Shown here: positions 1 to 64,000 of the stretch, one piece after another | How positions within the stretch are numbered: the first letter of the stretch is position 1 | How the letters are laid out: each line of letters opens with the position of its first letter | Source: Bolinopsis microptera | Taxonomy: Eukaryota > Ctenophora > Tentaculata > Lobata > Bolinopsidae | Reading direction: 5' to 3' | DNA length: 64,000 nt | Assembly: GCF_026151205.1 (NCBI RefSeq) | Contig: NC_087084.1 | Coordinates: 4,209,538-4,273,537 of the forward strand | Program-made: the position numbers and the translations under genes | Notes under the pieces: model-generated | What the model was told of the DNA's origin: nothing | What the model saw: only the letters and a program-made list of their open reading frames with translations | Databases searched by the model: none

Positions 1-276
1 GACAGAAACCATCTTGGTTTATCACGTCTTCCAATATCTAATGATATATATTGTTGGGTTAGAAGGGATAACTATGTCAAATTATGGTTTAACCGCCACG
101 ATTTCGTTTAGCCGAAATAGATTTTACTTACATTTTCTCACTCCACTCACTGTCTGACAGTGTTGATATTTCCCTAACCTTCATAAATCATTATCGATAT
201 TTTGGTCTTGTGTAAATGTAATATCATAATACATTGATGTAAAACCTATTCGAAAACTAAAATATAAAAGTATAAC

Positions 277-486
277 CTCAGTATCATTAGCAGCTGCTGC
301 ATGGTGGAAAGTACTCCATCCTTCATAATCAAGATCCTCAACTCCCACCGGGTAGATTATAACCTTCTCCTGCAACTGCTCTATATCAAACCCATAGGCT
401 TGTCGGAGATGATCAGCATGTGTCTCGTCACTGAGGGGTCGTGTATTTCGTGAGTAATAGATCCGGATACTGAGTACTGGTGTGGA
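277..486 (-). CDS. Ankyrin-repeat-like internal exon of a gene leaving the left edge
   Basis: On the - strand a CACAG acceptor precedes 486 and a GAG|GTTATA donor follows 277. The 210 nt between them read open as 70 residues, phase 0 at both ends. The last part reads YEGWSTFHHAAAANDTE, which has the helix-turn-helix character of an ankyrin repeat (W-T-x-H-H-A-A). The upstream half is polar and unlabelled. The gene must continue to lower coordinates outside the window, and its 5' exons would lie at higher coordinates, where I could not identify one. It lies upstream of, and on the opposite strand to, the PLXDC-like gene. It could belong to another ankyrin-containing channel or to an unrelated ankyrin protein; one repeat is too little to decide. 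Confidence 0.5.
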
Positions 487-2050
487 CTGTGATGTGAATA
501 TGCTAATAATATGTTAATAATATGTTCTTAATCTCCACGTTACAATCCAGATCTATATACAACTTTTGTATATTGTCGTCAAGGAAAGTTAAAATGCAAA
601 CAAAAGCCAACAATAGAATCCAAACGTAAACCTAAAGAAACAGAATCCTTGATTAAACCAACAGGCTTAAGTGTTGACTTGAAGTTAAACAGCACAACAG
701 TAAAAGAATAAAGCCAAATAAAATTTGAGATGAAGGCTGCAATTTGAGCGGTGAAGAGTGTTTACCGTTTAATTGTAGTAAGATCCATCGTACATACGTT
801 CGCTACACACAACTGCACTGCAACAAAAAGAAATACTAAGCAATATTAAGATGTAGCAAGCATAAATCAGAACGAAGAAACGCTCTATTAAATGTAATTC
901 ATTTAGAGCCGCATTTTCAGAATCATTCAGAATTTTTTACGTGAAAAAGACGTACCAATTAAATAATTTTGGAGATTCGAACAAAATCACAACAAGAAAC
1001 GACAGGTTACCTTTCATGTGATTAAAGAAGTTAAACTTTTTACCTTAAACGCCTCCGGTTGATCATGGCATTTGAAGTGACTAATTCTGCATAGTAAGAG
1101 CAATGGAATGGCACATCGGGGGGCATCATGCATGCACAGTTTTAACTTAAGAACTAATCAATTCAGTCAATCACTTGTTAAATATTCATTGAAATATAAA
1201 TTACGGATAAAACGTTGAATTAAGGCAAAATAGTAATATAGTAATATAGTAGTAGTAAATAAAATTAAAGATATTTTTCATTGAGCTATAATGATTGGTG
1301 ACTAAACATGCAGCATTGTATTGTGCTGTAAGCATTGTAGGATAGTTAATAATTAATGATTTTAAAGTTTCCTACCTGCAAATCTAGAATAAATATGTTG
1401 AACACTGACTTGTGGTCTAAATGTAGTTTGATGACGTCATATGTTTCTTTTAAGTTTTCAAGTGTGTGAATGAAGTTGAGACATGATTACCTAGCTTGCT
1501 AGTCTATTTCTCGCTCCTCTCACGTATAAAGGAGCTTCCTGTAGAGCTTCCTCGATCCAGATCCAGTCTTAACCTTACTTAGCTTGCTAGTCTATTGCTC
1601 GCTCCTCTCATTGAGCTTTGTAAGCTGGTATTGTAACGTCCTGTCTATGACAAAGGCATGTTGCCGAAACGTCTACAACTAATTTGTTTTGAAACAGTGA
1701 GTGGATACTCACCAACATAACCATTGCTATTAATATTTTGGTAATCTATATTATGATAAAAGAAATGGGTGGGGCTTATCATAGGATACTATTAGTACCA
1801 TCGTGACTTTACAAAGCTCAAATAGTGGTTATCGCGAAGCCAAACTCAATAAAAAATTTAGAATATTATTTGGATTGTCATAATGTCATACTTTCAAATG
1901 TGACATTCAAATGTGTAACCTCAGGTGAGTCAGGTAGCATGTTCCCTTAACAAATTGTGCCGCAGTTGCAGCTGTGATCTCTCAAATCAATTAATATCTC
2001 ATCCTTTTTAGAACACTTGTGATCTTCCCCATTATCTTACGACAACCCCA
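487..2050. other. Non-genic stretch with a degenerate retroelement-like tail
   Basis: AT-rich sequence with no open frame or exon I can support. Near 1,491-1,528 and 1,577-1,612 an imperfect direct repeat (tagcttgctagtctatt..ctcgctcctctca) occurs twice. It is followed at about 1,658-1,674 by catgttgccgaaacgtc, a phrase like those in 3' regions of Penelope-like and other retroelements. I treat it as a remnant without coding capacity. Confidence 0.35.
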
Positions 2051-2666
2051 CGGAGCAAATGTTATTGACACACGCTGCAACCTCTTTTGATCACGGAGCA
2101 AATGTTATTGACACACGCTGCAACCTCTTTTGATCACGGAACAAATGTTATTGACACACGCTGCAACCTCTTTTGATCACGGAGCAAATGTTATTGACAC
2201 ACGCTGCAACCTCTTTTGATCACGGAGCAAATGTTATTGACACACGCTGCAACCTCTTTTGATCACGGAACAAATGTTATTGACACACGCTGCAACCTCT
2301 TTTGATCACGGAGCAAATGTTATTGACACACGCTGCAACCTCTTTTGATCACGGAGCAAATGTTATTGACACACGCTGCAACCTCTTTTGATCACGGAGC
2401 AAATGTTATTGACACACGCTGCAACCTCTTTTGATTACGGAGCAAATCTTATTGACAGACGCTGCAACCTCTTTTGATTACGGAGCAAATGTTATTGACA
2501 CACGCTGCAACCTCTTTTGATCACGGAGCAAATGTTATTGACACACGCTGCAACCTCTTTTGATCACGGAGCAAATGTTATTGACACACGCTGCAACCTC
2601 TTTTGATTACGGAGCAAATGTTATTGACACACGCTGCAACCTCTTTTGATCACGGAGCAAATGTTA
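2051..2666. repeat. 43-bp minisatellite, about 14 copies
   Basis: A tandem array with exact 43-bp spacing (cggagcaaat starts at 2,051, 2,094 and so on). Units are nearly identical: A/G differences at cggaGcaa, and C/T at gatCacgg. The array ends in a partial copy at 2,666, about 300 bp before the proposed first exon of the PLXDC-like gene. A 28-bp part of the unit (ttgacacacgctgcaacc and following bases) also occurs once in the left end of the transposon-like element at 49,285-49,312. Confidence 0.95.
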
Positions 2667-2904
2667 CAATCTATAACACTCTCTCCCGGGATAATTAAAA
2701 AGTTAAAATTAAAACTTCCCCACTCACTTACCTTACACATGTTGTCACGTGGTAAAGCTGTGCCAATTCCGTGCAAACACCTCAAGTGTACATTGCTGCA
2801 TAAGTTTTCTTGAAATTTCCCTTTGGCTTTATTTTGTATTCCTGACGTTAGGGCTTACTGTAGTTTGTAAACAGCACATTAGTGTGATTATCTACAAAAT
2901 ATAG

Positions 2905-2974
2905 TTTAGTAACCATTTTAGTAACCATTTTAGTTATAATTTTAGTAACCATTTTAGTAACTATTTTAGTAACC
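2905..2974 (+). repeat. 16-bp-type repeats in the presumed 5' leader
   Basis: Four to five imperfect copies of tttagtaaccatt run directly up to the proposed start codon. The last copy supplies the AACC before ATG at 2,975. Because of this there are no upstream ATGs in the leader until the real one. The array is short and may simply be slippage. Confidence 0.7.
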
Positions 2975-5900
2975 ATGATGATCCTGTTGTTATTTGTGAC
3001 TAGCATTGGTAAGTTCATTATTCAAAGTTTCAACATAAAATATGAAACATGAGTCTCAATCAAAATATTTTGGAAGGCATTTGATCTCTCTTCATTATTG
3101 ATAATTAAATGGTGTTTTTAATTTTATTCTAATTTTCTTGCATACCTCATTTTTGAATAAGGGTGCAAATACGCTTTATATTGGGTCAGACATTACCATT
3201 GTATTTTTATTTTTGAATCGTTTAATCCGTTTAATTTACTCAGTAACATTTTTAAACGACTTTATAAGGTTACAGTTATTAGTTGAAAATAATTATCTCA
3301 GGGTCCTGCTGGGGTACCACCAAGATAACAGTTTATCAGGTTAGCTAATAAATAAGATAACAGTTTATCAGGTTAGCTAATAAACAAGATAACAGTTTAT
3401 CAGGTTAGCTAATAAACAAGATAACAGTTTATCAGGTTAGCTAATAAACAAGATAACAATTTATCAGGTTAGCTAATAAACAAGATAACAGTTTATCAGG
3501 TTAGCTAATAAACAAGATAACAGTTTATCAGGTTAGCTAATAAACAAGATAACAGTTTATCAGGTTAGCTAATAAACAAGATAACAGTTTATCAGGTTAG
3601 CTAATAAATAAGATAACAGTTTATCAGGTTAGCTAATAAATAAGATAAAAGTTTATCAGGTTAGCTAATAAATAAGATAACAGTTTATCAGGTTAGCTAA
3701 TAAACAAGATAACAGTTTATCAGGTTAGCTAATAAACAAGATAACAGTTTATCAGGTTAGCTAATAAACAAGATAACAGTTTATCAGGTTAGCTAATAAA
3801 CAAGATAACAGTTTATCAGGTTAGCTAATAAATAAGATTACAGTTTATCAGGTTAGCTAATAAATAAGATTACAGTTTATCAGGTTAGCTAATAAACAAG
3901 ATAACAGTTTATCAGGTTAGCTAATAAACAAGATAACAGTTTATCAGGTTAGCTAATAAACAAGATAACAGTTTATCAGGTTAGCTAATAAACAAGATAA
4001 AAGTTTATCAGGTTAGCTAATAAACAAGATAACAGTTTATCAGGTTAGCTAATAAACAAGATAACAGTTTATCAGGTTAGCTAATAAACAAGATAACAGT
4101 TTATCAGGTTAGCTAATAAACAAGATAACAGTTTATCAGGTTAGCTAATAAACAAGATAACAGTTTATCAGGTTAGCTAATAAATAAGATAACAGTTTAT
4201 CAGGTTAGCTAATAAACAAGATAACAGTTTATCAGGTTAGCTAATAAATAAGATAACAGTTTATCAGGTTAGCTAATAAATAAGATAACAGTTTATCAGG
4301 TTAGCTAATAAACAAGATAACAGTTTATCAGGTTAGCTAATAAACAAGATAACAGTTTATCAGGTTAGCTAATAATCAAGATAACAGTTTATCAGGTTAG
4401 CTAATAAATAAGATAACAGTTTATCAGGTTAGCTAATAAACAAGATAACAGTTTATCAGGTTAGCTAATAAATAAGATAACAGTTTATCAGGTTAGCTAA
4501 TAAATAAGATAAAAGTTTATCAGGTTAGCTAATAAATAAGATAACAGTTTATCAGGTTAGCTAATAAACAAGATAACAGTTTATCAGGTTAGCTAATAAA
4601 CAAGATAACAGTTTATCAGGTTAGCTAATAAACAAGATAACAGTTTATCAGGTTAGCTAATAAACAAGATAACAGTTTATCAGGTTAGCTAATAAATAAG
4701 ATTACAGTTTATCAGGTTAGCTAATAAATAAGATTACAGTTTATCAGGTTAGCTAATAAACAAGATAACAGTTTATCAGGTTAGCTAATAAACAAGATAA
4801 CAGTTTATCAGGTTAGCTAATAAACAAGATAACAGTTTATCAGGTTAGCTAATAAACAAGATAAAAGTTTATCAGGTTAGCTAATAAACAAGATAACAGT
4901 TTATCAGGTTAGCTAATAAACAAGATAACAGTTTATCAGGTTAGCTAATAAACAAGATAACAGTTTATCAGGTTAGCTAATAAACAAGATAACAGTTTAT
5001 CAGGTTAGCTAATAAACAAGATAACAGTTTATCAGGTTAGCTAATAAATAAGATAACAGTTTATCAGGTTAGCTAATAAACAAGATAACAGTTTATCAGG
5101 TTAGCTAATAAATAAGATAACAGTTTATCAGGTTAGCTAATAAATAAGATAACAGTTTATCAGGTTAGCTAATAAATAAGATAACAGTTTATCAGGTTAG
5201 CTAATAAATAAGATAAAAGTTTATCAGGTTAGCTAATAAATAAGATAACAGTTTATCAGGTTAGCTAATAAATAAGATAACAGTTTATCAGGTTAGCTAA
5301 TAAACAAGATAACAGTTTATCAGGTTAGCTAATAAACAAGATAACAGTTTATCAGGTTAGCTAATAAACAAGATAACAGTTTATCAGGTTAGCTAATAAA
5401 TAAGATTACAGTTTATCAGGTTAGCTAATAAATAAGATTACAGTTTATCAGGTTAGCTAATAAACAAGATAACAGTTTATCAGGTTAGCTAATAAACAAG
5501 ATAACAGTTTATCAGGTTAGCTAATAAACAAGATAACAGTTTATCAGGTTAGCTAATAAACAAGATAAAAGTTTATCAGGTTAGCTAATAAACAAGATAA
5601 CAGTTTATCAGGTTAGCTAATAAACAAGATAACAGTTTATCAGGTTAGCTAATAAACAAGATAACAGTTTATCAGGTTAGCTAATAAACAAGATAACAGT
5701 TTATCAGGTTAGCTAATAAACAAGATAACAGTTTATCAGGTTAGCTAATAAATAAGATAACAGTTTATCAGGTTAGCTAATAAACAAGATAACAGTTTAT
5801 CAGGTTAGCTAATAAATAAGATAACAGTTTATCAGGTTAGCTAATAAATAAGATAACAGTTTATCAGGTTAGCTAATAAACAAGATAACAGTTTATCAGG

Positions 5901-8900
5901 TTAGCTAATAAACAAGATAACAGTTTATCAGGTTAGCTAATAATCAAGATAACAGTTTATCAGGTTAGCTAATAAATAAGATAACAGTTTATCAGGTTAG
6001 CTAATAAACAAGATAACAGTTTATCAGGTTAGCTAATAAATAAGATAACAGTTTATCAGGTTAGCTAATAATCAAGATAACAGTTTATCAGGTTAGCTAA
6101 TAAATAAGATAACAGTTTATCAGGTTAGCTAATAAACAAGATAACAGTTTATCAGGTTAGCTAATAAACAAGATAACAGTTTATCAGGTTAGCTAATAAT
6201 CAAGATAACAGTTTATCAGGTTAGCTAATAAATAAGATAACAGTTTATCAGGTTAGCTAATAAACAAGATAACAGTTTATCAGGTTAGCTAATAAACAAG
6301 ATAACAGTTTATCAGGTTAGCTAATAAATAAGATAACAGTTTATCAGGTTAGCTAATAAATAAGATAACAGTTTATCAGGTTAGCTAATAAACAAGATAA
6401 CAGTTTATCAGGTTAGCTAATAAATAAGATAACAGTTTATCAGGTTAGCTTATAAATAAGATAACAGTTTATCAGGTTAGCTTATAAATAAGATAACAGT
6501 TTATCAGGTTAGCTAATAAACAAGATAACAGTTTATCAGGTTAGCTAATAAATAAGATAACAGTTTATCAGGTTAGCTAATAAACAAGATAACAGTTTAT
6601 CAGGTTAGCTAATAAACAAGATAACAGTTTATCAGGTTAGCTAATAAACAAGATAACAGTTTATCAGGTTAGCTAATAAACAAGATAACAGTTTATCAGG
6701 TTAGCTAATAAACAAGATAACAGTTTATCAGGTTAGCTAATAAACAAGATAACAGTTTATCAGGTTAGCTAATAAACAAGATAACAGTTTATCAGGTTAG
6801 CTAATAAACAAGATAACAGTTTATCAGGTTAGCTAATAAACAAGATAAAAGTTTATCAGGTTAGCTAATAAATAAGATAACAGTTTATCAGGTTAGCTAA
6901 TAAATAAGATAACAGTTTATCAGGTTAGCTAATAAACAAGATAACAGTTTATCAGGTTAGCTAATAAACAAGATAACAGTTTATCAGGTTAGCTAATAAA
7001 CAAGATAACAGTTTATCAGGTTAGCTAATAAACAAGATAACAGTTTATAAGGTTAGCTAATAAATAAGATAACAGTTTATCAGGTTAGCTAATAAACAAG
7101 ATAACAGTTTATCAGGTTAGCTAATAAACAAGATAACAGTTTATCAGGTTAGCTAATAAACAAGATAACAGTTTATTAGGTTAGCTAATAAACAAGATAA
7201 CAGTTTATCAGGTTAGCTAATAAATAGGATAAAAGTTTATCAGGTTAGCTAATAAATAAGATAACAGTTTATCAGGTTAGCTAATAAACAAGATAACAGT
7301 TTATCAGGTTAGCTAATAAATAAGATAACAGTTTATCAGGTTAGCTTATAAACAAGATAACAGTTTATCAGGTTAGCTAATAAACAAGATAACAGTTTAT
7401 CAGGTTAGCTAATAAACAAGATAACAGTTTATCAGGTTAGCTAATAAATAAGATAACAGTTTATCAGGTTAGCTTATAAACAAGATAACAGTTTATCAGG
7501 TTAGCTAATAAATAAGATAACAGTTTATCAGGTTAGCTAATAAATAAGATAACAGTTTATCAGGTTAGCTAATAAATAAGATAACAGTCTATCAGGTTAG
7601 CTAATAAATAAGATAACAGTTTATCAGGTTAGCTAATAAACAAGATAACAGTTTATCAGGTTAGCTAATAAACAAGATAACAGTTTATCAGGTTAGCTAA
7701 TAAATAAGATAACAGTTTATCAGGTTAGCTAATAAATAAGATAACAGTTTATCAGGTTAGCTAATAAACAAGATAACAGTTTATCAGGTTAGCTAATAAA
7801 CAAGATAAAAGTTTATCAGGTTAGCTAATAAACAAGATAACAGTTTATCAGGTTAGCTAATAAACAAGATAACAGTTTATCAGGTTAGCTAATAAACAAG
7901 ATAACAGTTTATCAGGTTAGCTTATAAATAAGATAAAAGTTTATCAGGTTAGCTAATAAACAAGATAAAAGTTTATCAGGTTAGCTAATAAACAAGATAA
8001 CAGTTTATCAGGTTAGCTTATAAATAAGATAAAAGTTTATCAGATTAGCTAATAAATAAGATAACAGTTTATCAGGTTAGCTAATAAATAAGATAACAGT
8101 TTATCAGGTTAGCTAATAAATAAGATAACAGTTTATCAGGTTAGCTAATAAACAAGATAACAGTTTATCAGGTTAGCTAATAAATAAGATAACAGTTTAT
8201 CAGGTTAGCTAATAAATAAGATAACAGTTTATCAGGTTAGCTAATAAACAAGATTACAGTTTATCAGGTTAGCTAATAAATAAGATTACAGTTTATCAGG
8301 TTAGCTAATAAATAAGATTACAGTTTATCAGGTTAGCTAATAAATAAGATAACAGTTTATCAGGTTAGCTAATAAACAAGATAACAGTTTATCAGGTTAG
8401 CTAATAAACAAGATAACAGTTTATCAGGTTAGCTAATAAACAAGATAACAGTTTATCAGGTTAGCTAATAAATAAGATAACAGTTTATCAGGTTAGCTAA
8501 TAAACAAGATAACAGTTTATCAGGTTAGCTAATAAATAAGATAACAGTTTATCAGGTTAGCTAATAAACAAGATAACAGTTTATCAGGTTAGCTAATAAA
8601 CAAGATAACAGTTTATCAGGTTAGCTAATAAATAAGATAACAGTTTATCAGGTTAGCTAATAAATAAGATAACAATTTATCAGGTTAGCTAATAAATAAG
8701 ATAACAGTTTATCAGGTTAGCTAATAAACAAGATAACAGTTTATCAGGTTAGCTAATAAACAAGATAACAGTTTATCAGGTTAGCTAATAAACAAGATAA
8801 CAGTTTATCAGGTTAGCTAATAAACAAGATAACAGTTTATCAGGTTAGCTAATAAATAAGATAAAAGTTTATCAGGTTAGCTAATAAATAAGATAACAGT

Positions 8901-11900
8901 TTATCAGGTTAGCTAATAAACAAGATAACAGTTTATCAGGTTAGCTAATAAACAAGATAACAGTTTATCAGGTTAGCTAATAAACAAGATAACAGTTTAT
9001 CAGGTTAGCTAATAAATAAGATAACAGTTTATCAGGTTAGCTAATAAACAAGATAACAGTTTATCAGATTAGCTAATAAACAAGATAACAGTTTATCAGG
9101 TTAGCTAATAAATAAGATAACAGTTTATCAGGTTAGCTTATAAATAAGATACAAGTTTATCAGGTTAGCTTATAAATAAGATAACAGTTTATCAGGTTAG
9201 CTAATAAACAAGATAACAGTTTATCAGGTTAGCTGATAAATAAGATAACAGTTTATCAGGTTAGCTGATAAATAAGATAACAGTTTATCAGGTTAGCTAA
9301 TAAATAAGATAACAGTCTATCAGGTTAGCTAATAAATAAGATAACAGTTTATCAGGTCAACTAATAAATTCATTTCAGTATCACCTTATCACTGTAGCAC
9401 TTAGCAGCAAACAATGATTTTATTATGCGATAGCTTTAACTCTTCAAGGTTGCTGCACTGCGGCTGGCTGTAGCCTGAAACACTAATATAAACTGCGCAT
9501 CGTGGTCAAATTTCTAAATGCTGACATTTTTTTCTGAAGTTTCAATCAAGTGAAGGGGAATGTATTTACATAATCAAGGACAATTAATTGATGAAATGAA
9601 GTGAAGTGAGTTGCTAACTCAAATAAAACAATAACTTTAACTCTCAGAGCACGCAAACTTTATTTTACATCTCGATTGCAGAGCACGCTGACGTACTACG
9701 ATACTGTATTAGGGGAGGGGGAGTGGACTTATCTCACCGATGAGGCAAAGGAGGTCAACTTTACAACCAGATTCGAGTGTCAGGTATTTCAACTTTACAA
9801 CCAGATTCGAGTGTCAGGTATTTCAAGTTACCACCAGATTCGAGTGTCAGGTATTTCGAGTTACCACCAGATTCGAGTGTCAGGTATTTCAAGTTACCAC
9901 CAGATTCGAGTGTCAGGTATTTCGAGTTACCACCAGATTCGAGTGTCAGGTATTTCAAGTTACCACCAGATTCGAGTGTCAGGTATTTCAAGTTACCACC
10001 AGATTCGAGTGTCAGGTATTTCAAGTTACCACCAGATTCGAGTGTCAGGTATTTCAAGTTACCACCAGATTCGAGTGTCAGGTATTTCGAGTTACCACCA
10101 GATTCGAGTGTCAGGTATTTCAAGTTACCACCAGATTCGAGTGTCAGGTATTTCGAGTTACCACCAGATTCGAGTGCCAGGTATTTCAAGTTACAACCAG
10201 ATTCGAGTGTCAGGTATTTCGATTACCATCAGATTCGAGTGTCATGTATTTCGAGTTACCACCAGATTCGAGTGTCAGGTATTTCGATTACCATCAGATT
10301 CGAGTGTCAGGTATTTTGAGTTACCACCAGATTCGAGTGTCAGGTATTTCGAGTTACCACCAGATTCGAGTGTCAGGTATTCCGAGTTACCATCAGATTC
10401 GAGTGTCAGGTATTTCGAGTTACCACCAGATTCGAGTGTCAGGTATTTCGAGTTACCACCAGATTCGAGTGTCAGGTATTTCGATTTACCACCAGATTCG
10501 AGTGTCAGGTATTTCGATTTACCACCAGATTCGAGTGTCAGGTATTTCGAGTTACCACCAGATTCGAGTGTCAGGTATTTCAAGTTACCACCAGATTCGA
10601 GTGTCAGGTATTTCGAGTTACCACCAGATTCGAGTGTCAGGTATTTCGATTACCATCAGATTCGAGTGTCAGGTATTTCGAGTTACCACCAGATTCGAGT
10701 GTCAGGTATTTCGAGTTACCACCAGATTCGAGTGTCAGGTATTTCGAGTTACCACCAGATTCGAGTGTCAGGTATTTCGATTACCATCAGATTCGAGTGT
10801 CAGGTATTTCGAGTTACCACCAGATTCGAGTGTCAGATATTTCGATTTACCACCAGATTCGAGTGTCAGGTATTTCGATTTACCACCAGATTCGAGTGTC
10901 AGGTATTTCGAGTTACCACCAGATTCGAGTGTCAGGTATTCCGAGTTACCACCAGATTCGAGTGTCAGGTATTTCGAGTTACCACCAGATTCGAGTGTCA
11001 GGTATTTCGAGTTACCACCAGATTCGAGTGTCAGGTATTTCGATTTACCACCAGATTCGAGTGTCAGGTATTTCGATTTACCACCAGATTCGAGTGTCAG
11101 GTATTTCGAGTTACCACCAGATTCGAGTGTCAGGTATTTCGAGTTACCATCAGATTCGAGTGTCAGGTATTTCGAGTTACCACCAGATTCGAGTGTCAGG
11201 TATTTCGATTTACCACCAGGTTCGAGTGTCAGGTATTTCGATTTACCATCAGATTCGAGTGTCAGGTATTTCGATTTACCATCAGATTCGAGTGTCAGAT
11301 ATTTCGATTACCACCAGATTCGAGTGTCAGGTATTTCGATTACCATCAGATTCGAGTCATTCGAGTGTCAGGTATTTCGATTACCACCAGATTCGAGTGT
11401 CAGGTATTTCGAGTTACCACCAGATTCGAGTGTCAGGTATTTCGATTTACCATCAGATTCGAGTGTCAGGTTTACCATCTGCATCAGATTGGAGTTTATC
11501 ACCAGTGCAACATATAGATTGAATCGAGCTAAAAATGTGCGATACGTTTATCTTGATAATGTTTCGCCTGAAAGATTCTATTGACATTTCTCAGACAAGT
11601 TCTAACATACTTTATTTGACAGTTTCTAACGTTACCGTTCGAGTTCCCCTACTACTCGGACATAATAAATCGTATTGGAGTGACTAAACTCGGTTTCGTT
11701 TATACAGGTATGTCAAGTTTTCTACACACTACACGTGTTCTGTTTTACTTTTAATATGTAATTTAGACATTATTGAGAACTTATTAATTAAGTTGACCAT
11801 TATGATGTAGAAAAACTTAGCATATTTTTGTGATCATGTAAGTTAGTCCCAACGTCACGTAACGACAACCTGACTTCTATAACCTGACTCCCCAATTTAC

Positions 11901-14900
11901 TACATGACGTTACCGAGTACATGATGTCACCGAGTACATGACGTCACCGAGTACATGACGTCACCGAGTACATGACGTCACCGAGAACATGACGTCACCA
12001 AGTATCCTTTACAGGTCCATTCAGTAACGCGAGGTTAACAGAACTGATGCACATTGCACCTCTAATGAACTTGTACACCTTGGAAGGTGGTACCGTCAAG
12101 TATGAGACTTTGGTAGAAGACAAAGGTAAGTGTTCTGTACTTTTACATTACGATTAAATATTATTATGAGTTGCATGATATTGATAGTTAAAACGATAAT
12201 TAAAGTAACTAAACATAGATTCAATGAGTTGAAAACGCAAACTGTCATTATCATACCATAATTTTTTATTAAACTCTATAAAGAACGGCTTTAGATTATA
12301 TCGCTAATGTAAACTTATTTTACGCTGCAATTATTCGCGAATTTTAAAAGTTTTCAAAACAGTATTTCTACCAAATATCACAACACAGAAAATAATGCAA
12401 AATTAAATATTAGCGTTTTGATAAATCGACTCTCCGAGCTAGTTTGTTGATAAGCAGATATCGCATCTTCATTTCTTGTACAACAGATATAGATTCATCA
12501 TCAATTAGAGACGTTTTCCAAGAAAAGATTTCATCTTCTTTAACACTGGCATGGCCTGGGAAATTTACTATTTAAAAAATTTTAAAAATGTATCCTCAAA
12601 TAACTACAGTTTATGTTCGAGTTGCATTATCATAATTTAATTTTATATTAATTGGCTGCTGCTGCATCAATGAAATTAAACAATTTAAAAGATTAAAAAT
12701 TGGTAAACACAAAAAAACAAAATTAAAAAATTCCCTCACTGTGTCAGCTTCACGGTCTTGATGTATCTCCAACAAACAATCGTAATGCAAATGTACTTTC
12801 AATTTCGGCTTTTTTTCTTCTTTTCCTGAAAATATACTCGATAGCTCACAATTATTTTACTATACTAATTAAGTAATTTATATAGTGAAACATATAGTAT
12901 TTCAAGTATTATATAAAGGGCCGGATCCAAAATATAACAAGAATTGCGCCCGTTGTTTCGTTTTGGCGGACGCTAGATTTCCGTTCACTATAACTATAAA
13001 TATAAGCTCCAATCAGCTCACTTCATAATAATAATATTGATACACATCAGTACACTATACTACGCATGCCACGTACAAATTGGGCTTGGCCCGCTTATAA
13101 CCTAATACTATACATTACATGCACCCTTATATACATTGAAACACAGTCGCGCCGCGCATTCATTGACCACAGGCTATCTATACATCACATCTCCGCAAGC
13201 AATCCTCGCGCGCTGCACTGCGCGCTGGTTGTCATGGTAACGGACGGAAGGACAGATGACAACATATTCAGACCCGCCTACCGCTATCTCCAAAATCCAC
13301 GTTTTTCTGCAAAAACGTCCATTCGTAACCTTTCACTATTGCCTTTTTACAAAAGGGTGAACGAAAAAATGTCGAGATTACTGGTGACCAGAAAAATTCT
13401 ATACAGGGTGTTTCATAAACAATGTCCTGATTTTAAAAAGAAATATATTTTATAATAGGAGTGCAAAAAGCCAATACTGAATATTACACACTCAAACGTC
13501 TGTCCTTTTCCTTGACGACACGGTAAGCAGTGTAGATTGGGACCATTATCAAACTGAAGGGAAAAACCCAGGGTATTCCCCCCTTATACTCCTGGAAGGA
13601 ACGATGAATTATTATTAACGTTATATTTTATTATTTATTGTATAAAAATGTTGTCCAAAAATAATCAAATATTGCAAGAGATTTATAGTATGTAAAGTAG
13701 CGTATCATAATGATAATATCATATAATATATATATATATATATAATGAAAGATAAATTATCATCAGAAACTGTAATAAGTAATTAACTAACCGAAAAAAG
13801 TTGACATCTAGAATACTTCCACTCTGTGTCCTCGTTACTTTGTATGTTCACATACCTGTGAAAATAGCAAAAAATAGTGAAAAATAGTGAAATATAGTGA
13901 ATAATTGTGAAAATTGTGAAATTCATTACTTTTCTCTTGATCAGCATTAAACTTTAAGTTGTCAAAAGTACATAACAGTAATTTTCATATACCAGGCCTC
14001 TCGGGGGAAATTTAAAGTGCAATTTTTTTCCTATCCCGTGCAAATTATAGAAAAAAAGTACAGGTGTGCAAACCATAAAAGGCATATTATATCATGTCAC
14101 AAACAATTCTTACGGACAATTTACGCACTAAACATGGTACTAACGTGTTATTCAGCATCGCAATTAGAGTGTTCAGAATGATGATAGCTCCGATAACTGA
14201 GTACGCTAACGTTAACACCAGGACAATCCAATATGTCACTATATGGTCCTTTGATAACTCCTTGTGGTGGTGGGCAGATTTCTAATTAGCTAATTAGTAA
14301 ATTAGAGTGATCGGAATGATGATAACATCAATTTCATATGACATTCATGTCAAAAACAATAGAATTAATTAATGACATAAAATTGATAATATAAAGAAAT
14401 GTAATCTTGATGACAACGATGATGACATGAAAAGAAAATATGTTCAGTGAACAATTATCTGATCATTGGCGCTATCTTTTACTTCAAGTTCTGTTTCAAA
14501 ATATTTAATTTATAGAAATTTATTTATTTGTTAAATTTATTTAATTTATGGAAATAATTATAAATCAACCGTACATCATAGCTGAAGATGTCAAAAAGAG
14601 TCCAGATCATGCTGACAAGAACTTTTTCAAATGTGCTGAACTGCTCATAGTATGGTGTGCCCGTAACCTTTCTGTGACAATTAGCAATGCAGAGTATTGC
14701 ACAAACAAATCCTGTGGTTAATTAGGAGTTAATTTAATTAATTGGACATTATTATATTACCTGTACTGAGTACATATGATTTATTGTGTCAACTAAGAAA
14801 TATTGTCATAAGTTAGCATGAACAAAATTAGAATATATATAGAAAACTAGAAAATAGAATATATTATGTAATAAACAATAGTATTACCTAGCAATATAAT

Positions 14901-17900
14901 CACAAGAAGGACGAGTAATTTAGCAACATCACTCAGCATCTTTTTAACAGCAAGCTGTAGAGGCCCAATCACGCTCATCACGTCCAGGAAGTTCATCACA
15001 CGAAAAAACACAAACATTTGGGTTATACCTGCAAAGATATGTTATTTAGTTAAAAATAAAATAACAATGAGATAACATCAAGATAACATCGAGATACATT
15101 TAAAATTTTAAGGCTTATTGACACATCAAAATTTCTCAATTTCGTTGGCTACCAATATTTACACTATGTCTGCAATGACCCCTAGTAAATATCTTTGTTC
15201 TCAGTACTTACTATATAAGTAGATTGATGTCAAGGTATTGGTTTTAAAACCTTCCACCAATTTCTCGGGTTCAATCAGCTGCACCTCATCTTCGATCTTT
15301 GATATGTCTACTGCAGCCACAGTACAATTCCAAAATCTTATAGCGAAAGCTACAATCATCAAGACGCAAATCAGTACATCAACATTGTTCCAGAAGTTGG
15401 AGAAGTATTTTTTGGCACTCCTCATGCAGATCATTTGATACACTTCCATTTGGATTCGTGCTAGCACACATAGCCAAAGAATTATTTCCGGAATGTTTAT
15501 CCTGGAATTGCTTTGAAGAAAATCTTCTGCATAATCATTATTGATTTCGCCCCCTTCTTGATCCTCCAAAACAAATTTGTCAGGAACTGTTAAAGCAACG
15601 TAGAGAAGAAGACCCAGAAGGATGGCATAGTTAAGAAGGTCAGCAAGAAAAGAGTAGAATGGTGTGGTAATACTCAGGGAAAGATAATCTAAACGACTAT
15701 ATTTAAAATTCCATTCTCTCAAAACCAAGTAGTCTTTGATTAGCAATAACAAATATATTGGTCCCACAAAGAAGGACGTGAACGGTTTAAAAACAAAAAG
15801 AGCTTTTCCTCTGTAGCTCTTAAAATCTTTATTACCATAAAACTCTTCAAGAACTATTTCTTGGCAAAATGGATGCGACAGAAACTTTTTTTCTTTAGTC
15901 TCCAGAGCGTTTTCAATGTAGTTGGAACCACAAAGCAAACGCCTTGCTTCCCAAAGCGTACGACAAGCATCCAAGTAAGCAAAGGTGAAATCTCTGGCTG
16001 ACTTAACGAGGATTTTGCAGTCAGTGGTGTATTCCTTTTTAACTGAAGCAACCTTGAGAAGCGCACCAATAATTTGATGGGCAGTTTTTATTGGGTCCTT
16101 GGTAAGCATCAAAAATTCATGTTGGAAAAAGGCTGTAAGGGACAACATTGCGGTGCGAGATTCTTTGTCGGGATTTTCCAGAGTAGCACACAGAGTATCC
16201 ACTGCCTGCTTGATGTCTGCTCCATGGAGTAGTAGTTGCCGGAGGATATTCTTATTATCAGTATTAGTAGCAGTAGAGTTTACCTTTAAACTCACGGATC
16301 GGGCTACATAGACTAAAGGACAATCCTTGTTATCATCCACTTGGTTCGGATTGGCCCCATATTTCAGGAGCATCATTGTCATATTGTTTCTGGAGGACCC
16401 CATTTTACATGACAGAAGGAGAGGGCAATTACCGAAATGATCACGAGCGTTTACCAGATTTATTTCCGAGTGATATTTCTTTTTGCATCCAAATTTTGGT
16501 ACGATTTCTACTGGATGGCAGTTTTTTTCAAGAAAAGATTCCATCTCAATATCACTCCCCATTTGGATGATGAGAAATAACCTTTGCAGCCTTTCAAATC
16601 TTTGATCTGGGGTTAGGTTTTTAGCTCTCTCCTCTCGTGCTTTTCTTTCTTTTTTTAACCTGGCATTTGTAACAACTCTGTTGTTCTTATTAATCGGTCT
16701 CCCCAACTTTCCTCGCTTTGTTTCACTCTGAAGCGAACTGGAAGTGACGAAAGACCGATCTCTACTTTGCTTTGAATTCAATTTGATTCCAATGGGAGTT
16801 ATAGGTTTTACCTTCTCTTTGAAAGGCTGGCGTCTTTTCTCTTTAGTTCGGCGAATGAGGGGTGTACGAGATGATTCATATTCCTCACGAGAAAGTGATC
16901 TGCGGTTGACAGCGTTGTCTTCGTTACCAGTCTGATCACTGCTTACAGTTGTATCAGACTTCCAATCCTCACTTACACAAACCTCTAGGTCCTCACTCTC
17001 ACTGGAATGTTCTGCAGCTAAACGTTTACTCCTGAGACTAGTCAGTAAATCACCAATTCCCTCGCGGATATCTTGAAACTGGGGCTTGTTTTCTCGCCAG
17101 TTTTGCAAATCTTTCAGCACCAATTGTTGATTTTCAGATGCCTGCTTTAAATTAAAAAAGTCATGAACCTTTTTATTTTTGTGACCAGTTTTTGATAAGA
17201 ATCTTGGCTTCTTTCTTTGATGAAACTGATCTTTGCCATGATCGTCTTGACTAAGATCAAAATTTGAAATGGTGGTATCCTGGTTATTGTCAGGACCATC
17301 GTCAAGGAAGTATACTATGGGTAAGCCCAAAGGAATAGGAATGTTATCAGGTTGGATTGAACTACAACCGTATTTATCCTCCCCTCCATCAGAATTTATG
17401 CTGTTCCAACCCGAACGCTTAAAGCTTGGGCTAAAATCTAAACTCATCTTTCAGTCTTTTAAGCGACGAGAAACCATTTGAACATGATGAGTCTTAGCTG
17501 AAAGATGATTCTTTACAGCTATTTTTCTAGCTGGTAAAGAGTTTTAAGATTAGGGGAGATCACGGTCAAATGGGAAATTTGGTCAAATGGGATTTTGCGA
17601 TTTCAGGAAAACAGGGATACGGTACCCTGATAGAATTATGTAACTGGTATCCCAAAGATATGAGCTACATTCCATTCTTATTGCTTTGATATGCCAAGAT
17701 AATTCGATTTTGCTCATAAACACTCTACGTTGTTTCCTGGGAAAAGAAACTATAATTTCCGTTATACTTTCGCTGATTCTGGAGTGTTGTACTTTACTTC
17801 TGTGTCTGTCCATTTCCAACCCTATTATTTAGTTACTCTAGACACTTTTAAGAGTGTAATGATAGTTGTTTGATATCGATATGCATGTTAAAAATTAGTT

Positions 17901-20900
17901 TCTAGTGCTTTTCCAACGCAGCCTATTTCGGTCATATGGTACGATTTTATTTAGCTATTCGGGATATCCCATTTACTTACTTTGTTACTTTGTAGGGTTT
18001 CATAGAATCCTCTATCGGGCCATCGAAAAAGTCGACCCCCCGGACAGTGTAGAAACTGTTTTATCACCACTCCAATCAAGCAAGGAGTTTCCATTCCGAC
18101 GGCTGTATCCTGGAGCTGGAGGCTCGTCCGGAAATGACTTCACAAAGTTCGTTAAAGCCGCTTTGAATTACATAGGATCCTCGATGGTGTGCATATGTGT
18201 TGGGATTACATTCCATAATCGAGGTCCAGTGACTGCAAATGAGTTGTCATGTAGTGCTTGATTACGTTGACTGCTGGACTTAGCTATACTGGGCACAACT
18301 GCTTTTTGACCATGTCTGAGAGTCACCGAGAACTGGATACCAATATCATTAGGGCACTTGCAATGCAGAACTTTCCACATGTTGATGATTAAATACCGTT
18401 CTCTTCTTCTTTGCAATGACATCAGATCTAGGGCCTTTAATCTCTGCCAGTAGTTGAGGTGCTGGGTGCCATCTATTTTCAATGTAAACGTACGCTGAAT
18501 CCCTTCTAGCTGTTGGATGTCCTTGTTCTTAGAGCAATTCCACAGAGGACAGCAATACTCCAGATGGCTTCTAACGAGAGACTTGTACAGAGTCATCATG
18601 GTGGCTTTGTCTCTCGTTTTGAACGCACTTAGCACCCAAGAAGCAACTTTTCCTGCGCGTTCAGCTATCCTGTTGACGTGTGGGGTCCAGGACAAATCAG
18701 CGGAAACTGTCACTCCTAGATCTTTCACCGTTTGAGTGGGGTACAGCATGTTTCCGTTAGACACTTCATATGTTTGAGCTTGGATGGCGAATGGATGATC
18801 AAACAAGGAATTCTTTGGACAATGCTTGTGAACAAGAAGCTCGAACTTATCCTCATGAAGGGCCATGTTGTTGCACTTAGCCCAATTAACAACAGAGTTG
18901 AGATCATCCTGCAGGACATCTTTGTCGGCCAAACTGTAGATATGCTTAAGAATCCTAGTGTCATCAGCAAAGAATCTGATGACAGACCCTTTAACACATA
19001 GCTTCATATCATTTATGAACAGAATGAATAACAGTGGCCCAAGAACGGTGCCTTGTGGAACTCCACTGAGGATTGCGGCAGCAAACGATGATACACCATT
19101 TAACACAACACATTGCTTCCTTTCAGTCAGGAAGGATCGGATCCAGTTTACCACCTTCTCATGAAACCCCAATCTCTTCATTTTCAGAAGCAGTAACCGA
19201 TGATCGACCTTATCAAAGGCTTTGGCAAAATCCAGATATATAGCGTCAGTGTCTGCATTTCTAGTAAGACCTTGAACTATATCGTCTACGTGACTTAACA
19301 GCTGGGTAAGGCAGCTTCTTCCTGAGCGGAACCCGTGCTGGTTGTTGCAGAGTAACTGATTTTTCTCAATAAAGTCAACCATAACACCACGGAGGATACG
19401 TTCATACACTTTGATGATGTGCGAAGTGAGAGCAACTGGTCTGTAGTTGACTGCCTTGGCCCTGTCACCCTTTTTAAATAGTGGTGTAATGTAGGTGTCT
19501 TTGTAGAACGATGGCACTGTACCGTTTTCAAATGATTCCTCCCAAATAATACGTATAGGAGAACACAACTCCTTAGCACAGTTTTTCAAGAGAGTTGTAG
19601 GTATTCCGTCCGGTCCACAAGCAGAATCTGTAGAGATACTTTTTATAGCTGAAATGATATCTTCGTCACTAATTCTAAAGTCCTCTAGTTCTTGTGGGTG
19701 CTGGATAGAGGGAGGGGAGAAAACCGGATCCTTAACATCAGGAGAGGTCGGATCGCTAAACACAGAGCTGAACTGTTCCTGCAGCAGATCGGCCATTTTC
19801 TTGGGGTCTGTGGTTATCTCCTGGTTGCTATCAAAGAGCATGTTAATACTGGATTTGATCTTCGACAGAGACTTAGCATAACTGAAAAAGAACTTGGGAT
19901 TTGTTTTGATCTTTTCTACTGCCCTGGATTCCTTTTCATCAAGTCTCTTGGTATGGGCACATCGAATATCATACTGTAGGAGTGCAACCTTGTTCCTAAC
20001 ATTTCTGATGTGATCGTCAGGTGCACCATTGTTGACTAAGGCATTCAGCCTTCCCTGGAGTCGGTTCCTTTTACGCCGCAAAGCATTGGTATGTTTTGGG
20101 CGCCCAGAAGGTTTAGCCTTGCGGGGAACATGAGACGAGCATATCTGAAAGAGGGTCTCAGTAAACAAGGCTGGGAAGTCTTCAAAAGAGCATGAAGAAC
20201 GAAGTTGAGACCAGTTAGTGTCTTCTATCTCGTCTCTGAGCGAGCTGAAGTCTGCTTGGAGAAAATCAAGGCATCTGTACGAGTTTTCATCAAACTTCGG
20301 CACTGCTGATTTCTCCTGTTCAAGTGGATTATATGCTAGCATAACATCTACCACGTGATGGTCTGACATTGTTGTGGTTTTGCATTCAACATTTGTAACA
20401 ACTCGGTTGTTGTTAGTAATAAACAGGTCCAAAACATTGTTTCCTCTCGTTGGACACATTACGTACTGACTCAGCAGATGATCAGACATGAAAGTTAAGA
20501 AATGCTGTGCTGACTGCTGAATTTCTTGCGTGCCTCCAGATTGAACACAATTTGTCTGCCAGTCAATTGAGGGTAAGTTAAAGTCTCCAGTCATCATGAT
20601 ATCGTAGCTGTCGTCATTAATACTACTGATACATACGGAGAAAAAACTGAGGAGTGCTTTAAAGCTTGACAAGGATGCATTAGGCGGACGATAAGCCACA
20701 GCAACACATGTCTTTATAGTGCTGAAACTACAGAAAAGTCCTTCACACGTGCCGTCATCAAACGTGTTACACTCACTGACCGGTAAGTTGATATGAGAGT
20801 AGAGTAGAACACCCCCTCCCACCCTTGCATCACGGTCGCTGCGAGATACCGAATAGCCTGGTATTTGCAGTTGTGCGTCTGACATATAGGACTTGAGCCA

Positions 20901-23900
20901 CGTTTCCGTAAGTGCTATAAACGGTAACGAGTGGTTTCTGAATTTCTCATCCTGAATAAGAGCTGAGATTTCTGGCACTTTCCATCTACTCGTACTAGGA
21001 TTCATGGACTGGACATTTAAGACGAGGCATGAGGAATAAGGGGCACGTGTGTCCTCTGAGGCGGTAGGAACTGCGGGTACTGGTAGTGGTATAGTGGGAG
21101 CGCTGTTCCTGGCTGAAGAGGTGGAGGTGGTCTGGGGTAGTGGTAGGGCATTTGAGTTTGAGGGAGGCTGGACCGGTGGTCGACTATTTCTGATAGGAGT
21201 CCGATCCTGGTTTGCATCGTTTCCAACAGTCTCCGTAACTCTAAAAAATCCTGATTCGCCGCTGTTACACCTTTTGATGGCATGGATTTCTTATTCTCTG
21301 CTTTTCCCTTCTTGTGTCCAACAGCAGAGTTTGTCTGACGGCGGGTACCCTTCAAATGAATAAAAGTGCAGTCAGACTTCGTGCAAAGTTTATTCTTAAC
21401 TGAAAACTTGCACAACACAGGGTGAAGAAACTTGCAGTCTGGACCTTTACTGCAACCAAACTTGTGCTGATTTCCGTATTGACAGAATCTGTTACAATAC
21501 TTCGGGTGTTCAAACTCACAAATCTGACCATTATGTTTCTTCTTCCCCTTGAGACCATGAGGACACTTTCCACGCTTGTACTTCTCACAAATTCTCTCCT
21601 GCGCAGCAGCAGATGATTTCTCGTGAAGCTCTGAATCGTCAATTGCTACACTAGATTGAGAAGTGGAGTGTTCTGTGATTTCCTCGGATGAGGACATTTG
21701 TGACGCAATCAAATCCTGCTTGGGTTGCTGAGATTCGGAATCTGATTTGTTCACAGTACTATCATCTGATTTGTTCACAGTACTATCATGCCGGCTCTTC
21801 GATTTTCGTGGTTTAATAGGAATGCTTGATTCCATGCATGATTTACACAACCAAACATAACTAGAAAGAACAGTAGCACTAGTCAAAACATCGTGGAAAC
21901 TCGTAACAGCAGAACAGTTGTGAGATCCCCGAAAACACATATGACAGTGAAAAACGGGTTTCTGATCGGCTTCAAACTCAACAGTGTACTTTTCGTTACA
22001 TTCCAAGCATTCTGATGGCAGGAACGCACGGAGCTCGAACTGAATTCTATTGGCAAGACTGTCCTTTGTATACAGTTTGTTCCCGTCTGAGTCGGCTAAA
22101 TCAATGTTCAAAAACTCTGCACACGGTTCCAACATATCAAGATTAAAAGCAGATATTAACTTGACATTTGCTGAACGCTTTGCAGAGTGGTCAAAAACTG
22201 AAATGACACGTTTCACAATTTCATTACTTCCTGCACGGAGAAGCAGGTTCCCAATAGCCAGTTCATTAGAGTTATCGCCTGACATTGTACACTTCTTGTA
22301 TACAGTTACACACGTTGTACACAAGGTTATCACAGAGTAATACCGTTTTATCAATAGAGATAAGAGAGCTGCGTAATGTACAACCAAAGCAATTTAACAA
22401 ATTTAGCCAAAATTTTGCTATCCCATTTAACCAAACTGCGTTATTTGATCTGTATATGAGCTCTTCCTTGCAGGAATATGGCCCCAAAAACAGATAAAAC
22501 TAAAAAGAAGCGTAATATATAAACATGGGGTTGGGACCTCAGTACAAGAGAAAAACTAACAGACAGTCGTGGTCGGAAGCTGACATGAGCCGGGCACTAA
22601 GAGCGATTGAGGAGAAAGAGTGTGGCTATCTAAAAGCTGCAGCACTATTTAACGTTCCAAAAACTACCTTAGAAAGACGATTCAAAGGAAAAAACAAGGT
22701 TTTTTTAGTTCTTTGCCAAACTGATAAAGGCCACTCAAGCAAACGACAGGCGAGCATCATCAGCTTGCATCATCACCAACTTTGTACTTTTCAGCCAGTG
22801 TATTAGATGATATTTTGTACTATTTTGTCAAATGGGACGTTTTTCTTTTGCCATATGGGATATCCCAAATAACCAAAATTGAAGTATCCCATTGGACCAA
22901 AAAAAAATTCTAGCCATAACTATCACTGTCAAATGGGACAGTGGTTTTACCATCAAATTAACCACATTTTTCAGTAATGCACTGGTCTATATGAAAGACT
23001 AACTTATAGAGCCATCATTTAACACCACAAAAGCCAACCTGGTAACTAGTATGATTTTAAACAAATTGAAATATAAAAGTATCCCATATTACCGTGATCT
23101 CCCCTAAATACTTTTAACTTTAGTTGATCAAGATAAAAAATCATATATATCGTATTCACCTCAATAAGGTTGAAAGTTTCGCATATACGTGTATCTCTTC
23201 CAAAAGGGCCCTGGAGGTTTGTGGAAACTAATTCCGAATCACCCCATAGCTTAGTATAAAAATGCTTTCTTGAAGAGTTCTGAGCAAAAACGTTTTTCGT
23301 CCCGTGACAAACGCATATTTGGCTGTTTAGTGTTTAGGGTTATGGATAGGGCTACGGTTAGTGTTAGGGTTACGGTTGTACCTTAATCCTAACCGTAAAA
23401 ACTGGAATCATCGCACGTGAACCTACACGGATAGATTCGATTTTAATCGCCACCTTGGAAACTGGATTTGCGTAAGCGTGATTCATGTTTTAGACGATAA
23501 TTACAATCATGATGAAACAGTTGATGTAAAGTTTACTATAAGAAACTGTTTCATAAAAGACAAAATTTAGATCAACCCAAAATTATATAGTTTACGATAT
23601 TTACAAGTGCTATATTAATATAAGCTTTAGTTTTTACTCTATACCACTAGTAAAGTTATCGAAGAAAAGTAAAGTTATCGAAGAAAAGTACAAAGGAATA
23701 AGGATCTTGAAATGAGCACATGGGATATTTTATCACTGATCAAATTTAATTACACAGCTAGACGCTGTGTTCTAACTGCGGTCGCAAAAGACCCACTCGT
23801 CCGGGTCGCAAACGACCCATCAAGTTTGTCCACGTCATTAATAGATTAATTATCAGTACCAATATCACGTGGTTCCCCATCAATAAAGTCAGCGTAACAG

Positions 23901-26900
23901 TTGGGGTAAATTCACTGAGCACTTCACGCACTTGTAGGTCTTAATCCCACACAAACCACGGTGGCTAACCATTAGTATAATAGGTCCCATGAGATCCTAT
24001 AAAGCTATAATATAATAGGCGAGTTTGGTGGGTTAATTTCTAAAACGATTTAAATTAAAATGGAAAGAGGTGTAATAGTGGTGAAAAGTGGTGAAAAGTG
24101 GTTTAAAGTGTACGGACCTTATGGTCATGGAATGTGGTGCCTAATAATGACTTAATTATCCACGAGAAAGAACTGATTCTGCGATTATGTGTTACTGTAT
24201 CAGGAGGTAAATAGTAAATACTCCTACCCTTTTTAACTGCACACTAGTATTAAATAATTGTACAGATAAAGGAAACGAAATTCACTGATGAAGGGAAAAA
24301 ATAGGCTGTCCTTATCCCAGTATTTGATGAGTTGAATGGTCCAAAGGAAGTTTTGGAATTTCCAACATGTGTATATAAAGATATAAATGCGGGAAAAATT
24401 ATTTTCGAACTGTGAAAAACAAGCGAGAAGATCAATGAAGGAGTAAAATTTTTCTTCATCGGTACTGGTAGCTAAAGACACGTCACCACTCACCAATCAC
24501 GAGAAGAGCTAGCAGTTATCTAGGGAACCATTAACGAAATATGAAATAGCAGACCATCTAATTGGTCTGTGAGAGCTCTAAACCAATTATTCATATTGGT
24601 TCCTTGTTAGTTTGTTTGTACTATAAAACAGACAGCGTATGAGCTATATTCGAATTTCGTTTCCTTTCGTTTGTGACCTTGTTATTACTGCTAAGTATGT
24701 TAACTCTATTATTGCAGTTCTAGATGAAGTTAAACTAATTACAACACTACACATTTATTACATTTATTGAGAATTATGTAATGTAACGTGATGGAAATAT
24801 TTTAAGCGGGCATATCCTGTCCAATCCCAGGATGCACTACAAGAAGAATTTGTTTTAACTTTGTATGAATGAAAAGCATTAATAGACAGCTTGACACAGA
24901 AAACGGAACTAGAAATCGTGTGTGAAGGTTAAATGAGGAGTTGTACATGATCTATACAGCGGAGCCACGGGCGAAGAAAGTGTGGTATAATATCTTAACC
25001 GTCGTTGGCCTGTGTCAGTGTGGACTGTGGACCACAGTGTGGCACTTACAGTAATTACAGTTACGATTGTTAGATGAAATTTCATATTCTTGTCAATATA
25101 AGTGTGACAGCTTATTTTTTAATAATATTATAAATGACCCCTGATTGTTCAATAAACAAGTTCGACAGATCAAGATATTGAAAATGAAAGCAGACCGGAT
25201 CAGTGAACGAACCAAATGTCCAATCGGCTCCCAGTTGGCTCCTAGTTTGTAAACAACAGAATGAATAACAGGAAAATAAATATTAATTTAAATATGAAAT
25301 CTCAGAGGCAAATATAATTAAATGTGAAAGTAAAATTCATAAGCGTGGTCACAAACTATTGTATTCTGAATAAATGCGTCTGGAAATGAGTAAAGCAGTA
25401 TTTAAGACACAACATTTTTCCTGATAAGAAATTTTAAAAACTACCTTATGCGTGTAGAAATGTCGTGACAAATAAAACATTGTGATGCTGCTTAAATATC
25501 AGTCACTGCTGTCTACCAGTTATAGTGACTGTTCATATGTAAGCTCTCCTCCAAATATGTACCTAATGATGTAGGTACCGTAATTATAATAAGGTTTCCG
25601 CAAAAGAAGATCGGAAAACTTTGTCAGTTCTTCAGATCGTTGATCTCGAGCAGAATAAATTCAATTATAGTATAATAAAGCAGATCAAGGTCACCGCAAT
25701 TTATCGATGACCGGAATTTTTCAAATAACTCCGAAACTCAAAAGTTCTTAACTTTCGTCTGATGACGAAATTGATACGCGTATATAAACCCAAGTAGGTA
25801 CCTACAAATAAAGATTAAAATATAACGAACAGATTTTGCTTACAACTAATCACAGATTGAGAACAAACTAAGTATTGTGATGAACAACATCAAGTTATAA
25901 CTTTTTAAGGGTACTCGTATACACAAAAGAAACACACATTGAAATTTGGCAACTCACGCACACACACACGTCACACATTATAACACACGCTTACCCCTAC
26001 AAAGATACACGCGGTGAAGAATGTGAACTATTGAGGTGGTCAATCGAATTAAACATTATCGAGGGGTATACAAAACCTGACGGAGTATAAAAAACGCGAT
26101 GATAGCCGCGAATCAAAGCAAATACCGGGGGTGATTTGTTGAAAATAACCCAAGTTTTATCAATTTGGTTAAATGGGCCATAAATAAATTCGGTCATATG
26201 GAATATACCATTTGACAGAATGTTCACGTGCTATTTGGCCAAAACAGCGATTCTAATCAAAACAATCGTATGATTTTGGTATCTTTCTTGGTCACAAAGT
26301 GTCTGAACAATTAAATTTGGGACTTCTTTAGTATTTATTAGACAAGTAAATGATCCACAGTTACAAAATAAAAACAGTTATAAGCATAAAACAACCTTGA
26401 TTGAAGGACAACATTCATTTGAATAACTTTCATTTAACTGATCGGGATCTGACACATGTAATTGAGTAATGATCTTTCTTATTTCTAATTTCTAATTTCT
26501 AATTTCTAATTTCTAATTTCTAATTTCTAATTTCTTTGAAACCAGTTATAGTCTCACATAATAGGATTGAACTCATTCATTCGGTCATCATCAAATTCAA
26601 AGATTGACTCAAGTCTCTTAGATCGACCTCCTACTGGCAACTTTGGCCTCGGCAATAGTAGCACAATTTTTTTCTAAATGGTGCTTGCAAATATCTTCGT
26701 CGTCAGGGTAGGTGAACTTAAGTTGTCCCCTCTTTTTAAGGTCGGCTCTCCTTAAAAATTTAGTCACAACTTCCGACTTTGGGGCGTGCTTCATAACATG
26801 ACCAGCATAATAAACAGGTTTAATATCTTTCGAGGAAGTTGGCTCGGTAGTGCTAGAAACATCTGTGTCAGTGAACTTTACTAAAATGAACTGACCGGCC

Positions 26901-29900
26901 GGAACATCGTCGCAAGTAAGGGAAGAAGATTTGCTAGGGCTTTTCACGTATTTTTGGTCGCCAACGTTCAGTACTTGGTTAACGTTCTCCTTCTTTTCTT
27001 CGTTTTATTCTTCTTGACAGGGACCTTGGAGGAGAAAAGTTTTCTCTTACTCTTAAATGTTTTTATTTTACCGATAGGCTCATCATTAACTTCGAGTTTA
27101 AGCTGCTTTTTCATAACCTTGAGCTCACGCCGATAGCCTTTAGCCTGCTCCTTCAACAGCTTGTTCTCTTCCTCAAGAGTCAATTGTTTCAGGTAAGGAC
27201 TTGAAGTCACTATAGCAGCAGCTCCTTGTCACTGGAACGGGTATGATATCCTCGGGCAGGGTTTGGTTACTTTGAACTGATCTGTTCAAGTCAATAGCAG
27301 AAACACCGTCAATCGCATCTTCTACTCTACAAGAAGTTTGGTGGGCTGACGTATATGTTCCTTTGAATATATCAGCTCTGATTGGCCATAATCCACATTT
27401 TTCAAATCCCGATAGAAGAACTTGCGGTGTGAAAGACTTGGTGTAAGCTTTCGCAAATAATTCTGCAATGTGATGAATAGTGATGCTCCGACCGTTCTCA
27501 CGGAGCCAAAGCTGGCTTTCCCTGGCAAACGCTGTTGAAAGCGGCTTCATGCAAGTTACATCGAGAAGTTGGAGTCTGTGGGTGCAGTGGGGCGGCAAAC
27601 ATATCACATGGAGACCGTTCTCCCTTGCAATAGTGATGGCTTCAATTGATTAAGTGTGTGTGCTATGTCCGTCCAAGATGAGAAGTGCTATTCGAGATTG
27701 TGAACAGCCGATGAAATCAATGAAGTGCTTGAGCCAGACAATAAATGAGTCTTTAGTCATCCATCCTGATTGTTTGTTTGCTTGAATGGTTCCGACAGGT
27801 GCACCTCGAAGTAAATCCGGATTATCTTTTACCCTCGGGAAGACGAACATTGGAGGGACCATGTTGCCGTCGGCACTGCCGCACAGCATGACTGTTGTGT
27901 TTGTTCCTTTTTCACCACTTGCCATTGTTCCAACTTGCTTCTTGCCTGTCCTTGCTAAGATCTTAGGGGGTGATTCGGAACAGTGGTTATTCCCTTCTCA
28001 ATTATACACTCTATTCGGTGGGAACTTGTACTTATCCATCAGGCTCTGATACAAGGTGAAGAAGCTGTCAACATTCGTTTTGTTGAATGATATCGATCTA
28101 GCAGCTGATGTATTTTCACTTTTCAGGGGCTCTCAGTCTCAATGAAATCTGGGGGTGTCTTCTTAAAAACCCATATAACCAGTAGTGACCTGCCATTTTC
28201 TTATCGTTGTTAAAATTGTGTTTAAAACCATTTTTTCCGCTAACTCATACCCAAGCCTTCGAACATCAAGGTAGGTTAGCCCGAACAAAGACTCCTCCAT
28301 TTTCAAAATGTGCTCAGCGAGTTTTTCCTCAAGATCTTGCGGAAGCACTGATTTTTTGTTGCCCATCATTTTACTTGCACCCTTAGAAAGCTTGTTAATA
28401 CCCTTAACTCTTCTAACTAGTGTAGTCTTTGGCACATTGTACAGAGAACTAGCTTTCTGATACCCACATTCGTTATCTTCGACAGCTTTGATCGCTCTTG
28501 CCATGTCGGCCTGGCTCCAATTTTGTCTTGTGGTCTTTCTTTTTTACTTGTAGCCATTCACATGGGGAGACGTGCGTTTGCTTCTTACCATGACAAAATC
28601 CAAGTTACTGAATTATGGAAAGTTATTCAGTGCTTGCTATGGTGGTGATTAAAGTCAAATATGAACGTTTAATTACTAATGAATTATGAATGTACGGTTT
28701 TTGTCAAATTGTACACCTTATTTTCGGTCAAATGGTACATGCCATTAAACACAATTTTATCCATGTGCCATCTAACCCAATTTGTATATTAGTTTTGAAA
28801 TGAAAGTACCTCACAAATGGTGAATAGTACACTAATGAAATTGAATAATAATGCAATAGAAAATCATCATAAACTGATAAACACGAAGGATAACAAGAAT
28901 TGCGCCCGTTGTTTCGTTTTGGCGGACGCTAGATTTCCATTTCACATTTACTATAAATTTAAGTATAAGCTCCAATCAGCTCACTTCAGACTCAGTCTTC
29001 ATGATAATAATATTGATAAATTATGCATTAAGTACAGGAAAAACTTGAAATTCAGTTCAATTGCCAAAGAACTTAACTTGTAAAGCAAAGAACTTAAATT
29101 GTAAGCAAAGGTAAACTATACTCGTGTACACATCAATATACACTACGCGTGCCACGTACAAATTGGGCTTATAACCTAATATTATACATTATATCGTATA
29201 CATTATAACACAGTTGCGCCGCGCATTCATAGATCACAGGCTATCTATACATCACATCTCCGCAAGCAATCCTCGCGCGCGCAACTTTTTGTTTGCATGG
29301 TTACTAACGGAAGGAACACGACATACTCAGACCCACCTACTGCAATCTCCAAAATCCACGTTTTTCTGCAAAAACGTACATTCGTAACCTTTCACTATTG
29401 CCTTTTTTCAAAAGGGTGAAAAGGAAAAAATTTTAGTGAAACAGGACTACATACAGGATTACGTTGGAATGTTGAGCGGGCATTACAAGACATTGTTATC
29501 ATTTTTATCAATCATCAAATAAGAAATTGGATCATTCTGCCCTTCCCTCTCTTTGATATGACTGGTGTACCATTTGACCAAGAGGTTCATTTGACCCGTA
29601 GTTCCCCTACGTGCAAATTACATTTAGCCACCTGGACGCTACCACGATCTTATTAGTCAAAATAACATAGTTAACAAAATGCAGAAAGAAACTAGAAAGA
29701 GCAAACTTTTGACAGCTCCACAACTTGTTTATTTGCATATCTTTTAACTTGTGTAATTGTCAAGGGCATCGCCATTATTAAAATTACACTGTTGATATAA
29801 AACACTGCCCTAATAGCGAGAGGTTCATCATAGAATAGTTAGATTACCAGACTGGCAAACAAATCCTGGGCCTGGTAGGATATGCCAATTGCATTTCATT

Positions 29901-32900
29901 TCTGATAATAACTTGTCTAATCTTGTTACTTCTTATCTTGTTTACTCTGGTTAGTGTTACAACGTAGGTACTGCTTATTGTATTGATATTTTATCATGTC
30001 TACTGCTACAGGCCTAAACAGTGAACATCATCAGTGTGTATAGCTCTTATGAAGGGTGACCGACAACTTAACCCAATTAAACCTTATCAAAATTATTTCG
30101 ATATAACTAAAGCTGTGGAAGTTATAGGCCAAAAAATGTAAAAACTGCAAATAAAGTCCAGACTTACTCATACTGCCTTTTCTCAGGTAAGATTTTGGAA
30201 TAACGTGATAAATTCTCATGTTTAAAGTGACTTACTGTCTTTTGTGACAGCTAAAATGTTTAAAATGTTATAATTTTTATAACGTGATCCATAGCTTAAG
30301 TTGTAAAGAATTTTCTCCTGAAAATTTTGGTACCAATATAATCTCAAAATTTCGAAAATTGGACTTACTGCCTTTTCTCAGGGAACGGCAGTGTACTTAA
30401 AAAGTTTGATAGAATATAGAAAACAAAATAGTTTACTGCTTGAAAGTTTAATAATAAACTGTAAAAGAGTGGTCATTGGTCAACGTAAATAAAACAACGT
30501 TAATAAAACAACGTAAATAAAACAAATTAAATAAAACAACGTAAATAAAACAACGTAAAAAAAACAACGTAAATAAAACAACGTAAATAAAACAACGTAA
30601 ATAAAACAACGTAAATAAAACAACGTAAATAAAACAACGTAAATAAAACAACGTAACTGAAATAAAACTACGTAAATAAAACAATGTAAATAAAGGAGCC
30701 CGAGCTGTTTTAAGCCAAATGATCTATATAACTATAACTATAAGTATGAGGTGGAATTTGAGAAGACGATTCTATGCTTAATGTCAGTCTGCGACCCAAG
30801 ACTTTTACTGGACCTCCATGGATCATTATTTCAATAAAGCACCGCTATCATCTAATTCGATTGGAGAAGCGAAAAATAAACAAACAAACTCGCTCCTACT
30901 ATTAGTAGGAGCGAGTTTGTTTGTTTATTTTATTTGTTTATTATTATTTAGTTTTCTTAAAATTTGGGCGAGCGATTTTCATTTAGTAGTACTAAATCGC
31001 TCGCCCAAATTTTAAGAAAACTCTTGTGAAAAGGCCCTCTGGGTATGAAATTGATCTGCATCGGGGTAATTTTTGACGCTTATTCCGAATCACCCCCAAC
31101 CCCCGGCCCATGACGTAGGATAAAAATGCTTCCCTGGAGAGTTATAATGGGCAAAAAACCGTTTCGGTCACGTGACTTGACGGATGTTACTCGTCTAAAT
31201 TTCTTCGAAGTAGCGCGCGCCGTTTTCTTCTCGAAAAAGCCAGTGCTACGAAGTAGACTGGTAAATGAACATATGCATGCAACAATAAAAATGCAAATTC
31301 AATAAATCTTGGAATTTAAATTTGTATCTAAAAATAAAGTTGCGACAAATTATTCATTATAATTGTTAGGCTGCAGTCTTGGCTTATACTCCGTACTCAA
31401 GGTCGATTAAATATTGGTAAATTTTTGGCTTTCTGTCAGAAAATTAATCTGAGTTTCTTTGGCCATGGGGAGGTAATTAAAAGTACGTTTACAACCACAT
31501 TCTCAGATCAGATTCAAATAAAAGGCAAAAATAATTAAAGTGACTAAAAATAGAGTCATGAGTTGAAAATGCAAACTGTCATTATAATAGCATAACTTAT
31601 TATTATAACTTTATAAAGAACAACTTTAGATTATATCGCTAATGTAAACTTATTTTACGCTAAATTATTTGCGAATTTTAGAAGTTTTCAAAACGGTATT
31701 TCTACCAAATATCACAAGACAGAAAATAATACAAAATTAAATATTAGCGTTTTGATATATCCACTCTCCTAGTTAGTTCGTTGATAAGCAAATATCGCAT
31801 CTTCAGCTCCTGTACAACAGAATCATTGTCAATGTTGAGAGACGTTATCCCTGATGAACCACCATCTTCTTCAACACTGGCCTGGAAAATTTTAAATTTC
31901 AAAAAATTTCATCAGTGAAATTATACAATTTAAAAGATTAAAAATAGGTAAACAATAAAAAATAAAAAATAAAGTTAAACAATTCCCTCACTGTGTCAGC
32001 TTCATGGTCTTGTTGTTTCTCCAACAAATGATCGTAATCCAAATATACTCTCGCCTTTGTTCCTGAAAGTATACTCGATAGCTCACTTACATTAAAAATA
32101 TAAAGTACCAGTCAAAAGGGCGAAACTTAAGAAACTCAAAGGACGAAACTTAAGTAATTTATATAGTAAAATATAAAGTATTTCAAGTATCATATAAAGG
32201 GCTGGATCCAAAATTAACATATCGAGATTACTGGTGACCTGAAAAATTGTATACAGGGTGCTCATAAAAAAATGATTTTAAAAAGCAATATTTTTTATAA
32301 AGGAGCAAAAAGCCAATACACACTCACGTCTTTTGACTTTCTTGAAGACACGGTAAACAATGTAGATTGGGGCCATTATCAAACTGAAGGGAAACACCCA
32401 TGGTATTCCCTTCTTATACTCCTAGAACGATACATTGTTATCAACGTTATAGTTTTTTATTTATTGTACACTTAAATGTTGTCGAAAACTAATCAAATAT
32501 TGCAATAGATTTATAGCATGTAAAATAGCGTATCATTTATATAATAGTATAATGAAAGATAAATTATTATCAGAAGCTCATGCCAATTAAGCAATTAGTA
32601 ATTAACTAACCGAAAAAAGTTGACATCTAGAATACTTCCACTCTGTGTCCTCGTTACTTTGTATGTTCACATACCTGTGAAAATCGCAAAAAATAGTGAA
32701 AACAGTGAAATTCGTTTCTCTCTCATGATCAGCATTAAACTTCAAGTTGTCAAAAGTACATAACAATAACTTTAATTTACCAGCTGCCTCTCGGGGGAAA
32801 TTGAAAGTGCACTTTCTTTCCTAACCCGTGCACTTAGTGCACGGTATAGAAAAATAAAGTACAGGTGTGCAAACCATAAAAGGCATATCATGTCAATTGT

Positions 32901-35900
32901 CACAAACAATTCTTACGGACAATTTAAACACTAAACATGGTACTAACGTGTTATTCAGCATCGCAATTAGAGTGTTCAGAATGATTATAGCTCCGATAAC
33001 TGAGTACGCTAACACTAACACCAGGACAATCCAATATGTCACCATATGGTCCCTTGATAAGTCCTTTTGGTGTGGGCAGATTGTTAATTAGTTAATTAGT
33101 TAATTAGTTAATTATAGTGTGGAGAATGATGATAGCACCAACAGCTGAGTACGCTGGAGGGATAGATTTTAAAGAATTAACATGTCATTGATAACTTATT
33201 AATTAATTAATTAAATATTAATAAAATTTTGTATTTTAGTGTCGATGATATAATAAAAAGAAGATAATATGTTTAGTGAACACATTTCGGATCATTGCAC
33301 ACTTCGGATCATTGCACACTTCAAGTTTCAAAATACTTGATTTATAGAAGTTCATTTATTTGTTATACTTATTAAATTTATAGAAATTAAAGTAAGTTAA
33401 CCGTACGTCATAGCTGAAGATGTCAAAAAGAGTCCAGATCATGCTGACGAGAGCTTTTTCAAATGTGCTGAACTGCTCATAGTACTGTGTGCCCTTAACT
33501 TTTCTGTAACATCTGGCAATGCAAAGTATTGCACAAACAAATCCTGCGGTGTAGGAGTTATTTAAGTGGATATTATTATATTACCAGAACTAAGTCCATA
33601 TGATTTATCGTGTCAACTAAGAAATATTGCCATAAATTAGAATTTAAAAAACTAGAATATAGAAAACTAGTATATAAAAAACTAGAACATAGAATATAAT
33701 ATGTAATAAACAATAGTATTACCTAGCAATATAATCACAAGGAGGACGAGTAATTTAGCAACATCACTCAGCATCTTTTTAACAGCAAGTTGTAGAGGCC
33801 CAATCACGCTCATCACGTCCAGGAAGTTCATCAAACGGAAGAACACAAACACTTGGGTTATACCTGCAAATAGATATTATTTAGTTTGAAATAAGATAAC
33901 ATCAAGATAACATCAAGATACATTTAACATTTTAAGGCTTATTAACAATAACACTTCATAAGTTCTCAATTTCGTTGGCTACCAATATTTTCACTATGTC
34001 TGCAATTATGACCCCTAGTAAATATCTTTGTTCTCAGTACTTACTATATAAGTAGATTGAGGTCATGGTACTAGTTTTAAAACCTTCCACCAATTCCTCG
34101 GGTGTAATCAGCTGCACCTCATCTTCTATCTTTGATATGTCTACAGCCAGAGTACAATTCCAAAATCTTATAGCGAAAGCTACGATCATCAAGACGCAAA
34201 TCAGTACATCAACATTGTTCCAGAAGTTGGAGAAGTATTTTTTGGCGCCCCTCATGCAAAGTTGATACACTTCCAGTTGGATTCGTGCTAGTACACATAG
34301 CCAAAGAATTATTTCCGGCAATTCTATTTTGGCATTGCTTTGAAGAAAACGTTCTGCATAATCACGATCACTTTCGCCCCCTTTTTGATCCTTCAAATCC
34401 AAGTTGTCAGGAACTGTTAAAGCAACGTAGAGAAGAAGACCCAGAAGGATGGCATAGTTAAGAAAATCAGCAAGAAAAGAGTAGAATGGTGTGGAAATAC
34501 TCCGGGAAAGATAATCTAAACGACTATATTTAAATCGCCATGTTCCCGAAACCAAGTAGTCTTTGATTAGCAATAAAAAGTATATTGGTCCCACAAAGAA
34601 GGACGTGAACGATTTAGAAATGAAAAGAGCTTTTCTTTTGTAGCTCTTAAAATCTTTATTACCATAAAACTCTTCAAGAACTATTTCTTGGCAAAATGGA
34701 TGCGACAAAAACTTTTTTTCTTGAGTCTCCAGAGCGTTTTCAATGTAGTTGGAACCACAAAGCAAACGCCTTGCTTCCCAAAGCGTACGACAGGCATCCA
34801 AGTAAGCAAAGGTGAAATCTCTGGCTGACTTAGCGAGGATGTTGCAGTCAGTGGTGTATTCCTCTTTAATCGAAGCAACTTTGAGAAGCATACCATTAAC
34901 TTGATGGGCAGTTTTTATTGGGTCCTTAGTAAGCATCAAAAATTCAGGTTGGATAAGGGCTGTAAGGGACATCATTGCGGTGCGAGATTCTTTGTTGGGA
35001 GTTTCCAGAGTATCACACAAAGTATCCACTGCCTGCTTGATGTCTGCTCCATGAAGTAGTAATTCCCGAAGAATCCTAATATTTCCATCATCAGGTCTTA
35101 AACTCACGGATTGGCCTACATAGACTAAAGGACAATCCTTGTTTTCATCCACTTGGTTCGGATTGGCCCCGTATTTCAGGAGCATCATTGTCATATCGTT
35201 TCTGGAGGACCCCATTTTACAAGACAGAAGGAGAGGGCAATTTCCGAAATGATCACGAGCGTTTACCAGATTTATTTCCGAATGATATTTCGTTTTGCAT
35301 CCAAATTTTGGTACGATTTCTACTGGATTGCAGTAGTATTCAAGATAAGATTCCATCTCAATAACACTTCCCATTTGGATGATGAGAAATAACCTTTGCA
35401 GCCTTTCAAATCTTTGATCTGGGGTTAGGTTTCTAGCTCTTTCTTCTCGTGCTTTTATTTCTGTTTTTAACCTAGCAGCTGTAATAACTCTGTTGTTCTT
35501 TTTAATAGGTCTTCCCATCTTTCTTCGCTTTATTTCGTTCTGAAGCGAGCTGGCAGTGACGAAAGACCGATCTCTACTTTGCTTTGAATTCGATTTGATT
35601 CCAGTGGGAGTTATAGGTTTTACCTTCTCTTTGAAAGGCTGGCGTCTTTTCTCTTTAGTTCGGCGAATGGCAGTTGCGTGTGGAGGAAGAGGGGGAGGAG
35701 GAGGAGGGATGGGAATTGTTGGAGCTTCTGGGTGGTTATTAATTGAGGGAACTGGAGATGCTGTAAGAGTAGAACCACAGTCAGCTTGTGGTTTCCTTAG
35801 AGTTTGAGGTGTACGAGTAGAACTACGGTCAGCTTGTGGTTTCCTCAGAGTTTGAGGTGATGGGAGTGTTTCAGCTTGTGATGTTGGAGGTGCTGGAGGA

Positions 35901-38900
35901 GCTGGAGGTGCTAAGACAGGTACTGATGGTGGTTTTGATGATGGCACTGGAGGTGGTGCACCTTCAGAAAAACCTTCTAAAGATCTGGCAAGTGATTTAT
36001 ATTCCTCAAGGGTAAGTGATTTGCGGTTGACGGCGTTGTCTTCGGTACCAGTCTGATCACTGCTTACAGTTATATCTGACCTCCAATCCTCACTTACACT
36101 ATCCTTTAGGTCGTCACTCTCACTGGAATTTTCTGCAGCTAAACGTCTACTCCTGAGACTAGTCAGTAAATCACCAATTCCCTCGCGGCTATCTTGAAAC
36201 TGGGGATCGTTCTCTCGCCATGATAATCTCCTTCTATTTTGCAGATCTCTCAGCACCAATTGTTGACTTTCAGATGCCTGCTTAAGATTTGCCGAGTCTG
36301 CAGATTTGGAAATGTCATGAACCTTTTTATTTTTGTGACCAGTTTTTGATAGGAATCCTGTCTTCTTTCTTCGATCAAACTGATCTTTGCCATGATCGTC
36401 TTGACAAAGTTCAAAATTCGAAATGGTGGTATCGTGGTTATTGTCAGGACCATCGTCATGAAAGTATACTATTGGTAAGCCCAGGGGAATAGGAATGTTA
36501 TCGGGTTGGATTGAACTATAATCGTCTTTATCGTCCCCTCCATCAGAAATTATGCTGTTCAAACGCCGAAAGCTTGGTCTCATCTTTCAGTCTTTTAAGC
36601 GATGGGAAACCATTTGAACCCTTTACATGATGATTCTTATCTAAAAGATGATTCTTTACAGCTATTTTTCTAGCTGGTATAAAGAGTTTTAAGATTAAAT
36701 ACTTTAGTTGATCAACAAAAATCATACATATCGTATTCACCTATTAATAAGTTCATGTAAAATCCGGATTGGAGTATTATTTATGAGTCGCATTGTTGTA
36801 ATGTATTCCGTGTAAAATTATCTTTATCCTGGTTTTTGCGACAAGTAAAAATGCTCTTATTAGGGAAAGGAGTTTACTCGACGTTTCAATGTAACTACAT
36901 CGTATTCATGATCTAAAAACAAGTGTTAAAAATTCAAAACGTAAAAAACATATATCTGAGGCAAAATTTTTGAATTTTTAACACTTGTTTTTAGATCATG
37001 AATACGATGTAGTTACATTGAAACGTCGAGTAAACTCCTTTCCCTAATAAGAGCATTTTTACTTGTCGCAACAACCGGGATAAAGATAATTTTACACGGA
37101 ATACACCTATTAATAAGGTTGAAAGTTTCGCATATAAACCTATATATATACGTGTATTTCTTGCAAAAGGGCCCTGGAGGTTTGTGGAAACTATATATTC
37201 CGAATCACCCCATACCTTAGTATAAAAATGCTTCTTTGAAGAGTTCTGAGCAATAACTATTTTTGTCCCGTGACATGCCAGTTAAACGCATATTTGGCTG
37301 TTTGGTGTTTATGGTTACGGATAGGGTTACGGTTAATGTTAGAGTTACGGTTGTACCTTAATCCTAACCGTAAAAACTGGAATCCACACAAATGAACCTA
37401 CACGAATAGATTCGATTTTAATCGCCACCTTGGAAACTGGATTTGTTTAAGCTTGATTCATGTTTTAGACGATAATTACAATCACGATGAAACAGTTGAT
37501 GTAAAGTTTATTGTAAGAAACTGTTTTATAATAGACAAAATTGTATAATTAAACGATGAATTACTCTGATTCAGTTTTAACTTGCAGAGGAAAAAAATCA
37601 TAACAGCTATAACATATTATATGTAAAATAATGCAAAACTGTATTGTTGGTCTTACCCCATTTAACGAATCAGAATAAACAGTCTTAACTCTTATACTGT
37701 GCCCACCCCCCCCACTACAAATTGTAGGGGAGCCCAATAACCGTCTACACCTGCCGCAGCCATATAGGCCCGCAGTAATTTAGATCAAACCGAAATTATA
37801 TATAATATTTACACGTGCTATAAGCTTTAGGTTTTACTCTATACCACTAGTATAGTTATCGAAGAAAAGTAAAGTTATCGAAGAAAAGTGCAAAGGAATA
37901 AGGATCTTGAAATGAGCACATGGGATATTTTATCATTGATCAAATTTAATTACAGCTCAACACCTGAACACCTTAGTTGTAAACTAAACTGGAAAAATTG
38001 GAGAACAGCTGCGTACGCTTACTGAACTTATTGTATTACTATTAAGGACCTATGTTATTTTTGACTGACGAGTGCAGCACGCCGATTATTAAAGTATTAA
38101 CCGCCGAGTGTAATTGAGTAATGAGTAATGAGTATGCACTTCGCGAAGCTTTTTAAACTTTTTACAAGTGTATTCTAATAACCAAGGCCCAAAACGACTG
38201 TTTTAGATCAAAATCGGAAAATTACCGTAAAAATTGAATCATAAAACCAACTCACAGCTATCTTCAGAAGTATCTAACTTAAAAATAAAACAAGACAGGA
38301 GACATAAACAATTAATTTTTTCAGAACACAAAACTCCCATATTTTGAATGAGAACATTGCCTGACATCTTGACAAAAACATTGCGGACTTAGCCCAGCTA
38401 ATGCTTAACGCAATCACACTTCGTCAGTATTAAACTTTAAAACTACATTCAGTCCTCAATACAACACGGATAAAGACGTTTTATACATAAACCCAGTGTA
38501 CACAGCTGGATTATAATTTTATACAATTGCATGTACAACACAGCACAAGCATTGTGGATACTGGCCTGTCAGCGAAGTGTACTAATTGAATGTTGACGTG
38601 TTCATATGTGAGACGTGAGTGACTCAACGCTGTTAGGGATTAATATTTTATCCCGCTAGCAAAACCAACATTACTTTTAGTTACAGAGTGTCATTATTAA
38701 AGTTATCTTTAAGTTAGTAAATAATAACGTTGAATATTTGGTTTCCCCCATGCAAGATTCCTCAGCGTTCCTAAGCTCTTCTTACCCTCCCGAGCAAAAA
38801 CTGATTGTAGGTGTTTGTAGCTTAGCGAAGGCATTACACTAAAATTAATATTCCAAATTACTCTGCGCAATTACATCTTTACATTATATAACTCTCTTGG

Positions 38901-41900
38901 TAACACGGTAGTTAATAATTCACTGTAAACTAAAATTCAAATTATCTGTCTTAACTCCTACTATTAGTATTAGGTATTATTATGTTTTTCAAAACAGTAA
39001 GTTAACAATAAAACAAGTCGAACTACAGATCATGTTTAGCAAATTAGAAAATGTATAGTAATATAGACACATACTTTCGGAGCTGTAATTTGTTGAAGGC
39101 CGTTTATGTAAATACATGTATACAGTTACAAACACCTTGAAGACTGGTGCAATCACACTGGACTATGTGCATTTGCACTGAGAGTGCTAAATCACTTTTG
39201 ACTCTACACTCGAACTTTTGAAATTACTCGAAGTTCCAGTGCAGACCGATCTTGAATCGATGTATTTTGAAGGCTGATTCCGAATCATTCCCTTTGCACA
39301 CTAATTATAGACTAATAGATTAATTATAGTGCACGGTATTGGACAGTTGGTCAACTTGTTGATGGCTGGGGTTAAATGAAATCAGTATCTAAGAGAAACA
39401 TAGGCCTGTAGCTTAACTCAAAGAACTTTGAGTGAAACTTTCGACACTGAACGAACGGCGACCAATTTTAACAATACATCTAAACTAGGTTCAATATTTA
39501 GCCCAGGGTATATATATACAACTACTTCTACAAATTGCTTCGCAAACACAACAAAACCAACTACCAACTCAAGTCGACGCAATTGCTTCTGAGCTAAGAG
39601 TAGCAGAACTATGATAGTAGGAAGCGGAATTATAGGAACCTATTGTATTTCAGATTACGAAATATGTACTAAAGGCTGATGTTCTTAGTGTTCCTAGAGT
39701 GGGACTAGTGTCATGGACCATGGTAATTTGATACGACTACATATTGCTTATTACAACACTACAAATCTATTACATTTATTGAGTATTATGTAACGCGATG
39801 GAAATATTTTAAGCGGGTAATATGAAATATCCTGTCAAAACCCAGGATACATAACATGAAGACTTTGTTGTAACTTTGTATGAAAAGCATTAACACTAGG
39901 TATTTTATTCACAGACTCATAATTATATAGGCTGGTGAGGGCCTGACTTTGCAGGCTGCCCGCTAAATTAGTGTGATTTCAAGAAGTCATATGTAACTTA
40001 GAGAAGATCAGCTTATCTTCACGAAAAAGATGGTTTTATTATTTATATTATTTATGTATAAATTATGTATTAATATATCCAAATTGGTAGTCAAAAATAT
40101 TTCAACGAAAGCAGATTCAAAACAATTATCAACTCATTACTTGACAGGATTGAACGTGTGTAATCAGTAATACTGTAATAGTATTGTGTCTGTTGTTATC
40201 CATATTGCCTCTTCATTTAATCTAGGAATGGGGCGGAGGAAGAGCTAGAAATCAAGGAACGTGCCAAGTCATACTACTATACAACAATAGAATGGATTTT
40301 AGATAGATTTCGGATAAGACGCCAGAATTCTCCAGTTCATGAATTAGCGATCGTTTCTTTTGGGATAATCGCGTCTTAAAGTAAAATGATCGCCGCCTAA
40401 CTCAATTATAACACAATTGTGATTGTCTAACCTTTAAAAATCAACACCTTTGTTTTTAATAGTTTTAAAATATCTACAAATTGACAAATCCAATTACATC
40501 AGTTGAGGAATTTAGTTTTTCCGTGGTACAATCCCCTCTGCACTCGACTATCACGTGACTTATATATACTATACTTTCAATTTCATCCCTGAACATTCAA
40601 ATGAACCTACATAAATTGAGCCTTAACCGGAGTTTTACATGAATTAGTCTCTTTTGTTAGATATTTGAAACATCCGCAATCTGTAAACTGTGAGATAAGA
40701 ATCGGTCTGTCGGACAAAATTCGTGTTACTGATGTAGTCGTGTTACTGATTGTTACTGATTAAGCTGTTAGATAAGCACCATAAGAAGCAATTGCTGTCT
40801 GCTGACAACTTAACTTTCTCAGGAAACTCGTTCTTTGTTCTGGAATGGGCGGATCTGACTCTCCTTGACTACTCAACTACATTTCAGCTTCAACTTTATC
40901 AAGTGCGTCTTTTTACTTACTTAATATTGCATGTATAAAACACTCTTTATCGAATGGCAGTGATTAGTGTCCTAATAAAGTGTCCCTATAAAGAGATTTG
41001 ACTGTTTTGATATTGATATAAGTTGTGGTACAATGCCAGCAGTAAGTACTGTGAAGTAACTGTGAACCTACATCTCCAGAATGGCTCCATTGTGTTTGTA
41101 TACCGGAATGTGTCTGAAGGACTTTTGGATTGGTCGCTTGTTTCAATCGTCAGCGCTTTTCCCTGGGTCACACCGGCTAACCAAGGTAAAGAGACTATCT
41201 ACAAAAATAATTGATCGCTGATTTATATCAAACATAATGATTACCCATCCAACTACTCGAAATATTTGCTGGAAAACAAAAATGTATAATATGTCACCAC
41301 ATCCACACTCCACAGCATCTAAAGATCTCATGTACTACGAATACGAGGAGGTCAATGTGGATACGAAAAATATTAAAAATGGTACTGCTATCACCTTCAA
41401 CCTACGTGAAAACTGCTTGGTAAGAAACTAAGTTTTAAAATTGGATCAGAGGTAGAACAATGACACTTATGTTGAAGAAGCTTAGAAGGTAGAATAGATC
41501 AGATAAATAGATAAACAAAGGGGCCCACGGCTATAAAAATATAAAACATTCAGATGTATCATTCGCCTGTGTAAATATTGGGGACACAATACAGTTCAAA
41601 TAATAGGATCAATCACATAAAAATATGAAGTTCAAACAACGGAATCTTTTTTAAATATTTCAATCTTCAGCTTCATCAAGAATGAAATGTTGTTACCTTT
41701 TTGCCATCAATGCAGTACAATTAGTATTCCGTATTAAGTTTTACCTATCTTTGGCAATAAATTACTTTTTTATGTGAGAAATAACCCATAGTAACCTTTA
41801 TAACGTCATGTTTTCCCCAACCTCAAAGGGGCGACATGTCCCCATTAATTGTAGTCCGATAGTTTCCCTGCATCTAAATAAACCTACTAAACTTTAAATC

Positions 41901-44900
41901 TACTTTAAATCTACTTTAAATTTACTTTAAATCTACTTTAAATCTACTTTAAATCTACTTTAAATCTACTTTAAATCTACTTTAAATCTACTTTAAATCT
42001 ACTTTAAATCTATTTAACTTTAACTCTTCAGGCAGCCACCAACTGTACGACCTGTCTGGACATAGGTAAAAGTACTCAGTTTTCCTGTATGTGGTGTGAC
42101 GCACTGCAGAGGTAATACTATAAGTTTAACAAAACTCAATGTTGCATATTTATATTCCTGATAAATTTAATTTATCATTTATTAAATAATAATAAATATA
42201 TACGAGAGCACTTTAAGCTTGATTTAAGTTTTCATTCCACCTTAGTCTTACTGCAAGTATACTGTATAAGCACATGTTTCACAATGCTGGCAAGCATAAC
42301 CGTTGCCCTTATATTCACAACACTATTTACCCCCTATACTATTATATCCCCTTTATTGTTTTCCAGGCATTAAGACTCATCGAAAGTAATTCAGCAGGTA
42401 TATTTAAGTTCAAAACATTCTAATTCAATGTTAAAGATGACAGGAATAAGAAATAGTTATGTGGAGGTTTTTAAGAAATTTGCGCAAAATACGCGCCAGC
42501 ATGTTATACGAAATTAGGTAAAAAACCCAAAATCGCCATATTCAGGTGCCTTAAAAACCATGTTAAAATTGAGTCAGAGATCTGAAACGTTGCAGGGCGT
42601 CTAGACCTTGTCCAAATCGACTGTAAAAAAAATTTCATGTTTCAGGAGTATCGGGAAGTGGGTTTTCTGGAACCCCTGTTTTACAACAGATTGTCGTGAA
42701 GCATATATAATATGTATGTATGTATAGACGCTTTTTGCAGTCAATTGTAGCCTACATTTAAGTGTCCGTAGATTCAAAAGTATAAAAGATACAGTCATTT
42801 CGAACCACAGCTTTTAAAGATAATCGTTTATACTTTAGTTTACTTTATATTGAAAAATAATTTATCGTCATCATCATCACTTGATGACGTCATCAATTTA
42901 AGTGTTTTTAAAACTTGATTTTTGACAAAATAACAACTTTTCAAATCGATTTTACACCATTAAGGAGTAATTTTATTCAAAATCTGAGGACATTTTCACC
43001 TTAGATAATTGTTCAAGCATTCTGAAAATCTACCGGAAAAGTTTCTTACCTTACTCCTTCATTAAAATATTCGCTATTGAAGTTAGTGCTTTTTTGAAGA
43101 ATAATTTTATAAAAACACAAAAGTTGTGAATTAGTATTCTCTGGTGTTGGGCCATCTGTTGGGTTGTGGAGCTCAATTTTACTTCTTAAAGGTCTAAATT
43201 GTGTTATAGGCTAGTTTTAAAGTTAAAAATCGAAAAGTTGCACACGTGGGGACACGCCCAAATTGATTTAAAATAGCTAAAATCACTGAAAATTGTTATT
43301 TTCACATTGTTATTTTTGGAGTCCCGTTGTGATCCAAGTTCTTTTTGAAATCTTCTGAAACTTTGCATGCTTATCAAACTATATATTAAATACCACTATG
43401 CAAAAATTTACGGTGATTCAATATTGTATGCGCACGCAACGTCCGCTCAAAGTTTGCATGTGCGAAAGGTGAGAATTTTGCTCATTCGTGATTTCGAATA
43501 TATTCTGCTTTCCCACGATATTTAAATGGCATTATATATGAATTAAATGCCAACTTGAATGAGTAAAAAGTGCCATATTCAGTCTGTTATCGACAGATAA
43601 ACCTACCTGAACACAAGGAAACGTTTTCAAAGGTGAAATTTCAAAATTGTTGAAATTACCTCCTTATTAATGAAGTTTCGACTGTGTAAATTATCCTGAC
43701 ATTATAATCAAAAAGAGATGATATTTGACCAAAACCCATAATCATGGGTAGAGTGAACCGCTGCCAGTGTCTCTCTTTTTCAAACAAAAGGAAATGATAT
43801 TAATTTGAGGAACCGTCCGCAAATGCAAATTGATACCGAGAATGAAATCGGTCGCTCGCTTTTCCCATTCATTCACGGCTTACGAATTGTAATAAAGCTT
43901 ATTGAATGGGAAAAGCGAGCGACCGATTTCATTCTCGGTATCAATTTGCATTTGCGGACGGTTCCTCAAATTAATATCATTTCCTTTTGTTTGAAAAAGA
44001 GAGACACTGGCAGCGGTTCACTCTACCCATGATTATGGGTTTTGGTCAAATTACTAATATCAAAGATGGATTTGGTATAGTCATCCAATCCTTGACATAG
44101 ACACTGTCAAGTACTCAATTGATGTTTCTGCTATAAAATTTTCAAAACATACACATTGTGCATACACTATACCTGTACAATGTACATTATGTATACACAT
44201 AGCATATAGATAACGTATACATTGTGTATTTTTTGATAAATGGTATCTCTTCTCCAGGTGTTCAGATACGTTTGACAGCAAGTATTCTCAATGGGAGTCA
44301 GAGTGTTCCCAACCTACCACTCAGTACACAGAATGTCCTGCTAACCAAGGTAAGTAAACACCGATTTACCGCAGGGTTTGGGGAAAGAAAAACATCCGCG
44401 GTAAATAGGGGTTCGCGGTAAATCGGGGTTTTGTTTGTTTGCATTATGCATGTTAAGCCCTATTTGAGGAAAAGAAAATGGCCGCGGTAAATCGGGCTAG
44501 TAACCAGTAGCCTAGTAACCAGTAGCCTAGTAACCTAGTAGTAGCCTAGTAGCCAGTCCCCCAGTAATCTAGTAACCAATATTTAGTTACATACACTTCC
44601 TTTCTATATGCTAACTTACTGTTCTCTGACCTTGCAACCCTGTCAGATCGCAACGAAACACTAACCAGTCTATCAGATGAGTTGTTCGAGCAGCAGTTGG
44701 CTTTGTTGAACGAGTGGTTTGAAAGTCTTGCTACCTCCCTCTTTCAGTCCAGTAGTAAGTATCCAGAGTAGTGAGAGTGCATGTTCCCCACGTTATCTGT
44801 GAAATAAGTGAATCCGACCCTATCAGGAGATAACTGTAATGTTCAACTAGTATTAGTTACAGCATCTACAAGAACCTAAAGTCGAACACGCACCAATTAT

Positions 44901-47900
44901 GAGCACCAATTCAACCTCAGGTACCTACCTTATCTACTGTTACTGCTGCAGGCGGCGCTCAGCCTGCAGATGCACATATTAGGTGCGATGGGTGCGGGAT
45001 CGCACAATTTACCGTTTTCCGCACATTTCCGCATAATTCATTGTTTTCCGCACATTTTGTAATTTTCTGCATATTTCCGCATAATCTAGCATTTTCCGCT
45101 TAATTTCGCATAATTTTGAAATTTTCGCGTTAAGATTTTCGAGTGTAAAAACCAAAATATGTTAAAAGTCGGGCCCTTTTAGGACCGTGACTCAGGCCCT
45201 TTTAGGACCGTGACCCAGGCCCTTTTGGAACTCATACCTAGGCCACGTGACCCAGGCCCTTTCGGGACCCTGACCCAGGCCCTTTCGGGACCCTGACCCA
45301 GGCCCTTTCGGGACCGTGACCCAGGCCCTTTTGGAACTCATACCTAGGCCACGTGACCCAGTTACCACGTGACCCAGGCCTTTTCGGGACCCATGCCTAG
45401 GCCACGTGACCCGGTTACCACGTGACCCAGGCCCTTTCGGGACCATGACGGTCCATGACCCAGGCCCTTTCGGGACCGTTACCCAGGCCCTTTTGGAACC
45501 CATGCCTAGGCCACGTGACCCGGTTACCACGTGACCCAGGCCCTTTCGGGACCATGACGGTCCATGACCCAGGCCCTTTCGGGACCGTTACCCAGGCCCT
45601 TTCGGGACCGTGACCCAGGCCGTTATGGAACCCTCGTCGTTACCGTACTTCGATCATACCTGCAGCCCTTTATATCGGGTAATGAGCTCTATTCGTTGTA
45701 GCGTTGGCTTTATAGTGGGCTTAATGGATCTTGGATCAAATGGTTTACAAGTACTGACGATCAATGCCAACAAGCGTGTCACATATTTGCGATCACGCTT
45801 GGGATCTGATCGACTCTATCAAGAGGCGTCTTCAAATAACTGTCTCCTGATCTCTACCAGATCAAGTCACTGTTCTCAGATAACTGGATCTCAATATAGG
45901 TTCAATCATGGACTTAGTAAAGAACTACACCCTCAGTAACACATAAACAGACCTATTTTTGATAAGAGCGGCGGTTATACGTTCAGAATTTCCAAAGTCC
46001 TTCAGAAAATACAAATGAAAACCGCACAATTCCCGCACAAATTTCGAAAAAATCGTCGCACATTTGCCGCATAATTGGTAAAAATTTACCGCACCTTACC
46101 GCACATTTTACCTTTATAGTCGGGTGCGGTACCGCATAATTTCGATTTTTTTACCGCACCTAATATGTGCCTCTGTCAGCCTGTCATTCCAAATCTCCAT
46201 TCGGAGATTCATATGATTATGAACATAAATATAATAGCCTGGGGTCCCCAGGTAAAATCTACTGTATCTCAGGTACCACGTGTAACCTCAGACACCTAAT
46301 CTACTGTATCTCAGTTACCACGTGTAACATCAGACACCTAATCTACTGTATCTCAGGTACCACGTGTAACCTCAGACACCTGATCTACTGTATCTCAGGT
46401 ACCACGTGTAGCCTCAGGTACCTAATCTACTGTATCTCAGGTACCACGTGTAACCTCAGACACCTGATCTACTGTATCTCAGGTACCACATGTAACGAAG
46501 GTTTGTTCTACAGCCCCTACACGCTAAGCTGTAATGATTGTATCTATTGTGCCACCGTTGACTGTCAGGATCAATGCTCCAATGCTACCCAGGTTAATTG
46601 TGCCTGATCTTATCAGTACTTGTTTTGATTTTTAAACGAAGTGAGATATTTCCAGTGAGCTTATAACTTGTACCTGTCAAATTGTGAGGAGGTACAAGTT
46701 TAGTCAGACAATTATAGTGATTGTATATTTGAGAATATCATGTCTTAACTTAACCGGACATATTATATCAGGATAACATATCGAACATGTCTTAACCGGA
46801 CATATTATATCAGGATAACATATCGAACATGTCTTAACCGGACATATTATATCAGGATAACATATCGAACTTGTCTTAACCGGACATATTATATCAGGAT
46901 AACATATCGAACATGTCTTAACCGGACATATTATATCAGGATAACATATCGAACATGTCTTAACCGGACATATTATATCAGGATAACATATCGAACATGT
47001 CTTAACCGGACATATTATATCAGGATAACATATCGAACACGTCTTAACCGGACATATTATATCAGGATAACATATCGAACATGTCTTAACCGGACATATT
47101 ATATCAGGATAACATATCGAACACGTCTTAACCGGACATATTATATCAGGATAACATATCGAACACGTCTTAACCGGACATATTATATCAGGATAACATA
47201 TCGAACGAGAGCAACCCTCGGAAGAATATGAAAATCAAAAACTACAAGTTTAGGGACATAAGTCCTGATAGTGACTTTTGGAAATGTGAGTTGCGATCAT
47301 AATCCCGCTTATTCGTTTATTTTTATGTATTTTGTTCTGTTTATACTTATAGTTATAGAAACCGTTTGAGGATTTACATCCATGATGTTCTTTAACATCC
47401 TTTCGAAGATGATGCCAATATTTTCTTTGATTCCTGAGCATACAAAAACTTGTTTGATATGTAACTTTTTAGGAAATCAAGCAGTCTTAAATCTCCATAA
47501 CATTTAGCAACGTTATATTTTACGCCTTATGTTTTTCCATCCTTCTTGGATAGAGAAACTTACCAAAGACAGGATTCTTGAAATCAGTTATCCCCTGTAT
47601 TTTAAACGGGTGATACTCGTAAAATATTTGTTTCAAATGTTAAAGAGAGCGTCGACGAGTCCAAACCGTCGACGAGTCCAACTCGGTGCGCGTCTTGCAG
47701 TAGGTTATAAACCTACATAACTGTATAGTATTTTCACTCATTTTCTTTTCAGCTGCGTTTATAGGCATGACATGCGGGGTGGCGGTGTCAGTTTGTTTTG
47801 GTTTCCTGCTAGTCTGTATGAAGAGGAGGAACTACGTGCAACCTGGGGGAGTTACCTGGGATCCTCGTACTACTCCTGCCAGTATGGTTAGTAGTGTGTA

Positions 47901-48546
47901 TATTTCATATCTTACTATATATAAAGCGAGACGATATATATATATATGGATCCGTACGATTTTACTGACACCACGGCATCAACTTTAACGCGACTTTCCG
48001 CAAAAGCCGTAAAAGATATACAATTGAAACTTGGGCCAAATGCTTTAATGGCCTCCAAATCAGCATGAAAAAACAAAAAATTGGCCAAGAAATAGGAGTT
48101 TTAGAGCCCAAAATTTGTATATCACGCCTGGTTACCTCATCGGACCATATTTGAACGGACATTAATTGGACGCTACATGACAGGCCCTATTATATTATAT
48201 ATAGCGTTCATTTTAATGTTTGCTCAAATTTTTGCGGACGTCCTAAGTAGCGTGTGTATATTATTTTGACTTCATTTCTTTTATTTTTCGTATGATTACA
48301 GAATTTGGTTGAATAATTTTTTTAAAAGTTTTGATCTGACGCATGTGTTAAATTGTAAAGATCTTTCTAATTTCTAAAAATAATTTCTATCACACGTACT
48401 GATATATTATAATTACTTTGATGAAGTCAATGAAATGTAATTAAATTGTGAATCAACTTCAACTTCATATCCTGAATTCGTTTCAGAGCCAACTGGACGA
48501 GAAACCTTTGATTTATGGAAGTTCTGTCGAAGGATACAATGCGTAA
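2975..48546 (+). CDS. Plexin-domain-containing (PLXDC/TEM7-like) single-pass receptor
   Basis: Exons placed by splice signals and reading phase: 2975-3008 (signal peptide MMILLLFVTSI, tentative), 9682-~9779 (tentative), 11623-11707, 12015-12125, 40823-40902, 41080-41185, 41316-41419, 42032-42111, 44258-44349, 44647-44754, 46483-46592, 47753-47886 and 48487-48546 (stop TAA). The phases join without conflict from 11623 to 46592. The extracellular part follows human PLXDC order: PFEFPYY, IAPLMNLY, SFFVLEWADL, NGSIVFVY, YYEYEEVNVDT, then a PSI-type Cys cluster (NCTTC..CMWC..CSDTF..W..EC). A Cys-rich exon (CNDCIYCATVDCQDQC) is not typical of vertebrate PLXDC. The transmembrane segment is GMTCGVAVSVCFGFLLVC followed by KRR, with a short tail ending SVEGYNA. 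Family members are cell-surface proteins; the ligand is unknown here. Weak points are the phase between 3008 and 9682 (an exon may be missing) and the junction 46592/47753, which needs another exon or a donor at 46599. Two channel genes lie in the 12126-40822 intron. Confidence 0.75.
3322..9358. repeat. 6-kb satellite, 32-bp unit, about 188 copies
   Basis: Continuous head-to-tail array of aagataacagtttatcaggt plus tagctaataaac/t, with an exact 32-bp period. Variants (ataaaag, attacag, taatcaag, gcttataa, gctgataa) mark individual units. A block of variants recurs at fixed offsets: the gatta pair starts at 3,836, 4,700 and 5,404, offsets of 864 bp (27 units) and 704 bp (22 units). This shows higher-order duplication by unequal exchange. 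The unit contains the palindrome TTAGCTAA. It lies in the first intron of the PLXDC-like gene and has no coding potential. Confidence 0.97.
9359..9681. other. Unique sequence between satellite and next exon
   Basis: About 320 bp of unique AT-rich sequence. It ends in a good acceptor (ctcgattgcag at 9,671-9,681) that opens the frame S-T-L-T-Y-Y-D-T-V. A missing small exon of the PLXDC-like gene would be expected here or in 3,009-3,320, because the phases of 3008 and 9682 do not match. I found none with convincing signals. Confidence 0.4.
9757..11475. repeat. 33-bp minisatellite, about 50 copies, built on a splice-donor-like sequence
   Basis: Units read (g/a)agttaccaccagattcga and gtgtcaggtatttc; most are 33 bp, some one base shorter. 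Long open frames exist in several frames on both strands (for example HQIRVSGISSY repeats) because the unit lacks stops, so they are not evidence of protein. The first unit overlaps the end of the tentative exon from 9,682, where TGT CAG|GTATTT would be a phase-0 donor. Each unit therefore repeats the CAG|GTATTT donor context. The array ends about 150 bp before the exon at 11,623. Confidence 0.95.
11900..12003. repeat. 17-bp repeats carrying TGACGTCA palindromes
   Basis: Five to six copies of gagtacatgacgtcacc end about 11 bp before the acceptor of the exon at 12,015. TGACGTCA is the consensus cAMP-response-element palindrome. In an intron next to an acceptor it may be chance amplification, so a regulatory role is only possible. 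Confidence 0.85.
12505..17447 (-). CDS. TRPC-like cation channel, gene A (decaying C-terminus)
   Basis: Exons on the - strand: 17447-15212, 15028-14888, 14711-14575, 14260-14145, 13855-13792, 13591-13498, 12825-12740 and 12555-12505. Exon 1 encodes the IPIPLGLPI motif (residues 36-44), a basic region, ankyrin repeats (about 290-430), a TRP_2-like linker with KKFLSHPFCQEIVLEEFYG, and S1-S4. Exon 2 gives S4-S5/S5 (FFRVMNFLDV..GPLQLAV). Exon 3 gives the pore helix and filter (IWTLFDIFSYD). Exon 4 gives S6 (ILNTLIAMLNNT). Exon 5 gives the TRP helix (TEWKYSRCQLFS). Compared with gene B, the exon 6 donor has gained two bases (GTTTGAG for GTGAG). If unspliced there, the frame ends at 13484 (about 933 aa). 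The exon 8 start carries a 5-nt shift, giving a stop at 12505 instead of 12410. A 95-residue proline-rich block present in B is absent. Expression and function are uncertain; the channel core is intact. Confidence 0.8.
12937..13372. mobile_element. Dispersed repeat copy 1, inserted in a gene A intron
   Basis: It starts ataacaagaattgcgcccgt and ends about aaaagggtgaacgaaaaaat. Gene B has the site without it (ggatccaaaattaacatatc at about 32,203-32,222). Related copies lie at 28,889-29,425 and 60,765-61,040. No terminal inverted repeats or coding frame were seen. The GC-rich 3' half contains gacggaaggacagatgac. This looks like a SINE-like or non-autonomous family of unknown class. Confidence 0.7.
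18168..21005 (-). CDS. LINE ORF2: endonuclease-reverse transcriptase
   Basis: 945 residues, open throughout. N-terminal APE-type endonuclease (about residues 1-220) with ALTETWL, MTGDFNLPSIDW and SDHHVVDVML. Central reverse transcriptase (about 430-690) with NYRPVALTS, QHGFRSGRS, YLDFAKAFDKVDH, SGVPQGTVLGPLLF and the catalytic FADD box. C-terminal LEYCCPLWN..L..IQR segment as in CR1/Jockey-group proteins. It makes and uses nicks at genomic targets and copies the element RNA into DNA. The start codon lies 11 nt after the ORF1 stop, so translation is probably coupled. No frameshift was seen; the product may be functional. Confidence 0.92.
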   Translation of the reverse strand: MNPSTSRWKVPEISALIQDEKFRNHSLPFIALTETWLKSYMSDAQLQIPGYSVSRSDRDARVGGGVLLYSHINLPVSECNTFDDGTCEGLFCSFSTIKTCVAVAYRPPNASLSSFKALLSFFSVCISSINDDSYDIMMTGDFNLPSIDWQTNCVQSGGTQEIQQSAQHFLTFMSDHLLSQYVMCPTRGNNVLDLFITNNNRVVTNVECKTTTMSDHHVVDVMLAYNPLEQEKSAVPKFDENSYRCLDFLQADFSSLRDEIEDTNWSQLRSSCSFEDFPALFTETLFQICSSHVPRKAKPSGRPKHTNALRRKRNRLQGRLNALVNNGAPDDHIRNVRNKVALLQYDIRCAHTKRLDEKESRAVEKIKTNPKFFFSYAKSLSKIKSSINMLFDSNQEITTDPKKMADLLQEQFSSVFSDPTSPDVKDPVFSPPSIQHPQELEDFRISDEDIISAIKSISTDSACGPDGIPTTLLKNCAKELCSPIRIIWEESFENGTVPSFYKDTYITPLFKKGDRAKAVNYRPVALTSHIIKVYERILRGVMVDFIEKNQLLCNNQHGFRSGRSCLTQLLSHVDDIVQGLTRNADTDAIYLDFAKAFDKVDHRLLLLKMKRLGFHEKVVNWIRSFLTERKQCVVLNGVSSFAAAILSGVPQGTVLGPLLFILFINDMKLCVKGSVIRFFADDTRILKHIYSLADKDVLQDDLNSVVNWAKCNNMALHEDKFELLVHKHCPKNSLFDHPFAIQAQTYEVSNGNMLYPTQTVKDLGVTVSADLSWTPHVNRIAERAGKVASWVLSAFKTRDKATMMTLYKSLVRSHLEYCCPLWNCSKNKDIQQLEGIQRTFTLKIDGTQHLNYWQRLKALDLMSLQRRRERYLIINMWKVLHCKCPNDIGIQFSVTLRHGQKAVVPSIAKSSSQRNQALHDNSFAVTGPRLWNVIPTHMHTIEDPM
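21017..22285 (-). CDS. LINE ORF1: zinc-finger RNA-binding protein
   Basis: Read from the methionine of MSGDNSNELAIGNLLL at 22,285; the frame is open 34 codons further up to 22,387. About 422 residues. An N-terminal half has a Cys/His cluster (CLECNEK..FHCHMCFRGSHNC..WLCKSCM) resembling a PHD-type finger. This is followed by a Ser/Lys-rich linker with two DDSTVNKS repeats. Three to four CCCH fingers follow (CEKYKRGKCPHG.., CNRFCQYGNQHKFGC.., CKFSVKNKLCTKSDCTFIH). The C-terminus is proline-rich. ORF1 proteins of LINEs bind element RNA; the CCCH array suits that role. It ends TAA just before the ORF2 start. Confidence 0.82.
   Translation of the reverse strand: MSGDNSNELAIGNLLLRAGSNEIVKRVISVFDHSAKRSANVKLISAFNLDMLEPCAEFLNIDLADSDGNKLYTKDSLANRIQFELRAFLPSECLECNEKYTVEFEADQKPVFHCHMCFRGSHNCSAVTSFHDVLTSATVLSSYVWLCKSCMESSIPIKPRKSKSRHDSTVNKSDDSTVNKSDSESQQPKQDLIASQMSSSEEITEHSTSQSSVAIDDSELHEKSSAAAQERICEKYKRGKCPHGLKGKKKHNGQICEFEHPKYCNRFCQYGNQHKFGCSKGPDCKFLHPVLCKFSVKNKLCTKSDCTFIHLKGTRRQTNSAVGHKKGKAENKKSMPSKGVTAANQDFLELRRLLETMQTRIGLLSEIVDHRSSLPQTQMPYHYPRPPPPLQPGTALPLYHYQYPQFLPPQRTHVPLIPHASS
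22525..22698 (+). pseudogene. pogo-like transposase fragment (N-terminal HTH only)
   Basis: About 58 residues, with RKTNRQSWSEADMSRALRAI then KECGYLKAAALFNVPKTTLERR. This is the pipsqueak/CENP-B type helix-turn-helix that binds the transposon ends. A short in-frame start upstream (MAPKTDKTKKKRN) at 22,480 is cut off by a stop. After RRFKGKNK the similarity ends, and the DDE catalytic domain is absent, so the element depends on a transposase elsewhere. The paralogous sequence at 28,163-28,560 shares the same HTH. Confidence 0.8.
26473..26535. repeat. ctaattt heptamer microsatellite
   Basis: About nine copies of (t)ctaattt in a row, next to the 3' end of the transposase pseudogene. No other signal. 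Confidence 0.85.
26618..28560 (-). pseudogene. pogo/jerky-like DDE transposase pseudogene
   Basis: Pieces in order on the - strand. HTH (28,504-28,163: QADMARAIKAVEDNECGY..NVPKTTLVRR) is preceded by a shifted start at about 28,557. Next is a DDE_1 core segment (27,960-27,650: KKQVGTMASGEKGTNTTVML, PPMFVFPR, LLILDGHSTH). Then the third acidic region and distal core (27,607-27,173: PPHCTHRLQLLDV..GFEKCGLWP). A Lys-rich coil follows (27,210-26,968), and a C-terminal module (26,947-26,618: YYAGHVMKH..FLRR..FTYPDDEDI). At least two frame breaks and a stop lie between HTH and core, and the expected first catalytic Asp region reads VYN-stop-EGITTV. It is therefore non-functional. Confidence 0.82.
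28889..29425. mobile_element. Dispersed repeat copy 2
   Basis: Same family as 12,937-13,372 (begins ataacaagaattgcgcccgt, ends near caaaagggtgaaaaggaaaa). It is longer than copy 1: it keeps an internal segment (gataaattatgcattaagta to caaaggtaaactatactcg) that copy 1 has lost and copy 3 (60,765-61,040) retains. It lies within the degenerate pogo element. Confidence 0.7.
29610..30482. other. Intronic spacer without recognised gene
   Basis: AT-rich sequence inside the large PLXDC-like intron, between the pogo remnant and the 14-bp array. I see no exon, RNA gene or element boundary that I can support. Confidence 0.4.
30483..30695. repeat. 14-bp tandem repeat (aaataaaacaacgt)
   Basis: About 15 copies with small variants (ttaataaaac, aactgaaataaaacta). 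The open frame it makes on the - strand (F-Y-L-R-C-F-I-Y repeats) is a by-product of the repeat. Confidence 0.9.
30873..30931. repeat. Perfect palindrome, 29-bp arms, 1-nt centre
   Basis: Arms aaaataaacaaacaaactcg plus ctcctacta against their exact complement, separated by a single t. The sequence can form a cruciform or hairpin. A second palindrome follows 18 bp later. Confidence 0.95.
30950..31022. repeat. Perfect inverted repeat, 29-bp arms, 15-nt loop
   Basis: Arms begin agttttcttaaaatttgggc and read gagcgattt before the loop tcatttagtagtact. The right arm complements exactly. It is unrelated in sequence to the palindrome just before it, although both contain gcgag/gagcg. Confidence 0.95.
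31744..36583 (-). CDS. TRPC-like cation channel, gene B (complete)
   Basis: Eight exons on the - strand: 36583-34045, 33863-33723, 33543-33407, 33063-32948, 32674-32611, 32421-32328, 32062-31992 and 31881-31744. All junctions are GT-AG with matching phases, giving 1,099 residues. Order: IPIPLGLPI motif (30-38), an LLTSLRSRRLA segment, a proline-rich block (about 209-303, with PQTLRKPQAD twice and PIPPPPPPLPP), a basic stretch, and ankyrin repeats. A TRP_2-like linker (KKFLSHPFCQEIVLEEFYG), S1-S4 and S5 follow. The pore is FSTFEKALVSMIWTLFDIFS, S6 ILNTLIAMLNNTYV and the TRP helix TEWKYSRCQLFS. After it GIPWVFPFSL replaces the usual LPPPFN stretch, and the tail has ELKMRYLLINELTRR. It would be a plasma-membrane cation channel; gating is unknown. 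It is nested antisense in a PLXDC-like intron. Confidence 0.88.
36752..37103. mobile_element. Foldback element with 135-bp arms, present only in copy B
   Basis: Arms at 36,805-36,939 and 36,967-37,102 are near-perfect inverted copies around a 27-nt centre. A 53-bp non-inverted head precedes the left arm. The direct repeat cctattaataag lies on both sides (about 36,740-36,751 and 37,105-37,116). Copy A has a single related site near 23,160 (cacctcaataaggttg). The element is therefore an insertion after the duplication. It has no coding capacity, and its transcript would fold into a long hairpin. Confidence 0.85.
41889..42012. repeat. 11-bp tandem repeat (ctactttaaat) before a splice acceptor
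   Basis: About 11 copies, ending 19 bp before the exon of the PLXDC-like gene at 42,032. It probably contributes pyrimidines upstream of the acceptor taactcttcag. Confidence 0.9.
42112..43722. other. Intron of the PLXDC-like gene, no recognised content
   Basis: 1.6 kb of AT-rich intron. No exon, transposon end or RNA gene could be supported. Confidence 0.4.
43723..44051. mobile_element. Foldback element, 149-bp near-perfect arms, 31-nt loop
   Basis: Arms 43,723-43,871 and 43,903-44,051, beginning atttgaccaaaacccataat. The arms match essentially base for base. It lies about 200 bp upstream of the PSI-containing exon at 44,258. No clear target duplication: gatgat is on the left and tactaatat on the right. 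Size and architecture resemble the foldback at 36.8 kb but the sequence differs. Confidence 0.88.
44967..46175. mobile_element. hAT-like non-autonomous element with 8-bp target duplication
   Basis: 1,209 bp. The ends cagatgcacatattaggtgc and, inverted, cagaggcacatattaggtgc match in 19 of 20 positions. A perfect 8-bp duplication TCAGCCTG lies at 44,959-44,966 and 46,176-46,183. Subterminal regions are crowded with ccgcacattt/ccgcataat motifs at both ends, as expected of transposase-binding repeats. No transposase is present. A related repeat at 50,111-50,131 shows the uninterrupted sequence ggcgctcagcctgtcattcc. It lies in the intron 44,755-46,482 of the PLXDC-like gene. Confidence 0.92.
45175..45620. 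repeat. GC-rich minisatellite inside the hAT-like element
   Basis: Repeats of aggccctttcgggaccgtga and ccatgcctaggccacgtgac, in units of about 23-25 bp with higher-order blocks. The - strand open frame (GLGHGPKRA-type) is a by-product. The central array probably expanded within the element. Confidence 0.88.
46259..46482 (+). repeat. 42-bp repeat that duplicates a splice acceptor in frame
   Basis: Six starts of ctactgtatctcag at 46,259, 46,301, 46,343, 46,385, 46,427 and 46,469, exactly 42 bp apart. Each is followed by gt(t)accacgtgtaac, which matches the first bases of the real exon at 46,483 (gtaccacatgtaac). Because 42 is a multiple of three and the units are open, use of an upstream acceptor would add 14-residue units of the type GTTCNLRHLIYCIS, each with two cysteines, without a frameshift. 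Whether this is exon or intron cannot be told from sequence alone. Confidence 0.88.
46738..47206. repeat. 42-bp minisatellite, about 11 copies
   Basis: Unit catgtcttaaccggacatat plus tatatcaggataacatatcgaa, nearly invariant. It lies in the intron between the Cys-rich and transmembrane exons. Same period as the acceptor array but unrelated sequence. Confidence 0.95.
47607..47722. repeat. Dispersed about 100-bp motif with terminal hairpin, copy 1
   Basis: Reads taacgggtgatactcgtaaa, then gtcgacgagtccaactcgg, then gtaggttataaacctac, a 7-bp stem with a 3-nt loop. Copies with the same order lie at 49,957-50,060 and 55,707-55,803. Inside this copy gtcgacgagtccaa is itself doubled. It lies just before the transmembrane exon. 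Confidence 0.7.
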
Positions 48547-48563
48547 TAAGGCATATATTTGTT

Positions 48564-48703
48564 GATAATGATTTTTGGGATAATATCCGGTAGTAGAGAC
48601 TAGGTAGGACAAGTGAAACTACTGTTTAGGAGTAGTTTAGGAGTAATTTCACTTGTCCTACATAGTCTCTATACTACCGGATATTATCCCAAAAATCATT
48701 ATC
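48564..48703. repeat. Inverted repeat directly after the PLXDC-like stop codon
   Basis: Arms of about 58-62 bp (gataatgatttttgggataa to tcctac) fold around an actactgtttaggagtagtt centre with few mismatches. It begins 18 bp after the TAA at 48,546, so it is probably in the 3' untranslated region, where it would form a stable hairpin. It could be a small foldback insertion. Confidence 0.85.
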
Positions 48704-49239
48704 TTATCATAAGACTGATAAACAGCGAACCTCTCCAAAATCTTATATATTTGTTGGTCTTTGCAGACTGCGACAATGACGACCAGATGAAACTTTTTAG
48801 GATCTTTTGGGTGGATTTAAATTTTATCTTTGATCATAATATGTTTTGGTTTTACCGACAATTTTCAAAGATTTGTGGTTTTGTTAATTTCAAAATTATG
48901 AATTTACATTTGATAAAATTGATCTAGTAAATGATTTCAATTGGTAAAAATAAATACAAACGATTAGCATAAAATATTAACATTAGATTATGAACTAACA
49001 TGGCGGCAGATAAATCGCATTGTTTGAACCGTTAAACTTTGCAGATCATGCTATGGTTTGGTAAACATTCAATTTTCCTCGCTAGGAGTAAAAGTTTAAA
49101 CTTATTATCATATCAAATGAAATAAAGTTGGATGACATGGAAGTCTATCTTCCCCAAAATGAGTTTAATCACGAATTAATATCACTATGAGCTGCATGAT
49201 ATGTGCTAGTAATCAATAATTACACCGTATTTAAAAAAG
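48704..49239. other. Intergenic, nothing recognised
   Basis: AT-rich sequence between the PLXDC-like 3' end and the composite element. No exon or RNA gene is supported. Confidence 0.4.
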
Positions 49240-49327
49240 GAAATAATGGTTCTTTTGCGATAGTCAAAACGCGACAACTAGCGCTTTGACACACGCTGCA
49301 ACCCCTTTTGATCGCGCGGCCGGCGTG

Positions 49328-49930
49328 CACGCTTTGCGTGCACGAGAGGTATACAACGTGTAGCAACTAGCGCTGGATGGCGACAACTAGCGCTATCCAG
49401 CGCTAGTTGTCGCCATCCAGCGCTAGTTGTCGCTATCCAGCGCTGGATAACGCTGGCCAGCGCAAAATATATATGTTCGATAATTGTCGCTATCCAGCGC
49501 TATAGTTGTCGCCATCCAGCGCTAGTTGTCGCCATCCAGCGCTAGTTGTCGCTATCCAGCGCTAGTTGTCGCTGGCTATGCGACACTGTCGCACGCGATA
49601 GTTTGCGATGGCCAGCGCAACTGGCCATCGCAGAAAACAGTTCGATAACTAGCGCTGGATAGCGACAACTAGCGCTGGATAGCGACAACCAGCGCTGGCC
49701 AGCGCTAGCCAGCGCTGGCCAGCGCTAACCAGCGCTAACCAGCGCTAACCAGCGCTAACCAGCGCTAACCAGCGCTAACCAGCGCTAACCAGCGCTAACC
49801 AGCGCTAACCAGCGCTAACCAGCGCTGGCCAGCGCTATCCAGCGCTAACCAGCGTTGGCCAGCGCTGGCCAGCGAAATGTATCAAAATCATATACTTATT
49901 ACTCTTCAGCCAGCGCTGGCCAGCGCAAAA
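49328..49930. repeat. AGCGCT palindromic repeat arm, left
   Basis: Dozens of agcgctggcc, agcgctaacc and agcgctagttgtcgc units. A run of about ten identical cagcgctaac decamers lies at about 49,720-49,810. Each agcgct is self-complementary, so the arm can fold on itself as well as pair with the right arm. Confidence 0.93.
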
Positions 49931-49956
49931 TATTTGCAATATTTTTTGTCAGCTTA

Positions 49957-50060
49957 ACGGGTGAAACTGATACTCGTAAAATTGGAAATATTTTTTCAAA
50001 TCCAAGTCCAACTCGGTGCGCATATATTTGTAAAGGTACAGTTATAAACCTACATTTACA
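49957..50060. repeat. Dispersed hairpin-ended motif, copy 2
   Basis: Diverged member of the family at 47,607 (taacgggtgaaactgatact, agtccaactcggtgcgc, gttataaacctac). It lies inside the transposon-like unit, just inside the left arm, which suggests the motif travels with such elements. Confidence 0.6.
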
Positions 50061-50573
50061 ATCGTCAGCTAGCGTTGGCTTACTAGCTGGGCGGAGCTGA
50101 TCAACTTACTGGGCGGCGCTCAGCCTGTCATTCCGCCGAATCTCTATTCTAATACATAATAGTAATATTAATATTACTGGCTGTGGAGTGAACAGTAGCT
50201 AAAGAGGTATTGGCCGTTTGCCTCTGACCTTGTTTCTATGACCCAGGTAAACTGGACCACGCTCTGGTAACAGGATCGGCCCCCCATGCCTGGGGTAACG
50301 AGGTAGTCAGGGGGAAGGTTAGCCCCCGTAAAAGTGGAGCCTTGGCTCACACTCTAATCTCCCTAAGCTTTGGGACAAAAGCGTATAGTCATTTACTGGA
50401 ATTGGTGAAGAAAGAAGAAATAATACAACGACAGGACATCATCACAAAACCCACTCTTACTGATTAGTAGCAACAAGTGTTCTAGCGGAAGTTGTTACTC
50501 AAGTGGCCAAGATGGATAAGTCATTTAACGCTCAAGTGGCGCCCGGCGTTAAGTAGGTGTCTCACTTTGCCTG

Positions 50574-50819
50574 ATGTGCAGGGGACTGCGCATGAGACAC
50601 CAGCCATTGAAAAGTTTGATGATGTCTTATAATAACAGTAGGGTTAAAGTCCCTACCACTGATTTAGATGTCGGAGGGGACCGGATTGATGACTCTCTCA
50701 CCCTAAAACTCCCTAGGAGAGGGGTGACAGATGATATGCCGGCTCCTTCACCCGGCACAAAAAATAACATAAAACAACAAAAAAGGATGGTGATGCATTG
50801 GTTTCTTGTAGTGAGGTAG
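50574..50819 (+). CDS. Short upstream ORF of the RTE-like LINE
   Basis: 81 codons, no recognised domain, Lys/Arg-rich end. It overlaps the start of the long ORF (50,798) by 22 nt in another frame. It may be a small ORF1 or a shifted N-terminal extension of the endonuclease protein. Evidence is only its position and openness. Confidence 0.3.
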   Translation: MCRGLRMRHQPLKSLMMSYNNSRVKVPTTDLDVGGDRIDDSLTLKLPRRGVTDDMPAPSPGTKNNIKQQKRMVMHWFLVVR

Positions 50820-53719
50820 CTCTAGTAGGGACATTTAATGTCCGAACTGCTAGAGAAGGTTACAAGCGCATTGAACTCGTGACTCAGTTTCTGGAGAGTG
50901 GCATGGAGATCCTTGGGATCCAAGAACATAGGATTGTCCACCAGGAGCCGATCAAGATCGAAAAGTTCAAGGAGGGGGTTAGCTTGGTAACTGTTTCAGC
51001 ATGGAGGAATGGAGCAGGAGCAGCCACTGGTGGAGTGGGCTTTCTGCTGACTAGAAGAGCATACAGCGCAATCAGCCTCATTAAACCCTATGGCTCAAGG
51101 GTGCTGACTATCTCTTTCAACGGAAATCCCAGACTCACAACTATAACTGCCTATAGTCCTACCGAGGCAGCACTAGTTGAAGAAGCGGAGGATTTTCATA
51201 ACACCCTTAGACAGGCTATGAATGATGTGCCAGCGCACCACCTGCTGATCACAGAGGGAGATATGAACGCCCGGCTTGGAAAGGAGAGTGAAGAAGATTC
51301 CCGTTGGTACTTTCATACTCGTACCAATCGGAATGGAGAGCTACTGAGAGACACTGCCCTGGAGTGCGATATGGAAATTACCAATATCCGCTTCAGAAAA
51401 AAGGTCAACAAGAGGTGGACCTTCTTATCCGATGGGACACTTAACAAAGGTCAGATTGACTATATCCTCATACGGCGGAAGTGGAAAAACTCATTAAAGA
51501 ACACTGAAGTTTACAACACTTTTCAGTCGTTGGGATCTGATCACAGAGTTGTAGTGTGTAAGATCAAAGTTAGCTTTAGGAAAGGACACAGGCCTCCGAA
51601 AAAAGTTAACTATGATTATAGTGCCCTGAAGTCGGATGGTGAGCTTCAAAAAAAGTATGCAATTGAAGTTCGGAATAGATTCTCTTGCCTGGTAGAGGAG
51701 GATGATGGGGCCACTGAAAGCTACGGGAAGCTTATGGTTTCTATTGAGGCGGCAAACAAGAGCCTTCTGCCAAAGAAGACTCGACAAAAGCAGATCGACC
51801 CCTCAAGTGACCCAAGAGTGGACAGTGCAAGGAGGGGACTGTTCTTGGCCAAGGACCAATACCATCAGGAGCCTTGTGAGGAGAAGAGAGAGGAAGTTGC
51901 CACTAAAAAGGATTTGTTAAAGGCCTGCTACAAAGAGGTAGAGGAGGAGATCCTGAAAGGAAAGATCAGGAAAGTTGAGGATACTGCTGATCGTTGTAAG
52001 AACAAGGAAAGCTGGAAGCTTGTCAACGATATTTCAGGGAGGACAAATCCCAGCTGTGGACTCGTGGAAGGGGGCAGCTCAACAGAACGTCTTGAGAACT
52101 GGAGGAAGCACTTCTCTGGGTTACTTGGACAGCCACCCACAGTCCCTGACAATAGTATTCCGATCAGGAATATACACCCTCCACTGAATATAGAGGATGG
52201 CCCGTTCACCATTGAGGAACTACGTCTTGCCAAAAAGCAGATAGTAGAAGGCAAAGCTTATGGTGATGACGGTATCTCACCTGAAGTGATGAAGAGGGTG
52301 GACATCGATGACGTCATCCTGAAGTTCTGCAACGATGCATTATGTGATGGTCTCATGCCCGATCAATGGAAGCTCAGTAATATTGTTCCTGTGCCAAAGA
52401 AAGGGGACCTCACTAAGACCGACAACTACAGAGGAATATCTCTGACATCGATAGTCAGTAAAACTCTGAACAAAATGTTGCTGAACAGGATGAAGCCAAG
52501 TCTTGAGGAAGTTTTAAGGGACAACCAGAATGGCTTTAGACCTGGGCGCTCTACAACATCGCACATCCTTGCTCTACGAAGAATTATGGAGGGTGCTAGA
52601 GCCAAAAATCTTAAGGCCACCATGGTTTTCATTGATTTCAAAAAGGCGTTCGATAGTGTGCATAGATCAGGTTTGCTCATGAAGATATTGAAAGCATATG
52701 GCATACCAGAAGCCATAGTGCGGCTCATTGAGGGTATCTATACGAGCACAAAGGCTAAAGTAGTTACAGCCGATGGTATAACAGAAATTTTTGATATCCT
52801 GGCTGGAGTACTGCAAGGAGACACTCTTGCCCCGTACTTGTTCATTATCGTGATTGACTATATCATGACAGTGTCTATAGACGATGATGACTCGGACTCT
52901 GGGTTTACTCTCAGGCCTGCACGGAGTAGAAGGATTGGTGCCGAGAAGATCGCAGACGTCGAGTTTGCAGATGATGTTGCCCTTATCACTGATACCATTG
53001 AAGGGGCAAAACTACTCCTGGACAGGCTTGAGAAAGCAGCACTGAGTGTTGGGCTAGCCATGAACGGCTCTAAAACTAAGTTCATGACTCTGAACATGAC
53101 AGAGGAGGCGAGTAGTCTTAATAGCTGTTCTGGAAACCAGCTGGAAAAGGTGACAGACTTTGTTTACCTTGGAGCTTGGATAGCAACAACAGAGAGGGAC
53201 CTGCGGGTCAGAAAAGCTAAGGCTTGGGCAGCCTGCCACAAGCTAAAGAAGATGTGGAAGTCTGACCTTAGAAGAGGACTAAAGATCCGTCTATTTGTTG
53301 CTACTGTGGAGTCAATACTTCTTTATGGTTCTGAAACGTGGACGTTGACAGAGCAATTGAAGAAACGCATTGATGGCTGCTACACTAGAATGCTAAGGAT
53401 GGCACTTAATGTGGATTGGAAGCAGCGAAAAACCAACAAAGAAGTCTATGGCAACCTACCGAGAGCAACCATGAAGATCCAAGAGCGCAGGATGCGACTA
53501 GCAGGCCATATCCACCGGCACCCAGAACTAGTCGCAAACCGCTTGCTACTCTGGGAACCAACTCATGGGGTGCGGAGTAGGGGGAGACCAGCCATGACCT
53601 ATGTTGATAGCCTACGAGCTGACACGGGTCTCAACGACACTGGAGAAATGGGCGGACTTATGGCGGATAGAGTTTTATGGAGACAGCGCATCAATACTCG
53701 GACGCTGAAGCCGCCTTAA
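50798..53719 (+). CDS. RTE-like LINE endonuclease-reverse transcriptase
   Basis: 973 residues without interruption. APE-type endonuclease (about 1-240) with GTFNVRTA, LGIQEHRI, EGDMNARLG and GSDHRVV. Reverse transcriptase (about 470-760) with DNYRGISLTS, NQNGFRPGRST, FIDFKKAFDSVH, GVLQGDTLAPYLF and the catalytic FADD. The C-terminal region has LYGSETWTL, TRMLRMALN and RRMRLAGHIHRH, as in RTE-group and related proteins. All catalytic boxes are present, so the protein may be active. The start was taken at the first Met before the endonuclease; the shortness of the N-terminus fits RTE elements. The upstream ORF overlaps it. Confidence 0.9.
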   Translation: MVSCSEVALVGTFNVRTAREGYKRIELVTQFLESGMEILGIQEHRIVHQEPIKIEKFKEGVSLVTVSAWRNGAGAATGGVGFLLTRRAYSAISLIKPYGSRVLTISFNGNPRLTTITAYSPTEAALVEEAEDFHNTLRQAMNDVPAHHLLITEGDMNARLGKESEEDSRWYFHTRTNRNGELLRDTALECDMEITNIRFRKKVNKRWTFLSDGTLNKGQIDYILIRRKWKNSLKNTEVYNTFQSLGSDHRVVVCKIKVSFRKGHRPPKKVNYDYSALKSDGELQKKYAIEVRNRFSCLVEEDDGATESYGKLMVSIEAANKSLLPKKTRQKQIDPSSDPRVDSARRGLFLAKDQYHQEPCEEKREEVATKKDLLKACYKEVEEEILKGKIRKVEDTADRCKNKESWKLVNDISGRTNPSCGLVEGGSSTERLENWRKHFSGLLGQPPTVPDNSIPIRNIHPPLNIEDGPFTIEELRLAKKQIVEGKAYGDDGISPEVMKRVDIDDVILKFCNDALCDGLMPDQWKLSNIVPVPKKGDLTKTDNYRGISLTSIVSKTLNKMLLNRMKPSLEEVLRDNQNGFRPGRSTTSHILALRRIMEGARAKNLKATMVFIDFKKAFDSVHRSGLLMKILKAYGIPEAIVRLIEGIYTSTKAKVVTADGITEIFDILAGVLQGDTLAPYLFIIVIDYIMTVSIDDDDSDSGFTLRPARSRRIGAEKIADVEFADDVALITDTIEGAKLLLDRLEKAALSVGLAMNGSKTKFMTLNMTEEASSLNSCSGNQLEKVTDFVYLGAWIATTERDLRVRKAKAWAACHKLKKMWKSDLRRGLKIRLFVATVESILLYGSETWTLTEQLKKRIDGCYTRMLRMALNVDWKQRKTNKEVYGNLPRATMKIQERRMRLAGHIHRHPELVANRLLLWEPTHGVRSRGRPAMTYVDSLRADTGLNDTGEMGGLMADRVLWRQRINTRTLKPP

Positions 53720-53809
53720 GTCAAGTAAGTCAATATTAATAGTAATATTGCAAGTCTGTATATAATACTAATAGTAATATCGCAAGTATTTGATTTTGAT
53801 ACATTGGCA

Positions 53810-54420
53810 TTGCGCTGGCCAGCGCTGGCTAGCGCTGGCTAGCGCTGCATGGTTAGCGCTGGATAGCGCTGGCCAGCGCTAGCCAGCGCTAGCCAGCGCT
53901 GGTTAGCGCTGGTTAGCGCTGGTTAGCGCTGGATAGCGCTGGCCAGCGCTAGCTGACGAGTAATATCGCAAACATATCCGCAAACATATCGGCCGAATCT
54001 CTATTCTAATACTAATAGTAATATTGTAAGTATATAGTAATATCGCAAGTATTTGATTTTGATACATTGGCATTGCGCTGGTTAGCGCTGGTTAGCGCTG
54101 GATAGCGCTGGCCAGCGCTAGCTGACGAGTAATATCGCAAACATTTTGCGCTGGCTTTCGATGGCCAGCGCTAGTTGTCGCCATCCAGCGCTAGTTGTCG
54201 CTGGCCAGCGCTAGTTGTCGCTATCCAGCGCTAGTTATCGAACTGTTTTCTGCGATGGCCAGTTGCGCTGGCCATCGCAAACTATCGCGTGCGACAGTGT
54301 CGCATAGCCAGCGACAACTAGCGCTGGATTGCGCGACAACTAGCGCTGGATGGCGACAACTAGCGCTGGATAGCGCTAGTTATCGCTATCCAGCGCTAGT
54401 TGTCGCGTTTTGACTATCGC
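53810..54420. repeat. AGCGCT palindromic repeat arm, right
   Basis: Inverted counterpart of 49,328-49,930. It contains two direct copies of a block with gcaagtatttgattttgata followed by cattggcattgcgctgg (about 53,775 and 54,045), so the arm has grown by internal duplication. Confidence 0.93.
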
Positions 54421-54437
54421 AAAAGAACCGAAATAAT

Positions 54438-55322
54438 TACAATCATAATGATAAAAACATTGATGAAATGACAACAATTTCAAAAAACTAAACTGATATC
54501 CAAAATTATAATAATTGCACTAACAACAATGATTAAAATGGCTAAAAATGGATTTTAAGAAATGAAAAGATTCAAACCATCGTTAAAAATTAAAATAACA
54601 TTTTAAAATAACATTTTTTTAAATAATTTTTAACATTGATAATCGTATTAAAAAGTAATTTAATTTTAACCGTTTAATTTCCACACGTCCTCAACAAATA
54701 ATGACATAACCTGCAACACGATTATAAACTATCAACAAACTTTGATAATTTGTTGTGGTTTATTGGGGTTAGTAATTAGAATCACAAAATATTAAAAATT
54801 CTACATCAAGTAGAGAGTTACGTTTAAGGAGTTACACCGGGATTAATCAACTTAATATTCATTATAAACATTGCATTCTGGCATTCAGTGGTCACATTTA
54901 TAGCTGTCCACTTGTTATTTAAATACTTAGGAAAATGTTATAGCTTATATAAGCTAGGTAATTATTGGTTAACTGGTTACTTATAAAATAATCAAATATC
55001 AATACCAATGCCAACAAAACCTTAATTATGTTCGAAGCGATAAACAATCATCAAATTAAATTGTCATTTCAACATTCGACCAAGTCATTATTTTTCATGC
55101 CTAAAGGAAGAGCTCATAAGTAATATTAATAACCGCTGTATAAACATAATAACACGAATCACATTTGATTTTTATATTTATCATTTTGGTTCCACCTCTT
55201 GCTAAAACTGAATGAGTCGTTTATAATTATTTATAAAATCGTGATCAGGTTGTAAGATTTAGTTTTAAAACGTTGTTTAGATAAACAAGTAAAAGTTCAT
55301 TCTTATACTTTGGCTTCTGCAC
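54438..55322. other. Intergenic, nothing recognised
   Basis: AT-rich sequence downstream of TRPC gene C. No exon could be supported; it would include the 3' untranslated region of gene C. Confidence 0.4.
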
Positions 55323-58300
55323 CTAGCCATGTACTTTCGCGCCACTGTAATTATAAGCGCAAGGGCTCTGATTAGAGCAATACTTTCGCTGCGAGTGTCT
55401 TCTTCCCAGCATGTTGATCAGAAGGTACCTCATTTGGATTTCATGCTTCACCGGATCCGGGTCTTCTAGGTCCGGCTTTATAAACGCTGCCTCTACAACT
55501 ATCCCATCCGTCTCGTCGGCTACTATCTGTAAATAAATAAAGTGATAACTGTCAGTGTCTTGAAGGACTGAACGACAAATGTTCCAATGACGATAAAAGA
55601 AACATTTAAAAAATAAGTATTTTTCATTTTACGAGTGCATGAAGACATAACTACCGTATCGGTCATAATTTTCACGGACATTACTTTCACGCTGAAGACT
55701 TTTAATTTAACGGGTGATACTCGTAAAATATTTGTTCCAATTATATTGGGACCGTCGACGAGTCCAACTCAGCGCGCGTCCTGGTAGGTTATAAACCTAC
55801 AAGTACAATGAAGACCTTAGCGTGAATAATTAAGTCCGTGAAAATAATTTCTGTGGTATTTATAAGGTCCGTGAATAATAAAGTCCGGTAATTATTTCCA
55901 TTAATTTTAGTGTGTGTGTCCCTAAATATGCGTAGATATATGTGTAGCCGATTACTATATTAGTTTATTAGTATACTAGGACAAATATAATCTAAAACAC
56001 ACAATTAAATTTAGGTAAAAATCTGAAAATCATAACTTCCACGTTTCAAAATTGCCGTCCAATCTTCGTTATTTATATCATGATCATCCTTTTGCCATTA
56101 TCGAGATAAAAAATAAAAAATACGCTGCATTTTTACATAATAAAGCTCATTACCAAAAACGAAGTCTTTTTAAAAATCATCGTTTTATCTTCCAAAAGAT
56201 GAAATCGTTACAAGCTTTTAAATTAGTCAATTTGTAATTGTATACTTACGTGCCCTGAATTAACTTCAGTATCTCTAACGTCACTCTCCAAATCTAGCCC
56301 TTTTCCATATTGTAAGCTGGCATGTTTTTTATCCTTATCTGTAAATATTTTAAAATCAGCTAACCTAGCTAACAAAAAATAGCTGAGCCAAAACCATATG
56401 CCCATACTCCAATTTTTATGAACTTAATATGATAGTTTTCAGCCCAAATAAGCTAACGTAAATAAATATTGTATTTATATTTTCTTCTCGAAAAATCGTA
56501 ATAAGCAATATTTATCTTAGATTAAAACCGAAATGTGGACCAAACAATAACATACATCGCACAGATTATAAAATATATAGTGGTTGATTATTATCATGTC
56601 TTAACTACTTTTATTTAGATTTGTTTCTAAACTTGTATTTATTTGTTACCGTTTGTACGCCACTTTGCATAACTGTTATATGCCCTACATGCCAAACACA
56701 AGGGGATCACTATTAAACTGAATGGGAATAGCCATGGAATACCTTCTTTGTACTCCTGAGAAGACATCCTATATCAAAATAATATAGGAAAGATTCTAGT
56801 TGTATTTTTGGAAGCTGATAAATCTATAAATGATTATAATTTGGTTTATCTTCATGATTTATTTTAGATAAGTTTAGACTTGAACTGCTCAACGTTTCCG
56901 AATATGTTATTCATCATGTTTTCATTTCAGGTTTTTAACTTACCGAGAATAATGCACTTCTGGAGAACTTCCACTCCATATCGACGTTTTCTTGTATCTG
57001 TTGGTACCTGTCAAATTTTAAATTCAGGACAATTATTTTGACACAATACCTTACTTAATTTTCTTTCATAATTCAAACATGTTACCAAGAATTAAAAATA
57101 AAGCTTTATTCTTTAATGATAATCCTTATTAATAACTCACGTGTTGTTGAGCATAGCAATGAGCATGTTTAGTATGATAACTGTTCCGATTATAGAGTGG
57201 ACGAGAACTAGAACAAGTATTATCCGGTAGGTTACTACGTGCGAATGTAATAGACCCTGATATAAATGTAATAAGAATTTACTCTATTTATTTAACTATT
57301 TATTAACAAAAAGATGTAGTTATGCAATAAGAATTTATTTTTGGCTGATAATAGTATTATATCTTTATACGATCGATAAGAATTTCATCTTTGAATGTAA
57401 AGTTAATAATAGTAAAATATGTAAAATTAAAAATAAAACCTACGTCATACTGAAAGATGTCAAAGAGAGACCAAGTAACGGTGATCAATGTTTCACTAAA
57501 AGTTTTGAACTGCTCGAACATATTGTCTCCGCTCTCCTCCGTGGAGTTTGATGTGGAATTAAAATCAATCCATACGTTTCTATAACAGCTAGCCACGCTG
57601 TAGATCGCACAGACAAAGCCTGTTGATAAATTAGTTTTAATTATTGATTATATTGTTTTCAAAGGCTCTTCACTCTTGATATAAAGTCAAAGTTACTCGT
57701 AAGGCAAAACCATGATTTAACACATAATTATTGCGATTCCTACTAATTAATGCATTAATTAATCAAAACATAGCATTTACTTACCCATCACGATTATGAC
57801 AAGGATAACTGATAGTTTGAAGACATCATAAAACATCCGCCTCACTGCAAGCTGTAAGGGTCCTATGAGACACGTAGCACCCAGAAAGTTCATGACACGG
57901 AAGAATACGAAAACTTGTGTTATGCCTGAAACGTTATTGATCTGAGTCAATAACCAAACATAACAAATTAAAAACATTGATATTTTCTAGGGTATTACCA
58001 AAGTTTGCCCAAGAATTGCCGAAAATGGATAAAACTATAAAAAGGCCAATAGTCACTGTTTTAGTTTACTTTGGAGCCATTTTTGGTTAATTTACGATCT
58101 GAAAATATATCCTGAGCAACAGAATCATTATAGTCCATAAACTACCTGCAAGATCATATGAAATTGACATATACTCACTGTAAATGTAAATAGCATTAGT
58201 GAAAGTATTTTTGAACTCTTCTGCCGAGTTTTCAATGTCCACATTGTTAGACATTGCTCGGATGCCGTAAATCCTGAGTCCACAACCTAAAGTCAGTAAA

Positions 58301-60003
58301 GCACATATGGACACATCAATATAGTTCCAAAAGTTGGAACGATACTTCTTGACTCCTATTGAGAAGCACTGGTAGAACTCTGTAAGGACTCTAGATAAAA
58401 TACTCAACCAAAGTAGCAGCTCAGGCAGAGCAATCTTTGTGCTCCTTTTTAATATATCAACTTCATTACTTGTGGCATTATCTTTATCTTTGGCAGCTTT
58501 GAACTTTTGTGGAACTGAGCTAGCCACATACACCAAAAGAACCAAAAGCATTGCAAGATTGAATGCATCGCAGAGGAATGAATAGAAAGGTGTTTTCAAC
58601 GTCCGGACACAGTAATACAATGAGCTGTACTTGTATATCCAAGGTCTAGGGGGAATTTGGTCTTCACCTTCATTAGCAGTATAATGTATGTAACCTTTTG
58701 GAACCAGGACTATAAGGCTTAATGAATGTATGCAACACCAGAACGCTGCATACACCCCTTTCAAAATAAGCAAAATCATTTTGCAGTACGTCTTGCAGTC
58801 TTGGCTACCATAAAATTCTTCGAGGATTATTTCTTGACAGAAAGGGTGCGACAGGAACAATTTTTCTTTTGTCTCTAACGCGTTCTCGATGTGGTTAGAT
58901 CTATAAAGCAGTCGTCTTGCCTCCCAATGTGTTTGGCAGTTGTCCAAGAAATCGTATGCAAATTTTCTCCCTGTCTCAATTAAGTTGATGCAATGGGTGG
59001 TATATTCTACGATTATTTCTTTGATCATCGTGAGTTTGTAATTTACATAATGAGCAGTTTCAATTGGATCTTTGGTAAGCATCAAAAATTCAGGTTGGAT
59101 AAGGGCTGTAAGGGACATCATTGCGGTGCGAGTTTCTTTCCTGGGATTTTCAAAAGTACCACACAGAGTATCCACTGCCTGCTTGATGTCTGCTCCATGA
59201 CGTAGTAGTTGCCGGAGAATATTCTCATTATCAGTATTAGTAGCAGTAGATTTTACCTTTAAACTCACGGATCGGGCTACATAGACTAAAGGACAATCCT
59301 TGTTATTATCCACTTGGTTCGGATTGGCCCCATATTTCAGGAGCATCATTGTCATATTGTTTCTGGAGGACCCCATTTTACATGACAGAAGGAGAGGGCA
59401 ATTACCGAAATGATCACGAGCGTTTACCAGATTTATTTCCGAGTGATATTTCCTTTTGCATCCAAATCTTGATACAATTTTTACTGGATTGCAGTATTTT
59501 TCAAGAAAAGATTCCATCTCAATATCACTCCCCATTTGGATGATGAGAAATAACTTTTGCAGGCTTTCAAATGTTTCTAAATCAGTTAGGGTATCAGTTC
59601 TGTCTTCTCGTGCCTCTATTTCTTTCTTTAGCCAAGCACAGCATCCATTGTTCTTTTTACTTGATCCTATTTGCATTTCATCTACATTCTGCATTTCAAA
59701 AACTTCATGAGTAACTGCAAGGCAAGTTACAGTTTCCTCGTCTAAAGAATTTTTCCGGGAATAAGACCTTTTTGTTTCGTAATTCCGCAGCACCTGTTGC
59801 ACCTTTTGGCGATATTCGTTATCGAAAGAGTTTTTTCTATCATTTTCGTGAAGTATAGGTAATCCCAGAGGGATAGGAATCCCATCTGGTCTAATTTGGC
59901 TGAAATCGCCGGTATCTTTATTCTCAGATTCATCTAAATCTTCATCAGTACTCGCAGCTCGTTGGAAGTTCATTTTTTCTTGTCGTCTTGATCCATCATT
60001 CAA
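55323..60003 (-). CDS. TRPC-like cation channel, gene C
   Basis: Exons on the - strand: 60003-58179, 57925-57785, 57619-57444, 57256-57141, 57007-56944, 56755-56650, 56338-56250 and 55526-55323. Signals and phases agree throughout, giving 906 residues. Intron positions match genes A and B, so all three share one ancestor. N-terminus with IPIPLGLPI (42-50), no proline-rich block, ankyrin repeats almost identical to gene A, then a more diverged S1-S4. The pore exon is 39 nt longer than in A/B, adding a turret with NSTSNSTEESGDN (possible N-glycosylation sites). The pore is TWSLFDIFQYD, S6 ILNMLIAMLNNT and the TRP helix MEWKFSRSALFS. The tail is EIQMRYLLINMLGRR plus an extra Cys-containing end (YCSNQSPCAYNYSG). 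The sharp contrast between near-identical ankyrin exon sequence and diverged membrane part suggests gene conversion. Confidence 0.88.
55707..55803. repeat. Dispersed hairpin-ended motif, copy 3
   Basis: Best-preserved copy: ttaacgggtgatactcgtaa, gtcgacgagtccaactcag, gtaggttataaacctac. It lies in the last intron of TRPC gene C. Confidence 0.7.
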
Positions 60004-60764
60004 GAAATTAGACTATCAGAGTTAATCATATGATAATGATGCAAAATATTCGCTGTTGGTTTGTCGGGATATAACTATGTATAACTACATATATTTTTAT
60101 ATAATAAGCAGTAAACATATAATAAGCAGTACATGCACAGATATATAATAATTTTTCATTTGCAGTAAGTGCAGTGATCGACTGAAAAGTAGCCAAGAAT
60201 TGTAATTGAATAAATAGTTATCTTACTATATATAAAGCAAGACAATATGGTTATATCTGTCGCCATCTTAGGGGGGCACCAAATGGTCGTTTGAATGTGG
60301 GACAATTTAAAAAAACTTAAATGAGGTACTAGTATAACTAGCAAAACTGCGTATCCTCCTTTACCGGCGTATCCTCTAAAATCGCCTAATTTGTTCAACA
60401 GGGGGGCTTTTCGGCGGGGGGGGGGGGGGGGGGGGGGGGGGCGCCAACAGGCAACATTACGCCACTGACTTTAGGGCCCGAAATTTGAACCCCCAAGTGG
60501 AGTCAAAATCATAAAATGAATAAATATTAGTTTATCTTGACACCACTTTAGTGTAAGATGGGTTCATGCTAGTAGTACTAGTAGCTTTAATGCCCATGCC
60601 CCGCAATTTAATACTAAAAATTAAATCACATCTTTAGTCTAGAGAAATAGTTGAATTAAATTGTTTCCACTGCGAACTTATTATTATGTCCAGGATATGA
60701 GTACATTTAAATTTCCGTCAAATTCAATTTCTGTAAATAGAGATTTATATCATATGATCAATAC
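60004..60764. other. Upstream flank of TRPC gene C, with a 26-nt G run
   Basis: The stretch has no exon I can support. At 60,416-60,441 there are 26 consecutive G residues next to ggggggc and gcgccaac; this may be a true G tract or a sequencing/assembly artefact. The phrase tatcttactatatataaagc at about 60,221 also occurs at about 47,908 and marks another dispersed repeat. Confidence 0.5.
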
Positions 60765-61040
60765 GCTAGATTTCCATTCACTATAAGTATAACTATAAGT
60801 ATAAGCTCTAATCTAAATCAGCTCACTTCATAATAATAATATTGATAAATTATGCTTTAAATACGGGAAACACTTGAAATTCAATTCGATTGCCGTAGAA
60901 CTTAACTTGTATCTGTAATTCAAGAAATTGTAATCAAAAGTAAACTATACTCATGTTTTATACACATCAGTACACTACGTGTGCCACGTACAAATTGGGC
61001 TTATTACCTAATACTATACATTACATAGTAACATAGTATC
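60765..61040. mobile_element. Dispersed repeat copy 3 (5' part only)
   Basis: From acgctagatttccattcact to acctaatactatacattaca it matches copies at 12,937 and 28,889 in order, including the segment missing from copy 1. The GC-rich 3' half is absent. Confidence 0.65.
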
Positions 61041-61577
61041 AGTTCAGAGTTCAGAGGTTGCTTGAAATAGCTAGAATTAGAATGAACTGGTGGTAGCTGG
61101 GTGGTGCTGGCATGGAGGTAGCAGAACGTAGCTACATGAGGTTGCATTGGAGTTTGTTATTTTAATGGCCAAAGAGTGCCGGAAATAAACATAAAGTAAT
61201 TTAAGATTACACTTGAGGGGCAGTGCAAAACACGGTTGAGTCAGGGACACAGAGCTGCAGTGATTTCTGAACTCCAACTTAAAATATTGGTGATTTTAGT
61301 TTTTCCCAATAACAAATTAACTTTATTTGGTAATTAGCTAATTGGTAATTATCCAATTAGGTGATTGTTCAAGGTCAACATTTTTCTAATAAACGTTTTT
61401 CTCCTTGATAAGATGAAAATCCTCAATTAATTTGCAACCTTCTACGACGTTCACAACAAAAGATATTTGGCAAAACCAGAAAGGTGATAAAAAGGTAGTA
61501 AAAAGTGGAAAAGAGTGGTGTTGCCGCGAGATTAAAAAATTGGCGACAAGTCTAATTAAATTATGTTCGTAGGGGTC

Positions 61578-61775
61578 CTAATTACCATATTCAGTTGATA
61601 TTGATAAATCCTTATTGCCATCCAAATCCAACGAACTGACACTCTTTCCCTGACTATATAAAACTAACAATATGGAAAAATAGCTTAACCATAATAAAAT
61701 TATAAAGATTACAGTATTAAGCTTATAAGGAGGAACAAACCGGGGCCCCTCCACGGGCTGAAGAGTAAGGCTCAT
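61578..61775 (-). CDS. Candidate small membrane protein or 3' exon
   Basis: 65 codons beginning MSLTLQPVEGPRFVPPYKL, then a strongly hydrophobic segment (FIILLWLSYFSILLVLY), then a polar tail ending STEYGN and a stop. Base composition at its start is richer in GC than the surroundings (cggggcccctccacggg). Upstream the frame stays open to 61,928, and an acceptor-like acacttag lies just before. No family recognised. It could be chance. Confidence 0.25.
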   Translation of the reverse strand: MSLTLQPVEGPRFVPPYKLNTVIFIILLWLSYFSILLVLYSQGKSVSSLDLDGNKDLSISTEYGN

Positions 61776-62248
61776 GGTAGTCGGGTGCCGCTTACACTTA
61801 CTAAGTGTTTGTAGTAAAGTAACTAATTCTAATTCTAGTATTAACTGTATAACTATTTTTTTTAAATTGAAATCTTTCAAATCGATCAATTTAATTACAT
61901 ACAAATTTACACAATGAATGAACAACATTAAATATTGTCAAAAGTATAAGACTCCGATAAAATAAGATTTTCTAGGACAAAATGTATGTAATCAAAGGAC
62001 CTGAGGGTCACCAAAACACAGATGTTGAGAGCAAAAAGCACCTCCTGCACAAGTATGGGCCCACGAAAATCTTGAATTTTAAATAGAATTTCAAATATAA
62101 TCACACAAAAATATCAAAAGCAATCAAATCATATAATAAAGTGAAATCCATGATGTGATGATATGCACTAAAATGAGAAATGAGAAATACAGACAGCAGG
62201 GATTTAAGCTCTTATGAACATAATGTTATAGCTTTTAGGTAAACTGCC

Positions 62249-62382
62249 TCACATCTCTGTCTCAAGGGAATAATCTAGATCATAATCAAAGTCCTCCAGC
62301 AGAATTTTATCCCACATGTAGGAGGTCAATTTGCTTTTGAACTCAGAAATAGTCTCTATCTCACGTATAGCTATAGTATCTT
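62249..62382 (-). CDS. Candidate terminal exon of an unidentified gene
   Basis: After an acceptor-like actag at about 62,383, the - strand reads EDTIAIREIETISEFKSKLT and SYMWDKILLEDFDYDLDYS, ending in TGA at 62,249. The acidic, aromatic composition is protein-like and unlike random AT-rich DNA. Upstream exons would be at higher coordinates, perhaps outside the window. No family assigned. Confidence 0.35.
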
Positions 62383-62399
62383 CTAGTTTCAGTTATTTC

Positions 62400-64000
62400 A
62401 AATTAATTGTATACGGTAGTACATAGTAATATGTGTCACTATCAGCTAAGCTAGAAGAACTTTCGGTACTAATATTATATTTTAAGATTTAAAGAAATAT
62501 TATTTTCAAAATATCCAATAGTTTAGAAGTTATAGGCATTTTATGCAAGACATATTATATTTCTCGTCAATTTTACACACTTGGAATGCATAAGAGGCCC
62601 ACATACAGCTCGACCTAATCGTGCTGCACGATGAATTCATATTATTCACACTTAGAGGCAACATTTGGTACCTAGCTAAAAATCGGAGACAAAAAATTGT
62701 GTGCCAACTTATTACTATACACACTTATTACATAAACTATTGAAAAAAGTACTGAAGTAGAATGATGATAAAAACATCGTTCTTGTTGCAATTCTTCATG
62801 TATTTATTATACTCTTACACAGAAATCGTATCATTAGTAGCAAACCATGAATGGAAAACGTAACGTTTTATTTGTGGTACTGGTAAATAAGTGTAATATG
62901 ATCTTACTGGGTGGCGCTCAGCCTTTCCACTTCCAATCCGCTGAATCTCTTATTCTATTTTATGAACATAATAGCTTGGCGGGTCCGATCCCCAATCAAA
63001 ATATATTCTTGCATAAGGACATTGTATCACCAATAAAGCAATAAGTCGCGAACACTGAGCGCTATAAAAGATATAAGAAGAGTAGATCAGTTTCATGTTA
63101 AAATGGTTAATTGCGAAGAATTAACTTATTTCTTAAAACTAAAATGAACTATTTACACTAACTTTCGCTACTTTCAGTAAGTGTAACTCAATTCATATAT
63201 TAATATGGTAAAATGACGGATACTCCAGCCTGGCAGTCAAATATGATGTGAGCCAATATAATACCGCATTTATATTTATGTGTCCCTTATAATTATAATG
63301 ATAAACATTGTGTTATTAAAGTTAAAATGCTCCCTATAATGTTTTAAAGTCTTTATTAAAATATTATAAAACGTTAAATTGTGCAAGCTCGAGACAAGTG
63401 AGACAATTTCATAAACCAGAAACTAGAAAGCAATCAAACCACTCAATACAATAAATTCCAGGCTTTTCACTGAAAACATAAAATAGCTCTTCTGCTTAAG
63501 AGTAAATATATCCTAGTACTAAAAATAACAGTCAGAAGAATTTAGCCTTAGTTAGAAAAAAAAAGATTACATTAATAATCAAGCAGCCAAGAAAATATAT
63601 GTAAAAGCGTAATAATAAAATATATTGTATAACTAATCAGTGAGAAATCACAAAATACCAACAACAAAAAGAAATAAACGATAGAAAATAAACAATCAAA
63701 TTTTAAATAAAAAATAGTCATATATTGGACAGTAATTGGATTGTCATGCTGTAACAAGAATTGTTATTATGTATAATAATCTCAAAATTGGACGTACAAT
63801 ATTACTTTAATTGACGACGAGTGGGTTATACGGGTTCCTGCTAGTTCCTATAATGCGATAAATCCCTGTGTCAAAATGTCCTTGATTAAAAAAGTTATAT
63901 AATATGTGAATTCTGGTGGGGAGGTGAAGCATTTTTTGTGACACATGGCAGCGATTTTAGGGTTTGAATAGTCGATTCTCGATAGTCGATTCTGATTGTT
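62400..64000. other. Right flank, one dispersed repeat, no supported gene
   Basis: AT-rich. At about 62,905-62,975, tactgggtggcgctcagcct followed by ccgctgaatctcttattcta is a third copy of the repeat seen at 50,094-50,170 and, split by the hAT-like element, at 44,950 and 46,176. No exon or RNA gene was found. Confidence 0.45.

Follow-up and report, generated by a model that had tools for sequence, protein, structure and literature searches.

The foldback type of DNA transposon is defined by palindromic arms built of short tandem repeats (PMC4079207). FB of Drosophila, Tetris of D. virilis and TU of sea urchin have in common a variable middle domain between long inverted arms that consist of short tandem units, and copies that are non-autonomous, with target site duplications of 8–10 bp in the case of Tetris (PMC4079207). 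Galileo, a foldback-like element of the P superfamily, likewise has internally repetitive inverted arms, and additional binding sites for the transposase are located in its internal repeats (PMC4079207). Galileo has relatives with a P-type THAP transposase. P-type ends begin with CA, and the duplications are 7 bp long in Galileo and 8 bp long in TU. A different set of features is found in Merlin elements, whose ends begin with GG, whose duplications are 8 or 9 bp long and which have been reported in three ctenophores (PMC8101967).

Here, a stretch of 64,000 nucleotides from the ctenophore Bolinopsis microptera (C13:4209538–4273537, hereafter the window) was analyzed, and was found to contain a unit at 49248–54429 that is very probably a non-autonomous foldback-type DNA transposon moved by cut-and-paste. 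As in FB, Tetris and TU, long inverted arms made of short tandem repeats surround a middle domain, and target site duplications are present at dispersed copies. In contrast to those elements, the family has end and unit sequences of its own, a duplication that is constantly 8 bp long and sizes that reach down to 120-bp near-perfect hairpins; its ends are GG, in contrast to the CA of the P superfamily, and unlike Galileo it has no known relative with a P-type transposase. The sequence-only reading of the window had stated that the unit matched no family that could be named, which was too strong, as arms of the foldback type (PMC4079207) and ends like those of Merlin (PMC8101967) had both been described.

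The unit in the window and its two later insertions

In its present state, insertions included, the unit measures 5182 bp. Perfect inverted repeats of 38 bp form its left end (49248–49285, plus strand) and its right end (54392–54429, minus strand), and the 8-bp target site duplication GAAATAAT flanks them at 49240–49247 and 54430–54437. The 20-bp terminus is found at just two places in the window, both of them ends of the unit (0.01 expected by chance), and 56 of the 59 AGCGCT hexamers in the window fall within it. Thus the inverted termini, the 8-bp duplication and the AGCGCT arms claimed in the sequence-only reading were all confirmed in the window. The perfect match over 38 bp also stands, but this length is not the true limit of the repeat: the match at the left end stops there because the left arm is interrupted, at 49286–49366, by an 81-bp MITE from a different family (TTGACACACG...CGTGTAGCAA, plus strand), which lies between two copies of its own 8-bp duplication CTAGCGCT (49278–49285 and 49367–49374). 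Without the MITE, the ends of the unit align over 97 bp at 98% identity and then over 301 bp at 87%. About 40 other scored matches to this MITE are present in the genome, and 8-bp duplications were found in most of the seven flanks that were read.

The left arm (49375–49933, plus strand) is built of the 20-bp unit GCGACAACTAGCGCTGGATR in both orientations, followed further inward by an array of the 10-bp unit AACCAGCGCT, and the inverted arms of this copy match over up to 189 bp at 92%. The first 15 bases of GCGACAACTAGCGCTGGATR lie within the terminal repeat itself; the 15-mer GCGACAACTAGCGCT, inside the terminal repeat, recurs 15–28 times in each counted copy longer than 1.1 kb. The left part of the middle domain (49934–50156, plus strand) is colinear with another copy of the family, L047. 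Its right part, in which an internal duplication is present, and the right arm of AGCGCT units extend over 53750–54391 (minus strand).

Between the two parts of the middle domain lies a LINE (non-LTR retrotransposon; 50170–53736, plus strand, with boundaries that we infer from its duplication), whose open frame of 973 amino acids (50798–53719, plus strand) contains a reverse transcriptase domain (PF00078, E 6e-30). A 13-bp duplication, TAATAGTAATATT, adjoins the LINE on either side (50157–50169 and 53737–53749), and the insertion site of the LINE is uninterrupted in copy L047; moreover, other copies of the family carry other retroelements, namely a Penelope-like GIY-YIG frame (L039) and a reverse transcriptase (L120). 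The LINE therefore landed in the element, and the earlier view that the unit had captured an intact LINE was wrong; a role of the LINE as cargo is ruled out by the TAATAGTAATATT duplication and the intact site in L047. Once the MITE and the LINE are removed, each together with one copy of its duplication, the unit measures 1513 bp, which is the norm for the family, and underneath its two insertions the window copy is an ordinary family member. The likely course of events is that this copy landed and that the 81-bp MITE and the LINE afterwards entered its left arm and its middle, respectively.

Several other features were observed in the window. A 43-bp tandem array at 2049–2666 (14 copies, 97%) has a unit containing TTGACACACGCTGCAACCTCTTTTGAT, which closely matches the initial 27 bp of the MITE at 49286–49366, so that the array is apparently a transposon end turned minisatellite. 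Another tandem array, of 6 kb, occupies 3321–9368 (189 copies of a 32-bp unit, 97% matches). On the minus strand, three long open frames that are related to one another (15201–17447, 34034–36583 and 58087–60003) show by eye ankyrin-like and membrane-channel-like parts, and perhaps represent a local family of TRP-like channels. A second LINE was recognized by eye at 18168–22387 on the minus strand, with two adjacent open frames, one of 945 amino acids that is reverse transcriptase-like and one of 456 amino acids with CCCH-like motifs.

Copies of the family across the genome

The search for copies covered the 264.65-Mb genome, with the reversed terminus serving as control. Allowing up to 3 mismatches, the 20-bp end was found at 263 forward and 243 reverse sites, compared to 15 and 13 for the control, and the exact 26-bp end GGTTCTTTTGCGATAGTCAAAACGCG at 295 sites, with none in the controls. 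Pairing was carried out on 258 listed end positions, which include 100 of the 136 C-flanked ends and from which some copies on C10–C13 are absent. Among these positions, at least 90 convergent pairs of ends were recognized; the units that they delimit range from 95 bp to 11.4 kb, with a distinct peak at 1.4–1.8 kb (52 among the 90 listed pairs measure 1.0–2.0 kb). Where both flanks were read, 27 of 30 copies showed a perfect 8-bp duplication whose sequence was specific to the locus, and in the remaining three the duplication matched at 6 or 7 of the 8 positions. Among the copies with perfect 8-bp duplications are the units of 10.5 and 11.4 kb on C10 (GCAGGCTC and CAACTTTG). A 4.6-kb pair on the same contig (3263654–3268313) was rejected as a single unit on account of its unequal flanks.

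It could be argued that the unit is a palindrome that arose by chance, or a satellite-like array next to a coincidental 8-bp repeat, as its arms are tandem arrays and AGCGCT is self-complementary, so that inverted repeats form easily. Such an origin is refuted by the presence of defined ends at hundreds of dispersed sites, together with locus-specific 8-bp duplications, and we give it practically no credence. Shared ends and locus-specific duplications are instead what characterizes cut-and-paste transposition. The search with the terminus had been set beforehand as a test of the transposon-like unit, and with about 500 ends in the genome it was passed: other copies with the same ends and duplications were found, and GAAATAAT did not prove to be a chance repeat.

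Over 38 bp, 47 of 50 ends did not differ from the consensus, which is taken to mean that amplification was probably recent. A related subfamily with ends GGTTCTTTTGCGATAGTGTAAACGCGATAG is present at 53 + 40 sites in the genome, with none in the controls, and six of nine checked pairs had perfect 8-bp duplications. With respect to the target, the base preceding the exact 26-bp end was C in 136 cases, G in 78, T in 55 and A in 26, the bases adjoining the ends thus being G or C in 72.5%, compared to a GC content of 36% in the window. In addition, the commonest first base of the 27 listed duplications was G or C, and the commonest last base was C. These figures suggest that the 8-bp target preferably begins and ends with G or C.

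The arms vary widely among copies. Each of the smallest well-preserved ones, which are 120 bp long, folds as one 58-bp hairpin (z of about −25); in most of the larger ones, the left and right arms can be aligned, starting with the first base, over 60–690 bp at 88–100% identity. Long low-complexity repeats, open in several phases, were observed inside or beside element copies at L042 and L010.

Under the mechanism that we propose, a transposase encoded elsewhere would bind the shared ends GGTTCTTTTGCGATAGTCAAAACGCGACAACTAGCGCT and excise the element, which would then insert at an 8-bp staggered target, these 8 bp becoming duplicated. The repeated arm unit GCGACAACTAGCGCTGGATR probably provides extra transposase binding sites, by comparison with Galileo (PMC4079207). 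Slippage and recombination may lengthen and shorten the arms, which would account for the continuous range of sizes, from near-perfect hairpins of 120 bp up to units of about 1.7 kb.

Candidate sources of the transposase

No transposase was found in the copies read, the large ones having been sampled in part, and the family is therefore read as non-autonomous; the autonomous copy that the sequence-only reading had suggested looking for was not among them. Open frames in six large copies (L039–L044) corresponded to the Penelope-like GIY-YIG frame, to repeats and to reading frames of the arms. Transposase was likewise lacking in L120, with its reverse transcriptase, in L132, where LINE-like fragments were seen by eye, and in the pieces sampled from the two C10 units of 10.5 and 11.4 kb, while L137–L141 and L144–L147 showed no clear coding. 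Ends that differ within the first 35 bp belonged to short relatives or stood alone, with no coding partner. A mariner-type frame near the end at L009, on the element side, was not retained as a candidate, since its class makes TA duplications. Overall, six transposase matches were located within 12 kb of ends, roughly the number to be expected from random placement (estimated at 3 to 4).

Among known enzymes, the most likely source is a Merlin-type (IS1595-like DDE) transposase, the family then being a foldback-type derivative of Merlin; we infer this at slightly less than even confidence. The family ends carry the terminal 5'-GG-3', the 8-bp duplications of both the main family and the GGTTCTTTTGCGATAGTGTAAACGCGATAG subfamily fit the 8 or 9 bp of Merlin, and the inverted repeats fall in the length range described for that group (PMC8101967). 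Moreover, the genome contains 58 DDE_Tnp_IS1595 matches, several of them in open frames of 295–337 amino acids. Against this assignment, not one of these 58 is enclosed by paired ends among those listed, not every copy being readable; 15 inspected loci with a Merlin-type domain lacked the GGTTCTTTTGCGA end, and the first four of the loci had no clean inverted end bearing a 7- to 10-bp duplication. The units of the family that were read also differ from Merlin in having no transposase, and, to our knowledge, Merlin elements have not been described with arms made of palindromic tandem units. The family can thus be said to have Merlin-type ends, and is not classed here as Merlin.

Some of the loci with Merlin-type domains have repeats of their own. 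At L084, L111 and L112, open frames with such a domain stand beside the tandem palindrome GGTCCATGGACC, without clear inverted ends; L090 is a second copy of the L084 unit, and the GGTCCATGGACC palindromes recall the arms of the present family. Minisatellites resembling AAGACAACATT adjoin the Merlin-type domain loci L086, L088, L115 and L116.

Mobilization by a hAT transposase would also agree with a target site duplication of 8 bp, and the genome does contain hAT sequences, with 150 scored matches to the dimerisation domain from 368 candidates and, by eye, hAT-like fragments in L129, the 10.5-kb copy on C10. Nevertheless, the fragments in L129 have no Pfam match, and their order does not fit a single protein. 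hAT ends normally start with CA or TA and have G at position 5 (YARNG), whereas those of the family are GGTTC. Furthermore, no scored match (150 of the 368 candidates) lies between paired ends among those listed; one unpaired match, at C12:2802262, is placed 5.5 kb inside a lone end (C12:2802262–2807795). On this evidence a hAT enzyme appears unlikely. We consider it equally unlikely that the family belongs to the Mutator-like (MULE) group, in which many foldback elements are believed to fall: MULEs typically have long inverted arms, and 88 MULE matches are present in the genome, but Mutator duplications are usually 9 bp long, those found here are constantly 8 bp, and 0 of the 87 matches on large contigs lie between paired ends among those listed. 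The one MULE match near a lone end, at C5:5761606, was excluded because it is outside the element, which is about 220 bp long. Finally, the transposase may fall outside the known superfamilies that make 8-bp duplications, the ends and palindromic arms then marking an undescribed superfamily of ctenophore transposons, an idea that we regard as less probable still.

An apparently new family of a long-known class

While the structural class has long been known, the family itself is apparently new. A full-text literature search for the terminus string matched only three unrelated papers, and it is plausible, as judged on the full-text literature covered, that the family is undescribed. With several hundred ends, the foldback family is well supported and apparently has no name yet, and it occurs in a ctenophore, a group for which the catalogue of transposons is poor. 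In ctenophores, DNA transposons and a GC-rich motif have been linked to chromatin loops (PMC12221973). With identical ends and sizes that range from near-perfect hairpins of about 100 bp to about 1.7 kb, the family offers a good system for the study of how foldback arms grow. It is also suited to asking how palindromes persist, and which transposase moves bodies that are made of its possible binding sites.
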